From positions 1,054,001 through 1,118,000 of the forward strand of contig JARGXX010000095.1 in NCBI GenBank assembly GCA_030374765.1: DNA of 64,000 bases. The letters are read 5' to 3'. This DNA comes from Agarophyton chilense (Eukaryota; Rhodophyta; Florideophyceae; Gracilariales; Gracilariaceae). Below the pieces are notes generated by a model. That model searched no databases, was not told where the DNA came from, and saw nothing but the letters and a program-made list of their open reading frames with translations. The first letter of the stretch is position 1; every line of letters begins with the position of its first letter. A program made the translations under genes and the position numbers. Shown here one piece after another: positions 1 to 64,000 of this stretch.

Positions 1-831
1 TAGAGAAAAAACCATAAATTGGGTTTTTTTGGATTAATAGCTCTGATAAAAGTGCTCTGCGCCTTGATACCCTATATTCAATAAAATTTCCCATGAACTA
101 GAATACTCCTCTGAAATAATTCCTTCATCCACGATGTTATACTCTCTTATCTTTTTCTATACTGTACTGTTGTGAAAATTATTATTTTCAAAAAATATAT
201 CAATATCAGATGTTGAACCCGGATATGACTTGATACAATTAACAGTCACACCATTCGGTACGACTGAAACTTCAGTCTACAAACCATACAGTTTATGATT
301 TCAACTTAAATATTTTTCCCATCCTGTAGATAACCGCTAGGTCGAAACGACTGTTGAAAAGTAACATCAAATGCATATCGGGTGTAAGCAAAATTGTTAA
401 AAATTGTTCTTTTGTTGAACTTTTTTTCCGTAAGGCCATGAATCGATGATATTTTCGATATTCTTTTCGAAAACATGATCAGAAATTAATAAAAGAAATT
501 TAGTTATCATGCGTTCGAATGATGCCGTTTTCATTCAAAAAAAATTTGATAAAAAAGTCCACTGTCCCCCGTGCTTCAAAACAGTTAGACTCATGAAAAA
601 TGAATCCTTCGCAGAATAATGATACTTTTTTCCTGGGACGGTTTTCCAATTTTGAACTATATAGTCTGACACAGTATACCAAAGTTTTTGGAATTCAACA
701 GCATAGAAATTTGCCATTTCCTTAATAGTTTTTGATCCTTCTTGTTCGTAAAAGGTATCGAAACTTGGATGCCCGGAATTATTGTTTTCGTCACTGTTTG
801 AGTGAATTGGGAGCTGTGAATAATTTTCCAA
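1..831 (-). pseudogene. PIF/Harbinger-like DDE transposase relic
   Basis: Reading the minus strand from 831 gives an N-terminal helical segment ending VLKHGGQW, followed after an in-frame TGA at 535-537 by continuing transposase-like sequence. After a frameshift in the A-tract near 421-429 comes a block with YAFDVTFQQ, KHKLYG, VVPNGVTV and PGSTSDIDIF, then WEILLNIGYQGA. These match the order of conserved blocks in the DDE_4/Harbinger-like transposases common in oomycetes and algae. The Asp in SDIDIF fits the second catalytic position; the usual D of the DKGYQG block is N here. Further TAG stops lie near 267 and 153. The relic runs off the left edge of the window. It cannot make a full protein. 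Family placement is from remembered motifs, not a search. Confidence 0.75.
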
Positions 832-2246
832 TTATGCTCGGCGGTTAATGAAAACTTCTGATAGTAAGTTTAGGGCTATAGAAGCATCAGAATGTGATAA
901 ATTGGCCATTAGAAGAATTGTAGAAGAAAATGAAATATATGTTTATATGAGAATTCCAGTAGTGATTCAATAGGATGCTGGATACCTGCGATGTTCCTCA
1001 GCCCTCTACGTTTTTTTTGGTTTTACACTGTTCAGGGGCTATTGTCAGTACATACTGATTGCTAATGCTTTCATTTTGTACATGTGTGAACAATAAACAA
1101 CTGTATTGTTGTGTACAAACTGCATTCTTCATTATGTAATTCTCATTTATTGTACGTAGTACAATAGCGCTGGCTGTTATGGCATTGTTGCTGACATATA
1201 CAGTGTTTGTCAGTAATTGAAAAGTAGGTCTAATGCAAGGAAAGATAGCTGTCCGTATCTTCTATTATCAGAAATGATACTCCAACCAGTTTTTGTAGAT
1301 CGGCATTCGGTAAAAAACTAAAAAAAAGTCCTTGCCCTTTACCTCCAAAAAGGTTTGATAGAGGTGATGTGTTCACACTTTGTCTTTCGGTAAGCGGTGG
1401 TTTGGTGAAACAGACTACAGAGGTAGAGCGGCAACTAGTGTCTATACGACCGATTGCCTCATGTCAGGTCAATTGGTGTCATATGAAGCCATTTTTTTTT
1501 CTTTCTAACTAGGAAAAAAAGAAATCTAAAAGCTCTGCATAACTAGAAAATATTGCCAAACACTCTTCTTTTGATGGTCTCAACATTTGAAGTATGCATT
1601 ACTAGATGATTGAAAGAGATATTTCCTTTCGACTTGTTTTTTTGGGATCGTTTGAGGCCAAAAACATTTAGTTGTTTAATTTGCGACTGTTTAAGTTTGC
1701 TACACCAAAATTATATCGTTTTAGAGAAGATTATTAAAGCTCGGTTTGACTAGATTCCCGAGGCTTTTCGTTAATCATAAAGATGTATGGTTTTCAATCT
1801 GGTTTTCTTTTTTTCTGCTCTAAATTTGAAAATTAATATCTCGAATGCATATCATTTACTTTTTATGAGAATTTTTGGCCTCATCTGAGGTCAAGTTTTG
1901 GGGCTTGTAGACACTAAATGGTTGCCCACAGGTTTTGCAGGCGTTTTTTTAAAGTGAAAAACGAAGGTGGGCAGGTATTTGGTAGAAAGACTGCTGATCT
2001 TTTCCCCAGGGTCGTATTTCTGACTGACTTTTTTCCTTGTTCAAAAGTCATAGTCATGGCCTTTTTCACCGAAGTCAGTTACATTTAGTCGCTTTTGTAG
2101 TCCTATATATATTTCTGCAACTTCAGTCGAAACAACCTCTACGATTTTCCTAGACGGGCGTGCTCTTAGGTGCAAGAGGCCAACTTGAACGATATTTTTC
2201 TCTCGGAGAGCGTTCTGAAAATACACTCTGATCATTTCTGTCATCT
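832..2246. other. AT-rich stretch without a recognised gene
   Basis: No long frame and no motif recognised. A 67-codon minus-strand frame at 2041-2244 lies just past the hAT relic and could be part of the same transposon, but shows no diagnostic residues. Confidence 0.5.
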
Positions 2247-4444
2247 CTAACGTACTTGAGAGCAGAGACTTGATTTGTTTGCCCTCACGGCGACCAAGAT
2301 CGCTAGCCTTTCCGCCGGCGCTGAAGAAGCTTGGGGGGCAAGTGCAGCTCTAGCAACTGTATTCAACAGTACAGGACTAATCATTACCTGTGTTTCGTTC
2401 GCAGTTTTCCAGTACTCCAGCGTAGTCTTGGGCTGTTTCCGGCCCGAGACAAGACATTCGTTCTCCATTTCAGAATGAGACGTAGCAAAACATCACTTCT
2501 AACTGTGACGCAGGAGTACGAAGAGAGTCATCAGGCTCTAGGGCTTCCCTTACAATTACTTTGTAAATTACATTACAGTAAGCCAACTTCTCTTCTATAG
2601 AACAGGATAAGAACGAGAGAGTACATTCATTAACGTCCATCTGAAACGCAATATGAAACAGTAGAACACGCCCTGACTTGTAGATTGATCGCGCTGGCTC
2701 CTCTCCTCCTTCAGAAGACGGTCTCCATAAAGCTGATTATTCGTCCATTATCTACCAAATATGCCCCATTCGCGCCTTGATCCTGTCAGCCAGTCTTACC
2801 GCTAAAGATGTTGGATGTGTTTTCTGGATACGTACACCCCGGGACTCTTCTCTTGAGTTGTCAGCACTTGCCGAGCTTGGGTCAGTGACCATAGCGTACA
2901 TTTCATATTCGTCGGTCTCAAGTTCATTGACATGTAGCGAATTTGTGCTAGCCCCTGGGTTGGGCAGGAGCGTTCCCGACATAATCAAAAGCATCTCATG
3001 AAGTTTCCGTAACAACCGTGGAGACCTTGAAATAGTAACCTTCTTATCAGCCTCTAACTGTATGGAAATACGACGTTCTTCCGCAAGGACAGTTATAAAC
3101 CCCGCCAAAAGAGGCTTTTGTTCTTTGGAAAGCGACGGAATTAATTCAGCATCGGTGTCCATCTCGTCCGCTACCGCGGAAATATTAGAAAGGCGACATC
3201 GATACGCGGACATTGCAGCGAGCCTGGAATGCCACCTCGTCAGTATATCATGCTTCAAACGCTGTGAGCGATCGGTAGTAACTACATCTCCCAATCGTTT
3301 CTCAATGAGAAGCTGTGCTGCCTTATGGTGGTGATTTAAATATGTAGTGACCTTGTTAACGTGGTCCAAATACTTCTTCCACACAGTTCCAGGTTCGAAT
3401 ACGTCGTTCACCGCCAAGGCTAAAGTGTGAGCCACGCAACGGACAGAGACGATAGGGGTGGTTAACAGATCGACTGCTCACGCAGTTGTTGCCTCGTTGT
3501 CACTTGTAGCAGCATATACACTGATTTCGACTGCCCCGACAATGAGACTTTGCTCTGAAACTTCTTCAATGCGAGCACGTAGTTGTCGTCCGGTTTTACA
3601 TGAAATTAATATATTAAGCGTAGCAATAGGAACACATATCAACTCCCATGAAGCATCTACATATTGCCATGTGACACCTAAAATAGATGCCCCCAAGGCA
3701 GCGCTCCATCCATCGACTGTTATTGAACCTGCCTTAGCATTCATCACAGAAGATCTAATCAATTTGCAGACAGCCTTGAAAGTGCGGTAAAGCATGCCTT
3801 CAATAGCGGTGTGACTTGAAAATTTCATTCGCCCGTCAAAAAGATGCACCATACCTTGTAAAAGCGGCGACGAAAAATATGATGCAGATGATTCTATAGC
3901 ACAGGAGTATAGCACCATGGGTACGGCTTGAGTGTCTTTTGGAGCGAGCTTTTTTTTCTCCCACAGGGTCTCACATCAAATTATGGTCGAAAAAAGCATC
4001 TCTGCTGAGTGTTTTGCGTCGCTTTTCAAACCTTATTCGTGCATTGTGAATCCGGCTCTCGATAACACATGCACTAGCTTCATTCTTGTTTGGCTCACAA
4101 AGTGCAGCATAGAGACCCCCATGCTCAACTTTGTAGTGATCGATTATATTGGTTGTGGAATTGGTCTTATTGGTTGAGCCAATATACATGCAAACCAAGC
4201 CCTGAAATTTATATGTGCCTGACGCAGGATCGACATGCAGCCTACAGGCGACCGTAATCCAAAGCGATGTCCGTGTACTGGTCCCACGATCACCAGATTC
4301 GTTTCTGCGGCTTTTTTGGGAGGGTGCCTGTGCATCCACCAACGTGGTTGCCGTGAACTGCATCTCTGTCGTGATTGGCGTGGTGGGAGTGATAGCTGGG
4401 TCAGTTCGCTGATCGGACTGTCCAGAAGGAGAGACGGAAGACAT
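2247..4444 (-). pseudogene. hAT-family transposase relic with BED-type N-terminus
   Basis: Four successive minus-strand blocks follow hAT order. 4444-3971 looks like a BED finger region (SLWITVACRLHV, then C...H spacing around YKVEHGG). 3918-3478 holds SITVDGWSAALGASILGVT, the first DDE-like block of hAT enzymes. 3435-2752 starts CVAHTLALAVND, the classic hAT Cys-x2-His block. 2468-2247 carries LEYWK, then PQASSAPAERL and KSSL, the C-terminal hATC dimerisation motif. The second and third blocks share one frame, separated by a single TGA at 3478-3480. A frameshift near 3975 separates the first block, and the last lies in a third frame. The element is dead but recent enough that every domain is readable. 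Terminal inverted repeats were not located. Confidence 0.8.
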
Positions 4445-4908
4445 AGCCAGATATGAATTTGGGAGCTATGCGGAATGCTACTCGGAAGCAGCGAGAAGCG
4501 TTAAGGGAAGCAATTGCTTTGACCTTGGATCGACGGGACGGGGGCCCGTGAAATTGACCGAAACTAAATCTGCTGTTGATCCTGATTTGAGTTTCATTCG
4601 TTGACATTTTGCACAATTGTCAATGCTGTAATACGTGGATTGGAAGGTGACTACAGATGTGACTGTACTGGGGAGGTTGTCAGTCAATCAGTCATAGTCC
4701 CCTCAGTTTTGTTTCTAGTCAGTCAGCTACAAATACGGCCCTGCTTTTCCCATTCCCGATAATAACCTTCTCGTCGGCGCAATTTGAAACAGCTAACGGT
4801 ATAAAAAGAAATCTCCATTTACGTGGTCAAAATCAACGTTATCTAATAGCAAAAAGCGCAATTGCACGTGTCGACAAACACAACAGGGCTCGATTTGAAA
4901 CGGGTTGA
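4445..4908. other. Gene-free spacer between two DNA-transposon relics
   Basis: Short overlapping frames only. I see no motif; it presumably holds transposon ends and target-site sequence. Confidence 0.4.
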
Positions 4909-6880
4909 TCAACTCGAGTTGTGCGCATTGCCAATCTCAGAAAGCGTAACCAACGGCTCGGCGGCGTTTCGATTGCCGTCGAGTGTACGCAAAACATTTT
5001 GCGCCCTCGAGTTTCGCCTGTGGCAGCGTGGCCATCTCGCAATCGGCAAATCATCAAAATCAGTGCCATCCACGTCATTCTTCAACCGCAAACAATCTCC
5101 AGCCTCCCCAACCCCACGGTTTTCTTTGTCAACTGATTCCGAACACGGATTAGACTTTGTGATCTTCTTCGGGAACTTCCTTGGATACTGCGAGCGCTTC
5201 ATAGAGGCCAATTTGTCCTTCATTTTTTGTACTGTGAGGAGCTCTGCTTCATTTCCCGCACCGATTACTCGGTTTGGTGTCGAGGGTTCGGAGGTTATGC
5301 TCACAGGCCCGATGCGCTTCATGAGCAGTTGGTTCACAAAGTATGCGTTGCGCATCAAAAGGGATATTTCAGACAGCACGAAAGATGGGCGGCAACCAGG
5401 AGATGTAAGTAAATGAATTCGACTTACAATGTTCCTATTTGCGCGTTCCTTGCGGTACGATCTCACAGTGTCAAGATCAAAAGTGTCATGGTCAATAACA
5501 CATCCACCCTGAAACATACCGTGCGCAATAACGGAACTATTTTGCAGTTGTGAACGGGTCTTTAAATCGAAAATCCATAGGCCAGAGCCGAGCTTCTCCG
5601 AATGCCTCTCTTACAATGGCAGATGTGACTTCCTGAATGCCTGCTACACCCATTTTGATCTTCAAGGCGGCACTCGCGTGCGAGATATGGCACTGGTGCA
5701 TAAGAGAGTCTCTAGATTTTCAGGTACTCGCCTTGAAGGCCTTGTTCACAGCCTTGTCACATGGATGTAGAAAATGAGTAGTGTTTGCAGCGAGCTTGAA
5801 GATCTCAAATTTAAAGGCCTCATATAATTCTAACCACCCAAGGCTCTGTCTAGAACTATGTCCGTCCAAAAGCAAGACTACAGACTTTTCTTTGTTGACG
5901 ACAGTGCGAATGTAACGATTGATATGCTCAGCAACCAGGTGCATATTTTTCGTGTCAACAGAACCATTATCGCTCATAAGTAAGGGTGTGTCACCCGGAC
6001 ACCAAAATCTTCCTTTGCAAGCCAATGCTCTCAGCCATAGTCTTCAAAAAAGTCCTTTCGATATAAGGGTTCCAGCTAATGAGTCATTTTGCGCTTTCCA
6101 TCGATGATCATGACCAAAGGAGCTATATGTACTGCGGCTGACACAGAAATTCCTGCTGTGACGTGATTTCCACTCTCTTTCATTGCCAGTCGCGTTCCAC
6201 CGCGGTGGCTATCCCAAGGACAAAAGCATTTAACCCGCCGCCCAAACTCCGGTAGTATGCTAGTTTCTTCATAGTTCCAAATACGCTGGAGATCTGATAA
6301 AATGCCTGGGTTCTTTTTTTTAGCCCTATAAGATCTTCTTTCAGAGTCATCACATGATTGAATGAATATGCCGCAAACCTAGCTGCTGTAATATTTTACG
6401 CATTACGGAACGTCAGTTGCCTGTTTTTTGCCCGAAATTGTCTTAATGTTTCATCAGATGGTAAGTAATTCTTGTAGCCATCACGCCCATCCTCGGTTAT
6501 TCCTGCCAGTATCAGTTTCATTTTACTAATGTCTATTGCAAATCACTTTTTGGCTGCTTCAAATGCTCTATTGATTACCAGCAGTTGTTCTGGTACTTGC
6601 ACGACAAATTGTCGGCCAGGGTGGTGGTTGAAAGTATCTAGAGCATTTCAAGGGCTGGTTTGTCGTCGGCTTTCAAAGCTTTGCGAAGCTGTTGTACTGT
6701 GGAAGACGATACATTGGTGTGGATGGCTGTCTGACGGATGGATAGTTTGTTTTTGAGTATTTTTAGCGCTGCTTGGCGCCTCAGTTTTTCTTGTTTTCGT
6801 TCTTCATGTCTCTGTTTGAAGGTGGCGGACATTGCCCACATTGACGGTGGAATTCTGGGCTGTAACATCGCAGAGAACAA
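4909..6880 (-). pseudogene. pogo/Tigger-like transposase relic (DDE_1 type)
   Basis: The likely start is ATG at 6832-6830, followed by a basic segment and a Psq-type helix-turn-helix (LSIRQTAIHTNVSSSTVQQL). After several stops the frame resumes with IWNYEET, then GNHVTAGISVSA, the first catalytic block of pogo transposases. The residue normally Asp in NxDET is Glu here. The 6025-5720 frame carries SDNGS, VVLLLDGHSS and NTTHFLHPCDKAVNKAFK, the hallmark LDGHxSH and NTTHxLQPxD blocks. The 202-codon frame at 5517-4909 is the probable C-terminal region. Three or more stops (TAG near 6640, others near 6555 and 6400) and frame changes make this a pseudogene. Confidence 0.75.
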
Positions 6881-7029
6881 AAATTCTGGTTGAAACGATT
6901 TGGGTCTTGAACTACATGGTCAGTGCTTACGGTCAACGAGGCTTGGATCGTCAATTCAAGATCTTGGTTCGCGCCCCCGAAGAAAACCGCTGTATCAAAT
7001 TGGGCCGTGCACCAATTTGAGCCTTTCAT

Positions 7030-8124
7030 GAGGGCTACCTCTTAAGGCCGTACGTCACAGTTTTTAGAGGAAATATAAACGATACATGCTTGATTATAAT
7101 GAGCACTGCGGAAAAAGCGATGCAGACGAGAACAGGAAATGCAAGAGGTTGAATGGATCCAGTGGAAATGAAAGTCCATAAACCCTGAAGACTGTGGCAA
7201 ATTGGGGTGATCGGAGAATGGAAAGGAGTGCGTCCCATCGCGAATTCCACTGGAAAATTACACGCAGTTTGAAACACCGACCATAAGATGAATGGCACCC
7301 TTGGTATACTGCACCATGGTAAACTACACATGCGTTCAATGCCACCGTCGTTACCTTCACTCAAATAAAAGTTGATGAAGCCACGTGCCGGGGGAAGATG
7401 ATGTGGTCACGGAAAGACCCAATCACAGCAAGCTGCCCTTCCACATGTAGTCAATTAGCGTTCCGCAGCTTGCGTTGGAGTACGCCACACTGCTGTGCGC
7501 GAGATTGTGGCAGAAGCGCCGCGTATCTACCAACACCGATGACGAGCTCCATCTGCTCGCATGCTCAGATCAGCGACACGACATCGGTAAAGCTGCACTC
7601 GCAACAACGAGATGGCTCACACCAGTAAGGTAGCTTGGGCATCGTTGTTGGAACAACTCACGCTTGCAAAGTCCTCCGCGTCGCTCAACGGCGGTATGAA
7701 TACTCGGTAACGCCATTCCCGCACCTACAGCGACAGCGCGCCGCACCGCACGCTCACCTTGACGCAGTCGCACGCCAGCACGTTGGTGTGCACGTCGGTG
7801 GCGTGTAGCTGCATAGTGCTCAGTCGAAGACCGCGCAGTGAGCACAAGACATTTGTCATTCTCTCGTTGATATCGGCGAAATATGCGTGGCGTAAACGTG
7901 CGGGTCTTTCACGTCGATGGAGCGCTCGGGCGCGCGCGCGCTGGATTGGTGCCGCTCCATGCGCAAGACGATCGGTTGGCAGCGGCGCTTCTTTCGTTTA
8001 CGTGCAGCGCGCCCATCGGCGAGCACCCAGCCGAAAAATGGGGAACCTCCTACTGCTCTCTGTGGCGCACGCTGCGGCGCGCACAGCACAGGTGCGCAGC
8101 TTCCACACGATGCCACTCACCAGT
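7030..8124. other. Unresolved region, GC-rich right half
   Basis: A minus-strand frame at 7364-7035 has one hydrophobic stretch (LAFPVLVCIAFSAVLIII) that could be a membrane segment, and may be a fragment of the neighbouring membrane-protein family. 7700-8120 is GC-rich and open by chance in several frames. A short stretch around 7949-7966 (gccgctccatgcgca) recurs at 10101-10116. I cannot assign a gene. Confidence 0.35.
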
Positions 8125-9605
8125 TTACTCGGCCTGCCGAAGCGTTGTACAGCCCGTGATGTCTTCATTCCGTACGCCGTCTCCAGCCTGCGCAATGGCC
8201 CCGTACCCTTCCGGTCCGAAGTGCGTCGACGATCCGTCTCTTACCTGCACCCAGTAGGTGGTAGTATCAGGTGTCTTGTTCCAACACCTTCCGAGCCTCT
8301 CGTAGTGCGATCGCACAACTCCCAGCGTCCATGCCACTGAAGTTATGTCCCTTCCCTGATTATCGATGAACACGTTGGTTACTATACCGCTCAAAGCCGC
8401 TACAGCCACAACAACAATTAGCACTATCGCACTCGAATACAGAACCGTTATATCCTGCTCCTTTTCCCGAACACGCACTTGCATTCTCTCGAATTGACCA
8501 ATAACCTGATCAGGGTGTTCATCGGAATCAACTGTTCCTGAAAAGAAAACCTCTGCCATCAAGTCCACTGCATTGTATGATCTATACACTCCTGAATCAT
8601 CCGGGAATGGGACTTCTTCGTTCAAGTAAGCGATGATTGCCCTAGCCAATCCTCTAATATCTAGTCTGGAGTTCATTGCAATAATCCTTATGCTGAACTC
8701 TCGTCGCGTCATACGGGTGTAGTTGAGGTTGGCACACGTAGAAAAGCCGAAATCTCTTTCCTGTATCGTGTAGTCATTAGGATCATTATCTTCCAGGTTC
8801 ACAAGTCCCCCAATCTCCAACACAAATTCATCTTTTGATTCCTTTATGGCTGTAACCATGATTCTGCTCCCAGATCCATAGTGCCAAGTACTGTGAAGGT
8901 GTTATTTCCATATAAAGATCCCTCACAGCACTCGCGCAGGTGCGCGTCCACTATGCCATCGGGTATTCTTCCCTTTGTAAATCTTGACGTGTTGAGATCC
9001 CACTCGCGAACGATGGAATCGTAACTGCCCACAAATCTGATACCGACGCTAGATTCCACATTCGCCGGATCCAAACACATAGATTGGTTGAAGCCGTACT
9101 TTCGAGATACATCTCTCTCGAAATTTTGTGGATGCGTATACGAAACTGCATATAGTTCGTAAGTATCGCGCCCTACTTGTCGGAAACATGATCTGCTCTG
9201 ACTGCTAAGGCCGCCTATTCTTCTTAGCTTGTTCACATCAGATTGCGGCGAAACATCTGGAAAACCACCGCCGTTCAGAAGAAACCTTGTCTGCACGCTG
9301 TATTCACTTTGTGTTTCTCCATTTACTCCAAGTTCGAGCCAGAATATGATGATTGTAATAACAAGTTCCCCGATTAGCAGCATCTTGTTTCCAGCCGCTC
9401 GATTCCTGAACAGTGCGAACGGTCTGGACATACTCAGTAACTCTTGTCCTATGCAAACTCCATGACCTTCAGTCCTTGCGTTCCGAAATATTCGATGATT
9501 TGTGAGCTTGATTAAGCAGCTTGTCCACATTGGAGCCACGATGAGCACTACCCATGCCTCTAATACCGCATTGATGATACCGCTTCGCACGGGTATGTTG
9601 ATCAT
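8125..9605 (-). pseudogene. Multi-pass membrane protein, unknown family, one frameshift
   Basis: Two overlapping minus-strand frames, 9605-8844 and 8859-8125, read as one protein if a single base is restored near 8878 (GTM versus GTYGSGSRI in the adjoining frame). The N-terminal part has two hydrophobic segments (AWVVLIVAPMWTSCLI, LLIGELVITIIIFWLEL). A roughly 200-residue probably extracytoplasmic region with several Cys follows, then a strong membrane helix (SSAIVLIVVVAVAALSGIV) and a tail. I do not recognise a domain. It may belong to a lineage-specific family. The frameshift may be real or an assembly error. The AT/GC balance changes sharply within the tail near 8300, so the true C-terminus may be earlier than 8125. 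Confidence 0.45.
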
Positions 9606-11324
9606 CTGTTATGTGACGTGTTGAGATTCGTTTGCTGTTGCTAGGAAAACTGATGTGTGGAGAAGAGGAAAAAGCAGTTAACAGCGCTACACAAGCGGAG
9701 ATGGCTTAAAAATGAAATGTGACAAATTCACCATTGGCCGCAGACAGAATCAGACTATTCTTTCTAATACAACCGAGATATGTCCTATCGAAATCTGAAC
9801 CAGTGACAGTCATCGTAAGCGAAAGGTTCAGTATCACGGCTCGACAACTGTACAAAAGCAGTAAACAATGGCGGAATACAGCTGCGAGGGCAATCAGTCA
9901 TGGCTGCACGCCGCAAGTTAACTATCTAACAGAGATGAGCGCTGCTCTCGTCGACATTGGCGGCAAAGTGCTCGTCGCGCCGATGTCGCGTGAGAGCCGC
10001 GAAGCGCCCGAGTCTCTCAGCTGAAGGGATAGTTTTGGTGGGGGCCGGTTTGTGATCATCACGCGCCATGGTGACACGGCAAGGGGGCAGCTGCATTGGC
10101 GCCGCTCCATGCGCAGGGTGCCTACAGGTGAACACTGCAACTACACGTGTAGTGACCTGTACCAAATCGACACGACGTGAACGACTTCACTCAGCCAGCC
10201 AATCATAGTGAACCACGTGGATACGTGTTGGACGTTCCCATGATGTGCAGTAGAAGGGTCGGTTTGGACATGGAACTCCCGCGGACGTACTGTAGACTCA
10301 TCAAAAAATTCGCCGAAATAATTACTCAAGGACAAGGAGGCTGCGCCGGCGGTGCGCACGGAGGCGGACGTGGCGCGGGCGCAGGATCGGCTCGACGCTG
10401 TACGCTGCAACGCGCCCCAAATCGTTTGATTTGCATTGGCTAAAGTCTAGTGCGGGAATATACTCACTTATGGAAGACCCCGCAAAATATATCATAGTCA
10501 AGTAGAGTACGAAAACACCCATCTTTTGAAAGTGTTCATAGAATCAGGTTATCACAAAGCATAGACTAAATGAAAGCATGAAATGTAGGTTTGTGCAAGG
10601 GAGAAAACGAAAAAGTCAAATATAGCTGGTTTAAACCTCCAGGGAGTTCAATTTAGAGAACAACCAAGAATTCACAAGCCGAGCTAAGAAACACATCTCA
10701 CATCCAATATAAAGAGAAAAACATGTTTTCACTATCAAAAATCCTGTTAAGTAAAACCTCCCTAAAGTTAAATTGTAATAATGAATACCCTAACTTTGAA
10801 TACTCCCTTTCTTCTCCTTTTTCTACTATTACAAGAAAAAGAATAATCCAAGTTAAATAAACTTTTCACTTATCTTCAATTTTGTGACATTTATAAAGGT
10901 TACTTATTATTCAGATTAAGTGGGTTTTACTTTAAGAATTTCGAACGACATATTTCTTCCCATCTGTTAGAATACCAAATTAAAATATTTCCAGAATACT
11001 TTATGAAAACAAGTATAGGGAATGGCATTATTACATAACGCAAAAGTTCTACAGTACTTCAAAAGATTTAACATAGCAGGCATCTTGGGGTTGATGGTGA
11101 ATTTTTCCTTTCAGATTTGTCGTACGAATTCACCGAAAGACATTCTACAACGACATTTGTAGTCCTGAACAAAAAATTTTGCAGTTTAAAGGACGTCAAA
11201 GTACAATACTGATTTACAAAACAAAGGAATGCTCTTTGTCTTGGAGTTTTGAGTAGGTATCAATATGCACTTCCCCAAGATCTACATAAACCATTCAAAC
11301 ATTGTATTCAGGCCAGACCAAACT
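9606..11324. other. Mostly gene-free; possible N-terminal fragment at 10322-10522
   Basis: A 66-codon minus-strand frame (10522-10322) begins with a signal-peptide-like MGVFVLYLTMIYF and is followed in another frame by 10410-10141. It could be a decayed 5' part of the 8.1-9.6 kb membrane protein or a separate fragment. 10523-11324 is AT-rich and I see nothing in it. Confidence 0.3.
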
Positions 11325-12180
11325 TTATTTGATCTCAATATGAACCACAAATCTAAATGGTAACGAGATTCTCGTCGTAAACTCGACATTGTCCCAAATT
11401 TTCTTGCGAAGCTCTTTCAAGGCTGCTTGAAATCCTGCTATCTTGGGATGATAATTTTTCATGGCATCCGACTCATTAGCCAACCATCTGCGATGCATAA
11501 TTTGCATGTTGACTAATGGAACAGGCCAGAGCACTGGTAATTCAAAATACTCGCCGTCGTCATCAATATGCACAGAAAACATACCTTCTCCAACACTTGA
11601 TGGTAGAACATTGGGATCAATTACGCTTATAATCGTAGTTTCTGGGTCAGTCCATGAGGGCAACAAGTAAAGTGGCTTAAAAGAGTGAAGAACCAAAATT
11701 AGTTCAAGACCATGAGTCTTTCCTTTAAAATCAGAACTTTCAGCAAGATCGTCGTCCTCATGTTCCAAAAAACGCCTCTTATGTGACCTTAATAATGTAC
11801 ACCTTCTGTCTAAGAACTCCTTATCTTCATCCTTTTTACGTTGATGTGTATGATGGGCGTAGGATGATAGCAATATGCTTGAGGAGACAATTGTCGATGG
11901 CCTTACCTTTTACTTCTGAACACTATTTGCGTAGAGCAGAATACTTTTGACGAAAGTTCACGAGCTTGTTCTTTTGGAAAGCTGGTTCGGACTCTTATAT
12001 TTTTTTCGGTTCTTCATCTCCATCTTTATCTTGGTTTTCGAATTTTGCGCGTAAAAGTCTTACTGTTACATAGTTCCTCTTCAGCTTTGGCATGTTTAAG
12101 GTGTCGACAGATGCTATGGTTACATTTGTGAGAATGTTTGCCATTAAACGAGGCGCAAAAACAGTTTCCGTATAGAGCAC
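11325..12180 (-). pseudogene. Decayed gene of unknown function
   Basis: A 61-codon frame (12180-11995) continues past a TAA and a TAG in the same frame with protein-like sequence (NFRQKYSALRK, then KAIDNCLLKHIAIILRPSY). It then shifts frame near 11870 into a 182-codon frame ending at 11325. The latter contains ELPVLWPVPLVNMQIMHRRW and an acidic patch. Continuity of composition across the breaks suggests one broken gene. No domain is recognised. An origin as a transposon accessory gene is possible given the surroundings. Confidence 0.4.
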
Positions 12181-13005
12181 TAAAACGCTAATCGTGCGTT
12201 GCTATGTTCATAGTTCATCGCGAAAGATACTTAGACATTGCCAACAGAATGGGGTTCTCTTTTTCGTTGAATTTGGTCACGTTCGGTAATCTATCTTCAA
12301 ATAACAAGAATAGGACTTATTCAATACATTAAAGCACGCCCTACATTTATTGTCCAAAATCATGCTAACAATCGATTTTTGTTAAAGTCTGAAATGATTT
12401 ATCTTATCCTTTAGACCTCCACTTCTCTTCCCTTTAGATGCCAACAAAAAATGCATTTCTAAAGAATACGCTGTTACCTCTACTATAAAGAGGAAGCCCT
12501 TTGACACTGCGCCCTAGGAAAACAAAAGTACTTCACTTATGAAAGAAGCGGAGCGAATTAAAAAGCGCAAAAACGAACAGAAAACATATATTTTGCGCTT
12601 TCGTGAATGTTTTATGGGTCGGTTTTTCATGTTTTATGTCATTCTTAATAGATCCCTCGGCTACATCTCCCCTGATATTGGCTAGGGTAAAGAGTTTTGA
12701 AGGATTAAATTCATACTAGACATAAATGATCCGAATTAGTTTTAGCTGAACTGCTGTTTATACGTTGAAAAGCGACGAATGAAACAAAGCTATAATATAA
12801 GTACGCGAGAGAAAAAGGTTTGATGTCGAGCTTTAAGAAATGAAATAGCGTAGACAAAGGTTTTTGTCACGGTACATGGACCTTGTAGGGGTTTGTGAAG
12901 TATTAGGGGCCACATTGAATTTGGTATTTACCCTTCATTTTAATTTCAAGGAATGTATCCTGCGTTTGAACTAGACAAACAAAGGCCACTAAGAACAAAT
13001 GCTTT
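12181..13005. other. AT-rich gene-free stretch
   Basis: No frame or motif supported. Confidence 0.5.
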
Positions 13006-14645
13006 TTGTTTAAGATGATCAACTTAAAAAGCTCCGAAACCTTCTGGATGGCCGGAGCAAAGTTACTGCGAAAGGCGACCGCTATCTACTGTGAAGTTAA
13101 TTGTAGAAGATTTCGTGCCCTCTTTGGCGTATCACCGTATAGTTGTTCCGCAATTTGGGATAAAGTACATGAACAACTTCCAAATTCCGCTCAACCCAAA
13201 CATCTCCTATAAATTTTGATGTTTCTGAAAGTATACGCGACGGTGCATGTACACGGTTCAATCGCAGAGGTGAACGAAAACCCCTTTAAGATATGGGCAA
13301 GAATTTTTTTAAAACAAATATCCAAGGTTACACTAGTACATTTTCAAACTTCTTGCGATTTACCTAGAAACTAACACGCTAGATATTTTATGGTCAAGCA
13401 GAAACCATGTTGCTGGAGATACTGCTCATAATTCAATTGATGGTGTTGACTTTCTGATCCAGAAGCCTTATCCTTCCAGCTCGAAATGGTTTGGTTGTGG
13501 TATTCCACGGAAGACTGTAAAGGTCTCGGAGCAGTGGGTATCCACAGAAATAACCGCGAAGAGCGGGTGTCGCCTTGCGAGCGACTGTTCTTAGATAAGA
13601 AGAGAGTGTGCGGAAGGCAACCAGGTGTGCCTGAACAATGGGGATAATACGTGTATTCACGAAGCAGATATCCGGATGTGGCGGTACGTAATGCAGACGA
13701 GATTGGCTCGACAATCCTTTTGACAACACAAATAACCAGGTAAAAATAGAGAAAACAACACACAAACACACACACACACACACAGAAGGCTGTAGAAAAA
13801 TGGTGGTAAACGCGCAACAGTAGAGGGTATCCTCTGAACAAGAGCTATAGCTCAAAACGGCTAAGAACTGATACAATAGGTGCCCCTTTGTGGTGAACCA
13901 CTTTAGGATTTCTAGGACTCACTAAGATGGTGTTTAGGTTTATTGTGGGTTGGCCATCCGCCGACCTTACATAAGCCTTGCTCTCTTTAAAGTGCCAAGA
14001 GGCAAAGCCAGTACTTTACAGTAATTCACACAAGTGGCTTGCCACTACAAAATTATCTAAATAACACCAAACAAAATATTTGGGGATGGCACCTTACAGT
14101 GTTCACTAAATACAGTACTTCCTTATTCAATTTCTCCTGTCCTAGTCATTCCATAAATAAATTCTTCTTATAACTTCTCGTGATCGAGTATAGCTCAAAA
14201 GATAGCTTATGAATGCCGTATCGCGACTTCGTAGTATTTCGAACGGTCGAACTCAGGTGCATCCAGAATGCTAAATTAGTCAAAAATTTGGTAGAGCCGG
14301 TCTTTGATACGAACTCGGCATTTCGATTTTATCTCAAAGTATTTTGCGGGGGTTCGGTCCATTCCCTTGTGAATTTCATTCAGATCTCAAACTTTCAAAG
14401 AAATAGAATGGAAAAGGAGCTCTCTCTAAAGGAGAAAAGTTAGTTGCTGATGGCACCCATAACAGCCCAAAATGTATACTTGGACAATATTTCAAATCTT
14501 TGAAGGCCAAGAATTTGGTATCAAGGATTAGAGCACGGCATGAGACACTTAAACGTCGTTTGAAGCGTTTTTTGTGTTGGACCCCAAATTCAGTCATCAA
14601 TTGAAGCTTCATGCCCCTTGTTTTTTTTGCTGTTCTAAACATCAA
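13006..14645 (+). pseudogene. DDE_4-type (PIF/Harbinger-like) transposase split by a solo LTR
   Basis: The left part (13006-13490) reads FRALFGVSPYSCSAIWDKV and PKHLL, then after a TAA MFLKVYATVHVHGSIAEV and, one frame over, DGVDFLIQKPYPSSSKWF. This is the usual HTH region followed by the first catalytic Asp block of plant/algal DDE_4 transposases. An LTR occupies 13496-14275. Past it the protein resumes in register: QKFGRAGL, YELGISI, GPFPCEFHSDLK (second Asp), VADGTHNSP, and RARHETLKRRLKRF near the C-terminus. Removing the LTR and one 5-bp target copy joins KWF directly to QKF, exactly as the family requires. Several in-frame stops show that the gene is dead. Confidence 0.75.
13496..14275 (-). 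repeat. Solo LTR of family A (780 bp)
   Basis: Begins tgtggtattcc and ends gaatgctaaa on the plus strand (TGTAGC-like on the minus strand with one base changed). It is flanked by the near-identical 5-bp sites TTGGT (13491-13495) and TTAGT (14276-14280). It matches the LTR of element A (30186-33076) along its whole length, apart from two blocks that are later insertions in that copy. A CA microsatellite lies at about 13768-13790. It sits inside a transposase frame (see 13006-14645), which fixes both boundaries independently. Confidence 0.8.
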
Positions 14646-16006
14646 ATATTACAATACAAACAACTGAGCTTCTATTTTTAGTTCTTTGATTAGCTTTCAT
14701 AAAGTATAGAAAGATTTCAGAGTTTCAATGATGTTTTTGTTAATTATCAAAACTTTCGGTGTACGTTAAGTGTAATTAACAATCAATTGTGCTTTAAATG
14801 AGTATCTGATACATGAGAGACAAGTGAACCATATTAAAATTGTTCATATTCTTACAACTAATCCTTGTTTATCGGTTATGAAGAATACAACATTGAAATG
14901 ATTAAAACAAAAGAAAAGCTTAGGTCGCTACAGGGAATTGTGATGGTCAAAACGGATTGACCAAAAAATATAAAGTAATGTGCTTAAATTTGTTGTGTCA
15001 TGTGAATTTTGGATTGAACCATTTTAATTCAATATGGAACTTCAAAAAACAGTATTCTCTTAATAACTGACTCTTGGCGGCATAAATACTGAAAAGAAGA
15101 AACTTGTTCCCGTATGATATCTTCTAAGTTTAAAAACTAGTTTTCTCTAAAATAACAAAGACTCAAATGTTTATTACATCTTAAAGTCTAAAATAGTTTG
15201 TATTCTATGAAGCGATTGTTTATATAACAAAAACATCCAAATGCTAATGGTCATGGTTTTAGTTTTAAGATGAGAGTTAGGATCTTTGTATAATTGTAGT
15301 TTTTGCATAATATTTTCCATTTATTTCCGGTTTTAGATGCGTAGTATTAGTGTGCCTTAATTTTCAAAACATATTCTTTCAAGTCGCATAATAAAGAAAG
15401 ATGTATAGTTCTATTGAATGCTTTGATTATATTTCCAGCGCCTGGATTTGAGATCAGAACATGCCATATTTGTTCGTTTAATGTCATTTCCCGCATTCTC
15501 CTGTGAAGAAAAGTGTAAAATTTTAGCTTTAGAAGAGAATCTGAGCTAAAACAAAATCGTTTAGATCAGATATCTCACCTAAAGATGATTTTAGGTGAGG
15601 CTTTTACATAAAAAGTTTTAGATGTGCGTCGCGGTGGAGCTCACCCCGGTGGGCCCCCCGACCCGCACCAAAATCTAAAACCTAAAAATTAGCTTTTAGC
15701 TCGGTAATCACGGCCGCGGTGGAGATGCCCAAAGGCGAGGTTTTGATCAATCATTGGTCTACAGGGAACACTATTCTACCGAGAAATTACGTCTTACGTA
15801 CACGTTTTTGAGAGAAACCTCAGGCGTTTCTTCTCAAAACAGCTTCGCAACTTTGCGAAACGGTTCTAGTATTAATGAGAGGCAACCTTCTCCAAAACCG
15901 AACCGCTGCCGAGTGATGAGACATGAGAACGGTACCGCGTTGTCCAAACCCCGCTGTCTTTGACAATGCCATGACGAGTCGCGCAGGAAATAAGTGATCA
16001 TATTCT
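14646..16006. other. AT-rich gene-free stretch with a short palindrome
   Basis: No gene seen. At about 15578-15601 tcacctaaa and tttaggtga form a 9-bp hairpin. Just right of it (15628-15665) is a short GC-rich block in otherwise AT-rich DNA, with related ctaaaa-rich motifs on both sides. It could be a small non-autonomous element; the evidence is weak. Confidence 0.35.
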
Positions 16007-17086
16007 TCACCGTGTAGGCTGTTGTTTAAACAGATTCTCTATGGAATTGAGAGCAGGAAGTTTCGGACCGTTCTGACTAGACTTGCCTCGACCAATGGAT
16101 AATTTCGACATGGACAGTCTCTTCTTTGTCATGTTGACGAGTTTTCGCTTCTCTTGTGATCCTCCTGTAGAATACTTTTGGTGTTCGAAATTCACACGTA
16201 AGGCAAAGTGACTCCCATAATCTGTAGGCTCCGCTTTGAGGATGGAAACATGTCCGACGTCTTCATCTCCATCTCCACCTCCTTCGAGGGGCAGGACCTC
16301 TTGCGTCGGATCAAGTTCACAAATGTCACGAAGGCAAAACTGTACTGATCCCAGGAGTGACTCGGTGGTAGTGCGTTTGATTGTGGGTGAATTGACGTAC
16401 AAGGAGATCTTCAACCTCCTTTCGTCGTCACCGTTACACAAATGGCGGTATTTGAGGTTGGTCGTTGAGAACTCAATGATGGTGTTCGAATACCTTTGCT
16501 TTCCAATACGGTCACTCTTGTGAATGGGCAGCCAAACGGTGTGGCCTTCGGTATCTTCATGTTTATGGGCTCTCTTCAGCTCATATCGCTGGTGAAGCAG
16601 TGTCTTATTCCAGTCTTTTTTTCTCAAAACATTCGAGGAAAGATCAAAAAGCACGTCTGACTGATTTTCCTGGTTGCTCGCATCGACTTCCTCTGCACTT
16701 ATGGTGAGCACGCCAACCTTTTCCTCGATAGTAGGGTGTGAAAGCTGGGTGGTAAGGTGATTGCCAGGCGCCAAGATGAGGTCAGGCAAAGATAGGGTAG
16801 CCTTTGCCAAGTGGTCGTGCTCGCGAAGCTTCTCGGTGTCATCGGTTTTTCTCTCGTACAGCTCGAATCTGAGCACTGTTTCATCGGCCAGCCTTTCGTT
16901 GTATGACACCGTAAACGATGTGAAAAACAGCAGAGGGTCCGACTGCGCTATGGTCTCCGTCCTGCCTAATTCTTCGAATTCGGTACCGAAGGCATCCCTG
17001 CGGAGAACAACGGCAAACGTTGGGGCTTCGGTGTCAGAGTGCTTGGCACTGATGGAAGCAGAGAGGAAAAGCTCGATAAGCTTCAT
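16007..17086 (-). CDS. Copine-like tandem C2-domain protein
   Basis: 359 residues from ATG at 17086. Residues 1-120 resemble the first C2 domain of copines: LIELFLSASI, then GTEFEELGRTETI and FFTSFTVSYNE before LRFELYE. A second C2-like unit follows at about 145-285, with KKDWNKT, HKSDRI, FSTTNLKYRHLCNGDDERR and KISLY, which aligns with the copine C2B pattern. The von Willebrand A domain that completes true copines is absent. A basic tail (KRRLSMSKLSIGRGK) ends the protein. C2 domains bind membranes, often with calcium; the acidic loop residues are only partly preserved, so calcium dependence is uncertain. It lies head to tail with the HAD gene upstream, about 400 bp away. Confidence 0.65.
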   Translation of the reverse strand: MKLIELFLSASISAKHSDTEAPTFAVVLRRDAFGTEFEELGRTETIAQSDPLLFFTSFTVSYNERLADETVLRFELYERKTDDTEKLREHDHLAKATLSLPDLILAPGNHLTTQLSHPTIEEKVGVLTISAEEVDASNQENQSDVLFDLSSNVLRKKDWNKTLLHQRYELKRAHKHEDTEGHTVWLPIHKSDRIGKQRYSNTIIEFSTTNLKYRHLCNGDDERRLKISLYVNSPTIKRTTTESLLGSVQFCLRDICELDPTQEVLPLEGGGDGDEDVGHVSILKAEPTDYGSHFALRVNFEHQKYSTGGSQEKRKLVNMTKKRLSMSKLSIGRGKSSQNGPKLPALNSIENLFKQQPTR

Positions 17087-17484
17087 GTGTGAAGCCGAAT
17101 TGCAGCGCAGATGGGGTTGAAGCAGGCGTGTCAGATGGAGCGCGGGCGTGCGTGGAGGTTTGAATAGCGGCAGGGTACAAAGAAAAAGTAAAAGAAAAGT
17201 GGGTGGGCTGCGCGGAGAAGCTGGAAGCGCAACGAAGGGGTGAATTGCATGCGGGGTGAGGAATGAGCATGGTGCTCAAAGCGGGTATTAAATCTAGAAG
17301 GGTGCGATAGAATGGGTGGAGCGCACATGATTTTGCAAGCGAGAGAGCGAGAGCGTTTGTGGCAAAAATATTGAACATAAAAGCATTGTGAGGATTGGGG
17401 GCAGGACGAGTTGCTCAAAGCGGGAATGAAAGCGGCATCTAGAGATACGGAGCTCAAAAAAGACAAAAACAAAAGTAAACGTAG

Positions 17485-18168
17485 TCAAGGCGGAGGTGTG
17501 GGGTGTTGAGTGATGGGCGGGAAGCCAAGACTAGAAATGTCAAAGTCGAGCAGAGAAGCAGAGGGCACAATACAGAGTGGGTCCTCCATTTGATAAAGCT
17601 TGATATCGACGTGCGGGTTGGGCAAGGCAACGGCCTTCATACCGGCCAGGCGGGCGGCCTTGAGCCCGGCAGGGGCATCCTCAAAGACATAGCAGTCGGA
17701 GGGATGCTGACGAATAGCTTGTGCAGCCTTTAAAAAGATGTGCGGGTTGGGCTTGCCCTCGCTCACGTCGTCGCCGCACACGACGGCGTCAAAGAGTGCG
17801 AAAAAGGGCTCCTTTCCGGAGCGCTTTGCGATGAGCAGGTCGCGCGGCGACGAGGTAGCAATGGCCATCTTGACGCCATGTGTGTTGAGGTGACGCACGA
17901 CGGCGTCAACGCCCGGCAGAAGCTGCGCACTGGGCATGAGACGCAGCAAATGAGCATTGCGCTCAGCGAGAAATTGGTCGGGAGTGAGCGGCAGCTGGAG
18001 CTGTTGCACGGTGATTTTGGCGCAAACGTCGGCAGTACGACCCAGCAACTGCGGGAGGATGGGGTGCATTTGCTTGCCGTAGCGCGACACGATCTGCTGC
18101 TCGACGCGCATGTAGATGGGCTCGGTGTCGAGTAGCACGCCGTCCATGTCCCAAATGACGCTCTTCAT
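17485..18168 (-). CDS. HAD-superfamily phosphatase (pseudouridine-5'-phosphatase-like)
   Basis: 227 residues starting at ATG 18168; the frame is open further upstream but without an ATG. The start MKSVIWDMDGVLLDTEP contains HAD motif I with Asp7 as nucleophile and Asp9 as acid/base. IATSS is motif II, GKPNPHIF supplies the motif III lysine, and VFEDAPAGLKAA is the motif IV acidic pair. The helical cap between residues 18 and 85 fits subfamily I (beta-phosphoglucomutase, GPP1, pseudouridine phosphatase group). The substrate is likely a small sugar or nucleoside phosphate in the cytosol; DGVLLDTE with this cap is closest in my memory to the HDHD1/PUDP group, but exact substrate is inference. 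It is divergently placed from the gene at 18524. Confidence 0.8.
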   Translation of the reverse strand: MKSVIWDMDGVLLDTEPIYMRVEQQIVSRYGKQMHPILPQLLGRTADVCAKITVQQLQLPLTPDQFLAERNAHLLRLMPSAQLLPGVDAVVRHLNTHGVKMAIATSSPRDLLIAKRSGKEPFFALFDAVVCGDDVSEGKPNPHIFLKAAQAIRQHPSDCYVFEDAPAGLKAARLAGMKAVALPNPHVDIKLYQMEDPLCIVPSASLLDFDISSLGFPPITQHPTPPP

Positions 18169-18413
18169 GGCGGCGGGCAATGGGTGCGGGTGGAGAAAAT
18201 GCGCGCGGAGAAACACGTACGAGGGAGATTAGCATGAGACGTAACTCGGACGAGGGCGTGAAGAGGACGCGCCGAGCAGCAGCAACACGGCTTGAACGCG
18301 TGTGCGGCAGGCATGCACCACGTGTGAGTGACGTGGAGCGAAGATTTGAACGTGCGGCGCGGGGTGCGCGTTGATTGGACGTCGTGGCGAGCGTAGGCGT
18401 CAGCACGGGGGCG

Positions 18414-18420
18414 TATATAA
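18414..18420 (+). promoter_or_regulatory. TATA box for the gene at 18524
   Basis: A clean tatataa lies in GC-rich DNA 104 bp upstream of the ATG at 18524. It is in the shared intergenic region with the minus-strand HAD gene. Confidence 0.5.
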
Positions 18421-18523
18421 AGAAGCGCGGCGGCGGTGACGGCGGCGGCTGCGACAGCAGTCAACAGCACACAAACACGGTTCCTCCTTCCCTCAAGTCT
18501 GTGTGATTGTTTCTCGCCTCGCC

Positions 18524-18790
18524 ATGCTAGCTCGTCTGGTTGCTTCGCTACCCGCCGCGGCCTCGCTCACCGCGCTGCTTTGCGCCGCCCCCCAGCCCGC
18601 CGTGGCTGGCGCAACAAGCTCTGACGCGGCGGGCGGCGCGCGTGGTACTGAGCGCGAGCCGCGGCGCGCGGCGCAAGAGCGACAGCGTCGGCGCGACGAG
18701 GACGAATTCGGTCTGGGACGGTTTCGTCGGCCACCGGTTGGACACGCGTGCATGCACTCGGGCTTCGCCGTCGAGCTCACTTCGTTCTAG
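18524..18790 (+). CDS. Small protein with signal-peptide-like start, unknown
   Basis: 88 residues from ATG 18524 (gccATGc context). Residues 1-30 look like a secretion signal: MLARLV, a hydrophobic Ala/Leu core, then PAVAGA as a possible cleavage zone. The rest is Arg-rich and low in complexity (REPRRAAQERQRRRDEDEF), with no domain recognised. A TATA box lies upstream at 18414. The surrounding GC-rich DNA is open in several frames, so this could be a chance frame over a noncoding or 5'-untranslated transcript; the upstream TATA and signal-like start favour a gene. Confidence 0.4.
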   Translation: MLARLVASLPAAASLTALLCAAPQPAVAGATSSDAAGGARGTEREPRRAAQERQRRRDEDEFGLGRFRRPPVGHACMHSGFAVELTSF

Positions 18791-19481
18791 CGTGCACGCC
18801 GTATCAAGTTGCAAACTTTGACAAATGTCGTGTATCGCCCCTCCCTGTCTAACTGTTCATTGCTTGAGCAAAGCACGAGCATCTTCGCGATGCAAAACGT
18901 GCGCTCGCCTGCGCTTGACTGCTATCTTTGATTAAAAGTGTTGTTCTTTCCTCAACGAGGAGCGCTTCGCTTCATTGCGCCGCTCGCAGCGCTGTAAGCC
19001 AATGTGCTGACAGCGGGCGGCGTGTGCTCTCTTGCTGTTTGTTTTAGCACAAGGGCGCCACGCGTGACGCACCACACTGCACAGCCACCGTCCCAGCAGA
19101 TGGCATTGCCACGTGTGTCTCGATGCATGCGCATCGTACGAACGCACTCAAGTGAACCGCGCGGTACCGACGGTAACACGCCTGTGCTCCTTTTCGCCGC
19201 GCGTCATTGTCACTCAACCACACCGAAAAAAGCACACCTATGCCCCGCTCCCGCGCCAGCAGTCATCTACTACTACCCAAACCGCCGTGCCAATCCGTCC
19301 ACTGCAACGAATCATCTCGTCACACCTCACCGCATTTGTTCAACTTGCAATCACCACCATTATCTCTACTCCCTCCTTTGCATTGTACCTTCTTCGGCGT
19401 CTCTCTAATTCAATTTTCTCATTATTACCAATCATTGGTACCTACTGCGTTGACGCCTTCACTTCGCTCCACGCTCAGCTT

Positions 19482-19488
19482 TATAAAA
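19482..19488 (+). promoter_or_regulatory. TATA-like box for the CBM20 gene
   Basis: tataaaa in a pyrimidine-rich leader, about 155 bp before the first in-frame ATG at 19641. Together with the lack of any earlier in-frame ATG it supports 19641 as the start. Confidence 0.4.
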
Positions 19489-19640
19489 CGAGCTTACTCT
19501 TGCTCCACCTCGCGTCATGCCTCAACACCATTCAAGTGTGTTCTATTCCGCTCGTCTGTTCAACCATCCTCTGTTTTTGTCCTCCACCACCCACTTTGTC
19601 AGCTGTCTTTCCCCACCCCCTCTCCATCCACGCTCCGACA

Positions 19641-20915
19641 ATGAAAAGCCTCTTGTTCGAGCGCATTTCGCACTTGTTCGCAAGTTTTTTTGAAAACCGC
19701 ATCCCACACAACATCTCTGCGAGCCAACCAAAGCTCACAAACACCGTCAATGTGCACCAAGCCCCACACCCACCTTCGGAACGCGTTATTGGCCCAACCC
19801 TTAGTCCGCACCTTTTCCCTCTCGAACACATTGTACTTCCTTCATCGCCCCCTTCACCTTCTCTTACTGTTCAAGTCTCTCCGAATTCCACCAGTGACAC
19901 ATCTGCATTTTTGTCTTCAACCTCTTCTTCTTCCTATCTTGGTCAACTCTACCCCAATCCGTCCAAATGTCCGAATCCACTTTCGCCATCACCCTCCGTA
20001 TCATCAACCCTATCAGCCATGACCATTACCGACCTGAAGCGAACCCAGCGAACGGAACAACAAAACGATATATCCAAACACAGAAAACAACGTGAACAAA
20101 GCCTGGCAGCCACCATTGCCTCCCTCTTCTGTCGCTTCTGCTTCGGGCAGGCTGTCGTGCTGGGAAAGCTCCCGGCATTGCTCCCGAGAGCCCAGATCTT
20201 TGCAATATCCGAACACCAGCACGCTCCCCCGTACTGTTGGCGCGTTCGATGTCGCCCGTTGCCTGAGGAGTGGCCCACTGCATTGGCACTCATGGGCTTC
20301 GACTGGCGCGAGACAACTGTGTGGCTCCTGCACCTGCAGCACGCGTCGGATCCTGCCATGCTAAAGCAACTGAAAGCAGTGGCCACCTTGAGCGCGCCCT
20401 GCTCCGTGGTGCTCCTCATGTCCTGGTCCGCGGCGGCTGTTCAGTTGGCGAACGAGGCGGGCTTCTCCCTGGACCCGGTTCAGTACGGGGCACCCCTCTA
20501 CCTGCTGAGGAGGAAGGAGCGACATGCTCGGTGTGACGAGACCGACAGTCCTTATACTTCCCCTCCGTATAGTCCGCCACCAGAGCCAATGCTCGACGGG
20601 TGGGTGGTCAAATTCAGTCTCGTTCAGACCACTTTGCCCCGAGATGTTCAACACGCGTTGGTCGGCGGTTTTGTTAAAGTGCTTGGCAATTGTACCGCTT
20701 TAGGAAACTGGAAAACGGACCAAGGTTTGCGTATGAACGTTCGAGGGAACACGTTGTACGCGGAAGTTATCATTCAAAGGCGTGACCAAGCTGAATATAA
20801 ATATATCGTGGAGAGCAAGGAAGGGACGGTGTTGTGGGAGAATGGAGGCAATCGCCGCATCCCGCCTGAGAATGGGATTTGTGTACGGATAGAAGATCGC
20901 TGGAGAAGCTCGTAA
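19641..20915 (+). CDS. Starch-binding CBM20 protein with methyltransferase-like middle
   Basis: 424 residues from ATG 19641, the first ATG in a frame open much further upstream. Residues 1-150 are Ser/Pro/Thr-rich and probably disordered. Residues about 200-280 (LPEEWPTALALMGFDWRETT, then VATLSAPCSVVLL and ANEAGFSLD) resemble the second half of Ppm1/leucine-carboxyl-methyltransferase-type SAM enzymes, but the SAM-binding first half is not evident. Residues about 319-424 are a CBM20 starch-binding domain: VKVLGNCTALGNWKTDQG, then YKYIVESKEG, VLWENGGNR. In red algae starch is stored in the cytosol, so a scaffold or regulator of floridean starch is a reasonable role. The methyltransferase-like part is inference from motif resemblance and is probably inactive. 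Confidence 0.7.
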   Translation: MKSLLFERISHLFASFFENRIPHNISASQPKLTNTVNVHQAPHPPSERVIGPTLSPHLFPLEHIVLPSSPPSPSLTVQVSPNSTSDTSAFLSSTSSSSYLGQLYPNPSKCPNPLSPSPSVSSTLSAMTITDLKRTQRTEQQNDISKHRKQREQSLAATIASLFCRFCFGQAVVLGKLPALLPRAQIFAISEHQHAPPYCWRVRCRPLPEEWPTALALMGFDWRETTVWLLHLQHASDPAMLKQLKAVATLSAPCSVVLLMSWSAAAVQLANEAGFSLDPVQYGAPLYLLRRKERHARCDETDSPYTSPPYSPPPEPMLDGWVVKFSLVQTTLPRDVQHALVGGFVKVLGNCTALGNWKTDQGLRMNVRGNTLYAEVIIQRRDQAEYKYIVESKEGTVLWENGGNRRIPPENGICVRIEDRWRSS

Positions 20916-21049
20916 AGTAGTGCTCCAAATGAAACTGACTTGAGAAGATTTGACCGAACGTGCTTCGAATGATATCGGGCTCACCTGACCTGTGCTTCGC
21001 TGCCTTGTGAGGCGTGCTGGTGTTCATCAATATGGACACAGTGCCGTTT

Positions 21050-21987
21050 CTAGTGCAGGAGTGGAATATCGGCCCAGACCAGCTTTTTCCATTGTGGTTT
21101 GTCAAGAATGCCAAAAGTGCTAGGGAAGCAGAAACGGCGCCTGTGACGCTGACAGCTGCAGGTGGCAACCATCAAGTCACATTAATACTTGCAGCGGTGT
21201 CGTTTGGATCACTATACCTTGAGCAGCTACGGTCCGATCGGTAACCACCGTAGACTTGACATATGGAGTTGATTGGGGCTTCGAACTTAGCCCCAGTGCC
21301 GTTCACTTTCGCAAAATTGAGTGCTGGATAAACGGACAGCCACCTAGCCGCATCTTCCCGTGGAAACGCCAGATGTTGAAACCGAAGTAGCATTCTGTTT
21401 GAAAAGAAGCAAAGGACAGCTTCTCAGTTGCAGGAATCGTGCAAGGATGCAAAGAATATCAAGTGGATCTCTTTCTTCTCAAATAGACATAAACGATACC
21501 TCATCTGACTGTGTATGATCTAGTATAACGGCGAAAAATGATGACGCGAATGGCAATGAAGCTTCGTCGAAACCTCGCAACCAGCTCGCAACATGCTTGC
21601 TGGCGCACTTTCCAAATTTACATCGTGGTGCAAACTCAAATCCACCCACCTTCTTTTGGTTTTCTTGCACTTCGAAATACCAGAGTAGATACTCCACATC
21701 TTCTGCCATTCAAAGTGGTACGGAAACTTGTTTTAATTACCATCAGACTGGTTATGTCGCAGCTCTTCCATTCGTCTTCTTTCTGACCTGCCTGACAGTG
21801 ACGCAGTGGTCGAAGCTCGAAATGCATCAGCTCCATCGATGACTGCTTTTGCTTTGGTTCCGTTTTCACGATCCAATTGTATTTTGTTATTCTTGATTCC
21901 CACCGCTTCTCGAAGATGTGCTACCAATGACCTAGATCTCGTTTCTGGTTGTAAACGACATCCAATCATCACCCAGCAACGATACAA
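21050..21987 (-). CDS. Four-exon gene, unknown function
   Basis: Four minus-strand exons can be chained: 21987-21741, 21702-21495, 21394-21218 and 21155-21050. The introns are 38, 100 and 62 bp, each GT..AG (gtaatt..ggcag, gtttat..aacag, gtatag..tgcag). The exons sum to 738 bases, an exact number of codons (245 residues), and phases match at every junction. Readable segments include VAHLREAVGIKNNKIQLDRE, DEDVEYLLWYFEV, FASSFFAVILDHTQSDEV, LRFQHLAFPREDAARWLSVY and FCFPSTFGILDKPQWKKLVW. No family is recognised. The start could be the ATG at 21987 or at 21969. The exon structure is my reconstruction; the 38-bp intron is unusually short and could instead be a frameshift. It is divergent from the PrsW-like gene. 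Confidence 0.45.
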
Positions 21988-22183
21988 GACGTGTTGTCAT
22001 ATTCGTTATGAATAACTTCCGTTTGCAAACCACTCGACGTGCTCTTCTTCGTTACCTTCGCGCAAACGTCTTTCATGAATCATTTGTATTCTACCGATTG
22101 TACAGTACAAATATGGGCGCGGAGACGCATTTTGGTCCTCAAAAAGAAGCTATCAGTCCAGCTCCCCCCCTGAAAAACCTGAA

Positions 22184-23344
22184 ATGCCAACCTTGCGCAC
22201 CTACGCATACATAGCACCTTCGCCACGAGATGTTGTGCAAAGGGGCCAATCTTTCGCGGCATCAGGAATCCCACTAGTCACTTGGATATGCATTGTTCTC
22301 ACCCCACTTCTATGGTTGTTTGGCGTTCTCGCTTCTTCTCGCTCAATTCACCTCATCTCGTTAACCCTTCTATCAATTTTGCCGGCGGTCTTGGTGGGTA
22401 AATTCGTGCTGAAGAAATTTGCAGATGAGGCCGTCACCAAATCTTTTCTAATCTCACAATTCTTCTTGGGTGCATTTCTTCTTTCTCCAATCGTCGTCAT
22501 TGTGGACAGTGGTTTGGCTCTGGTTTTCGGATTTATTCTTTTTTCATCCGAGATAGTCGAACTTTGCAAGTTCCCAGGTCTGCTGAACGCAATAGACGGC
22601 CCAAATCTATTTGAAACTGATATAACAAGAGCATTTGATTCAACGCTCGCGGTTTCTGGCGAGCCTCTTGGCATAAATCCAGACATGATATTCGCATATA
22701 TACGGGAGCATGTCCCTCTGTGGAAAATGATCGTGTATGCGCTTTTCTCTGCATTCATTGTCGCTGGGTTAACGGATGAAGTTGCCAAATGGATGCTTGC
22801 TCGTCGGTATAGGGAAGTAAACAAAAGGGATGAGAACCTAGATCGATATTGTTGTATTTCTTGCAAAGGTATTCTTTCAGTCGCATGTATGGGAGCTCTT
22901 GGGTTTGCAACTATTGAAAACTATGGTTTCGTGATGGGACTGAGATCATCGCCAGACTCAAGGTTTGGACTGAGACTCGTCAGTTTGGCTCTGTTCCGTG
23001 GGTTTTTGGCATTTCCAGTCCACGTCGGGGCGCAGTTCTATGTTGCCGTTGCTGCAGCTCAGTCGTATATCTTTCGTGAGCCGATCGGAGTGGTGAAGTC
23101 ACTTTCAATTGCTGCTCTGATTCATGGTCTTTTTGATGCCATATCTTTGGTTACGTTGATTTTCGTTGGAGTGTTGGGAGTTCCCCCCTGGGTGGACATT
23201 AGTGTCATTATGCTGCAAGCCTGTTTGACGATCTTGCTGGTAGTGGTGTGCCGTGTGCGGTACAAGGCCTTGCTACAAAGGGAGAAAATGGTGCAGAAGT
23301 CTTGTAATCTGAATAATAGTTTATCCAAGGTATTGCAGTCGTGA
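22184..23344 (+). CDS. PrsW-like intramembrane metalloprotease
   Basis: 386 residues from ATG 22184, with about nine hydrophobic segments. The conserved PrsW/CPBP-like signature blocks are present in order: TDEVAKW (about residues 197-203, the glutamate motif), FATIENYGF (about 245), FPVHVGAQF (about 280) and ALIHGLFDAISL (about 310-321). In PrsW the Glu and the two His are the presumed metal ligands within the membrane. The first motif reads DE rather than EE. A long loop (residues 125-175) precedes the core. Bacterial PrsW cleaves anti-sigma factors; the eukaryotic substrate is unknown. Localisation is not evident: I see no clear transit peptide. The gene is intact and intronless. Confidence 0.65.
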   Translation: MPTLRTYAYIAPSPRDVVQRGQSFAASGIPLVTWICIVLTPLLWLFGVLASSRSIHLISLTLLSILPAVLVGKFVLKKFADEAVTKSFLISQFFLGAFLLSPIVVIVDSGLALVFGFILFSSEIVELCKFPGLLNAIDGPNLFETDITRAFDSTLAVSGEPLGINPDMIFAYIREHVPLWKMIVYALFSAFIVAGLTDEVAKWMLARRYREVNKRDENLDRYCCISCKGILSVACMGALGFATIENYGFVMGLRSSPDSRFGLRLVSLALFRGFLAFPVHVGAQFYVAVAAAQSYIFREPIGVVKSLSIAALIHGLFDAISLVTLIFVGVLGVPPWVDISVIMLQACLTILLVVVCRVRYKALLQREKMVQKSCNLNNSLSKVLQS

Positions 23345-24046
23345 TGTTTTTGGAAAACTTGTAGTTGGTTGCTGTGCATGTTTTGCCCAACAATTGCAGG
23401 TTGTGTTCGGTTGAATTGGCTCTACGTACTAGCTCTAGCGTGCATGATCCATCGGTTGGCAGGAGACGCCTTCACCAAATGGTAAGGATCTGGTGGGTGG
23501 TGACCAATGTTTGTTTCAAACAACTTGTTTGCGATTACAGTGCCATTGTCGTCAAATGTTTGATTATGTGAAAAGCGTTTCATGTTGATCTCGAAACTTG
23601 AAATATTTTTATGGAACTTGCCCAGAGCTCAGCTCTTCCGCGAAGAAATCAATACCTAAGGTTTACACGACTACCCTTGGGTACGCGTGTTGTTTGGCGG
23701 TTTGAGACGAGATTTCCTCGAGCCAGAAATTAAGGTTACATATGTAGGTAGAAACGAAGCACAGAAGCGGGTAGCCCTTTGACACTGTGTTTGAAACTCG
23801 CGTGACCAAGTTGCAGAGTCGGTGACTGCGCTTGAAGCGCAGTCAAAACTGTGTCCAACAGCGCCCCTTCGAAGACGTTGATGCGCTGTCAACGGCACGC
23901 AGTGTTGGCCCTTGCGCGCAATTACGTATGCAATTCAAAAGCTGTAAGGCTACCAAACCTAGTTAGACCTTGAGGCACTACACAAGTCCTACACTGTACA
24001 CCAGAACCAACGCTCCTCCTTCCCCCCTCAATCAGCCATCTTCATC
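23345..24046. other. Intergenic, nothing recognised
   Basis: No supported gene. The last 60 bases before 24047 are pyrimidine-rich, as in leaders of the neighbouring genes. Confidence 0.5.
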
Positions 24047-24967
24047 ATGTCGATCCTTGCCACGCACTTACGTTCACCCGAGCAGCGACGAAGCGACAAT
24101 CTCACTATTCTAACTCGCCGCGCACCACCTCCACAATCTTGTGGTCGATTCTTTAAAGTATCAGCCGAAAACGGTGTGCAAGTGCACAACTTTGACCCGT
24201 CCGCGTTCGATTCAGACGCCGAAACCGACGGACCGCCTTCTGGTTCTTTCGCGTGGCGACGGGAGCATTCGCGCATTCGAACAAGTTTGAGCCTCAACAG
24301 CATATCATCTCGACTCGACCCTGATTCTACTCAGCGTCGCACGCGTCCTTCGTTGACACGGCGGCCGTCAACGCCCACGTTGGTTCCGTTTTCAAGAGAT
24401 CGAGCGTCAAGTTTCTACCATGGCAAATCGCGCTTGCATCAAAGCATATCCAATGATGACATAATTGGCGCTGTGAATCCGCAGCGTTTACAACAACTGC
24501 TCGGCGAAGACTACGTTCTGTTTTGCTCCAATTCTAAGACAGCGCCACCGCAACGCCCGGATAGGCACACGGCCAGTAGCAACATGCCTAGGCGCGCTGC
24601 TCGTCCTGCGCGAAGCACATTCTTCAGTTCGAGAAGACCTGGTTTCAGCATGTCACTTGTTTCGGCTGGCAGCTTTCGTGCCGAAAGCGACGAAGAGAGA
24701 GACGTGGAACAGTTTAGTCGTATGCTTGTGGCGGAACGTGGCAACGACCAACGCCCTAGTTGCGCTTCAATCCCATTGTTTGTCGAAGAAATTGGAAGAG
24801 TTCCGCGCGTGGCAGTGGTGGACGGAAAAGCTCGGAGGGTGCGCGTGCGACGACCGAGGGGCGGTTCGTATCACCCGAAGCCATCAAACGGTCTTGGGGG
24901 CGGCGTTATCATGCGATGTTTCGGAATATGTTTGCATCCTACTCACCGTAGAGGCGATGAGGAGTGA
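24047..24967 (+). CDS. Hypothetical Arg/Ser-rich protein
   Basis: 306 residues from ATG 24047 (catcATG context, pyrimidine-rich leader). The sequence is basic and Ser-rich and looks mainly disordered. Recognisable features are clusters such as RRAPPPQS and RRPSTPTLVPFSRDR, an acidic patch ESDEERDVEQFSRML (about residues 215-230) and an Arg/Gly-rich stretch near the end (RRVRVRRPRGG). Small structured-looking pieces are NDDIIGAVNPQRLQQLLGED and ASIPLFVEEIGRVPRV. No domain is recognised. Codon usage resembles neighbouring genes, and no stop interrupts 306 codons. Confidence 0.55.
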   Translation: MSILATHLRSPEQRRSDNLTILTRRAPPPQSCGRFFKVSAENGVQVHNFDPSAFDSDAETDGPPSGSFAWRREHSRIRTSLSLNSISSRLDPDSTQRRTRPSLTRRPSTPTLVPFSRDRASSFYHGKSRLHQSISNDDIIGAVNPQRLQQLLGEDYVLFCSNSKTAPPQRPDRHTASSNMPRRAARPARSTFFSSRRPGFSMSLVSAGSFRAESDEERDVEQFSRMLVAERGNDQRPSCASIPLFVEEIGRVPRVAVVDGKARRVRVRRPRGGSYHPKPSNGLGGGVIMRCFGICLHPTHRRGDEE

Positions 24968-25628
24968 TGACAAGTCCACATTCCATCGTGGTGATGGGCC
25001 CAACCGTCTCGATGGGAAGGTCCAACCCCAAGTTGTCATACAATTTACATAGCGCGGCGCTTGTGGGCTGCATACAGCGAAAGACAAGTGCAAACACGGA
25101 CGGGTCGGTTTTGAAAATGACGAACAAAGATCGGTTGACTAATTTGCCTATCGATTCGTTCCCCTTTTGTTCATAGCAATCGTTTTACAGACTGTATTAC
25201 AAAGATAGCTGTCATGGTACCCAAACTCACGTACAGGTGCGGGCACGAGTGTCGTGGACGTGGACGACGTTATCTTAGCGATATTCGTTGTAGATATACA
25301 CTTTTCAAGTTCAGGGATATTGCAATCTTTCAAGCCCGATCGACTCAGCGCAAAGCGCACTTTTCTCAACGTCTCAGCTTGGAGATCAAACCTTCTCAGC
25401 CGTCTTCCACCTTTCGCTGTGTTGTACCTCTTCTCCTTTCTGCTCGCTCTGGTCTCTAGTTAGCCCGCCTTTTTGGCGACGTGCCTTTCGCACGTGCCCC
25501 ACGGCTCGCCGCCCTCGCTGACTTTCCCGTCGAGCCCGTCGTTATTCCCCACTGATCCCTCCTTTTCGTGCAAGAATTAAGCCTTTCTCGCCCAATTCTT
25601 CCTCCCCACCTTTCATCCGTCCGTTCTT
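24968..25628. other. Intergenic, nothing recognised
   Basis: No supported gene. The last 150 bases before 25629 are pyrimidine-rich (many ctt/tcc), as expected for a leader. Confidence 0.45.
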
Positions 25629-26006
25629 ATGGACCTTAACAAACTCATGGGCTACAGTAGAAACGGCGCACGAATGGTAGACATGGAGGGTGTAATCCAT
25701 GCCATGCCGCAATACGGCAACACTGACCAGCAACAACATAGGAACAAAAATCCGCCTGCAAAGTCGCACACACCCGTGAAAGAGCCCTCTTCGTCGACAC
25801 GTTCCTTCTGGCGCACTGTTTTAAACAGCCCACTTCCTTCGTCCTCCTCCTCTTCGGCCGCTGCCGCGCACTCAACTGTCGCATCCATGAGCTTTCGCCT
25901 CACTGACGTGGCGTCTCCCACGCTGTCTAAGACGAATCTATCGTCGAAAACTGAGCAAAACATGATTCCATGTGATCGTCGTGGTGAGAGTGAAGGGAAG
26001 CCTTAG
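25629..26006 (+). CDS. Small Ser-rich hypothetical protein
   Basis: 125 residues from ATG 25629. The first 35 residues (MDLNKLMGYSRNGARMVDME...) look ordered; the rest is Ser/Ala/Pro-rich with a run of Ser then Ala (about residues 76-86), probably disordered. No domain is recognised. Support comes from a pyrimidine-rich leader and non-random composition; it may also be the first exon of a longer gene. Confidence 0.4.
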   Translation: MDLNKLMGYSRNGARMVDMEGVIHAMPQYGNTDQQQHRNKNPPAKSHTPVKEPSSSTRSFWRTVLNSPLPSSSSSSAAAAHSTVASMSFRLTDVASPTLSKTNLSSKTEQNMIPCDRRGESEGKP

Positions 26007-27889
26007 GCGGTTGCCACCAAGTTTTGTTCTTCTTCAAGGGAGCTTTGCTGTGTGTGCCCGTCTATCGGTAGTCTCAACTCGTGTACGATAAGCCGCCCAA
26101 GATGCATCGCCTATTTCTTGCGCCGAGGAAAGTTATCCTGCCTTCCGCATTCGGAAGCGTTGCCCACAAACTCTTCACGATCCCAATGGATACCATTAGT
26201 GGTGCACAACCGGCCATAGTAGCGGACGGCCGGTTGTACTCTATGAAGTCTTCAAAATGTTTCTCATGCATGGACGTTGTGGGCGCTTCAAAGATGAAGA
26301 GTAGTAGATAGAACACAGATGCTTTGCGCGCTTCATATCATTCTGCGAACGCTCTAACATCCTAATGACTAGTCTTAAGCTCTGGCGAAATATGCAAGAT
26401 TATGCTAAACTTGTGACCTATACCATCAAAGTTTGATAAACAGAACTCCTAGCTCCTCCACAGAAGCTTTTTCCGAGCCCATGTGATTAGCGACATGTAC
26501 CAATCATAAGCACATTATGATTCCATAAGCTTCGGCGTGGTCAACGTGTTGCTCTCCAGAGAGTGGCACACGCGAGTACCGTGGCAAGTGAAACCGTAGC
26601 GTACAGAAACAATGTACAAATGCCTACAGTCAAGTCATGCTAAGGAAGCATTGATAGCTTTCCGTTTTGTTCCAAATTGCTGACTCAAACCCTTTTTGCT
26701 TGGAGATAACTTCCAAAACACATTACTTCACATGAACGATCTGTACGAACGATGACGGGATTCTAACACCAATTGTTCAAATGTTAAGCAGTCTGTACCT
26801 CCGTGTGCTGGTACATTGTTTCCGGGGAATCCAACAACGTATTCTTGAAAGCGTGGTTCGAATTTTCGACTTGCTAACATTTTTCGGCTTTTTCTCCTAT
26901 TCCAAGAGCTCATTTCAGGCCCGTATGTGTGACTGACTAATCTAAGTTTGAAGTCATAAGTCATCGTGTAAAACAGCCAGTCAGTCACTTCATCAGTCAT
27001 TAATTTCCTCGACACCTCTTTTGGCTATAATATGTACAATAGTCTCCAGCTTTTGACCCTTTGGATGCAGTAAACCAGCCTGAAGCTCATCTTCACATGA
27101 ATGTAGCTCATTTCGAACGTAGAGTCGACGTTGCTCGCACATCTTGTCGGCATTGGACTAACATGTGCATGAGAATCATCAGCCTGTTTCAAGTAATCCA
27201 CATCAAACTCAGGACTTATTAGCTGACATTAAAGACGTGCGCACACTGTATAATGTACCCAAAACGGCGCGAAACGATAGCAATTCAAACCGAAACAGAG
27301 ACGAAGCTAGGACTTTAAGAAAGACGAAAAGGCACTCAGCGGTCACCTCATGATCATTGCTCGCTGCAATTGTCTTTTATAACTACTGTGAACGTTCTGA
27401 AACATGATATCACTTTAGCCTCGGCATCATTTCTTGTCGTGGCCTTGAAAAATCGAGAAATTCAGCAAGCTTTCCGGTTGTCTACAGCAATTTATACTTC
27501 CAATCCTGCACCACATCTTCAGACAAACCCAGAAACTCGATCTCTCTCCGCAACCAAGCCAAAATCAAAATTTCATGAACGTCGTCGTATCATGGCAGCA
27601 GATGTTATCTTTTAGGTTGCCGACGTATGGGCGCAAGAGGATAATCGGGCACGAGGCTTCAGGCGATCTACTACAGTGCGCGAAGTCTGGATAAAGCCAC
27701 CACCCTATTCGTCCTTACTGCCATCGACAGCCGGCAAATGGGCCTTTTATTGTAGTCAGTATTTAAAAAGCCATTAAGAAACTAGTTTCAGAACTTCGCA
27801 GAACCAGACCTAACCCACAGTTCTCTGAACTTTAAAAAGTCCTGGAAAAGATAGCAAAATCTAATTAGAGGCCAAAAAAGCAACACATT
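26007..27889. other. Gene-poor interval with short frames and one strong stem-loop
   Basis: Several 60-95-codon frames occur (for example 27015-26728 minus, and 27165-27353 and 27370-27615 plus), but none has a motif I recognise. The plus-strand pair could be a decayed transposase. A perfect 10-bp stem-loop lies at 26206-26237. Confidence 0.35.
26206..26237. repeat. Stem-loop, 10-bp perfect stem
   Basis: acaaccggcc (26206-26215) pairs with ggccggttgt (26228-26237) around a 12-nt loop. It is GC-rich in moderate-GC DNA and outside any assigned gene. There is no T-run, so it is not a simple terminator; it may be a transcript 3' structure or a transposon tip. Confidence 0.4.
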
Positions 27890-28660
27890 TATTTCATTCA
27901 ATGCTTAGTCATTTCATACTTTTTCTCTACCCCATAAATACAGCGCTTCTGGATAGAGGTGTAAAGTGATTTCATAAACTCTCCGCTCAAATTATTCCAA
28001 CATCCAATCACACAATCCAAAGCGTTTCAGCATTTTGAAATGGGCCCTGATTGGCTTTAACACGACGCGATAAAAACTCCAAAATGTTTTTTATAATGTC
28101 CAAGTCAGGTGACTTGGCCGTCCCTGCGCGAACGAAGAGTTTAGATAATGTGTTTTGAAAAGAATCAGATTAGATAAGGAAAGTTTGATACTCCTTCTAT
28201 ATGTAAATAGAAACACAATGAGGCAGTACAGAATAAGGAAATCATGTCAATACATGATCATGTAAACAATAAAAATATAAATTTAAATACAAATGAATTT
28301 GTAATAGAAACGCTATTTTACGGAAGAAAAAGTCACTGGAAATCCAACCACTGTAAAAAATTAACTTTATGATCGGCCACCACTTCGTAGTATCACGATG
28401 TATAGAGCCTTCACCTTCCTGGAAATAAAACCTTTGTCAAATTTTTTTCCACGGCAAATGGTGACTATTCCATTTTTCAATACATTGCAGTACTCCGTAA
28501 CGGCCATTTTACTAAGGTTAACGACCAGATTACTTTACATCTGTTTCATCAAAGTTAAATTTCTTTACATCGGAAAAAAAAAGTTTTCTTCCATTTCATG
28601 ATAGAAAAATTCATCTCATCTCGAGCCCAAATCAACATTTTATTTTTATTCATTTTAGAA
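27890..28660 (-). pseudogene. Tc1/mariner (IS630-type) transposase relic
   Basis: The minus strand reads WARDEMNFSIMKWKK near 28640, the WxxVxFSDE-type region. Then comes WTAKSPDLDIIKNILEFLSR near 28110-28050, the canonical W..SPDLNPIE..W block with the third acidic residue. The end is WNNLSGEFMKSLYTSIQKR near 27980-27910, the conserved C-terminal helix. Frames switch several times and multiple stops occur. These three blocks in order are characteristic of Tc1/mariner elements. Confidence 0.7.
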
Positions 28661-29207
28661 ATCATTGGTAACTGTTACATATTTTTCAAAGATTAACTTT
28701 AAATCATCACGTAACACCTGTTGAATGCATTTGACAGAACCTGTCAGAGAAAAGTCGTTACAAAGTTCCCTGGAAGACCTAGTTGAGTTTAAAGCCGATC
28801 AGAGTAGAAATCCTTAAGCCTTCAAAATAATTTCTTGTTATTAGAGCTTCTAAAGCATTTTTTGTAGTTTTTAGGATCTTTGAGAAGTTTCTGGACCACA
28901 TTACCAGAGCGACTAATGGTTTAAGAAATCTCATTTTGAGAACAGCAATGAAATGAAGTTGCAGGTATCACACCTGTTGTAACGCAATGATTGGTGGGTC
29001 AGCGTACTGGTATAAACCTGAGGGAGCGTGGTAGAGCGGGTCCTAAGGCTAGTATCCTTTACGACGGCACTCCCAGAGTACTTAGTGCAATGGGCTGGCG
29101 TTTACTGCGTAGTCCTACAGGTTCCAGCTACGGAAACGATGGCTTTAAAACCATTGGTGGAACTGGTGTACCAAAAAAGGTAATTTAGTATCCTTACTGA
29201 AGGAAAA
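28661..29207. other. Gene-free flank of an LTR
   Basis: A 65-codon plus frame at 28991-29188 (GINLRERGRAGPKASILYDG start region) ends just before the LTR at 29208. It could be a gene fragment cut by that insertion; I do not recognise it. Confidence 0.3.
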
Positions 29208-30094
29208 TGCCCTTCAAGGGGGTTTCTTCCAAGGACTTAGAGATTTCGCTCGCTTGAGAACTAGCTTGGTCTATGACAAGCTATACCGCTATTGCGTGCC
29301 GACGGCCGGTTAGGACCGGAAGTGCACACTGGTGGAACACGTGGACTGCACGGATGCTGACGCTCGAGTGCGAGGCGTGCCACACGTGGCCCGGATTCTA
29401 CCTAATGGATAGTATTATTTAGTATTTTTTAGTTTTTATTTAGCTACGCTATCGCTATTTAGTGTCTATTTTTCGGGCGCGCGCCCACTGTCAGGGGCCG
29501 CGCGCCACACTACTTAGGAGGTTGAGCACTGCTCCCCAGTAAACACCCTCTTGGGAGATCCCAAGGAGGGAGTCCTGGCTATGAACTTTTCGCCTTCGGC
29601 GCGTCTTCACCGCATACTGCGTGAGCGCCCGTCGCACGTTAGTTTATCCACCCCTCTGTCGACCAGAGAGCTACCACCACCGTGGGTTCATATTTAATCG
29701 CCGAGACTTGTCGTAGTCTCGCCCCTGTATAGGGTTTCGCCCCCATTTTCCTCTTGTTCTCCTTTTTGGCTCTCGTGAGTGGCCGCCTCACTCACCCCGC
29801 TCGCCCCCCTCATACGAGTGTTTCCTCGCTTCTTTTCCGACAATCGCCGTGATACCGCTCCGCCTAGGATTGGTCACACCCCGGTCTGTGCCGTGCTCAC
29901 CTAAACACTCTAGATATATCCCGCCAGATTGGCCTCGGTCTTACACCCGGCTCCGTCATGCCTTTCCAGAGTGGCTCTGTTTCTGTGCTCCGCTGGGACG
30001 CGTCTCCTCCGCCTGAGGCGTGTCTCTCAAGAAAGGAAGATCCCGATCATCTATCATCTTCGTGGTGTCTCCGCTCCAAGCGTTGTCCTACACT
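29208..30094 (+). repeat. LTR of family B plus leader (truncated element)
   Basis: 29208-29899 (TG...CA) matches the two LTRs of element B in opposite orientation, and keeps a segment of about 92 bp that the 50-kb copy has lost. 29900-30094 matches the leader next to the 5' LTR of element B (50066 down to about 49880), so this is the 5' end of another B-type element whose gag-pol body is missing. It ends at the short spacer before the LTR of element A. Confidence 0.75.
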
Positions 30095-30517
30095 AACGGT
30101 GCCTACTTTACTCTAAGGGAGAAGCATCACTCGAGACAAGTAAATAGTAATAGCGAGGCGCTGGGATCTCCCTGGCACTGTAATGTGTAGTATTCCACTG
30201 AAGACTGTAGAATTCGGGGTGCAGTGGGTATCCACATAAATAACCGCGAAGATCGGGTGTCAACTTGCGAGCGACGGTTCTTAGATAAGAAGAGAGTGTG
30301 CGGAAGGCAATCAGGTGTGCCTGAACAATGGGGATAATACGTGTATCCACAAGGTGGATGTCCAGATACGGCGGTACGTAATTCACACGAGATCGGCTCG
30401 ATAACGCTTTTGATATCACAAATAACCAGGTAACAGTAGAGAAAACAACAAAGAAACAACACACACACACACACACAAAGCTGTAGAAAAAGGGCGGTAA
30501 ATGCACAACAGTAGGGG

Positions 30518-31696
30518 TGTGACGCAACGCGCCGGGCCCTTATTGAGGACAAGTAGCCACCCTCCACCGACCTTCTTACACTAAGCGGTGACGACGCCGT
30601 AATAGCTGGCATACTGCCAGGATGGAATACCGTGCATGGCGCTAGGTGTCATACGTGTGGCAATGGCCGGCAGCTAGTTCGTGTGGTTGGCACCATACAG
30701 TGCTCTGCACTGTTGCCTTGTAATTATTAATTGTATTTATTAGTTGTAATCTATCGTAATGGCTAACTGCTAAGCGGCCGGCGGTACTTGAGCGCCGGGT
30801 CGCCGGGGGCTAGACGGAAGTAAAGTCCAAGGCGGGAGAGACGCCTCCGAACTACTAGTTCGTGTCTTGAGACTATAGGGTTATAAGACCTTCACTCCCA
30901 GTCGACGCCGACAAGACAGGCAGCAGTCTGATCAACTGCTGCAGAGGTATCTCTCGCGTTTTAGCCTATCGAGAATTCCCCGTCCAGTCCTTGCCCTCAC
31001 GGCCATCGGTCGCCGCGTGGCGCATTGCACTTTCGCTCGGTCTATTGGACCGCTGCCAGTTCTACTGCCCGAGCAGATTGTAGACCCGTATCCGTTGGAT
31101 ACCGAGGTGTGGATCGGGAGCCTCGGATAAGTGAGTATCACTTCCAGGTGCAGCTGGTAAAGCCAGGCAGGCGCATTCGTCTGGGCGCTGGTTCAATCCC
31201 AGGGCTTGCCCTGCTTTGTTATCGTCACCCGTTGGATGTGAGTGATTACCACTTTGTGGCGCCAGTCGGCATAGCCAAGCAGACGCTCTCGTCTGAGCGC
31301 TGGTACAATCTCAGGGCTTGCCCTGCTTTGTTATCGCCACCCGTTGGGTGAAGTGGTTGGTGCGTCGTTGCCAACGTTAGGGTCGTGGCGCTCGTCCCGG
31401 CTCTGGTACAATCCCGGGGCTCGCCCCGGCTACTCGTCATACGCGGCGTATATCCAGGCCGATCACTTCGGTTCGTGTCGGATCGACACCACTCCGAGCA
31501 CGTCTTCCGGACGCCAAGAGCTCCTGTGGAACGATAGGAGTCTGTGTCTAGTCGACACTCCCCGCCTGTGAGACGACGCCTCTCTTGAGTCGTTGCGGAC
31601 TCTAGGGCCAGATAGCCGACCCCGGCTTTCCAGGCTCTGCCCGTGTGTAGCTCTCGCCGCCCGCGGCTGGTCTCCTGAGTAGTGCATTGAGTTACA
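30518..31696. repeat. Solo LTR of family C (1,179 bp) nested in LTR A
   Basis: It starts TGTGAC and ends GTTACA, a near-perfect inverted pair. It is flanked by a perfect 5-bp duplication AGGGG (30513-30517 and 31697-31701). The empty site is preserved in the other LTR-A copy near 13820. It contains the tandem hairpin repeats at 31141-31440. No internal coding sequence. Confidence 0.85.
31141..31440 (+). repeat. Three tandem degenerate units of about 100 bp with hairpins
   Basis: Units begin near 31141, 31258 and 31368. They share gctggt-caatc, a following gggcttgccctgctttgtta and cacccgttgg. Units 1 and 2 hold a hairpin with a 6-bp stem (cagacg/cgtctg in unit 2, with one G-T pair in unit 1). 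The ggttcaatccc of unit 1 recalls the T-arm/B-box of a tRNA, but no complete cloverleaf forms. This is probably an internal LTR expansion, possibly tRNA-derived. Confidence 0.6.
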
Positions 31697-31874
31697 AGGG
31701 GTTATCATCGGAACAAGAGCTATAGCTCAGAACGGTTAAGAACTGATACTATAGGTGCCCCTTCGTGGTGAACCACTTTAGGACTTCCAGGACTCACCAA
31801 GATGGTGTTTAGGTTGGTTGTTGCTTGGCCTTCCACCGTCCTCACCTGGGCCTTGCGCCCTTTAATGTGCCAAG

Positions 31875-32791
31875 TGTAGAGCAACGCCCAGTTAGGGGAT
31901 ACTTGAAGATGCAACTCATAGAATGAGGATTGAACCCTCCGAGGGTTATGACTATGATCCCCTCTAAGGTGTGCTGAGGTGGCACTGTTTTCTGGTTAGA
32001 GTTCGCCTATGAAGGGACAATTCGGATGGCCCATGGTTGGATTGGCCCCGTGATACACGTGGCTTAATTTTGGCACCGATTTTCGGATATTTATTAGAAC
32101 GTTGGACTTTTGGGCCCTGACAGTGGGATCTCCACGTGTATGGCCCTGAGCAGGTGTGCACTACTGTAGAGTTTAGTTAGTGGGCCCTACTTAGGGAGAT
32201 GAGATCTGACAGTCCGAAGCTCAGAGTAAAATGGAAACCCAGGTTGGTCTTCGATACCTTTAGAGGTTCTTCGTCGCCATCGTTTCGGCCTTACAACCCG
32301 GAACGGGCTCTGGTTAGCAACGCCTGCATAGGGACACGACTCCACTTGGAGAGTGCCCACGTTTGGGTTCCGTGCAACCACCCCCTTGGGACCGCTCAGA
32401 CGACCTGCGTGCACGATACCCCGTGGGTGTTCTGCTTACTTGTTGCGTGCTTTTTGTGTTTCCTTTCGAGGACAGGTTTTCGCCCCTGTATTGGGTTTCT
32501 TTTGTTGTTTCGCCCCTTTTCTGGTTCTCGGGTCCGGTGCCTGTTAGTGCCCGACCCTCGCCACGTTTTTCTTCTTCGCCGGATTTTCCCCCATTCTTTG
32601 GGATACCCATACCCATTCCCGATCCAACGGTTTCTACCCCTCACCTCCGTCGGTACTGCCGGAATTCCCCGTGGGAGTTACACCCCACACTACGGGTGGA
32701 ACGGAGGGCTCTGTCTCTGAGTCTGCCTCCCCCAGAGAGCAAGGCTTCGAACACCTTGAGAGCACTTCCCGTCGCCGGGTTTTGCTCCACA
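31875..32791. repeat. Solo LTR of family D (917 bp) nested in LTR A
   Basis: It starts TGTAGAGCAA and ends TTGCTCCACA, inverted termini with one mismatch in ten. It is flanked by a perfect CCAAG duplication (31870-31874, 32792-32796). The empty site is intact near 13998 in the other LTR-A copy (gccaagaggcaaagcc). Confidence 0.85.
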
Positions 32792-33375
32792 CCAAGAGGC
32801 AAAGCAAGAACTGTACAGTAATTCATACACGTGGCGTGCCACTACACAGTTATCTAAATAATACCAAATAAATAAAATATTTGGTGATGACACCTTACAG
32901 TGTACGCTAAATACAGTACTTCTTAATTACATTTATCCTGTCCAAACCTTTCCATGAAGTAGTTCTTCTCATAACTTCTCGTAATCGAGTATCTCCCAAG
33001 CAATAGCCTATGAATGCCGTATCGCGACTTCGTAGTATTTCGAACGGTCGAAATCAGGTGTTTTCAGAATGCTACATATACCCCCGTTAAGAGCGGAGCA
33101 GTCGCGATGCATTGTCTGTAAAATCAATCGCAGCGCGCTTCTCAGACATTCCGAATCTTCTTTTCGTATCACAACCTTGTCTTTCCCCAATCCACCTCGC
33201 GGTCATCTCGCCATTTCATCCTTCAAGCTTTTTTTTGTATCTGACATCTCGCGATTAGCAACTTTCCGTCTAACGTGGTCAATCCACTTACGTCTTATGA
33301 CGATCTCGAAAAACTCCGATCCAGCAGACTTCTGCAACGCCTAGAGGTTCCGCTCCAATCTCCCGAACTGCCCCT

Positions 33376-34905
33376 TTGCCGCAATCGGCATCCAGTCCTG
33401 GTCCTGTAAACCTTTCCTCCACAGCAGCTGTTCTGCAACCTGCGTCCTCCTTCGCACACAGGTTCCCGCATTACGCGGACTTCGTCGGCCGAAACCCCCT
33501 GCAGCAATCTGCTTTATACGCGCGAGTGCCTTGGTTTTTCCATGCTGCGGTCCGCAACGAAGCTCTGATGAATCAGTATGTGGTCGCCGGTTGCCTTCCC
33601 GATGGTATCCCATGGCATGCGTTGTTCACAACATATTGGCTCAGTCTTTGCGCCCTTCCAAACAATGCGATCAGTCGCTTTGGGAACGAGAGCTTGCTCG
33701 ATGCGCGCGAACGATTAACCCGTCTGGTGTACCAGCGATTACGCCGCATGATCGGCTGGGTACCTCTCAATGAGGATTGGCAATTCGATACCTGGTGCGC
33801 CAAAACAAATGGCGAGGCATACTCATATGTGGTGAATCTAGCGGCTTTGGATGTCCAAAGCTGGCGCGGTGTTCGTAGAGTATCCAATGTGGCCCTCTGT
33901 TCCGACAGCCCTCAATTACGCGCGTAATTCCGCTATCTCCGCAAACGGGATAGTCCGTATTTTAAATGCCCCAGGTGGGAATGCCGTACCAGATCTCGAC
34001 TGGGATACTTCGTTCCATACCAGATGCTCGAAATAGACCGAATTCGGTATAACTCGCGCGTCGGGCGCTACGTGCCGATTCCTCAAGATTGGCACGAGAT
34101 CGAGAGTCCTCGTGGCTGTCCTGTAGAGCTCCCTCCTTCAATCACCTACGCAGGTTACTTACTCGAGAATGATCCGTTTTCCGGTTATTGGGTAGTCGTC
34201 TACAGTGAAATCATCGCGAAGATGGCCGTGTTCATTCTTTGAGATGCGTACGACACATATCGTTTGTGGTATATGAGCCCAATTGCTCGACAACTTGCGA
34301 GAGAACTCTATCTGTCGCTCGTCCTGGGCTCACGTGCCAATCACGAAGAATTTCTGCGCCTGATAAATGTCCTTGACCAGATTGACTGGACCCCTGTTCC
34401 TTCTGAACAGCAGGCTAGAGGACGTCCTCGTGGCGACTATTCACCTGGAAGAACCGGTCCCGGCGGTGACTTCGTCTGGTACGACCCCCGGACTATCCAG
34501 CATTTCGACGGCGATCACGCCAAAGTTCTGCGGGAAACACCGCGGGCAATGTCTCCAACCAAGCCGACTGGTTACATACACGAGCCAACTGCTCCAAATG
34601 CAGACGCACACGTTGACGAGATGCACGAAATCGATTACGACGAAAAGCCAGAGGCCGTCATCCTCGAGGATTTCGCTTTGGGTGAGAACGACCGCATAGA
34701 GCCAGTGGTTCCTGCAGCGATGCAGAGAGCTGTGCCTGCGCCTGTTCGACCCGCAGTGGCTTCCCACGATGCCGAGCTTGGCAATCTGAGGCAGTTCCAT
34801 GAAGACGCTGGGATTCCTCCCCACCTTGTTCATGGAAATCGACAGCAGATGCTGAATCTATTGCGCTCCTCGATGGGTATTTACTCGGATAACCCGAATC
34901 CCTAA
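33376..34905 (+). pseudogene. Antisense accessory gene of element A, unknown family
   Basis: One frame, about 510 codons, interrupted by TAA at 33925-33927 and TGA at 34240-34242. The related protein in element B (40771-42435) shows the latter is a changed Trp. Matching blocks include LGYFVPYQ, LLENDPFSGYWVVV (B: LIEDPHSSLWLVV), DAYDTYRLWY and GGDFVWYDP. The C-terminal third is acidic. There is no ATG in frame at the left end; the true start may be ATG 33297 with a frameshift. It lies between LTR and chromodomain, convergent with pol, and is followed by an aataaa near 34961. No known domain is recognised; not gag, not an obvious envelope (no membrane segments). Confidence 0.7.
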
Positions 34906-35082
34906 CTATCTTGCCTGAGGAAACTGTAACAAACCGACTAGCGGTAGTCTTGAGATAACAAAATAAAACGTTTTGATTTTCTGCAACTTCTTTTCTTCTT
35001 CTTCTTTCTGCGAGACATCTCCTCTTTTTGCTTCACTTCTACTTTCTTGTGGACCTCCACTTCATTCTTACACCTCCTAGAG

Positions 35083-37998
35083 TTACTTCATACTTCTGTA
35101 GGGATCAGACTCGATCAGGCTCTCCTGACACAACCAAACCGACGAGATTGTCATCAGTATGGTCTGCGACATCGATTTTAGCACGTCGGCAGTACGCGAG
35201 CACGTGTGATCGTGATATATTGCGTATTGGCTTCCATGTATCGTCTTCGGGTTGATACCCATACCAATGCACGTTAAACAGTAAACTGTTGTCCATTGCA
35301 TGCTATCCATGATCTCGAATGCGTTCGATGATGTATTCCATCTCCTCGGTTGCGGACTTTTCAGTCGGGGTGACACTCCTGTCACCAGGTTCCGTAGCGT
35401 TCGCTGTAGCGTTCGGAATCATGTCATCACGTTCTGTCGTCCCATCCGCCTCCGGAGTTCTCAAAGCCAGTCGTCTGGTTTCTCTATATCTTTCCGATCT
35501 GGCCTGTGCTTTCAACTTCCTTCTCGGGTTTTCCGAACCTTGCGGCGAAAACGCGGCTTCAGTTGCCACTGTACACCTTAGGCTTGCGGCTTTGGGCTTA
35601 TTCTCTTCCGCATTTAAGGGGTCTGGATGTTCTGGGGGTCTCCCCAAGTGCTCGGTATCCGTGGAAAATGGGTCAGCCGATACATTCATACTGTCTCCAT
35701 GTAGCGTCTCCACAACTCCGGTGTCCCTTGTGGACTTCTTCTTTTCTTTGAGACCTGCTGCGGTCCTCCGGGAGAGTTACGCTCTCCAATCCGTTTTGCG
35801 GAATTGGCTTGCTGATCTCAGCTTCGGTTCCTTCTGATTCTACGCCAAATGGAGATTCTGTTCTGTCATCAGGACTCCCTGTAGAGCCTTCACGACTTCT
35901 AATATATGAGGTTTCATCCTCAATTTCTTTCGCGTCCACTGCGTGGTCTAAGGGAGAGACTGCAGTTTAGTGCGCGCTCACAGTGCAGATCGCCGTGTCT
36001 CCTCTCACTGGTACAGTAAGAGCTATGATTATGTCATGGGCGGATTCGCCGTTTGTCGCAGAACTGTTGTTCAGCCCTGTAAGTCGGATCTCCGAACTCT
36101 TTCTACCACGTGGCAGTTTTGGAATTTTTTGCCCTCCGGCAATATTTCTGCGAACTTTTGTACAATTAATGGCTGTGATTGCTTCTGCACCTCAATATCT
36201 CCACGTGCGGACTCCTCTCGCTGTACGTCAGCTTCTCGATCTGGCGCACCAACTACTCAGTCGCGAGAAATGCGCTCCATCTCAGTACCTCTCCGTATTA
36301 CCACGGTATATTCGTCGCATTCGACAACTTCATGCGGTCCTGTAGCGATCGGCGCTAACTTAGGACGGCGTTTCCGTTCCTTTTCCTCCCCGGTCTTCCG
36401 GCTATCTTTCCTTTCCACTCTCACGAAAACGTGTCCTTCGACTCGGATATCCGGGAGTGCCCGTCGCATTGACGCGTCGTAATTACGCTTGTAGCGCGCT
36501 TGGGTCTTTCCCATCTCTTTTGCAGCCTGCGTAGTGCGTTTGCGCAACTCATTCCTCCAGCGTAGGTGAAACTGAGCCGGCGTCGGCACTGACTCTTCTT
36601 CGGTTCTGCCCGAATCTACCTTGATTGGCAAAGCCGCTGGTCGGCGAGATATTACCAATGCAAAGGGTGTTAGCTTCGTCGTGGAATGTACTTGCGTATT
36701 GTACGCGTAGCAAAGCGTTTATGTATACAGATCCCAGTCTTTCGGGTGTTCTCCGATGTAGTGCCGAACTGCGGCGAGTAGTGTACAGTTGTACCGTTCC
36801 ACCTGCCCGTTACATTGCGGATGATTCGTCGTGGTGAACACGTTCTTAACTCCAAGAATCCTGCATACATCTTGAAAGAAGCGTGCAACGAATTGCTTGC
36901 CATTATCTGAGAGCAGAGTATCCGGTGGTCCGTAGTAATAAACCCAATGGTGGATAAACGCTCGTGCTATCACGGAAGTAGTAATCCGTTTCAGCGGAAC
37001 AGTCTTAACCAGCTTAGAGAAGCGATCAGTTATTTCCAAAAGGTATCTGTTTCCTCGCTTCGAGCGGATCGATTCACGAAGTATGTCAATACTGACACAC
37101 TGTAGAGTTGCGATTGCTTGGAACTGCTTTAGTGGCTTCTTCTTTTTCCAGAGCTTCACTCTATTCCTAGCGCACGTTACGCACATCTTAGCTGTCGCAT
37201 GGAAATCCTTTGCCAAAAGTTGGCCAATAAAAGTCCCTTCTGAGGGTTAGATACAGCTTCGTACCTCCGGGATGACCAGACATTTGCGAATAATGTGCCA
37301 AATGCGGTACTCTGCTCTTGAGAGCGTGTGGTATCACGATTTTCTCATACGATTCAAAAGTTCGAACAAAAATTCCTCGATTGTCGAGACGAAAAGGCAA
37401 TACCTCCCCCCCCGTTAAGACGAGAGCGGATAGCCGCGCAGAAGGCATCTGTGACTTGTTCACATAATAGATCTTCAAGAGAGATTCGTTTGATCTGATC
37501 TTCTGGATCAGTGTCCGTAGTCAGTTCTACCAGTAATTGCATTTTATAATCCTGTTCTTCTAGATCTTCTAGTTCTTCTTCTTTCGTTCTTGAATTTACC
37601 CTTACCAAACATGGTATCTCATCGTCGATTTCCAATTGGGTTTCTCTCAAGGTTTCGAGTCGCGATAACGCGTCAGCGTGTACGTTCGAAGTTCCCTTCT
37701 TGTAGTTGATTGTGAAATCAAATTCTGAAAGGCGCAGACGCCATTGCATTAAGCGTCCCGACGGGTCGGTAAGTGACATGAGTCATCTGAGGCATGAAGG
37801 ATCGGTATTGAACGTAAAGTGAGCACCCTGTAGGTAAGGTCTGAGGGTCGTGAGAGCCCAAACCATAGCAAGGCATTCTTTTTCTGACACAGAGTAGTTC
37901 TTTTCTGCCTGGTGCAGTGTTCTCGACCAGTATCCAATAGGATGTCGTATTCCCTCTTCGTGCGTTTGAAAGAGGGCACACCCCAGTGAGCATGGTAT
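35083..37998 (-). pseudogene. Pol remnant of element A: RNase H, integrase, chromodomain
   Basis: Blocks in order on the minus strand: RNase H (CALFQTHEEGIRHPIGYWSR, then KGTSNVHADALSRL near 37690); the H2C2 integrase finger (HYSQMSGHPGGTKLYLTLRR near 37290); integrase core (SIDILRES, LLSDNGKQF, TTTNHPQCNGQVERYN); the RNYDASM/GPHEVVE integrase C-terminus (36500-36260); a Ser/Thr-rich linker (35939-35303); and a chromodomain-like end (VHWYGYQPEDDTWKPI near 35250). Several frame changes and stops occur. The chromodomain suggests chromatin-targeted integration, as in chromoviruses. Confidence 0.75.
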
Positions 37999-37999
37999 C

Positions 38000-38355
38000 T
38001 ACCCCAAATATGGGCCAAATATGGGCCAAATTTGTTCTAATATTTTAGTGCACAATGTGACCCGCATATGTCCCAAAATTGGGCCTTAGAACTGGTCCAA
38101 ATGTAGTCATTAAGAGATGGACTAAATGTAGGCATATAATAGCGACCCAAAAATGACCCTGATGGGACCAATTCCGGTCCAAATACAATCAACATTTCAC
38201 CAAAAAGCTCTTCAAAGCTGTTCGGAATGGGAATTGTTTAAGGGCGATAGGCACCTATAACTAGCAGTTCGAAACTGTAATAATGTATGGCAAAAGAAGG
38301 GTGCAATATGTACGAAACATGACTCAGTGAAAGATTTGTTAATGGCATAAGTTGG
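38000..38355. other. Junction of element A with tandem gggccaaatat motifs
   Basis: Right of the truncation point, 38011-38040 has three close copies of an 11-bp motif (ccaaatatggg type), and looser ccaaa/gggcc copies continue to about 38200. It may be the 3' untranslated part of the gene at 38356 or a small repeat element. Confidence 0.35.
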
Positions 38356-39829
38356 TCAGAAGATTACCAATATTTGTTCCAAAGCAGTACTGCTAGTAAC
38401 CTTGTTTTGGCGACCATGGAATGTAATCACGAATGGTTCCATGTGCCAGTATCTTAGGGACGTGGGCGAGGTGCACGAAAAGCTAGTCGGCTGGGCTTGG
38501 AAGAGCTTGCGCGAGCAGTGGATAGCATTGAACCTCTGTGTCAAAGCTGTAGGATGTAAACCGTCACTATGCTTTCCTCCACGGCCTTTCTTCATTCTCT
38601 TATGGCGACGGCCCGGTTCGCGGTCACTTAATTCGATTTCACGAATGCGCTTTTTGAACCCAGAGCCGTTTTTCTTTGACGAAATAGGCACACGAGGCTG
38701 GATTTCATCCTCACTGATTTCAATGCCATCATAACCCGGCGCTGGGAAATGTGATCAGAGCTACTGCGACCAATTTCACACTTGTCAAATGTTGGTTCTG
38801 CTTGTGAACAAGAGAAAACGATATCTGTATGTCCATTACCAGAACGTTCGTTCATAGGTGAAGTCCTTTGATTTAAATCGCTGTTGAAATCATCTTCCTT
38901 TTCAACGAGGCGCTTCCCCTTTGAGGGCTTCTTTCCGCGCTGCTCGCTCTGCGCCTTCGAAGCCACACAAGGCTCAGTTCGAGAGTTAGACACGTGAGAA
39001 GAAGGAATAGGCCGAGTAGTTGCATTGTTGCGGGCGTTTGCACAAGAGCTCAATATGTTTACAGCAGGAGATGTTGAACCTGGTGTATCCAGGGCGAGGA
39101 ACCCCTGTTCGGTGACTTTTGACTTTGATACATTACGGGGTACATCTGATTGGCCTTGGGGAGCAGACTGTGAAAAGCGTTCGCTGTTCGCGCTGTTCAT
39201 TTTCGCGTTCTGCACCATAACGGCTTTCTTGTCTCGTTGCGTAACTTCTTTCACAAACTCAGTGACGATCCAGGCGTTTTGCGAGGCGGCAGGTACTGGA
39301 AAGGTTTCCAGCACCTTCTTCTTAAGCTGGTTCAACTACAACGAATACTAAAGTTTTATCTGGCGATAGGTCTGTTTACCTCGATTTATTCCAACCTTGC
39401 GGTACAAGTACTGCTGAATGAAATCCTTGACAGCGTTTGCCATCTCCAGATAAACGGGAAAGTATTGGTGCTGATCCACTTCAATGTTAAGCATCTCACA
39501 ATAGACCCTATTGAATACTATTCGCGCAGCAAATGGGCTCCCTGTGGGTAAATTAGGGCGAACAGTCGTTTTGAATCGCCTCTTGTGTGAAACCGAAGGT
39601 ACCGTTAGAGAATTGGGGTCCAACATGTCTACTTCTCGCACATCAGCGGATTTGGTACCACTGTGAGAGAGTGAGTTCTGATCGGCAATGATGCCTCCAT
39701 TTGTATTGGTGACCTTATTCATGACTTCTGGAAGAATGAATGTCAGTCAGTATATTTTCGTATGACAGATGATTCAGTTTCGAAGCTTACCTTTGAGAGA
39801 AGATCGGAGGAACAAATCTGCCCAATAGG
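38356..39829 (-). pseudogene. 3' part of a multi-exon gene, cut at its 5' side by an LTR
   Basis: Exons can be chained on the minus strand: up to 39791, 39727-39396, 39326-38840 and 38741-38356. The introns are 63, 69 and 98 bp with GT..AG ends (gtaagc..ttccag, gttgga..aaccag, gtaatg..ttcccag) and matching phases. Skipping the second intron removes two TAG codons. Readable parts include DLFLRSSLKEVMNKV, RIVFNRVYCEMLNIEVDQHQ, LEMANAVKDFIQQYLYR and a basic Lys/Arg-rich C-terminus. The frame stays open right up to the LTR boundary at 39829 (TYWADLFLRS), so the missing 5' exons were presumably separated by the insertion. Function unknown. Whether it is transcribed from LTR sequence is open. Confidence 0.5.
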
Positions 39830-40521
39830 TGAGCACGGCACAGTCCGGGGTGTGACCAATCCTAGGCGGAGCGGTACCACGGCGATTGTCGGAAAAGGAG
39901 CGAGGAAACACTCGTATGAGGTCGACGAGCGGGATGAGTAAGGCGGCCACTCACGAGAGCCAAAAAGGAGAACAAGAGGAAACGGGGGCGAAACCCTATA
40001 CAGGGGCGAGACTATGACAAGTCTCGGCGATTAAATATGAACCCACGGTGGTGGTAGCACTCTAGTTGACAGAGGGGTGGATGAACTAACGTGCAACGGG
40101 CGCTCACGCAGTATGCGGTGAAGACGCGCCGAAGGCGAAAAGTTCAGAGCCAAGACTCCCTCCTTGGGATCTCCCAAGAGGGTGTGTACTAGGGAACAGT
40201 GCTCAACCTCCTAAGTAGTGTGGCCCGCGGCCACTGACAGTGGGAGCGCGCCCGAAAAATAGCCACTAAATAGCGATAGCGTAGCTACATAAATACTAAA
40301 AAATACTAAATAATACTAACCATTGGGTAGAATCCGGGCCACGTGTGGCACGCCTCGCCCTCGAGCGTCGGCATCCGTGCAGTCCACGTGTTCCACCAGT
40401 GTGCACCTCCAGTCCTAACCGGCCGTCGGCACGCAATAGCGGTATAGCTTGTCATAGACCAAGCTAGTCCTCAAGCGAGCGAAATCTCTAAGTCCTTGGA
40501 AGAAACCCCCCTTGAAGGGCA
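39830..40521 (-). repeat. 3' LTR of element B (692 bp)
   Basis: Minus strand TGCCCTTC...GTGCTCA. A purine tract AAGGAGGAAGA (40544-40534) precedes it by 12 bases. It is similar along its length to 50067-50667 and 29208-29899. It keeps the segment of about 92 bp (39951-40042) deleted from the 50-kb copy. Confidence 0.85.
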
Positions 40522-40770
40522 TTATAATTCATATCTTCCTCCTTAGGTGACGAACACGTCGTTGACATGGCGCGGAGGCAACGGTCCAACCGACATAAAA
40601 ACTAGCCGCGTAACGCGTCCAGCGACCACTCGACTGTCGAAGGCAGAGCTGCGCAACCGAACGACAAACGCACCAACGCGGTAACCACTCCTCGAACTTC
40701 GAGCGTTCTTCTGCATCGTACATCAACTTCCAGAGACCACATTCCGATACCTCGGCGACCAGTATTCCCG

Positions 40771-42435
40771 ATGAACGGTGGTAACAATCCCCGCCGGGGT
40801 TACTTCTCCGTTTTCCATTCGGCTCCCCTTCCGCGGAGGAGTGCCTCGTCAACCGCACCGAGCCGATCCCGGGGTCCCGTTGAAGCTTCAAGCCACGTCA
40901 CTCCTGCGGAAGACACCTGGTCCACTTACGACGAACTCGTCGGGTTAAACCCGCGTCAACATGCGGCGATTCTCCGGAGAGCTCCGTGGTTCCATCCGAC
41001 AGCGTTCTTCGACGAAGAATTCGTGGCGTCTTATGCTGATGGCAAAGCGCGTCTCCCGGGCGAGCTGCCGGCTTTGATCACCACCTCGTGGGATTGGCGA
41101 CGCCGTGTGGCGGTTCTCGTTCACGCGATTCTGCGGCGAAGGCGCGATTCGGCGGAGGAGGCGCATTGCATATTTGTCCGCATCGGCTATTCTCAGATCA
41201 ACCGGGCGAACTTTCAATAGCCCATCCCCGACGAATTCGGCTTCGACCTACGGATGTACCGGACTCAGGGTGACATCGGCTATTGTGACCGCCTTGCGGC
41301 GTTGGAAACTTACGCATGGCGCGGTCAACCGCGAGCGCGTCAAGAAGCGATCTGCTGGGTCCGTCCGATCATTCGTGCCGAGTTCTGTCACCTTCGTCGT
41401 GAGTCCCCATATCGGTGGTTACAGAACTTCATCCGCGAGGAGCATCAAGGCAGATCCCGCTTTGGGTTCTTTGTCCCTTATCAGAACACGGAGATAAACC
41501 GGATTAGTCCCTTCTATCAGTTCGGACGATACTTTCGCCTGCCTGGGTGGTGGTCCTCGGTCGAGGTGTGCCGGGGATGTTACGTGAAGTTGCCTCGAGT
41601 CGTCTCCTATCTGGGCTCGTACCTCATCGAGGATCCGCACTCCAGCTTATGGCTTGTGGTCCTAACCGAATGGACAGTCCGCGCCGCGGCGTACATCTTG
41701 TGGGAAGCCTACGACCAGTATCGACTGTGGTATCTTCCTCCGCGTTTGCGTGGTTACATCCGGCAGCTGGACCTTCAACTCCCTCTTGGAGGTGTCAATA
41801 ACGCTGATGAAGCTCAGGAGCTCATCGACATCATTGGGCGTGCCGACTGGGCTGTCGTGCCTGTCCGGCAGATCGGCCGTGGTCAAGAAGCCGGTGGGGC
41901 TGATTGGTCTCCGGGGCGACGCACGCCGTTGGCGGGAGATTTCATCTTCTTTAACCCATGGGAGCAGCAAGAGATCTCCGAGGCGGAGGCGTCGGCACTC
42001 CGGATGGCTCCGCGAGGCGTACCATACGGGCACCCCGTGGGGTTTGTCAACTTCGATGACTTCTACTACGCCTATGGCGGTGATGATCTCCCGGACGAGG
42101 AGGGCGAATACCGTGGCGACGAGGTCATGGAAGACGCGGGAGACCCCGATGGTGCCGATACTACGGCGCAGCCGGCGCAGGGAGCGACTCACGCAGGTGC
42201 AGTGGTCGATCCAGTGGCGGCGGCGTTGCCGGACGAACCGGAAGTTATCGAGGTTCCCATACGCCCGGAGGCGGCCGTGATCATCCAGTTCCTTCGGGAT
42301 GTCGGACTGAACGCGCAAGCGGCGAGCGGCGACATCGGTACGATGAGAGACGCCCTCGTTGCACGCCTGGCCGGTGGGAGTAACTCCGCTAGCGATTCGG
42401 CTGGCGTGCACGGTAATCCGGGTTCTTTCAACTGA
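40771..42435 (+). pseudogene. Antisense accessory gene of element B, unknown family
   Basis: A 554-codon frame from ATG 40771, broken only by TAG at 41218-41220; the frame is the same before and after. It starts 250 bp inside the 3' LTR and runs opposite to gag-pol, ending 213 bp from the chromodomain stop. Residues 45-75 (YDELVGLNPRQHAAILRRAPW) match YADFVGRNPLQQSALYARVPW of element A; RFGFFVPYQ, EDPHSSLWLVV, EAYDQYRLWY, LAGDFIFFNPWEQQ and a following VPYGHPVGFVN also have counterparts there. The tail is acidic (GGDDLPDEEGEY), and the last 60 residues look like a small helical unit. No known domain, no signal peptide, no membrane helix. Confidence 0.75.
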
Positions 42436-42647
42436 TCCCTTGGGATCTTGGTTAGTATATCCCACTGTGCGGTAGTGTATGCAGCAACTTCGAAAATAGT
42501 AAACTGCTTCCGCTTATGACGTATTTGTTTTCTTTCTTCTCTTCCACTTCTTCTGAGTGTCCTTTTCCAGGTCTTCTGTGCATCTTCTCCTTCTTCCAAG
42601 GGTCCTTATCCAGATCTTCTGTTCCTTTATCCCCATCGGATGTCTTC

Positions 42648-45600
42648 TTATCCCACTTGGGCTCGGTCTATGGTAGCCGGCAAAGCCTTAACAGTACGAC
42701 GATCATACTGTACTACCTTTGACCGAGGTAGGTGCTCTATCGGTTCGTCAGAATCCCATTCGGGACCGTACCCGTACCAACGGACCAAGTATTGGATATA
42801 CCCCTTTGGGTGGTAGGAGTGCTCCAGAATGCGTCCGACCACGAACTCTTGTCGGTACACTTCCCGGCCATCCCGTATGACGGTGTCGCTATTTCCGGGT
42901 GGTACCCGTCCTGAGCCAGGGGGTACCGAAGTGATCACGCGTTGGGCGGCTTCGCTCCGGTCGGACCGTGTAGCGCGCAAGGCAGTCCTCGGCTGAGTAG
43001 AATGTCGACCCGACTTCGGCGGTTCATTTTCTCCAAGTGCCGGACTTGTTTCGGCGCTTCCCACCCCGGTTGGAGGGACCACACCAGCGGGTAACCCGGG
43101 TGGTCGTTCCGCTAATCGTCGTGGTGAAGCTCGCTCTGGCGGTTAGATTCGCTGGGGCGGTGGCGCATTGTCGCACCTCTCTGTCCCACGGCGAGGTTCA
43201 GTGTAGTCACGTGAGGGTTCCAATGGCTTGCTGTCCGGCGTCGGCGCCGTGGATGTATCCGCCTGCCTGTGCGGGGTACTTGGTGGTGCGTCGTCCACTC
43301 GTACTGTATCAGACTGCGGTGCATCGAGCGCATTTGCATTCCGTGTTGCACGTGTGGAGACACCTCGTCGAGTGTTGGTGGCGTTATCCGCATCTGCGTT
43401 CTGAGGCTTGGATAGCGGCTGCGTCGAGTCGTGCAGGACGTCGGTATCAGGCACCCCTGATGGGCAAAGAATGACACGCAACGGTGCGGCGGTTCCAGCG
43501 ACGGTATCGACCGGATTACGACGGCTGTCGGGCGCCTCCCCCTCCTTAGACGATGCACTGGGGTTGGTGTCCGTCGGGTGGACTGGGGAGGAGCGACGTA
43601 TACGCGCCACGATTCCTTGCGGGTTGGGCGCCGCGGGTAGCGGAAGGTCAGACAAACGCCGAGATAGGTGTGGTAACGCGTAGGGACGCGGGTGGACCTG
43701 GGGTAAGGGGGTCGATGAATCCGTTTCAACGGGAGCAGTCACACCAGTAGGTTGGGATGTTAACGGCGGAGGAGCCGAAACCACGCGATCTCGGGAGATA
43801 CGTTCGTGATTACCAGAGAGGTCAACAATGACAGTGTCGGGAGCCACTGAAATAACCCGAAAGGGGCCGTCGGCAACGGGTGACAGCTTGTGGCGTTTCT
43901 CCTTCTCTGGGTTCCAATACTCCTTGCGGATGAATACATAACCGTCGGGGGCGAGACGTGGCGGAGAGCGAGGGGCTTTGGAATCAAAGTCACGCTTGTA
44001 AGCGGCCTGGGCTCGGCCTATTGAACGCCGTGTGGCGGGAACGAGCTTCGTGAGCCAAGTTCTCCACGCTTCGCGGTAAGCAGTCGGTGACGGAAAGGTA
44101 TCCAGCGTGGGCTGTGGTTCCAGCGCCACGGGCGGTGGAGAACGGGACAGTACCAGCTCGAAGGGCGTTAATCCAATTGTCCTCTGCACCTGCGTATTGT
44201 ATGCAAAGGTGAGCGCATCAGTGAACAAGTCCTAATCTTTGGGGTGGTCTGCAACGTATGAACGGAGTGTCGCAAGTAATGTCCGGTTGAACTGTTCGGC
44301 CTGCTCATTAGTTTGGGGGTGGTAAGTGGTCGTGAACAGGTTCTTAATGTCCAAGATGTGACACACATCCTCGAAGAAACGAGAGGCGAACTGTCTCCCG
44401 TTATCGGAGAGGAGGTTGACCGGTGGACCGGAGACGAAGACCCAGTGTAGGACGAAGGCTTGAGCAACGCTCATAGCGGAGATCTTCCATAATGGTACGG
44501 TCCGGACCAGCTTGGAGAATCGATCCGTAATTACGAGTAAGAAATTGTAATTCCGCTTAGTGGTAAGGAAGGGACCGAGTATATCGATGGCCACAGACTC
44601 CAATGGAGCGCGAGCTGGAAACAGCATCAACTTCGTCGCATGACGGCGGAGTTTGACACGGTTCCGAGCGCAATCGGTACAAAACCGCACCGTTGCGTAG
44701 CAGTCCACTGCCATGGCAGGCCAGTAGAAGTTACGGCGTAGGGTGAGGTAAAGTCTCCGTCCCCCGACGTGGCCACTCAGTTTGGAGTAGTGCGACATCC
44801 GCAATACTGTTGACTGGAGGTTATGTGGTACCACGATTTGTGGGTGCGATCCGACAGTGCGTACAAGGTGTCCGGCGTCATTCACCTGAAAGGGGAGATT
44901 ACCTCCTCCATTGAGTTGAGCGCGGACCTTCGCGCAGAACGGGTCAGCGGATTGCTCCCGTATCATCTCCTCTGCAGTATTAGGCACGAAGTTCCCTGGT
45001 AAGGGTTTCTCGGAATCTTCCGAGAGAAGAAACTCGTCCAATTCGGAACCGGAATCTGAAGGGTCCGTGTCTTGTTCCTCGTCCTCGATGGTAACGTCGT
45101 CGCCATTCACTGCAAAGCAGGGTATTTAATCGTCTTTGACGGGTAGTGCTTCGCCAGTAGTGACCAGGCGGGAGAGAGCATCGGCTTGGGTGTTGCACGA
45201 TCCTTTTCGGTACTGCACGTCAAAGTCAAATTCTGCTAGACGGAGACGCCAACGCATCAAGCGGCCTGAAGGCTCCGAGATGGAGAGTAGCCATCGAAGT
45301 GATGCGTGGTCCGTAAAAACGGTGAAATGATTACCCATGAGATAGGGGCGCAACGTGTGTAATGCCCACACTACTGCAAGGCATTCGTTCTCCGAGACGG
45401 ACTAATTTTTCTAGTGGACGTTTAGCGATCGGGACCAGTTCCCTACGGGGCGTCTTTCCCCATTAAATGCAGTTTGAAACAGTGCACAACCTACTTGGTA
45501 GTCGCTGGCGTCCGTATCTACGGTGAAGCCTTCCAGGTTTGGGCAACGAGACGATCGGGGTGGAGACGACAGAATCTTTAAGAGAGTTGAAAGATTCCGT

Positions 45601-47654
45601 TTGAACGGGCGTTAAGGGGTCCAGTTTTGGTGGTTGGCCTTTCCGCAAAAGCGCGTTTAACGGTGCAGCCTTGTCCGCAAAGTGAGGGATGAATCGTCGG
45701 TAGACGTTTGCAAGTCCCAAAAAGGAACGAAGCTCGGTTTGCGTCCGCGGTTCTTTACCCTCTTTGAGTGACTTAACACGAGTCTCCTCGATTGTAAAAC
45801 GTCCTGGACGGATAACAGGGCCGCGATACTTCACGGTGTCAGTGAAGAAGTCAAATTTCTTCAACTTAAGAGTGACACCTGCATCTCGTAGCGTAGACAT
45901 GATATCCCTCACATGAGTGAGATGTTTGTCCAGATTATCTGAGAAGACGATTATGTCATCCAGGTAGACCAGGCAGGTACGCCATTTGAGGCGGTCCAAT
46001 AGGATGTCGATGGCTCGCCGGAAAGTGGCGGTGGCGTTGGTAAGACTAAAAGGCATCCGTTTGAAACGGTAGAGACCGGAGTGACACGCGAAAGCGGTTT
46101 TCTCCGGGTCTTGCTTCCTTACCGGAACTTTCCAGTATCCCCAATTGGCTTCCAGGGTTGTAAAGACGGTGGCGGTGCCCAGCGAGTCAATGTACTCGTC
46201 CATTCCTGGGATTGGATACACGTCCTTGACGGTAACGGAATTCAACCGACGGTAGTCGACGAAAAACCTCCAGGAACCATCCTGGTTTGGAGCCAGTACT
46301 ACTGCAGAAGCCCACGGTGACAGAGCCGTTTCAATGACTCCTGCTCGAAGCATTTTATCCACTTGTGCCTTTTCCTCCGCGCGTGCGGCTGGGCCGGCAC
46401 GGTATGGGTGCTGAGAGATGGGTCGGGTGTCCGGTAGCAAATCAATCCGGCGTTCCGTAGTGGCAATCTCACCGAGGGAGCCGTCTCGCATAGTGGTGAA
46501 GTCCCTTAAAAGTTCTCGCAATCGATGGGGGTATGACTCCGGGACGTGGCTGAGATCCAGGTCCTCGAGTTCTTGGACTGGATCGGGGCGGGCACCACTC
46601 GTTGAAACGGGCTGCGTCCCTGATGTTACAGGTTGAACCCCGGGTACCGATGATGAAATGGGTTCCGGGCTGTCCCCCTCCTTAGAGTGAACGAGTCCGA
46701 GAACGTCAGGTGCGGTCAGCTTTGTCGGCACCATAGCGATGGGGTGCGGCATGACGGACCCTATCACTTGGTTCTTTACCAGATACTGGGGTACAGTCCC
46801 TAGATTGGCGATCAGCACGTGAAACGGTTGGTTTGGCTCCACATGGACGATTCCATTCGCAATTGCGAGGCTGTGCCTGTCATACAGTGACGACAATGGT
46901 TGCAAGACCCGGAATCCGTGTTGACGGGAGGTTACTTTCACCATCATTTGGGACTCAGGCGGGACGCACAACGACGCTGCGACGCGGAGCTTATTAGATT
47001 CAAGGTTATCCGGTCCAGGTTCCTGTGCTGCCGGTAGCAGGACATGCTTCTTCGTGGAACGCCTAAGCGGACGACGAACGATCGGAGTGGACGATCCATC
47101 CTCCATCTCGACACGCCGTTGGCAGGGGAAGATCACTTTGACGAAGTTGTCGCAAAAGTCGCAACCCAAGAAGACTGGGGCGGCTAATTTCCGACATACG
47201 ACGAAGTCGAGTTTCACCACACGAGCGCCAACGCGGACTACCAGTTCTATGAACCCCACCGTATCCAACGGTTTGTTGTTCGCGTCAGCGACCTCTGGGA
47301 CGTGGTCGCGGCGGATCCTAGACTGCAATGCAGGCGGTAACACTTCCTCCAGGACAAAGTTCGGACCGGCACCGGTGTCTAAGACGGTAAGGTGTCGCAC
47401 CATAAACTGGGATGGAAGGCCAAGGTCAGCATAGACCTTGTAGTTTCTCTTGGCCATCACCAGCACTCTATCCGGGAACCGGTTATGGGAAACCCGTTTC
47501 CACGGACGACGCAGAACACTAAAGTGTTCCGAGTTCACGTCATTGACGGCCTCTTTCCTTGAAAGAATTTTGACCGGGGAGCGAGGCTTGGACGCCTCGG
47601 GCGCCGTCGACCTCGACTCTGAGGGCGCCCCTCCTTGAGAGGAGACTGCCACAT
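42648..47654 (-). pseudogene. Pol polyprotein of element B
   Basis: From the N-terminus: aspartic protease (VLDTGAGPNFV near 47390); reverse transcriptase (FVDYRRLNSVTVKDVYPIP, RMPFSLTNATATF, YLDDIIVFS near 45980); RNase H (DTDASDYQVGCALFQ, FTDHASLRWLL, QADALSRL); integrase H2C2 finger (HYSKLSGHVGGRRLYLTLRR) and core (SVAIDILGPF, LLSDNGRQFASRF, TTTYHPQTNEQAE); integrase C-terminus; and chromodomain (YLVRWYGYGPEWDSDEPI near 42760). The RT motif normally FxTLDAN reads FTTLEAN, replacing a catalytic Asp by Glu. Breaks: one indel near 45545, TAG at about 45412 and 45403, TAA 45126-45128, TAG 44232-44234 (a changed Trp) and TAA 43143-43145. Confidence 0.85.
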
Positions 47655-49715
47655 TTAGTTTTTCAGGGCCTGCTCCGCCGGAGGCGGCTGCTCAGGGCGT
47701 TGAGCGGGCAACGCCTGGGCATTAGGTCCAGAAGGTACCGCAGAAGCGGTGGGGTGACCGACCACGTCGGTGACACGGGAATCCGGTGCACCTACCACCC
47801 GAGCTCGGGGAAGCGACATGTGACGTGGAACATCCGTTCGAGCACGGATATACGATGCAATCGGAACAGCTGCTTTGTCCTCCGGGGATAGGGCCTCGTA
47901 ATTGACTACGACTTGTGCCCATTCTCGGAGAAACAACACAAATTGTGGAGAAGTATGGCCTGGTTTGTAGCAGAGATGACAAATCAGACCTGAAGCCAGT
48001 GTTGGGTGGCGTGGCTCGGCGAACTTCACCGCGGGGCTGGTATCTCTCCAATCAGGACGCGAAAAGCGGACATTACCACTCTCGTGTGGGACGCGTGGCG
48101 CACGAACGCGACCATTATCCGCATAGAGTAGCGTGTCATCCTCAATCACGTATTGTGACTCGTCCAAGTTTGAGGGTAACTCCGTTGACGGGATGGAATG
48201 AACTTCTCTATGGGCTAGCTGCACGTTATCATAATCCCTCCCAGAGGCCTGTTCGTCGATCATCGAAGCTGACGGGGTACCCGGTTGTAACATCAACGCT
48301 TTTGCGGACCTAGCCCTGGATCCAGGAGTGCGTGCGCGCAAGGCTTCACCTTCTGCACGAGCAAACTGCACTAGTTCCAAATACGTGACTTTAGGTCTAT
48401 CTTCTCGACGTCGAGCAACAAGAGTCCGGATCGCCGGGTCCAAACCATCGACAAACATGGTGCAACGCTCTTCAGCGGGGTAAACATTGCCACAGCGGTG
48501 GAAGGCCTTGTTAAGGCGCGACGAATAATCGGTTTCCGACTCGCCTGGACGTTGGCGAGTGTCCCGCAGGGCTAGTATAGCCTGCTTAATGGCGGAGTTA
48601 GTAGCATACGACCTCAGGAGGTATTGAACTGCTTCAGGCCCGCATGTCACCCCTCCTTCGGAGGCGCGTGATGAACCTCTGACAGAGTGATACTGGTCTT
48701 CTGCAAGCCCACGTAAGAAGTACGGTAAGGCAATGTAGGCCTGTCCCTCGTTCATTCCAAGGATGTCAGCTTCCGCGAAAAAGCGTGCCAAGAAATCCAA
48801 CACCATTATTGGGTCTTCTCCAGAAAACAACTGGTTGCAAAGTGAGAGCTGCATTCGCTTAATGCAGTCCTTCACTCTTCCCGTACCACGGGGTGTACAA
48901 TCCAAAGAGGACTCCTCCAAACGGTAGTACCGGTATGATAAGAGCTTCTTAAAGAGCGAATTGGTCGGTTTCAGCTCCTTCAAACCTGTGTGCTTCCTTC
49001 CCTTCGTGCGGGCACGGATCACACCATAGGTGGCTGTTGACCGCTTAGAGCGTGAGGAACGCTCACGGCGAGCTACTTACACCCATGAATCGGAAGAGTC
49101 GGACTCCGAGGTTGAGGAGTCTGACGGTTCGGCATCCGTGTTCCTTCGCTTCTTTCGAGCCTGGCGGTTCTCTTCCTTACTTGCCTTGTGGGATACTGCA
49201 ACCGGCTCGGCCGGATCATCCCCCGACATTAGGGTTTGTTCCAAAGTCTCGAGACGGCTTCGGACGCGCGAGAAATTGTCCGCGACGTCCTTGACAAAGG
49301 CCGAGGGTACACCAAGGGACTCTAGAATCGAGTTCACATCCTCACGGAGGACAGGGAGGTCCTCAGAAAAATCCTGCGTAGCAGTGTCATTTACTTTCTT
49401 GTGAAGGGAATCGAACTCCTCTGCAAGGATGACTTGAGCTTCCCACATAGAGCGGAGTTGCTTTTTCACAGCTGCAAAGCTGGGATGGAGAGCGATATCC
49501 CTTGCAGGCGAGAGCATTTGGGCGGCGGCAGACGCCGGTCCTGCTCCACTTGCTGGGGGTGTCTAATCAGAGACAGAAGGTCTCGAGGTCCTTCCACCTG
49601 CCACGCCAGTCGATTCACCGGTATGAGACCGTGAACGGACCGGGATACGGAATGGTTGCGATGGTTCCGGTGCACTGGTTTGACTCCGCGTCCTCGGACG
49701 GTCTTTGGACGACAT
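47655..49715 (-). pseudogene. Gag of element B
   Basis: One frame from ATG 49715, interrupted by TAG 49563-49565 and TAA 49077-49079. The N-terminal part is Ser/Arg-rich, then a helical stretch, then the retrotransposon gag capsid block (MVLDFLARFFAEADILGMNE, GLAEDQYHSVRG, GESETDYSSRLNKAF) at about 48800-48500. A zinc knuckle follows (CHLCYKPGHTSPQF near 47960) whose last Cys is Phe, so the CCHC finger is incomplete. The pol frame is minus one relative to gag and overlaps its end. Confidence 0.8.
47658..47664 (-). promoter_or_regulatory. Candidate -1 ribosomal frameshift site gag/pol
   Basis: gaaaaac on the minus strand directly precedes the gag stop TAA (47657-47655). Gag codons are ctg aaa aac taa; slipping back one base continues cta aat gtg into the protease frame, which is open across the junction. 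An AAAAAC slip site at the very end of gag is a standard retroelement arrangement. Confidence 0.5.
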
Positions 49716-50066
49716 GAGATCAGAGTCCGTTACACGTGAGTATCAAAACCCGATCGGCTAGTGGGGCCAAGAAACTTCCTCAAAGAGGGCAACTGAGATT
49801 AACCTCAATTTGTGAGTCCTCTTTCCGATTAATCATGACTGAGTGTGCCCAACTCAAACTTCTAAGTCGGGAGACCAGTTTGTAGGACAACGCTTGGAGC
49901 GGAAACACCACGAAGATGTTCCGGATCTTCCTCTCTTGAGAGACACGCCTCAGGCGGAGGAGAGGCGTCCCAGCGAAGCACAGGAACAGAGCCACTCTGG
50001 AAAAGCACGACGGAGTCGGGTGTAAGACCGAGGCCAATCTGGCGGGATATATCTAGAGTGTTCAGG
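49716..50066 (-). other. Leader of element B between 5' LTR and gag
   Basis: The first part matches 29900-30094. No obvious primer-binding site complementary to a typical tRNA 3' end (no TGG directly after the LTR; it reads cctgaacactc). Confidence 0.5.
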
Positions 50067-50667
50067 TGAGCACGGCACAGTCCGGGGTGTAACCAATCCT
50101 ATGCGTAGCGGTACCACTGCGATTATCGGAAAAGGAGCGAGGAAACACTCGTATGAGGTGGACGAGCGGAGTGAGTGGAGCGGCCACCCACGGTGTTGGT
50201 AGCACTCTGGTCGACAGAAGGGTGGATAAACTAACGTGCGACGGGCGCTCACGCAGTATGCGGTGAAGACGCGCCGAAGGCGAAAAGTTCATAGTTAGGA
50301 CTTCCTCCTTGGGATCTCCCAAGAGGGCGTTTACTGGGGAGCAGTGCTCAACCTCCTAAGTAGTGTGGCGCGCGGCCCCTGACAGTGGGCGCGTGCCCGA
50401 AAAATAGCCACTCAATAGCGATAGCGTAGCTACATAAATACTAAAAAAATACTAAAAAGTACTAACCGTTGGGTAGAATCCGGGCCACGTGTGGCACGCC
50501 TCGCCTTCGAGCGTCGGAATCCGTGCAGTCCACGTGTTACACCAGTGTGCACTTCCGGTCCTAACCGGCCGTCGGCACGCCATAGCGGTATAGCTTGTCA
50601 AAGACCAAGATAGTCCTCAAGCGAGCGAAATCTCTAAGTCCTGGGAAGAAACCCACCTTGAAGAGCA
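50067..50667 (-). repeat. 5' LTR of element B (601 bp)
   Basis: Minus strand TGCTCTTC...GTGCTCA, homologous to 39830-40521 with scattered substitutions. About 92 bp is missing, with short ccac repeats at the deletion point. Confidence 0.8.
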
Positions 50668-50669
50668 TT

Positions 50670-51190
50670 GCACTTCAGAGTTAAAATGGTTTTAGATGTT
50701 GAGGAAAAGTTTAATATCGATGGTTTCGAAGTCTGTGAATACTATTCCTTTGAATTGAAAAAATGAAAGTCAATATTCTGCGCATAAAAATTGCGGTGCT
50801 TCAGTTAGTTTTTGCGAGGCTTGATAAATATATAGTGTATCTGAGCTCATAATTACAAGTTTTTATCAGAATGCAGAGAAGTTTTGCTTTATTTTACAGA
50901 CAAGCTTCCTTTTCTGTAACTGAGGTGTTTGGAGAGTTCTAAACGTATATTTTTCAACAAGAAAATGATTGGATTGATATGGGAAAATCCCCTCGTACTT
51001 GAAAATTTCAGAGTTTTTTTTAGATTCTACATTGGTCGGCAGAATCTCCAGATGTCAATATAATTGAAGATTTGTAGTTGAGATTGGAAGGAAAGTTTAT
51101 TTGGTCACAAGCAGTTTGAAAATGTTGAAGAATTGATGACAACTATTTTAAAGTGTGGGAATAAATTGCGCCGGCTTACTAAATGAAACT
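50670..51190 (+). pseudogene. Tc1/mariner transposase C-terminal relic
   Basis: One plus frame reads FQQENDWIDMGKSPRT, then after two stops ILHWSAESPDVNIIEDL, matching the FQQDNAPxH and W..SPDLNPIENLW blocks of Tc1/mariner enzymes in the right order and spacing. The following TAG replaces the Trp. Its N-terminal part is absent; element B lies directly to its left. Confidence 0.65.
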
Positions 51191-51958
51191 GTATCATATT
51201 ATTAAGAGAAGTTTATTAGCTCTCATCGATGCAAAGGGCGATGCTATGAAGTACTAATAAAGTAGTGGTCTGAGCTTCTGTCGTAGTTGTGCGCGTTGTT
51301 ATTTCGTAGTCTCTATTTTGGTGTAGATAATGTTTTTTTTGGGGGGGCCAAAGCTGAATGGGATAGCAAGATTTGATGAAAGTTTAAGGATAAAAGCATT
51401 TCTGCCGGACTTTTTGATAATAGCGCAATGTCGCTGGGGAGCCAGGCAATGCGTCGAGTGGCGTTGTTGCGTTCCAATTTTTGGGGACTGTACGAAGATA
51501 ATTACAAGTTTTTATGTAGTGTACAATTTGCAACCATGCCATCTTCAATTGAGCATTTCACGCAACAAGTATATTGCTGTTATGGTACAAGATGCTTTAG
51601 GCGATTGCGAAGGCATCCAGTTCGATAACAACAATACTACTTAACGCTTGAAATCATCAATGGTGAAAGACTTTGCAGGTGCTACACACCTGCTTCAGTA
51701 TTCGATGTGCGGAAAGCCAATATCTGCGATGCCGTTGACTCGACCCTGTTCGAGCTTTTCAGCCACCAGTGTAGCGGGGATAAAGTGAATTTGAATGATG
51801 GTAGGGATCACGGTGAACTCTATGTCTTCGAGTTCATGAAAAGTAAAAATTTCTCAATCACAAATCAAAAGATCCAAATGGCTCAAGTAATCTGGAGCAA
51901 ACGGATCACGACTTGCGTTTTGTGATGTGGCGCTCCACTTGCGTAGTGACACTCTACC
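51191..51958. other. Gene-poor spacer
   Basis: Plus frames at 51330-51644 and 51707-51925 (the latter with FELFSHQCSGDKVNLNDGRD) are not recognised; the second could be a gene fragment. Confidence 0.35.
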
Positions 51959-52636
51959 ATGGCGCATGATCCACTTTTTTCACACCTTGTCACCCTGCGC
52001 GGATGTATACGAAGGTACGTTTCAGAAGCCGGAAAAGTACGAGGGGGACCGGGACGCGCGGAAGCGCTTGGACAGCAAAAACTCCAAGGGCGTGGCATGA
52101 GCATGTCCTTTGTTCCACCGTTCATGCTGTTTCCCGCGTCGATTTCACGCCCGTGCCGCGCCCAAGCCGTTTCCTCCCTCTCCCGATATCCTCGCAAGCG
52201 TTATTTTGCAATGAGTGCGTGTGCCCAACAATCCCAAGAATCTTCACCACCGTCCGACCCATTGGTGCAATACGTTGTCGTGCGTCGCGATCTGCTTGAT
52301 GAATGGCCTGTTGGCAGCGTGATCGCACAGGGCGTACACGCAAGTGTAGCGGCGATCTGGAAATCGCGCAATGCCCTGCATACCGCTCAGTATTGCTCAC
52401 CACAGGGTGCTGCTGATGAACAATCCAATGTTGCCAGTGCAGATATGCGAACTGTCGTTTTGGCGGCCAAGAGCGAACAGGCCGTTCTGAATTTGGCAGA
52501 GCGTCTGAAAGAAAAGGGAATTGGATTTGCGTTGTGGAAAGAACAACCGGAGGATTTTGTTACTGCACTCGCAGCATACCCTGGACTAAGAAGCGAGCTG
52601 AAACCGCATTTTGCAAAGTTTAAGCTTTTCAAGTAG
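51959..52636 (+). CDS. PTRHD1-type peptidyl-tRNA hydrolase (PTH2 family)
   Basis: 225 residues from ATG 51959, which has an excellent accATGg context. Residues about 100-225 are a PTH2 fold: LVQYVVVRRDLLDEWPVGSV, IAQGVHASVAAIW, MRTVVLAAKS, LNLAERLKEKGIGFALWKEQ and the terminal FAKFKLFK match vertebrate PTRHD1. PTH2 enzymes cleave peptidyl-tRNA to recycle tRNA; PTRHD1 proteins lack part of the canonical active site, so activity is uncertain. The first 85 residues are basic and hydroxylated (MSMSFVPPFMLFPASISRP from Met47) and may be an organelle targeting sequence, or the start may be at 52097 or 52211. It ends 3 bp from the stop of the convergent aldolase gene. Confidence 0.8.
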   Translation: MAHDPLFSHLVTLRGCIRRYVSEAGKVRGGPGRAEALGQQKLQGRGMSMSFVPPFMLFPASISRPCRAQAVSSLSRYPRKRYFAMSACAQQSQESSPPSDPLVQYVVVRRDLLDEWPVGSVIAQGVHASVAAIWKSRNALHTAQYCSPQGAADEQSNVASADMRTVVLAAKSEQAVLNLAERLKEKGIGFALWKEQPEDFVTALAAYPGLRSELKPHFAKFKLFK

Positions 52637-52639
52637 AGC

Positions 52640-53455
52640 TCACGGCTGAGAGGCTGTCGCAGCTACAGAAGCCCACTGCGCAGCGATGCAGCTGATGGCG
52701 CTCCAGTTTTTGTGGCGCAAAGCCTCGGGTGGGAGGAGCTGTCGGCTTGCACCGACGGCAAGCACGTTTGATTGGGAGAGATATTCCGACAGGCTCTCCA
52801 GACCAACGCCGCTGGTTGGAAGCAGCGGAATGTTTGGTAGAGGTCCTTGCATAGCTTTGACAAACCGTATGCCACCGAACAGATTGATTGGAAAGACCTT
52901 GACGATTCTGGCACCGTGCTGATGTGCTGTGAAGCACTCTGTGGGCGTTGCAGCTCCGGGAACGGGTAATATACCACGAACGCTACAGGCGGTTATGATG
53001 GAAGCATCAGTGATTGGACTCATTGCAAAACATGCACCTGCTTGATGCACAGCTGTTATTTGCCTATGGCTGAGGACTGTACCGGCGCCAATGCAAGCCG
53101 AAGGAAATTCAAGGCGTAGTCGTTGGATGAGCTCGATGGCGTTCGGTGTGGTGAGCGTGATCTCAATGCACTTGAGACCACCACGGAGAGCGGCGGCGGC
53201 GGCCTCATAGGCCACGGAAGCGTCATTCTGACGAATACCCAGAACGACGGGGGAGGAACGCAACGCTTGTATGATAGAGGTGAGCCGGGCTTCGTTGGCG
53301 ATGGCTACAGGTGATTGTAGCTCCATCATCGGCGAAGCCGAGCGCCTTTTGTAGAGCGGAGGCGCTCGCGCGATGCGCTGCACCCGGACGGGCAGATGCT
53401 CTCGCGAGGCGACAGGAACGGGCGCAGTGACGAAAACCGGTGCTCGAGATTGCAT
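52640..53455 (-). CDS. KDPG/KHG aldolase (Entner-Doudoroff type)
   Basis: 271 residues from ATG 53455; the frame is open to 53647 but without an ATG. Residues 60-265 form a class I KDPG aldolase barrel: LGIRQNDASVAYEAAAAALR, GGLKCIEITLTT with catalytic Glu98, CIGAGTVL, then IVKVFPINLFGG with the Schiff-base Lys186, and LLPTSGVGLESL near the phosphate site. The enzyme splits 2-keto-3-deoxy-6-phosphogluconate into pyruvate and glyceraldehyde 3-phosphate. Residues 1-47 are rich in Arg, Val, Ala and Ser and look like a plastid or mitochondrial transit peptide. Both catalytic residues are present, so it should be active. Divergent from the gene at 54025 and convergent with PTRHD1. Confidence 0.85.
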   Translation of the reverse strand: MQSRAPVFVTAPVPVASREHLPVRVQRIARAPPLYKRRSASPMMELQSPVAIANEARLTSIIQALRSSPVVLGIRQNDASVAYEAAAAALRGGLKCIEITLTTPNAIELIQRLRLEFPSACIGAGTVLSHRQITAVHQAGACFAMSPITDASIITACSVRGILPVPGAATPTECFTAHQHGARIVKVFPINLFGGIRFVKAMQGPLPNIPLLPTSGVGLESLSEYLSQSNVLAVGASRQLLPPEALRHKNWSAISCIAAQWASVAATASQP

Positions 53456-54024
53456 AGCGATGGATGAGGTGGCCACTACTAGCGACGGACGTGAAGCTCT
53501 CGGGCAGGTGTGATCGTCATGGATAAGTGTGGTGGCATGGCGCTGATGTGTTGTGAACTTGTGGGATAGCGACGCAGCGGGCGCAGCGGGCACTACGGGC
53601 GCGTGGCGCAAGTGCGGAATATGACAAGTGACATCTCGAGATGACAAGTCAGCGCACGGCGCATGCGCGCCACGTCACGTGCGTGCCGCCTCGCCCAAAT
53701 TTGAATTTGAAAAAGCGGCGCTGTGCGCGGCACTGCTCACTCGCTGCGCGCTGCGGTGGTGAACCGGCACGCGCCACGCGCATCATCGGAACGGCCACAT
53801 CACCAGCGCGCATCACTTGCGCGTGCATCAGACCGTTTGGCGCCGCCCGCACCGCTCCCCTGCGCCGGTGTCGCATAACAGCGCATAACATCGCTCAGGT
53901 CTCACCGTCTGTCTACACCTCTTGACTACTTCCGCGACTTGTGCTTTCAGGCCGGCGCCTAGCCCTCTCCCCCTTTGACCTTGTCGCCGTCGTCAACTCC
54001 CCGCTCGCCTCCCCCCTTGCCTCG

Positions 54025-55935
54025 ATGGTCGTCGATCGCTTCCAAGCTTCGCCCGCCCGCGCGCGTAGCGGTACCGCCTCTCGCATTCCACGTCCCTCTG
54101 CTCGACGTTCGTCTCGCGGCGGCGACGAGCCCACCACTCCCTCCCGTTCAAACACCGCCGCTTCCCCCCGACTCTCATCGCGTGCCCCGAGCGAAAGCAC
54201 TACTCCGTCTCGTTCCACCGCCCTCCCCCATCCGCGCCGCTCCTCACGGAGTGCTAAGGACCCCAAAACGCCTTCCAGACATGGTGTCTCAACGCCCACC
54301 CGTCGCCAGACCGCCGCAGCTGAAAGCGGCATTCCGAACCCTCGTCGTGTCTCCGGCGTTGGCAATGTCGTCCCTCGCGCAAACACTGCATCTAGGCTTC
54401 GTACCCCCGGAAAGGACCGATCCGACCCTTCCAGGCTACCAACAAAGTCTCCGCGTGCCTTACCCGACCGCGGCACACCTACGCTGTCAAGCGTTGCCCC
54501 CAGCCCCAGTCGAGCCCCGTTGCAAGCCAGCCCATATGCACGTCGCACCAGTACTGGCGGCGCTCGAAATAACGTCAATCGCAAACTCAATATGAGCGAC
54601 GCCAATCTACGCAGGGCCTCAGGCGCATCCTCTACACGTCTCGCCTCCCAAAAACAACGAGGCACAAAATCATTTCTTGCGGACCGAAGGGACTCGTCTT
54701 CTGCGGCCAGTCGCAGAGAAAGTTTGACTGGAAACGACAATCTCACCGCTCGCAGGGAGAGCCTTGCGGCGAGGCGTGAAAGTCTGGCAGCCAGACGCGA
54801 AAGTCTTGCTGCCAGGCGAGAAGCGCTTAAGGCTGGGAGAGAGAGCCTTCCGGACAGACGAGATCCTACTTCTGACCTAACGGAACCCAACTCGGCCAGG
54901 AGAGATAGTATTACTGCTAGAAGGGACAGCATTACTACTGGTAGAAGGGACAGCATTACTACTGGTAGAAGAGACAGTCTTACTGCCAGGAGAGACAGTC
55001 TGACGGCCAGGAGGGACAGTCTCACTGCCAGAAGAGACAGTCTCACAGCTCGGCGAGATCAACCATCTGCTCGCCGCGACCAACCATCTGCTCGCCGCGA
55101 TCAACCATCTGCTCGCCGCGACAGCCTTACAACTGGTCATGATAGCTTGGCCGCTCGTCGCGATAGCCTTACAACCGGTCATGATAGCTTGGCCGCTCGT
55201 CGCGATAGCCTTAATTCTAGGCGCGATAGCGCTGGTAGACGAATTAGTTCAGGCTCCGCGAGGCTTCAAGCAGGATTAACTGCTCTCGAGTCTTTCAGAG
55301 CAGCCCGAAGAGCATCTTTACAGGCACAGGAGCTCGACGGTGAGAACACGGAACCCGCTCCGTTGCAGACAGAGGTTCCGAAGGAAGAAAGGCCGGAGTT
55401 ACCGAGTGATAATATCACGTATCCCGATCGCCTTGACCCCATTGTCCCAAGTAGCTATCCAAGTCGCAAGGGTCGCACGATCAGTGAGAGGTTTAACGAC
55501 TCAGATATCAACCTTGAGAATGTGGAGCGCCTCCGCCGCTCGCTCGGAGGCCGAAGGTCGATTGGTCCAAATGAGGAAATGCCCAAGGAAGTCCCACAAC
55601 TGCGAAGAAATAGTCTCGAGTCTTATATGGACGATGGTCAGTTGCGAGAGGATGTCACACCGGAAGGAGTAGATGGGATCACCAAAGGCGTAGAGAATCT
55701 TCATTGCGCAAATGATAGTATCGATCATGATCAAGCCTCTCGCCGTCAGCGATCGCCACTCAGATCCATTGAAGCAAACACAGATGTCCCTAAAGCGACG
55801 GAGTGGCTTTCAAAGAGATATAGTACGTCGAATGGAGAGAAAAGACGCTCCAGTATTTTGGTTCCCGACATCGACGATGAAAAGGCTGGGTGGCCTACAG
55901 ATGACGAGGACGTTGAAGATCTTGGAGCTTGGTAA
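54025..55935 (+). CDS. Basic disordered protein with RRxS phosphosite-like repeat array
   Basis: 636 residues from ATG 54025; upstream frame lacks an ATG. Residues 1-215 are Ser/Pro/Arg-rich with TPSR-type motifs. Residues about 218-405 are a tandem array of 7-9-residue units built on ARRDSLT, ARRESLA, RRDSITTG, ARRDQPS and TTGHDSLA; I count about 17 RRxS sites, the consensus for PKA and other basophilic kinases. More RRxS-like sites (RRASL, RRNSLES) lie in the C-terminal region, which is otherwise acidic and ends DDEDVEDLGAW. No folded domain is recognised. It could be a multi-phosphosite scaffold or cytoskeleton/chromatin-binding protein; that is inference. The repeats are also near-identical at DNA level (54880-55215), so recent expansion is likely. 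Confidence 0.7.
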   Translation: MVVDRFQASPARARSGTASRIPRPSARRSSRGGDEPTTPSRSNTAASPRLSSRAPSESTTPSRSTALPHPRRSSRSAKDPKTPSRHGVSTPTRRQTAAAESGIPNPRRVSGVGNVVPRANTASRLRTPGKDRSDPSRLPTKSPRALPDRGTPTLSSVAPSPSRAPLQASPYARRTSTGGARNNVNRKLNMSDANLRRASGASSTRLASQKQRGTKSFLADRRDSSSAASRRESLTGNDNLTARRESLAARRESLAARRESLAARREALKAGRESLPDRRDPTSDLTEPNSARRDSITARRDSITTGRRDSITTGRRDSLTARRDSLTARRDSLTARRDSLTARRDQPSARRDQPSARRDQPSARRDSLTTGHDSLAARRDSLTTGHDSLAARRDSLNSRRDSAGRRISSGSARLQAGLTALESFRAARRASLQAQELDGENTEPAPLQTEVPKEERPELPSDNITYPDRLDPIVPSSYPSRKGRTISERFNDSDINLENVERLRRSLGGRRSIGPNEEMPKEVPQLRRNSLESYMDDGQLREDVTPEGVDGITKGVENLHCANDSIDHDQASRRQRSPLRSIEANTDVPKATEWLSKRYSTSNGEKRRSSILVPDIDDEKAGWPTDDEDVEDLGAW

Positions 55936-56105
55936 CGGCAGTGATCAAGCAGGGTAGTCCGATGTTCTCTAGTGCTGGCTTCAACACCATGGAAAGCTTC
56001 ACGCTGTCTTCGTCACTCCTACACAGATGTATCACCAAATCATATGGTTGTTTTGTCAACTAATGTTTATATTGTCAAGCACATTAAAACATCGTAACCT
56101 TTCTC

Positions 56106-56828
56106 TCAATGAATCTCGGCTCCATCGGATAGCTCGCACACTACTTTTTCTCCGTCTACGACCAAAGGCTTACCATCGTAACATGCAAATCCCCCATTTA
56201 CTAGCAGCCTTTGAACTACCTTGTCCCATGTCTTACCAGAAACATATTTTCCATCTGTGACAGTCCGTTCCCCTTGCATGTCCTGAGCTGTAACTAAGCT
56301 TCCTTCCACTACGCCTGCAGGGGGTGAAAGTGGTACTACAGTCTCTTTTTCGCCTTCATCCGATTTACAGCTTCCAGCCAAAACCATCGCTTCACTCGCA
56401 ATTCCTCGCAATTTTTTTGGCTTCAAATTACATATCGTGACGACCTTCCTGTTCAGCATGTCTTCCTCTGAGAGAAATTCTCGCATCCCTGCGCATACAG
56501 TTTTGATCTCATCCTTACCATAGCTTATCTGCAAGACATAGAGCTTCTCTGATTCAGGGTGTGTGTTAACCTCCGTTACTTTTCCAACACGTAGATCACA
56601 TTGTAAGAACTGAGACACTTCAGCAGGTAGCGTGGGTGCTGGCGGTTGCTTTTGTTTCTTTTCCTTCTTTTTCTTCTCCTTTCCGTTTGATACATTTTCC
56701 TTTGGTTTCTGCAACGCAGCGGAAGGTCCGTGGCTTTTTTGCTGCACGTCTGTTTCCGATTCTAACGCCTTTTCAACATTTGATATGATAATGTCGAGCG
56801 ATTCCAGTGCAGGCTTTAGTACTTCCAT
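56106..56828 (-). CDS. EMAPII/Arc1p-type tRNA-binding protein
   Basis: 240 residues from ATG 56828. Residues 1-70 are helical then Lys-rich (GKEKKKKEKKQKQ), a typical nonspecific RNA-binding linker. Residues 75-240 are the OB-fold tRNA-binding domain and its EMAPII-like extension: LQCDLRVGKVTEVNTHPESE, LYVLQISYGKDEIKTVCAGM, NRKVVTICNLKPKKLRGIAS, EAMVLAG, then the C-terminal GKYVSGKTWDKVVQRL. This is the arrangement of Arc1p, AIMP1/p43 and the C-termini of some methionyl- and tyrosyl-tRNA synthetases. It probably delivers tRNA to a synthetase complex in the cytosol. There is no catalytic domain, so it acts as a free cofactor. It is complete and convergent with the gene at 54025. Confidence 0.85.
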   Translation of the reverse strand: MEVLKPALESLDIIISNVEKALESETDVQQKSHGPSAALQKPKENVSNGKEKKKKEKKQKQPPAPTLPAEVSQFLQCDLRVGKVTEVNTHPESEKLYVLQISYGKDEIKTVCAGMREFLSEEDMLNRKVVTICNLKPKKLRGIASEAMVLAGSCKSDEGEKETVVPLSPPAGVVEGSLVTAQDMQGERTVTDGKYVSGKTWDKVVQRLLVNGGFACYDGKPLVVDGEKVVCELSDGAEIH

Positions 56829-57454
56829 AGCAAAGCTTATTTGAATTGATGTATAAGCACGCTTTCACTTGAAGATCGAGACTGGCAAACGAAGTATGAT
56901 CAGAGAGGAACGATTGCTTTAAAGTTAAATGTACTGCAAGTTTACTGGCGAGCTCCGACCAGTTTCGAATCTCTGGCTTGTCACCCTCGTCGTATCAGCA
57001 GAATTTTCATGCATTCTCTTCCCTTTGTACATGAATTACACGTAAGATCCATGTAATACATCAATCCACAAAGTAAGGCCTGAAAAGGTTTAAGTTACAA
57101 AATAAATTTTGTAATTCACTCTTTACCTCGTCTCCCAGGCAATACGTAGACAACCGCTGCACGTGCAAATGAATTGCACAGATACATCGGACGCAAGAAG
57201 AACGTCCCAAGCCAATAAGTTGTAACAGGATGCGCTTCTCGATTATTTGTGGGAGAGTCTAGGAAGAAGAATACCCTTCACCATGGACATTGTGAACAAC
57301 CGATGCGATGGCATCAAGCTCAGGGCAAACAAATCGATCTCATATTCGTAATGCCCGACACCTTAGAACTGATGCCAGGGAAGGGAGAGTTGAAAACCTC
57401 GATGTACAATAGTGTTGAAATATAAAGCAAATACGAGAAAATGGCCCCCACTTA
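56829..57454. other. Intergenic, nothing recognised
   Basis: No supported frame or site. Confidence 0.5.
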
Positions 57455-58348
57455 CTACGGCTCCCCTCTCAACTCTCGCGGTAATTCACTTCTGATGATA
57501 TCGCGAACGTTGAGAGCCGTTTTCTTATCATCCGGATCGGCCGTGACAGGTTTGTGCACAGTCACAGAGATGGGTTTCGAAGGACGACGCACCGTAGCTC
57601 GATCGGCCTCAAACACCCTGTAGGAGCCATCAATAGTGACCGGAACAATAGGAACACCGGATTTTCGAGCGGCAGAGAAGATCGCGGACGGAAACGATGC
57701 GATTACGCCATCCAGACGAGGCACAGCTTCTGGAAAAAGTGCGACGCTCTTGCCATTCTTTAGGGCTTCTGTGCATGCAATTAGAGCCGCCATCTGACCT
57801 CGACGATCGGATGAAACGAAAATCATGCCTGCCAAACGTAGCATCCATCCGACTAGGGGTGCCCTCTTTGCGCGTTCTGGAACCAATAGCAGATATGGGC
57901 GTTGCAAAAAGGAAAGAATGAAAGTGTCCAAAGGAGACTGGAGATTGGAAATTATCAGAGACGGGCTTCTTGGCGTATTATGTAGACCCTTTGCAGCCAT
58001 CGGGAAAAATGATGTCCGCAATGTCATTCGCATCCAAAAATGGAGGAGGGAGACATGCAGACGAGTGAGCTTCAGTATCACTAAAAAGGGGTGCAAAATG
58101 AGCATCAGTGGAAAAACAATCAAAGACCACAGAATAGCAGATAAGAACAGAGCCATGCTGAAAGGCGACACGGCCATTTTTTGTTTTGTTCCAGGGGCTG
58201 ATCTTAAGGATATCGGAGTATCGTGGCGATGACATCTAGATCGTTTGTAGGGCTTTTTAGCTATTCGGAAGGGATTGCATTGTGATGACGAAGCCAGAGA
58301 ATGCCCGTGATTTCCCAGGAACGATGTTGACGGCACAAATGAGAGCAT
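57455..58348 (-). CDS. PlsC-like acyltransferase homologue with altered catalytic motif
   Basis: 297 residues if the start is ATG 58348; ATG 58177 (MAVSPFSM) is an alternative that removes a basic Ser-rich leader, possibly a targeting peptide. A long hydrophobic segment follows (LFLSAILWSLIVFPLMLILH). The LPLAT fold blocks are visible: SLIISNLQSPLDTFIL (motif I), VSSDRRGQM (motif II region), SVALFPEAVPRLDG (motif III) and VPIVPVTIDGSY (motif IV). In active acyltransferases motif I is NHxxxxD and motif III FPEGTRS. Here His is Leu (codon 57941-57943) and EGTRS is EAVPR. It is therefore probably a catalytically dead or re-purposed family member. The frame is otherwise intact. Confidence 0.65.
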   Translation of the reverse strand: MLSFVPSTSFLGNHGHSLASSSQCNPFRIAKKPYKRSRCHRHDTPISLRSAPGTKQKMAVSPFSMALFLSAILWSLIVFPLMLILHPFLVILKLTRLHVSLLHFWMRMTLRTSFFPMAAKGLHNTPRSPSLIISNLQSPLDTFILSFLQRPYLLLVPERAKRAPLVGWMLRLAGMIFVSSDRRGQMAALIACTEALKNGKSVALFPEAVPRLDGVIASFPSAIFSAARKSGVPIVPVTIDGSYRVFEADRATVRRPSKPISVTVHKPVTADPDDKKTALNVRDIIRSELPRELRGEP

Positions 58349-59060
58349 TTGGCGGAGAATTCTTTCTCGTCGAACGCGAGCTGGTACGGAAATTTTAGTA
58401 GCTCGAGCCACAGGACCGAAGCAGTATTAGCTTAGGCGATAGCGCGAGAGTCAGACAAACGATCCACAAGACCGAAGCGTTATTAGTTTAGGCGACAGTG
58501 TGGGCGACGGTAATTCGATCCAAAAACTTTTTGCTTGATCTAAATGCGATTCGGATATGGATGCAAGCTGACCTCAAAACTGAAAAATGATGTTCTTGAG
58601 ATTGAGACGAAGATAACTTTAGGGCAAACCCTACTGAGTTTTTGATTCTTATGCTCACTGTACCACACGAAGATACGCTGTACACGTGTAATCTTTTCAG
58701 ACGGCTTCCAACTAGAGGCTCTGTGGAGAAAGAGAGAGAGAGCTGCCAATTGTGGCCAGTCAACTGGCTGTGGCGAGTTGAGAATCTACTCCTGTCAAAA
58801 TGCGAACGGTGGCAATCTATCCGTGAAGTTAAACTAATGCAGTACAAATCTTCGAACAATGACCATCCTGCGCGGAACGCATCGGATCAAGTAATGCTCC
58901 ATGCTGGTCATACGATCCAGCTAGAGGGATTTTTGTTTTTCTTCGCCACGATGCTCTTGGACTTCCTTTTGAGGTAAACCACTTACATTCTGTGTTGAAA
59001 ATTAGGGGACACATTCCATTTCCTTCGATCTCAAGAACTAGAAACCTTAACCTATCCAAC
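58349..59060. other. Divergent promoter region, nothing else recognised
   Basis: It separates the acyltransferase-like gene from the SppA gene. A short duplicated stretch (ccgaagc.gtattagt...taggcga) occurs at about 58415-58440 and 58470-58495. Small frames on both strands have no motif. Confidence 0.4.
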
Positions 59061-62000
59061 ATGTCATCAATAGTCAAACGCTTTTCGTCATTCTTACGAG
59101 CCCCTCGCGTGCGAACGATTATTTTACTAATCGGTGGATACAAGGTATACACTTACTATCGAAATGATAATATTTTGTACAAGCGATTCTCTGCCGCGCG
59201 ACATCGCCCGGGTCAAACCGTAATTGATCTTGACCTCGACAACGTTTCTATTGTGAGTAATGAAGGTCGATCAGCCTTCGCCACGGCTGAAGAAGTCAGA
59301 TTACCACAACTCGTATCTGCTCTTAATTCAGCCAAGGATGACCCGCGCGTGACTGGCCTTGTAGTGAGGGGAATTTCGGGGCTTCAGTCGATGGGACTCG
59401 CAGAGATAAGCGAACTTCGGGATACGATTCGTGATTTTTCGAACAGTTGGGGGAAAAAGCACACAATGCTTCACATACCTGAAGGAATCGGTGGTTTTGG
59501 AAATGGTACTATCCCGCTCTACTTTGCGTCTGCCTTTGATTCTGTGCATGTGCAACCGACGAGCGGGGTAATTATACCAGGTTTGTCGTTAGGAACCTTG
59601 TTTTTCAAGAATATGTTGGAAAAGCTCGGTGTCAAGGCAAAAAAAGTAGCTCGAAAAGACTTTAAGACAGCAGCGAACAACTTCACCGAAGATAAGTTCA
59701 CAGATGCACACCGGGAATCAACAGAGTCATTGCTTGATGCAATTATGAAAGATATTGTAAGCGCAGTGGCAAAAGGGCGGAATCTTACCAAAGAAAAGGT
59801 CATGAACGCCATAAACGACGGCATTTTGACTGTTACAGAGGCCCAGGATTTGGGCTTGGTTGATGAAGCATTGTACAGAGATGAGTTGCCAAAGGCAATG
59901 AGACAGAAGTTGCTTCACAATGTAGAGGCAAGGAAAGAAGCTAGAGAGAACGCTGAGCTCGAATGGAGACAGGCCATGACCGATCTGAAGCAAGCGTGGA
60001 CGAAACAGGGAGAGAATAGTTGGTATAATATCTGGGAAGATGGAAGGTTTGTTAGCAATCTTCATGATATGAACTACGCGATTCCTTGTGCAGTCTTGTT
60101 CTGCGATGACCAGCAAGAAGTTGTCGAGTTGTCGATCAAGGAAGAACTTCGAGCTCTGAAAGCCCACTTACGATGGCTTGAGACACGCCCATGGGAAGCA
60201 TATGCTGCCAATGACGAAAATGAAAAGAAATCCGTTTACAACTCTATTCCATACATTTCGTCGCTTATAGAAGCCGAAAGGGCCGTATGCGAGAATGCAA
60301 TTGCAGCTTTAGAAGGAATGCCGAAATTTATGGCTGCATCCCGTGATCCCAACGACAAGTCTACTTTCCGCTGGGAAAGAGAAGATCTAGGTCCATTGAT
60401 ACGATGGTGTCGCAGTGTATGGAGAGCTAAATGTATGGCAGCTCGCATGGTTTCTACCGTGATGGACACTGAAGAGCATTTGTCAGGCTTAGTCAGAGGG
60501 GACTCGACTGAGGAAGATAATTCTATCATTCAATCAAGAGTGTACAAGCCTAGGCTATTTCTTGTGGGGTATGCAGAGGAATATGAGACGGACACGGCAG
60601 AAGTGGAAGCAATCAAATTAGACCCGGAGTCAAATGATGAAGATGAAACGGAAGAGAACGATTCAGAACCGGAATCTTTGGCGCCATCGGGTACCGTTGA
60701 AACAATCCACAAAATGCAGAAAGCCTTGATCGGGCTTCAGTCTGTGAAGGAACAAGAGAAAGCCGTTGAGCCGTGTGAGAAGCTGGACTTGCGCTATCAG
60801 CGTCTTAACGACTATATTGATACTCTATCGACAGAAAAGCGTGCTTATTATTCCAAGGCAACCCCCATGTTTCAATTTCGACATTCGGGGCCGATTGATT
60901 CCATGGAAAGAAACTCTATGTTTCATTTGCAAAGGTCTGGCCATCTTTTTTCCCCTTGGCGAATTCACGCTCCTCCGAAAGGAAACTACATCGCCGTAGT
61001 TCACATTGACGGCGGAATTTCAGATGAAACAGCTGACATCGTACGGTCCGCTATCCGAAGAGCTGACAAGGATCCACTCATCAAGGCAATCGTGCTTCGA
61101 GTCAACTCTCCAGGCGGTTCCGCAACTGCATCAGACCTGATAAGTCGTGCAGTCGAAGTTGCAGCGAAACCAGTCGTTGCAAGCATGTCAAGTGTCTGTG
61201 CCAGTGGAGGGTACTTCATTTCAGCACCTTGCGACAAAGTGCTCGCGAGCAACACTACAATTACAGGTTCTATTGGAGTAATATTTACTGCCTTCAATTC
61301 TTCCAACTTATTTGACACTGTCGGAATCACAACCGACCGATGTAGTCGTGGAAAGTATGCAGACTACTACGGAGCTCTTAGCACCGTGACAGAATGGTCC
61401 GAAGAATTTGAAGCAAGAATGAACAAGTTAATCGATACATGTTACGCAGACTTTCTGGACGTCGTTTCAAGAGGAAGAAAGCTAGACCCCGCAGAAACTG
61501 AACGCGTTGCACAGGGTCGAGTTTGGGCAGGATCAGAGGCTATTCAACTTGGCCTCGTGGATGAAATTGGAGGGCTGCAAGATGCAGTCCGTGTGGCTGC
61601 GGACCTTGCGCAACTGACACCCGAGATGGATGTCAATGCGATTGACTACCCAACTACACCGATGCTTCTCCAAGATGCAGCCCGCCGCCGAGGTTTGATT
61701 CCATCTCATATTGACGAGGAGGGAGATGAGTCTATTACCGAGAAGCGTAAGCGTAGTCGTTTTTGGTTTTTACCTGGCAACAATCAAGACCACAACGAAG
61801 ATAATGATGCAGTCGAAGTAAGCACTACGGGATGGAGCGCAGAATACGCGGACATGTTCTTGGACTTTCCCAAAATCGCGCTCTCCAAAATACTGTCTCA
61901 ACTGGATCTGTTTCTCATTTCCCAAGACCGTTCTTTCTTGGCCCAAACGATAGAGGGGATATTGTTCAAGGGAATCATGCTCTTGGATTCTGGAAAAGCA

Positions 62001-62087
62001 AAACGACTCAAAGAAGAGCTTGAGAACATGAAGAATGTGTCTGGAAAGCCAGCAGCACTTGCGCCCGGGATCCATATCGATGAATGA
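59061..62087 (+). CDS. sppA: SppA/protease IV signal peptide peptidase (S49), long form
   Basis: 1,008 residues from ATG 59061. A membrane segment lies near residues 18-35 (VRTIILLIGGYKVYTYY). The first S49-like domain (about 60-275) contains the general-base lysine of the Ser/Lys dyad in RKDFKTAANNF (Lys202). The second (about 650-840) has NSPGGSATASD, then SSVCASGGYFIS with the nucleophile Ser715, and TGSIGV. This tandem two-domain plan is that of E. coli SppA and plant plastid SPPA1, which degrade cleaved signal peptides or damaged membrane proteins. Those are about 620-680 residues; here about 330 extra residues lie between the domains (275-645), including a highly acidic stretch (DPESNDEDETEENDSEPES), and there is a C-terminal extension of about 150. 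Both catalytic residues are present, so activity is expected. A plastid membrane location is inference. Confidence 0.85.
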   Translation: MSSIVKRFSSFLRAPRVRTIILLIGGYKVYTYYRNDNILYKRFSAARHRPGQTVIDLDLDNVSIVSNEGRSAFATAEEVRLPQLVSALNSAKDDPRVTGLVVRGISGLQSMGLAEISELRDTIRDFSNSWGKKHTMLHIPEGIGGFGNGTIPLYFASAFDSVHVQPTSGVIIPGLSLGTLFFKNMLEKLGVKAKKVARKDFKTAANNFTEDKFTDAHRESTESLLDAIMKDIVSAVAKGRNLTKEKVMNAINDGILTVTEAQDLGLVDEALYRDELPKAMRQKLLHNVEARKEARENAELEWRQAMTDLKQAWTKQGENSWYNIWEDGRFVSNLHDMNYAIPCAVLFCDDQQEVVELSIKEELRALKAHLRWLETRPWEAYAANDENEKKSVYNSIPYISSLIEAERAVCENAIAALEGMPKFMAASRDPNDKSTFRWEREDLGPLIRWCRSVWRAKCMAARMVSTVMDTEEHLSGLVRGDSTEEDNSIIQSRVYKPRLFLVGYAEEYETDTAEVEAIKLDPESNDEDETEENDSEPESLAPSGTVETIHKMQKALIGLQSVKEQEKAVEPCEKLDLRYQRLNDYIDTLSTEKRAYYSKATPMFQFRHSGPIDSMERNSMFHLQRSGHLFSPWRIHAPPKGNYIAVVHIDGGISDETADIVRSAIRRADKDPLIKAIVLRVNSPGGSATASDLISRAVEVAAKPVVASMSSVCASGGYFISAPCDKVLASNTTITGSIGVIFTAFNSSNLFDTVGITTDRCSRGKYADYYGALSTVTEWSEEFEARMNKLIDTCYADFLDVVSRGRKLDPAETERVAQGRVWAGSEAIQLGLVDEIGGLQDAVRVAADLAQLTPEMDVNAIDYPTTPMLLQDAARRRGLIPSHIDEEGDESITEKRKRSRFWFLPGNNQDHNEDNDAVEVSTTGWSAEYADMFLDFPKIALSKILSQLDLFLISQDRSFLAQTIEGILFKGIMLLDSGKAKRLKEELENMKNVSGKPAALAPGIHIDE

Positions 62088-62474
62088 AATAGAACCAGAT
62101 CGGTTCTGTCGTGCGAGTTGAGCCTTTTGTAGATGGGTTTGCCAACAAATGGAATCTTGGTGAACAAAGTCTATTGCGTTTCGAGCTGCACTGTGGGATG
62201 GTTGGTATCCGCAGCATGATATCCCCTCCAGCCATGTTTCTAGTGCACGATGGTGACTTCTTCTCGATATTATTGCTGTCATTGCAAAGAATCCTGTAGT
62301 TTGTTCTGAGACACTCATCAGGAAGATGTCATTTCTGTTGAAAGGATGCATCTCCGAATCGCTTTCTAGCAGAGGGGTCGGAGGAGGCATTACTACATTA
62401 TTGCAAGATATCTATGATCTGTTTTCACAGGATCGTGGTTGTAGTGACAGTCTACAATTCGAAAGCTTCGAGCA
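62088..62474. other. Short convergent intergenic region
   Basis: Lies between two convergent genes. Nothing recognised beyond likely 3' untranslated sequence. Confidence 0.5.
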
Positions 62475-63983
62475 TTAATGTTCTGTCCCTTCTACCATAT
62501 GTGTATAAGAAGTAGCTAGCGATTGCCATTCACTTGAAAGTATAGGTAGAGGTCTTGAACATGAAGGCGGGCCCTTTCGAATGTGTTTGGGATTACTCGC
62601 AATCTGTAGAACCTCCCCAATCTCAGGTGCGTAACATGGCACGTTCAACGCTGCGTGCACTTCAGCCTGGAACTGTTTCACCTTTTGCCTTCCTCCATGA
62701 ACCAGAATAATGGATTTGGGCTGGACTTGTTTGCATACCCGTATAATCCCCCGCTTGTCAGTATGAACGTTGGAGATTTGGTTGAAAACTTGGCATCTGA
62801 CTTCCATCGGTAACCCCTCGTCTTGATGCGTTTCAGGTTCATTGTCAGCGAGTACAGTGCTTGTGAACCAGAACGAAGGCACTATGACTAAGTTATCTGG
62901 ATGAGAGCCCCAAATTTTGAATACGTCATGCGATATACCTGTTGACATGTTTCCGGGCGTTGCAAAGAGAATCATGGGGCCCTCTTCATAGAGTAGGTCC
63001 CAATGCTCATTGCGATTAAAGGGGCGAAGATTTAGCAAGATATCGTGTTGGCAAGCGTCCCGAAATCTGCTTCGTTTCTTCCCGCCTTGGCTGCACTCAC
63101 AATGCCAACATATCCTCCTTCGACCAGTAGTCCACTCAGAATACTTGAGGTGCAAGTCATGAGCCTTAGAAGCAAGACCTTCAGTTATAAACATTGGTAC
63201 ATCGGCGAGTGCTGTACATTCGAAACGTTTTGAGAGCATCGAACAAATCCCCTGCGCCTTTCCGAGAGCAGAAATCGGTATCAGTATTTTTCCTTCCTTT
63301 GATACAGTTTCTACTATGCGGTCAATCAGGCATTCTTCTCGTTCGAATAGACCTTCCTTTCGGATCAAGTTACAATAGGTTGCTTCAGTGATAAATATAT
63401 CTGGATTTAAACCGAATGGTACGCTGGTTGCACTCAGGTAGCCGTCAGATTTGACACAATAATCACCGGAATAAAGAACAGCCTTCCCGGCACATTGGAT
63501 GAAAAACATTACGGCTCCAATCGCATGCCCTGCATAGAATGTTTTGACGGTAATGTCTTTTTCGCTCCCTATACGCAGCTCTTCTCCTAAGGGAAGCAAT
63601 TTCACTTTCTGAAAGCATTCTTCAACATCATTCTCGGTGAAGCGGCAATCTTCTTCGCGCGCAATAGATGTTGAAACAAAATCGAGGAGCATAAGACGAG
63701 CAAAGTCTTTCGTCGGCTCTGTCATGTACACGGGAGCCGAGCATGAGAGTGTTTTCGCAAGAAAAGGAACCCCGCCAGCATGGTCGAAATGATAGTGGGA
63801 GACCAGTACAGCGTCAATTTCGTACAGCATATCTGGGGGAAGCGCATGAAAAACCGGAAAGCGGTTCTCATCGTTGAATCCAGGGTGAGCACCACAATCC
63901 AAGAGAAGCCGTCGTCCTTGTATAGTTACCAGTATACAGCTTCGTCCAACTTCGCAGCCAGCTCCCAAAACGCGGACCTCCAT
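62475..63983 (-). CDS. INTS11/CPSF73-type metallo-beta-lactamase RNA endonuclease
   Basis: 502 residues from ATG 63983. The start MEVRVLGAGCEVGRSCILV, followed by LLLDCGAHPGFND, is typical of INTS11 (Integrator subunit 11, CPSF73-II). Metal ligands are present: SHYHFDH (His63, His65, Asp67, His68), YAGHAIGAVMFF, and YSGDYC. The beta-CASP part carries ITEATYC, PISALGKAQ, ILFATPGNMSTG, a conserved His in ISNVHTD (usually FSAHAD) and LVHGG. All catalytic motifs therefore survive. INTS11 cuts nascent snRNA and other Pol II transcripts in the nucleus; CPSF73 cuts pre-mRNA before polyadenylation. Length is somewhat below the usual 600 because the C-terminal extension is short. The Cys/Arg-rich stretch RRRICWHCECSQGGKKR is unusual for the family. 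Intact and intronless. Confidence 0.8.
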   Translation of the reverse strand: MEVRVLGAGCEVGRSCILVTIQGRRLLLDCGAHPGFNDENRFPVFHALPPDMLYEIDAVLVSHYHFDHAGGVPFLAKTLSCSAPVYMTEPTKDFARLMLLDFVSTSIAREEDCRFTENDVEECFQKVKLLPLGEELRIGSEKDITVKTFYAGHAIGAVMFFIQCAGKAVLYSGDYCVKSDGYLSATSVPFGLNPDIFITEATYCNLIRKEGLFEREECLIDRIVETVSKEGKILIPISALGKAQGICSMLSKRFECTALADVPMFITEGLASKAHDLHLKYSEWTTGRRRICWHCECSQGGKKRSRFRDACQHDILLNLRPFNRNEHWDLLYEEGPMILFATPGNMSTGISHDVFKIWGSHPDNLVIVPSFWFTSTVLADNEPETHQDEGLPMEVRCQVFNQISNVHTDKRGIIRVCKQVQPKSIILVHGGRQKVKQFQAEVHAALNVPCYAPEIGEVLQIASNPKHIRKGPPSCSRPLPILSSEWQSLATSYTHMVEGTEH

Positions 63984-64000
63984 CCTTATTTTGCGAGTTC

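What the first reader, a model, noticed from the sequence alone, without database searches (positions are those of the whole stretch)
33376..42435. Two diverged chromoviruses share an opposite-strand gene of unknown family
In both gypsy elements a long frame (about 510 and 554 codons) lies between the chromodomain and the 3' LTR, reading against gag-pol, starting 250-300 bp from the LTR and ending just past the pol stop. In each it stays in one frame across 1.5-1.7 kb, broken only by one or two stops, and the two proteins match in order at many blocks (for example EDPHSSLWLVV versus ENDPFSGYWVVV, and AYDQYRLWY versus AYDTYRLWY). Plant Ty3/gypsy elements of the Ogre/Tat type are known to carry antisense frames, but I do not recognise this protein. 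Conservation between diverged copies implies selection on the protein while the elements were active, so this looks like an undescribed accessory gene.
Basis: partly seen in the sequence, partly recalled or inferred. Interest (0 to 1): 0.88.

Follow-up and report, generated by a model that had tools for sequence, protein, structure and literature searches.

The report
Antisense accessory gene in algal retrotransposons
Retrotransposons of a red seaweed carry a real, selectively conserved protein gene written on the strand opposite to their replication genes; the only relatives we found are in red algae or in unnamed database sequences, and its function is unknown.

Summary
Both Ty3/gypsy elements in the window carry, between pol (ending in a chromodomain) and the 3' LTR, a long frame against gag-pol: + 40567-42435 (two internal stops) and + 33301-34905 (two stops, start codon lost). 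The host is a red alga, probably Gracilaria (Agarophyton) chilensis. Its 80-Mb genome holds about 400 matching places (lower bound) in at least five families. Fetched A, C and D loci include uninterrupted frames of 611-685 codons. In 58 of 60 loci found by this gene it lies tail to tail with pol. Between families codon positions 1 and 2 are conserved and position 3 is near random, while every sense frame has stops. Sense-strand constraint is thus excluded, and selection acted on the antisense protein. Family relationships match those of integrase. Homologues are hypothetical or unnamed proteins of Gracilariopsis chorda, Gracilaria domingensis and Agarophyton chilense. No significant Pfam, NCBIfam, PHROG, PDB or fold match was found, no membrane segment is expected, and it does not resemble gag. 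It resembles in arrangement the antisense genes of plant Retand/Grande and fungal Boty, but did not match TRP28. Whether intact elements lacking it exist was not tested. Function (nuclear regulator) is inferred only.

The parts
40567..42435 (+). Element 2 antisense gene (family A copy), 623 codons with stop, two internal stops (40603, 41218)
   Evidence: its 404-codon open part matches 103 places in the genome, itself included
33301..34905 (+). Element 1 antisense gene (family B copy), 535 codons with stop, stops at 33925 and 34240, start codon lost and frame changed upstream
39830..40526 (-). Element 2 3' LTR (697 bp); the antisense transcript must start in it or just after it (inferred)
   Evidence: edges read by eye
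50067..50672 (-). Element 2 5' LTR (606 bp, lacking part of the sequence of the 3' LTR); aligned parts 90-93% identical
   Evidence: edges read by eye
40527..40545 (-). Putative polypurine tract beside the 3' LTR, just before the antisense ATG
   Evidence: read from the sequence
42648..43142 (-). Element 2 pol end with chromodomain (PF00385, E 1.9e-6), convergent with the antisense gene
44232..45125 (-). Element 2 integrase (PF17921, PF00665)
45463..47691 (-). Element 2 reverse transcriptase region (PF00078, E 8.3e-27)
47655..49076 (-). Element 2 gag-like frame (by position only; no Pfam hit)
36719..37520 (-). Element 1 integrase pieces (PF17921, PF00665)
35132..35446 (-). Element 1 chromodomain end of pol (tblastn similarity to family C and A tails)

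Best explanation
It is a true protein-coding accessory gene of a lineage of red-algal Ty3/gypsy elements with a chromodomain, carried antisense between pol and the 3' LTR. Shown: the frame, its opposite orientation to pol, its presence in several families, protein-level selection in the antisense frame, and co-divergence with integrase. Inferred: because the ATG lies only 40 bp from the LTR edge in element 2, the mRNA starts inside the 3' LTR (its U3), which then works in both directions, and runs towards pol. Inferred with low confidence: the product is a soluble protein of about 560-620 aa, with a variable Ser/Pro-rich N-terminus, a partly basic, mostly helical core, an acidic linker and a short C-terminal helical segment. 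It would act in trans on the element's own cycle, most likely as a nuclear regulatory or nucleic-acid-binding factor of the kind proposed for Grande GENE23 and Retand TRP28.
For: Between families A, B, C and D (one copy each, six pairs) nucleotide identity at codon positions 1, 2, 3 was 0.66/0.71/0.37 (B-C) and 0.62/0.66/0.36 (A-D), about 0.5/0.55/0.3 in the other four. The five other frames hold 3-26 stops per sequence; the antisense frame has none, but these four copies were chosen for that. 58 of 60 loci are convergent with pol. 27 of 103 A places, 52 of 71 D places and 54 of 77 F places have no stop in the main matched stretch (my counts of the tables). The pairs (A,D) and (B,C) are closest for both integrase and antisense protein. 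Homologues are annotated in three named red algae, one perhaps the host itself. No membrane segment is expected (seven proteins).
Against: No expression data. Within families, pN/pS in the antisense frame is only mildly below 1 for singletons (0.79 A, 0.83 C, 0.52 D), and one sense frame of D gives 0.55. Shared changes against singletons are not significant in the antisense frame (p 0.067, 0.887, 1.0), while three control frames reach p 0.028-0.048. Changes shared by three or more copies gave 0.45 in A but 1.09 in C. The structure model is poor (mean pLDDT 52.6). Nothing ties the protein directly to nucleic acid or the nucleus. Whether intact elements without the gene exist was not tested.
Confidence: 0.85

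Rival explanations
1. The frame is a by-product of coding constraint on the sense strand (an overlapping sense ORF).
For: Sense ORFs of about 200-417 codons overlap parts of the antisense gene in many copies.
Against: In the family comparison all three sense frames hold stops (3-26 per sequence). The one whose third position coincides with that of the antisense frame, and so could mimic the signal, has 17-26 in 500-558 codons. The sense frame in register with the antisense codons has pN/pS 1.07-1.19.
Confidence: 0.02
2. A host gene or another mobile element's gene was captured recently and independently in several families.
For: Origin unknown; homologues are annotated as ordinary genes in G. 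chorda and G. domingensis, whose surroundings I could not see.
Against: Same place and orientation in A-E (58 of 60 loci) and in the one F locus fetched. Pairwise identities agree with integrase (pairs with C rest on 73 integrase residues).
Confidence: 0.1
3. It is an extra structural protein (capsid-like or envelope-like).
For: Length, helical core and low-complexity tail are not unlike a gag product; position between pol and 3' LTR is that of env.
Against: Opposite strand; highest 19-residue Kyte-Doolittle mean among seven proteins 1.63. No profile similarity to the element 2 gag-like frame and no fold match, though the model is weak.
Confidence: 0.12
4. The antisense RNA, not the protein, is what matters (dsRNA-based self-limitation).
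For: Convergent genes with a gap of 202-495 bp would give complementary RNA if either transcript reads through; proposed for other elements (PMC7264820).
Against: Conservation follows codons and amino acids, not the nucleotide sequence as such.
Confidence: 0.04

Closest known systems
Antisense additional ORFs (aORF-3R) of plant Ty3/gypsy elements: Retand, Grande GENE23, RIRE2
   Same: Antisense to gag-pol, between pol and 3' LTR, conserved, function unknown (PMC7264820, parts 1-2 of 3 read; PMC11963269, abstract and passages)
   Different: No PF04195 (TRP28) match in hmmscan of nine members at E up to 10 (the program's filters drop most matches above about 0.1). The elements here end in a chromodomain, whereas Retand is a non-chromovirus lineage. 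Host is a red alga.
Boty of Botrytis cinerea
   Same: Non-plant element with an antisense extra ORF (named in PMC7264820)
   Different: Its protein was not compared
HBZ of HTLV-1
   Same: Antisense retroviral gene; HTLV has an antisense promoter in the 3' LTR (PMC7264820 part 2; PMC11963269 passage)
   Different: Retrovirus; HBZ was not compared here with this protein
Chromoviruses
   Same: RT, integrase and C-terminal chromodomain found in element 2
   Different: I saw no described chromovirus with such an antisense gene in the listings

Membership tests
Antisense additional ORF (aORF-3R) of Ty3/gypsy elements | Long ORF antisense to gag-pol, between pol and 3' LTR | tested here: met
Antisense additional ORF (aORF-3R) of Ty3/gypsy elements | Protein-level conservation | tested here: met
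Antisense additional ORF (aORF-3R) of Ty3/gypsy elements | Present in most copies of a family | tested here: inconclusive
Antisense additional ORF (aORF-3R) of Ty3/gypsy elements | Antisense transcription from its own promoter | not testable with these tools
   no RNA data
Retand TRP28 antisense protein | Transposase_28 domain PF04195 | tested here: not met
   hmmscan of 9 members, E up to 10: no PF04195; a profile-profile comparison was not run
Chromovirus | Ty3/gypsy RT and integrase, LTRs | tested here: met
   element 2:
Chromovirus | Chromodomain at the C-terminal end of pol | tested here: met
   PF00385 E 1.9e-6 in element 2
Chromovirus | Place in the RT tree | not tested
   no RT tree was built
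Envelope-like protein | Transmembrane segment, sense orientation | tested here: not met

The most novel reading that the evidence does not exclude
A previously undescribed protein family, encoded antisense, is an ancient and obligatory part of a whole clade of red-algal chromodomain retrotransposons. It arose independently of the plant and fungal antisense genes and uses the LTR as a two-way promoter, so antisense accessory genes have evolved several times in Ty3/gypsy elements for the same need. (Lowered from 0.45 on re-check: absence from other intact elements was not tested.)
Probability: 0.4. Interest if true: 0.72.

Novelty: new variant of a known kind. Interest (0 to 1): 0.6.

Why it matters
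Antisense extra genes of Ty3/gypsy elements are a standing puzzle because their function is unknown; the review read here lists them mainly from plants, plus fungal Boty. A protein family without detectable similarity to TRP28 in our search, in chromodomain elements of a red alga, with hundreds of places and many open frames, gives an independent case to compare. It also suggests that some proteins annotated as hypothetical in seaweeds are retrotransposon genes.

Full report
Host and elements. Three searches with the antisense protein or alignments of it returned ten proteins: two hypothetical proteins of Gracilariopsis chorda (BWQ96_03215, BWQ96_10156), one of Gracilaria domingensis (FGB62_50g12), one unnamed product of Agarophyton chilense, and six without a name (P0001, P0008, P0010 with source tag lgn; P0005, P0007, P0009 with tag ena) (in each only the 7986-7995 candidates sharing most words were scored). 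The A. chilense protein is 90.6% identical over 502 residues to a family C copy in this genome. The genome has 79.8 Mb in 135 contigs. The published G. chilensis assembly has 76.07 Mb in 138 contigs and 66.2% repeats (PMC10388701, abstract and passages). The host is therefore probably Gracilaria (Agarophyton) chilensis or a close relative; this is inference. Element 2 spans about 39830-50672 on the - strand, with LTRs, reverse transcriptase and chromodomain and integrase. Element 1 has integrase and chromodomain pieces within 35132-37520.

The frames. In element 2 the frame runs from an ATG at 40567 to 42435, 40 bp from the LTR edge, with stops at 40603 and 41218. In element 1 it runs from 33301 to 34905 with stops at 33925 and 34240; the part further upstream lies in another frame and has lost its ATG. 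The two proteins match far above 200 shuffles in three parts. Both copies are broken. The antisense frame of element 2 ends 212 bp before the pol stop, so the genes converge without overlap.

Copies in the genome. Family A: 103 places, at 84-91% identity apart from the window's own, 27 of 103 without a stop in the matched part. Query from family B: 150 scored rows, 51 at 70% identity or more (B, some of them pieces of one copy) and 99 at 43-53% (mostly family C, some another family, E). Family D, the closest to a G. chorda protein: 71 main places, 52 without a stop in the main stretch (one of these has a stop in its second piece). Family F: 77 places, 54 without a stop. One search adds rows with a 652-codon frame that may be a further family (G), not fetched. 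Stop counts are mine from the tables. The tool scores only the best candidates, so the roughly 400 rows are lower bounds for places, less a few split copies. In fetched loci the longest uninterrupted stop-to-stop frames are 667 codons (A), 584 (B), 662 (C) and 685 (D). Fifteen D copies that I aligned (15 of 18 fetched; three failed my start-motif filter) differ by a median of 3.2% (1.8-4.1%), so that family is young.

Arrangement. Of 60 fetched loci, 58 have a chromodomain or integrase match on the strand opposite to the antisense gene beyond its end, with a gap of 202-495 bp. The two others (L005, L039) have no such match in the stretch held. The one F locus fetched shows the same order. Since loci were found by the antisense gene, this does not show how many elements lack it.

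Selection. One open copy each of families A, B, C and D was compared codon by codon (six pairs, 509-570 codons). The antisense frame has no stops, which follows from the choice of copies; the five other frames hold 3-26 stops per sequence, which does not. Identity at codon positions 1, 2 and 3 is 0.66, 0.71, 0.37 for B-C; 0.62, 0.66, 0.36 for A-D; and about 0.5, 0.55, 0.3 for the other four pairs. The sense frame whose third position coincides with that of the antisense frame, and so could mimic the signal, has 17-26 stops. For B (L033) against C (L021), dN/dS was 0.16, with dS near saturation (2.65); for the other between-family comparisons of that call dS could not be computed. This is selection on the antisense protein while the elements were active. 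Within families the evidence is weak. Singleton pN/pS is 0.79 (A), 0.83 (C) and 0.52 (D), with 0.55 in one sense frame of D. Changes shared by two or more copies give 0.57 in A (Fisher p 0.067 against singletons), 0.89 in C (p 0.887) and 0.51 in D (p 1.0), while control frames reach p 0.028 (A) and 0.043 and 0.048 (C). Changes shared by three or more copies give 0.45 in A and 1.09 in C. The choice of open copies also biases these counts.

History. Integrase-core identity is highest for A-D (0.76) and B-C (0.64); antisense identity is highest for the same pairs (0.48 and 0.51) (pairs with C rest on 73 integrase residues). The gene has thus probably travelled with pol since before these families split. 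Four Gracilaria species are said to have diverged about 100 million years ago (PMC12502185, abstract in the listing; passages). Presence in Gracilariopsis as well suggests a greater age, or horizontal transfer. I could not see whether the proteins of other species lie in LTR elements.

The protein. Profile and sequence searches gave no family. The conserved core holds PILRAEFRYL, an ER..R.R.G..VPYQ stretch, GC.VELPP..TY.GS and AYD.YRLWY. The N-terminal part is variable and rich in Ser and Pro; part of the core is basic (highest core block +3 to +9 net charge per 60 residues in the four families), the stretch after it acidic (lowest block -9 to -15), and a short C-terminal helical segment follows. 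The highest 19-residue hydropathy mean in seven proteins is 1.63, so a membrane segment is unlikely. The second AlphaFold2 model has mean pLDDT 52.6 and pTM 0.52, with helices at residues 227-249 and 276-291 among the better parts. No fold match was found.

Comparison with what is printed. Antisense ORFs between pol and the 3' LTR are known in plant Grande, RIRE2, Retand and PvRetro13 and in fungal Boty. Their function is unknown; Grande GENE23 is nuclear and transcribed from a promoter upstream of it (PMC7264820, parts 1 and 2 of 3 read). Retand antisense ORFs mostly carry TRP28, predicted to bind DNA, and Retand is a non-chromovirus lineage (PMC11963269, abstract and passages). PMC2864245 (passages) mentions an additional ORF of unknown function in its figure of fungal Gypsy elements; the word antisense does not occur in it. 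I found no report of such a gene in red algae or in chromoviruses in the listings. That library lacks most subscription papers, among them (recalled) the Gracilariopsis chorda genome paper.

Verdict. A real gene, a protein family new to the searched libraries, and a new host lineage for a known kind of arrangement. Function is unproven.

Noticed in passing
window 29206-29899: Another copy of the element 2 LTR, in the opposite orientation, 95% identical to the 3' LTR; whether it is a solo LTR was not checked.
   Followed up: partly
window 13496-14276 and 30186-33077: Direct repeat blocks (85-87% identical) that may be LTR copies of element 1's family; the copy at 30186-33077 is split by extra sequence.
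   Followed up: no
window 31151-31350: An 88-bp repeat in two copies 112 bp apart (start to start), 85% identical.
   Followed up: no
window 17485-23344 and 52640-62087: Host-like genes by Pfam: HAD hydrolase, starch-binding (CBM20) protein, PrsW-type protease, KDPG aldolase, acyltransferase and a 1074-aa S49 peptidase.
   Followed up: partly
G000 contigs C5, C49, C68 (coordinates): Evenly spaced identical integrase or antisense matches (every 9734 bp on C5, every 6523 bp on C49, every 9197 bp from C68:3138241) suggest tandem arrays of whole elements, or assembly artefacts.
   Followed up: no
L041-L058, family D: A sense-strand frame of 411-417 codons overlaps the antisense gene in many copies; sense frames hold stops in the family comparison.
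   Followed up: partly
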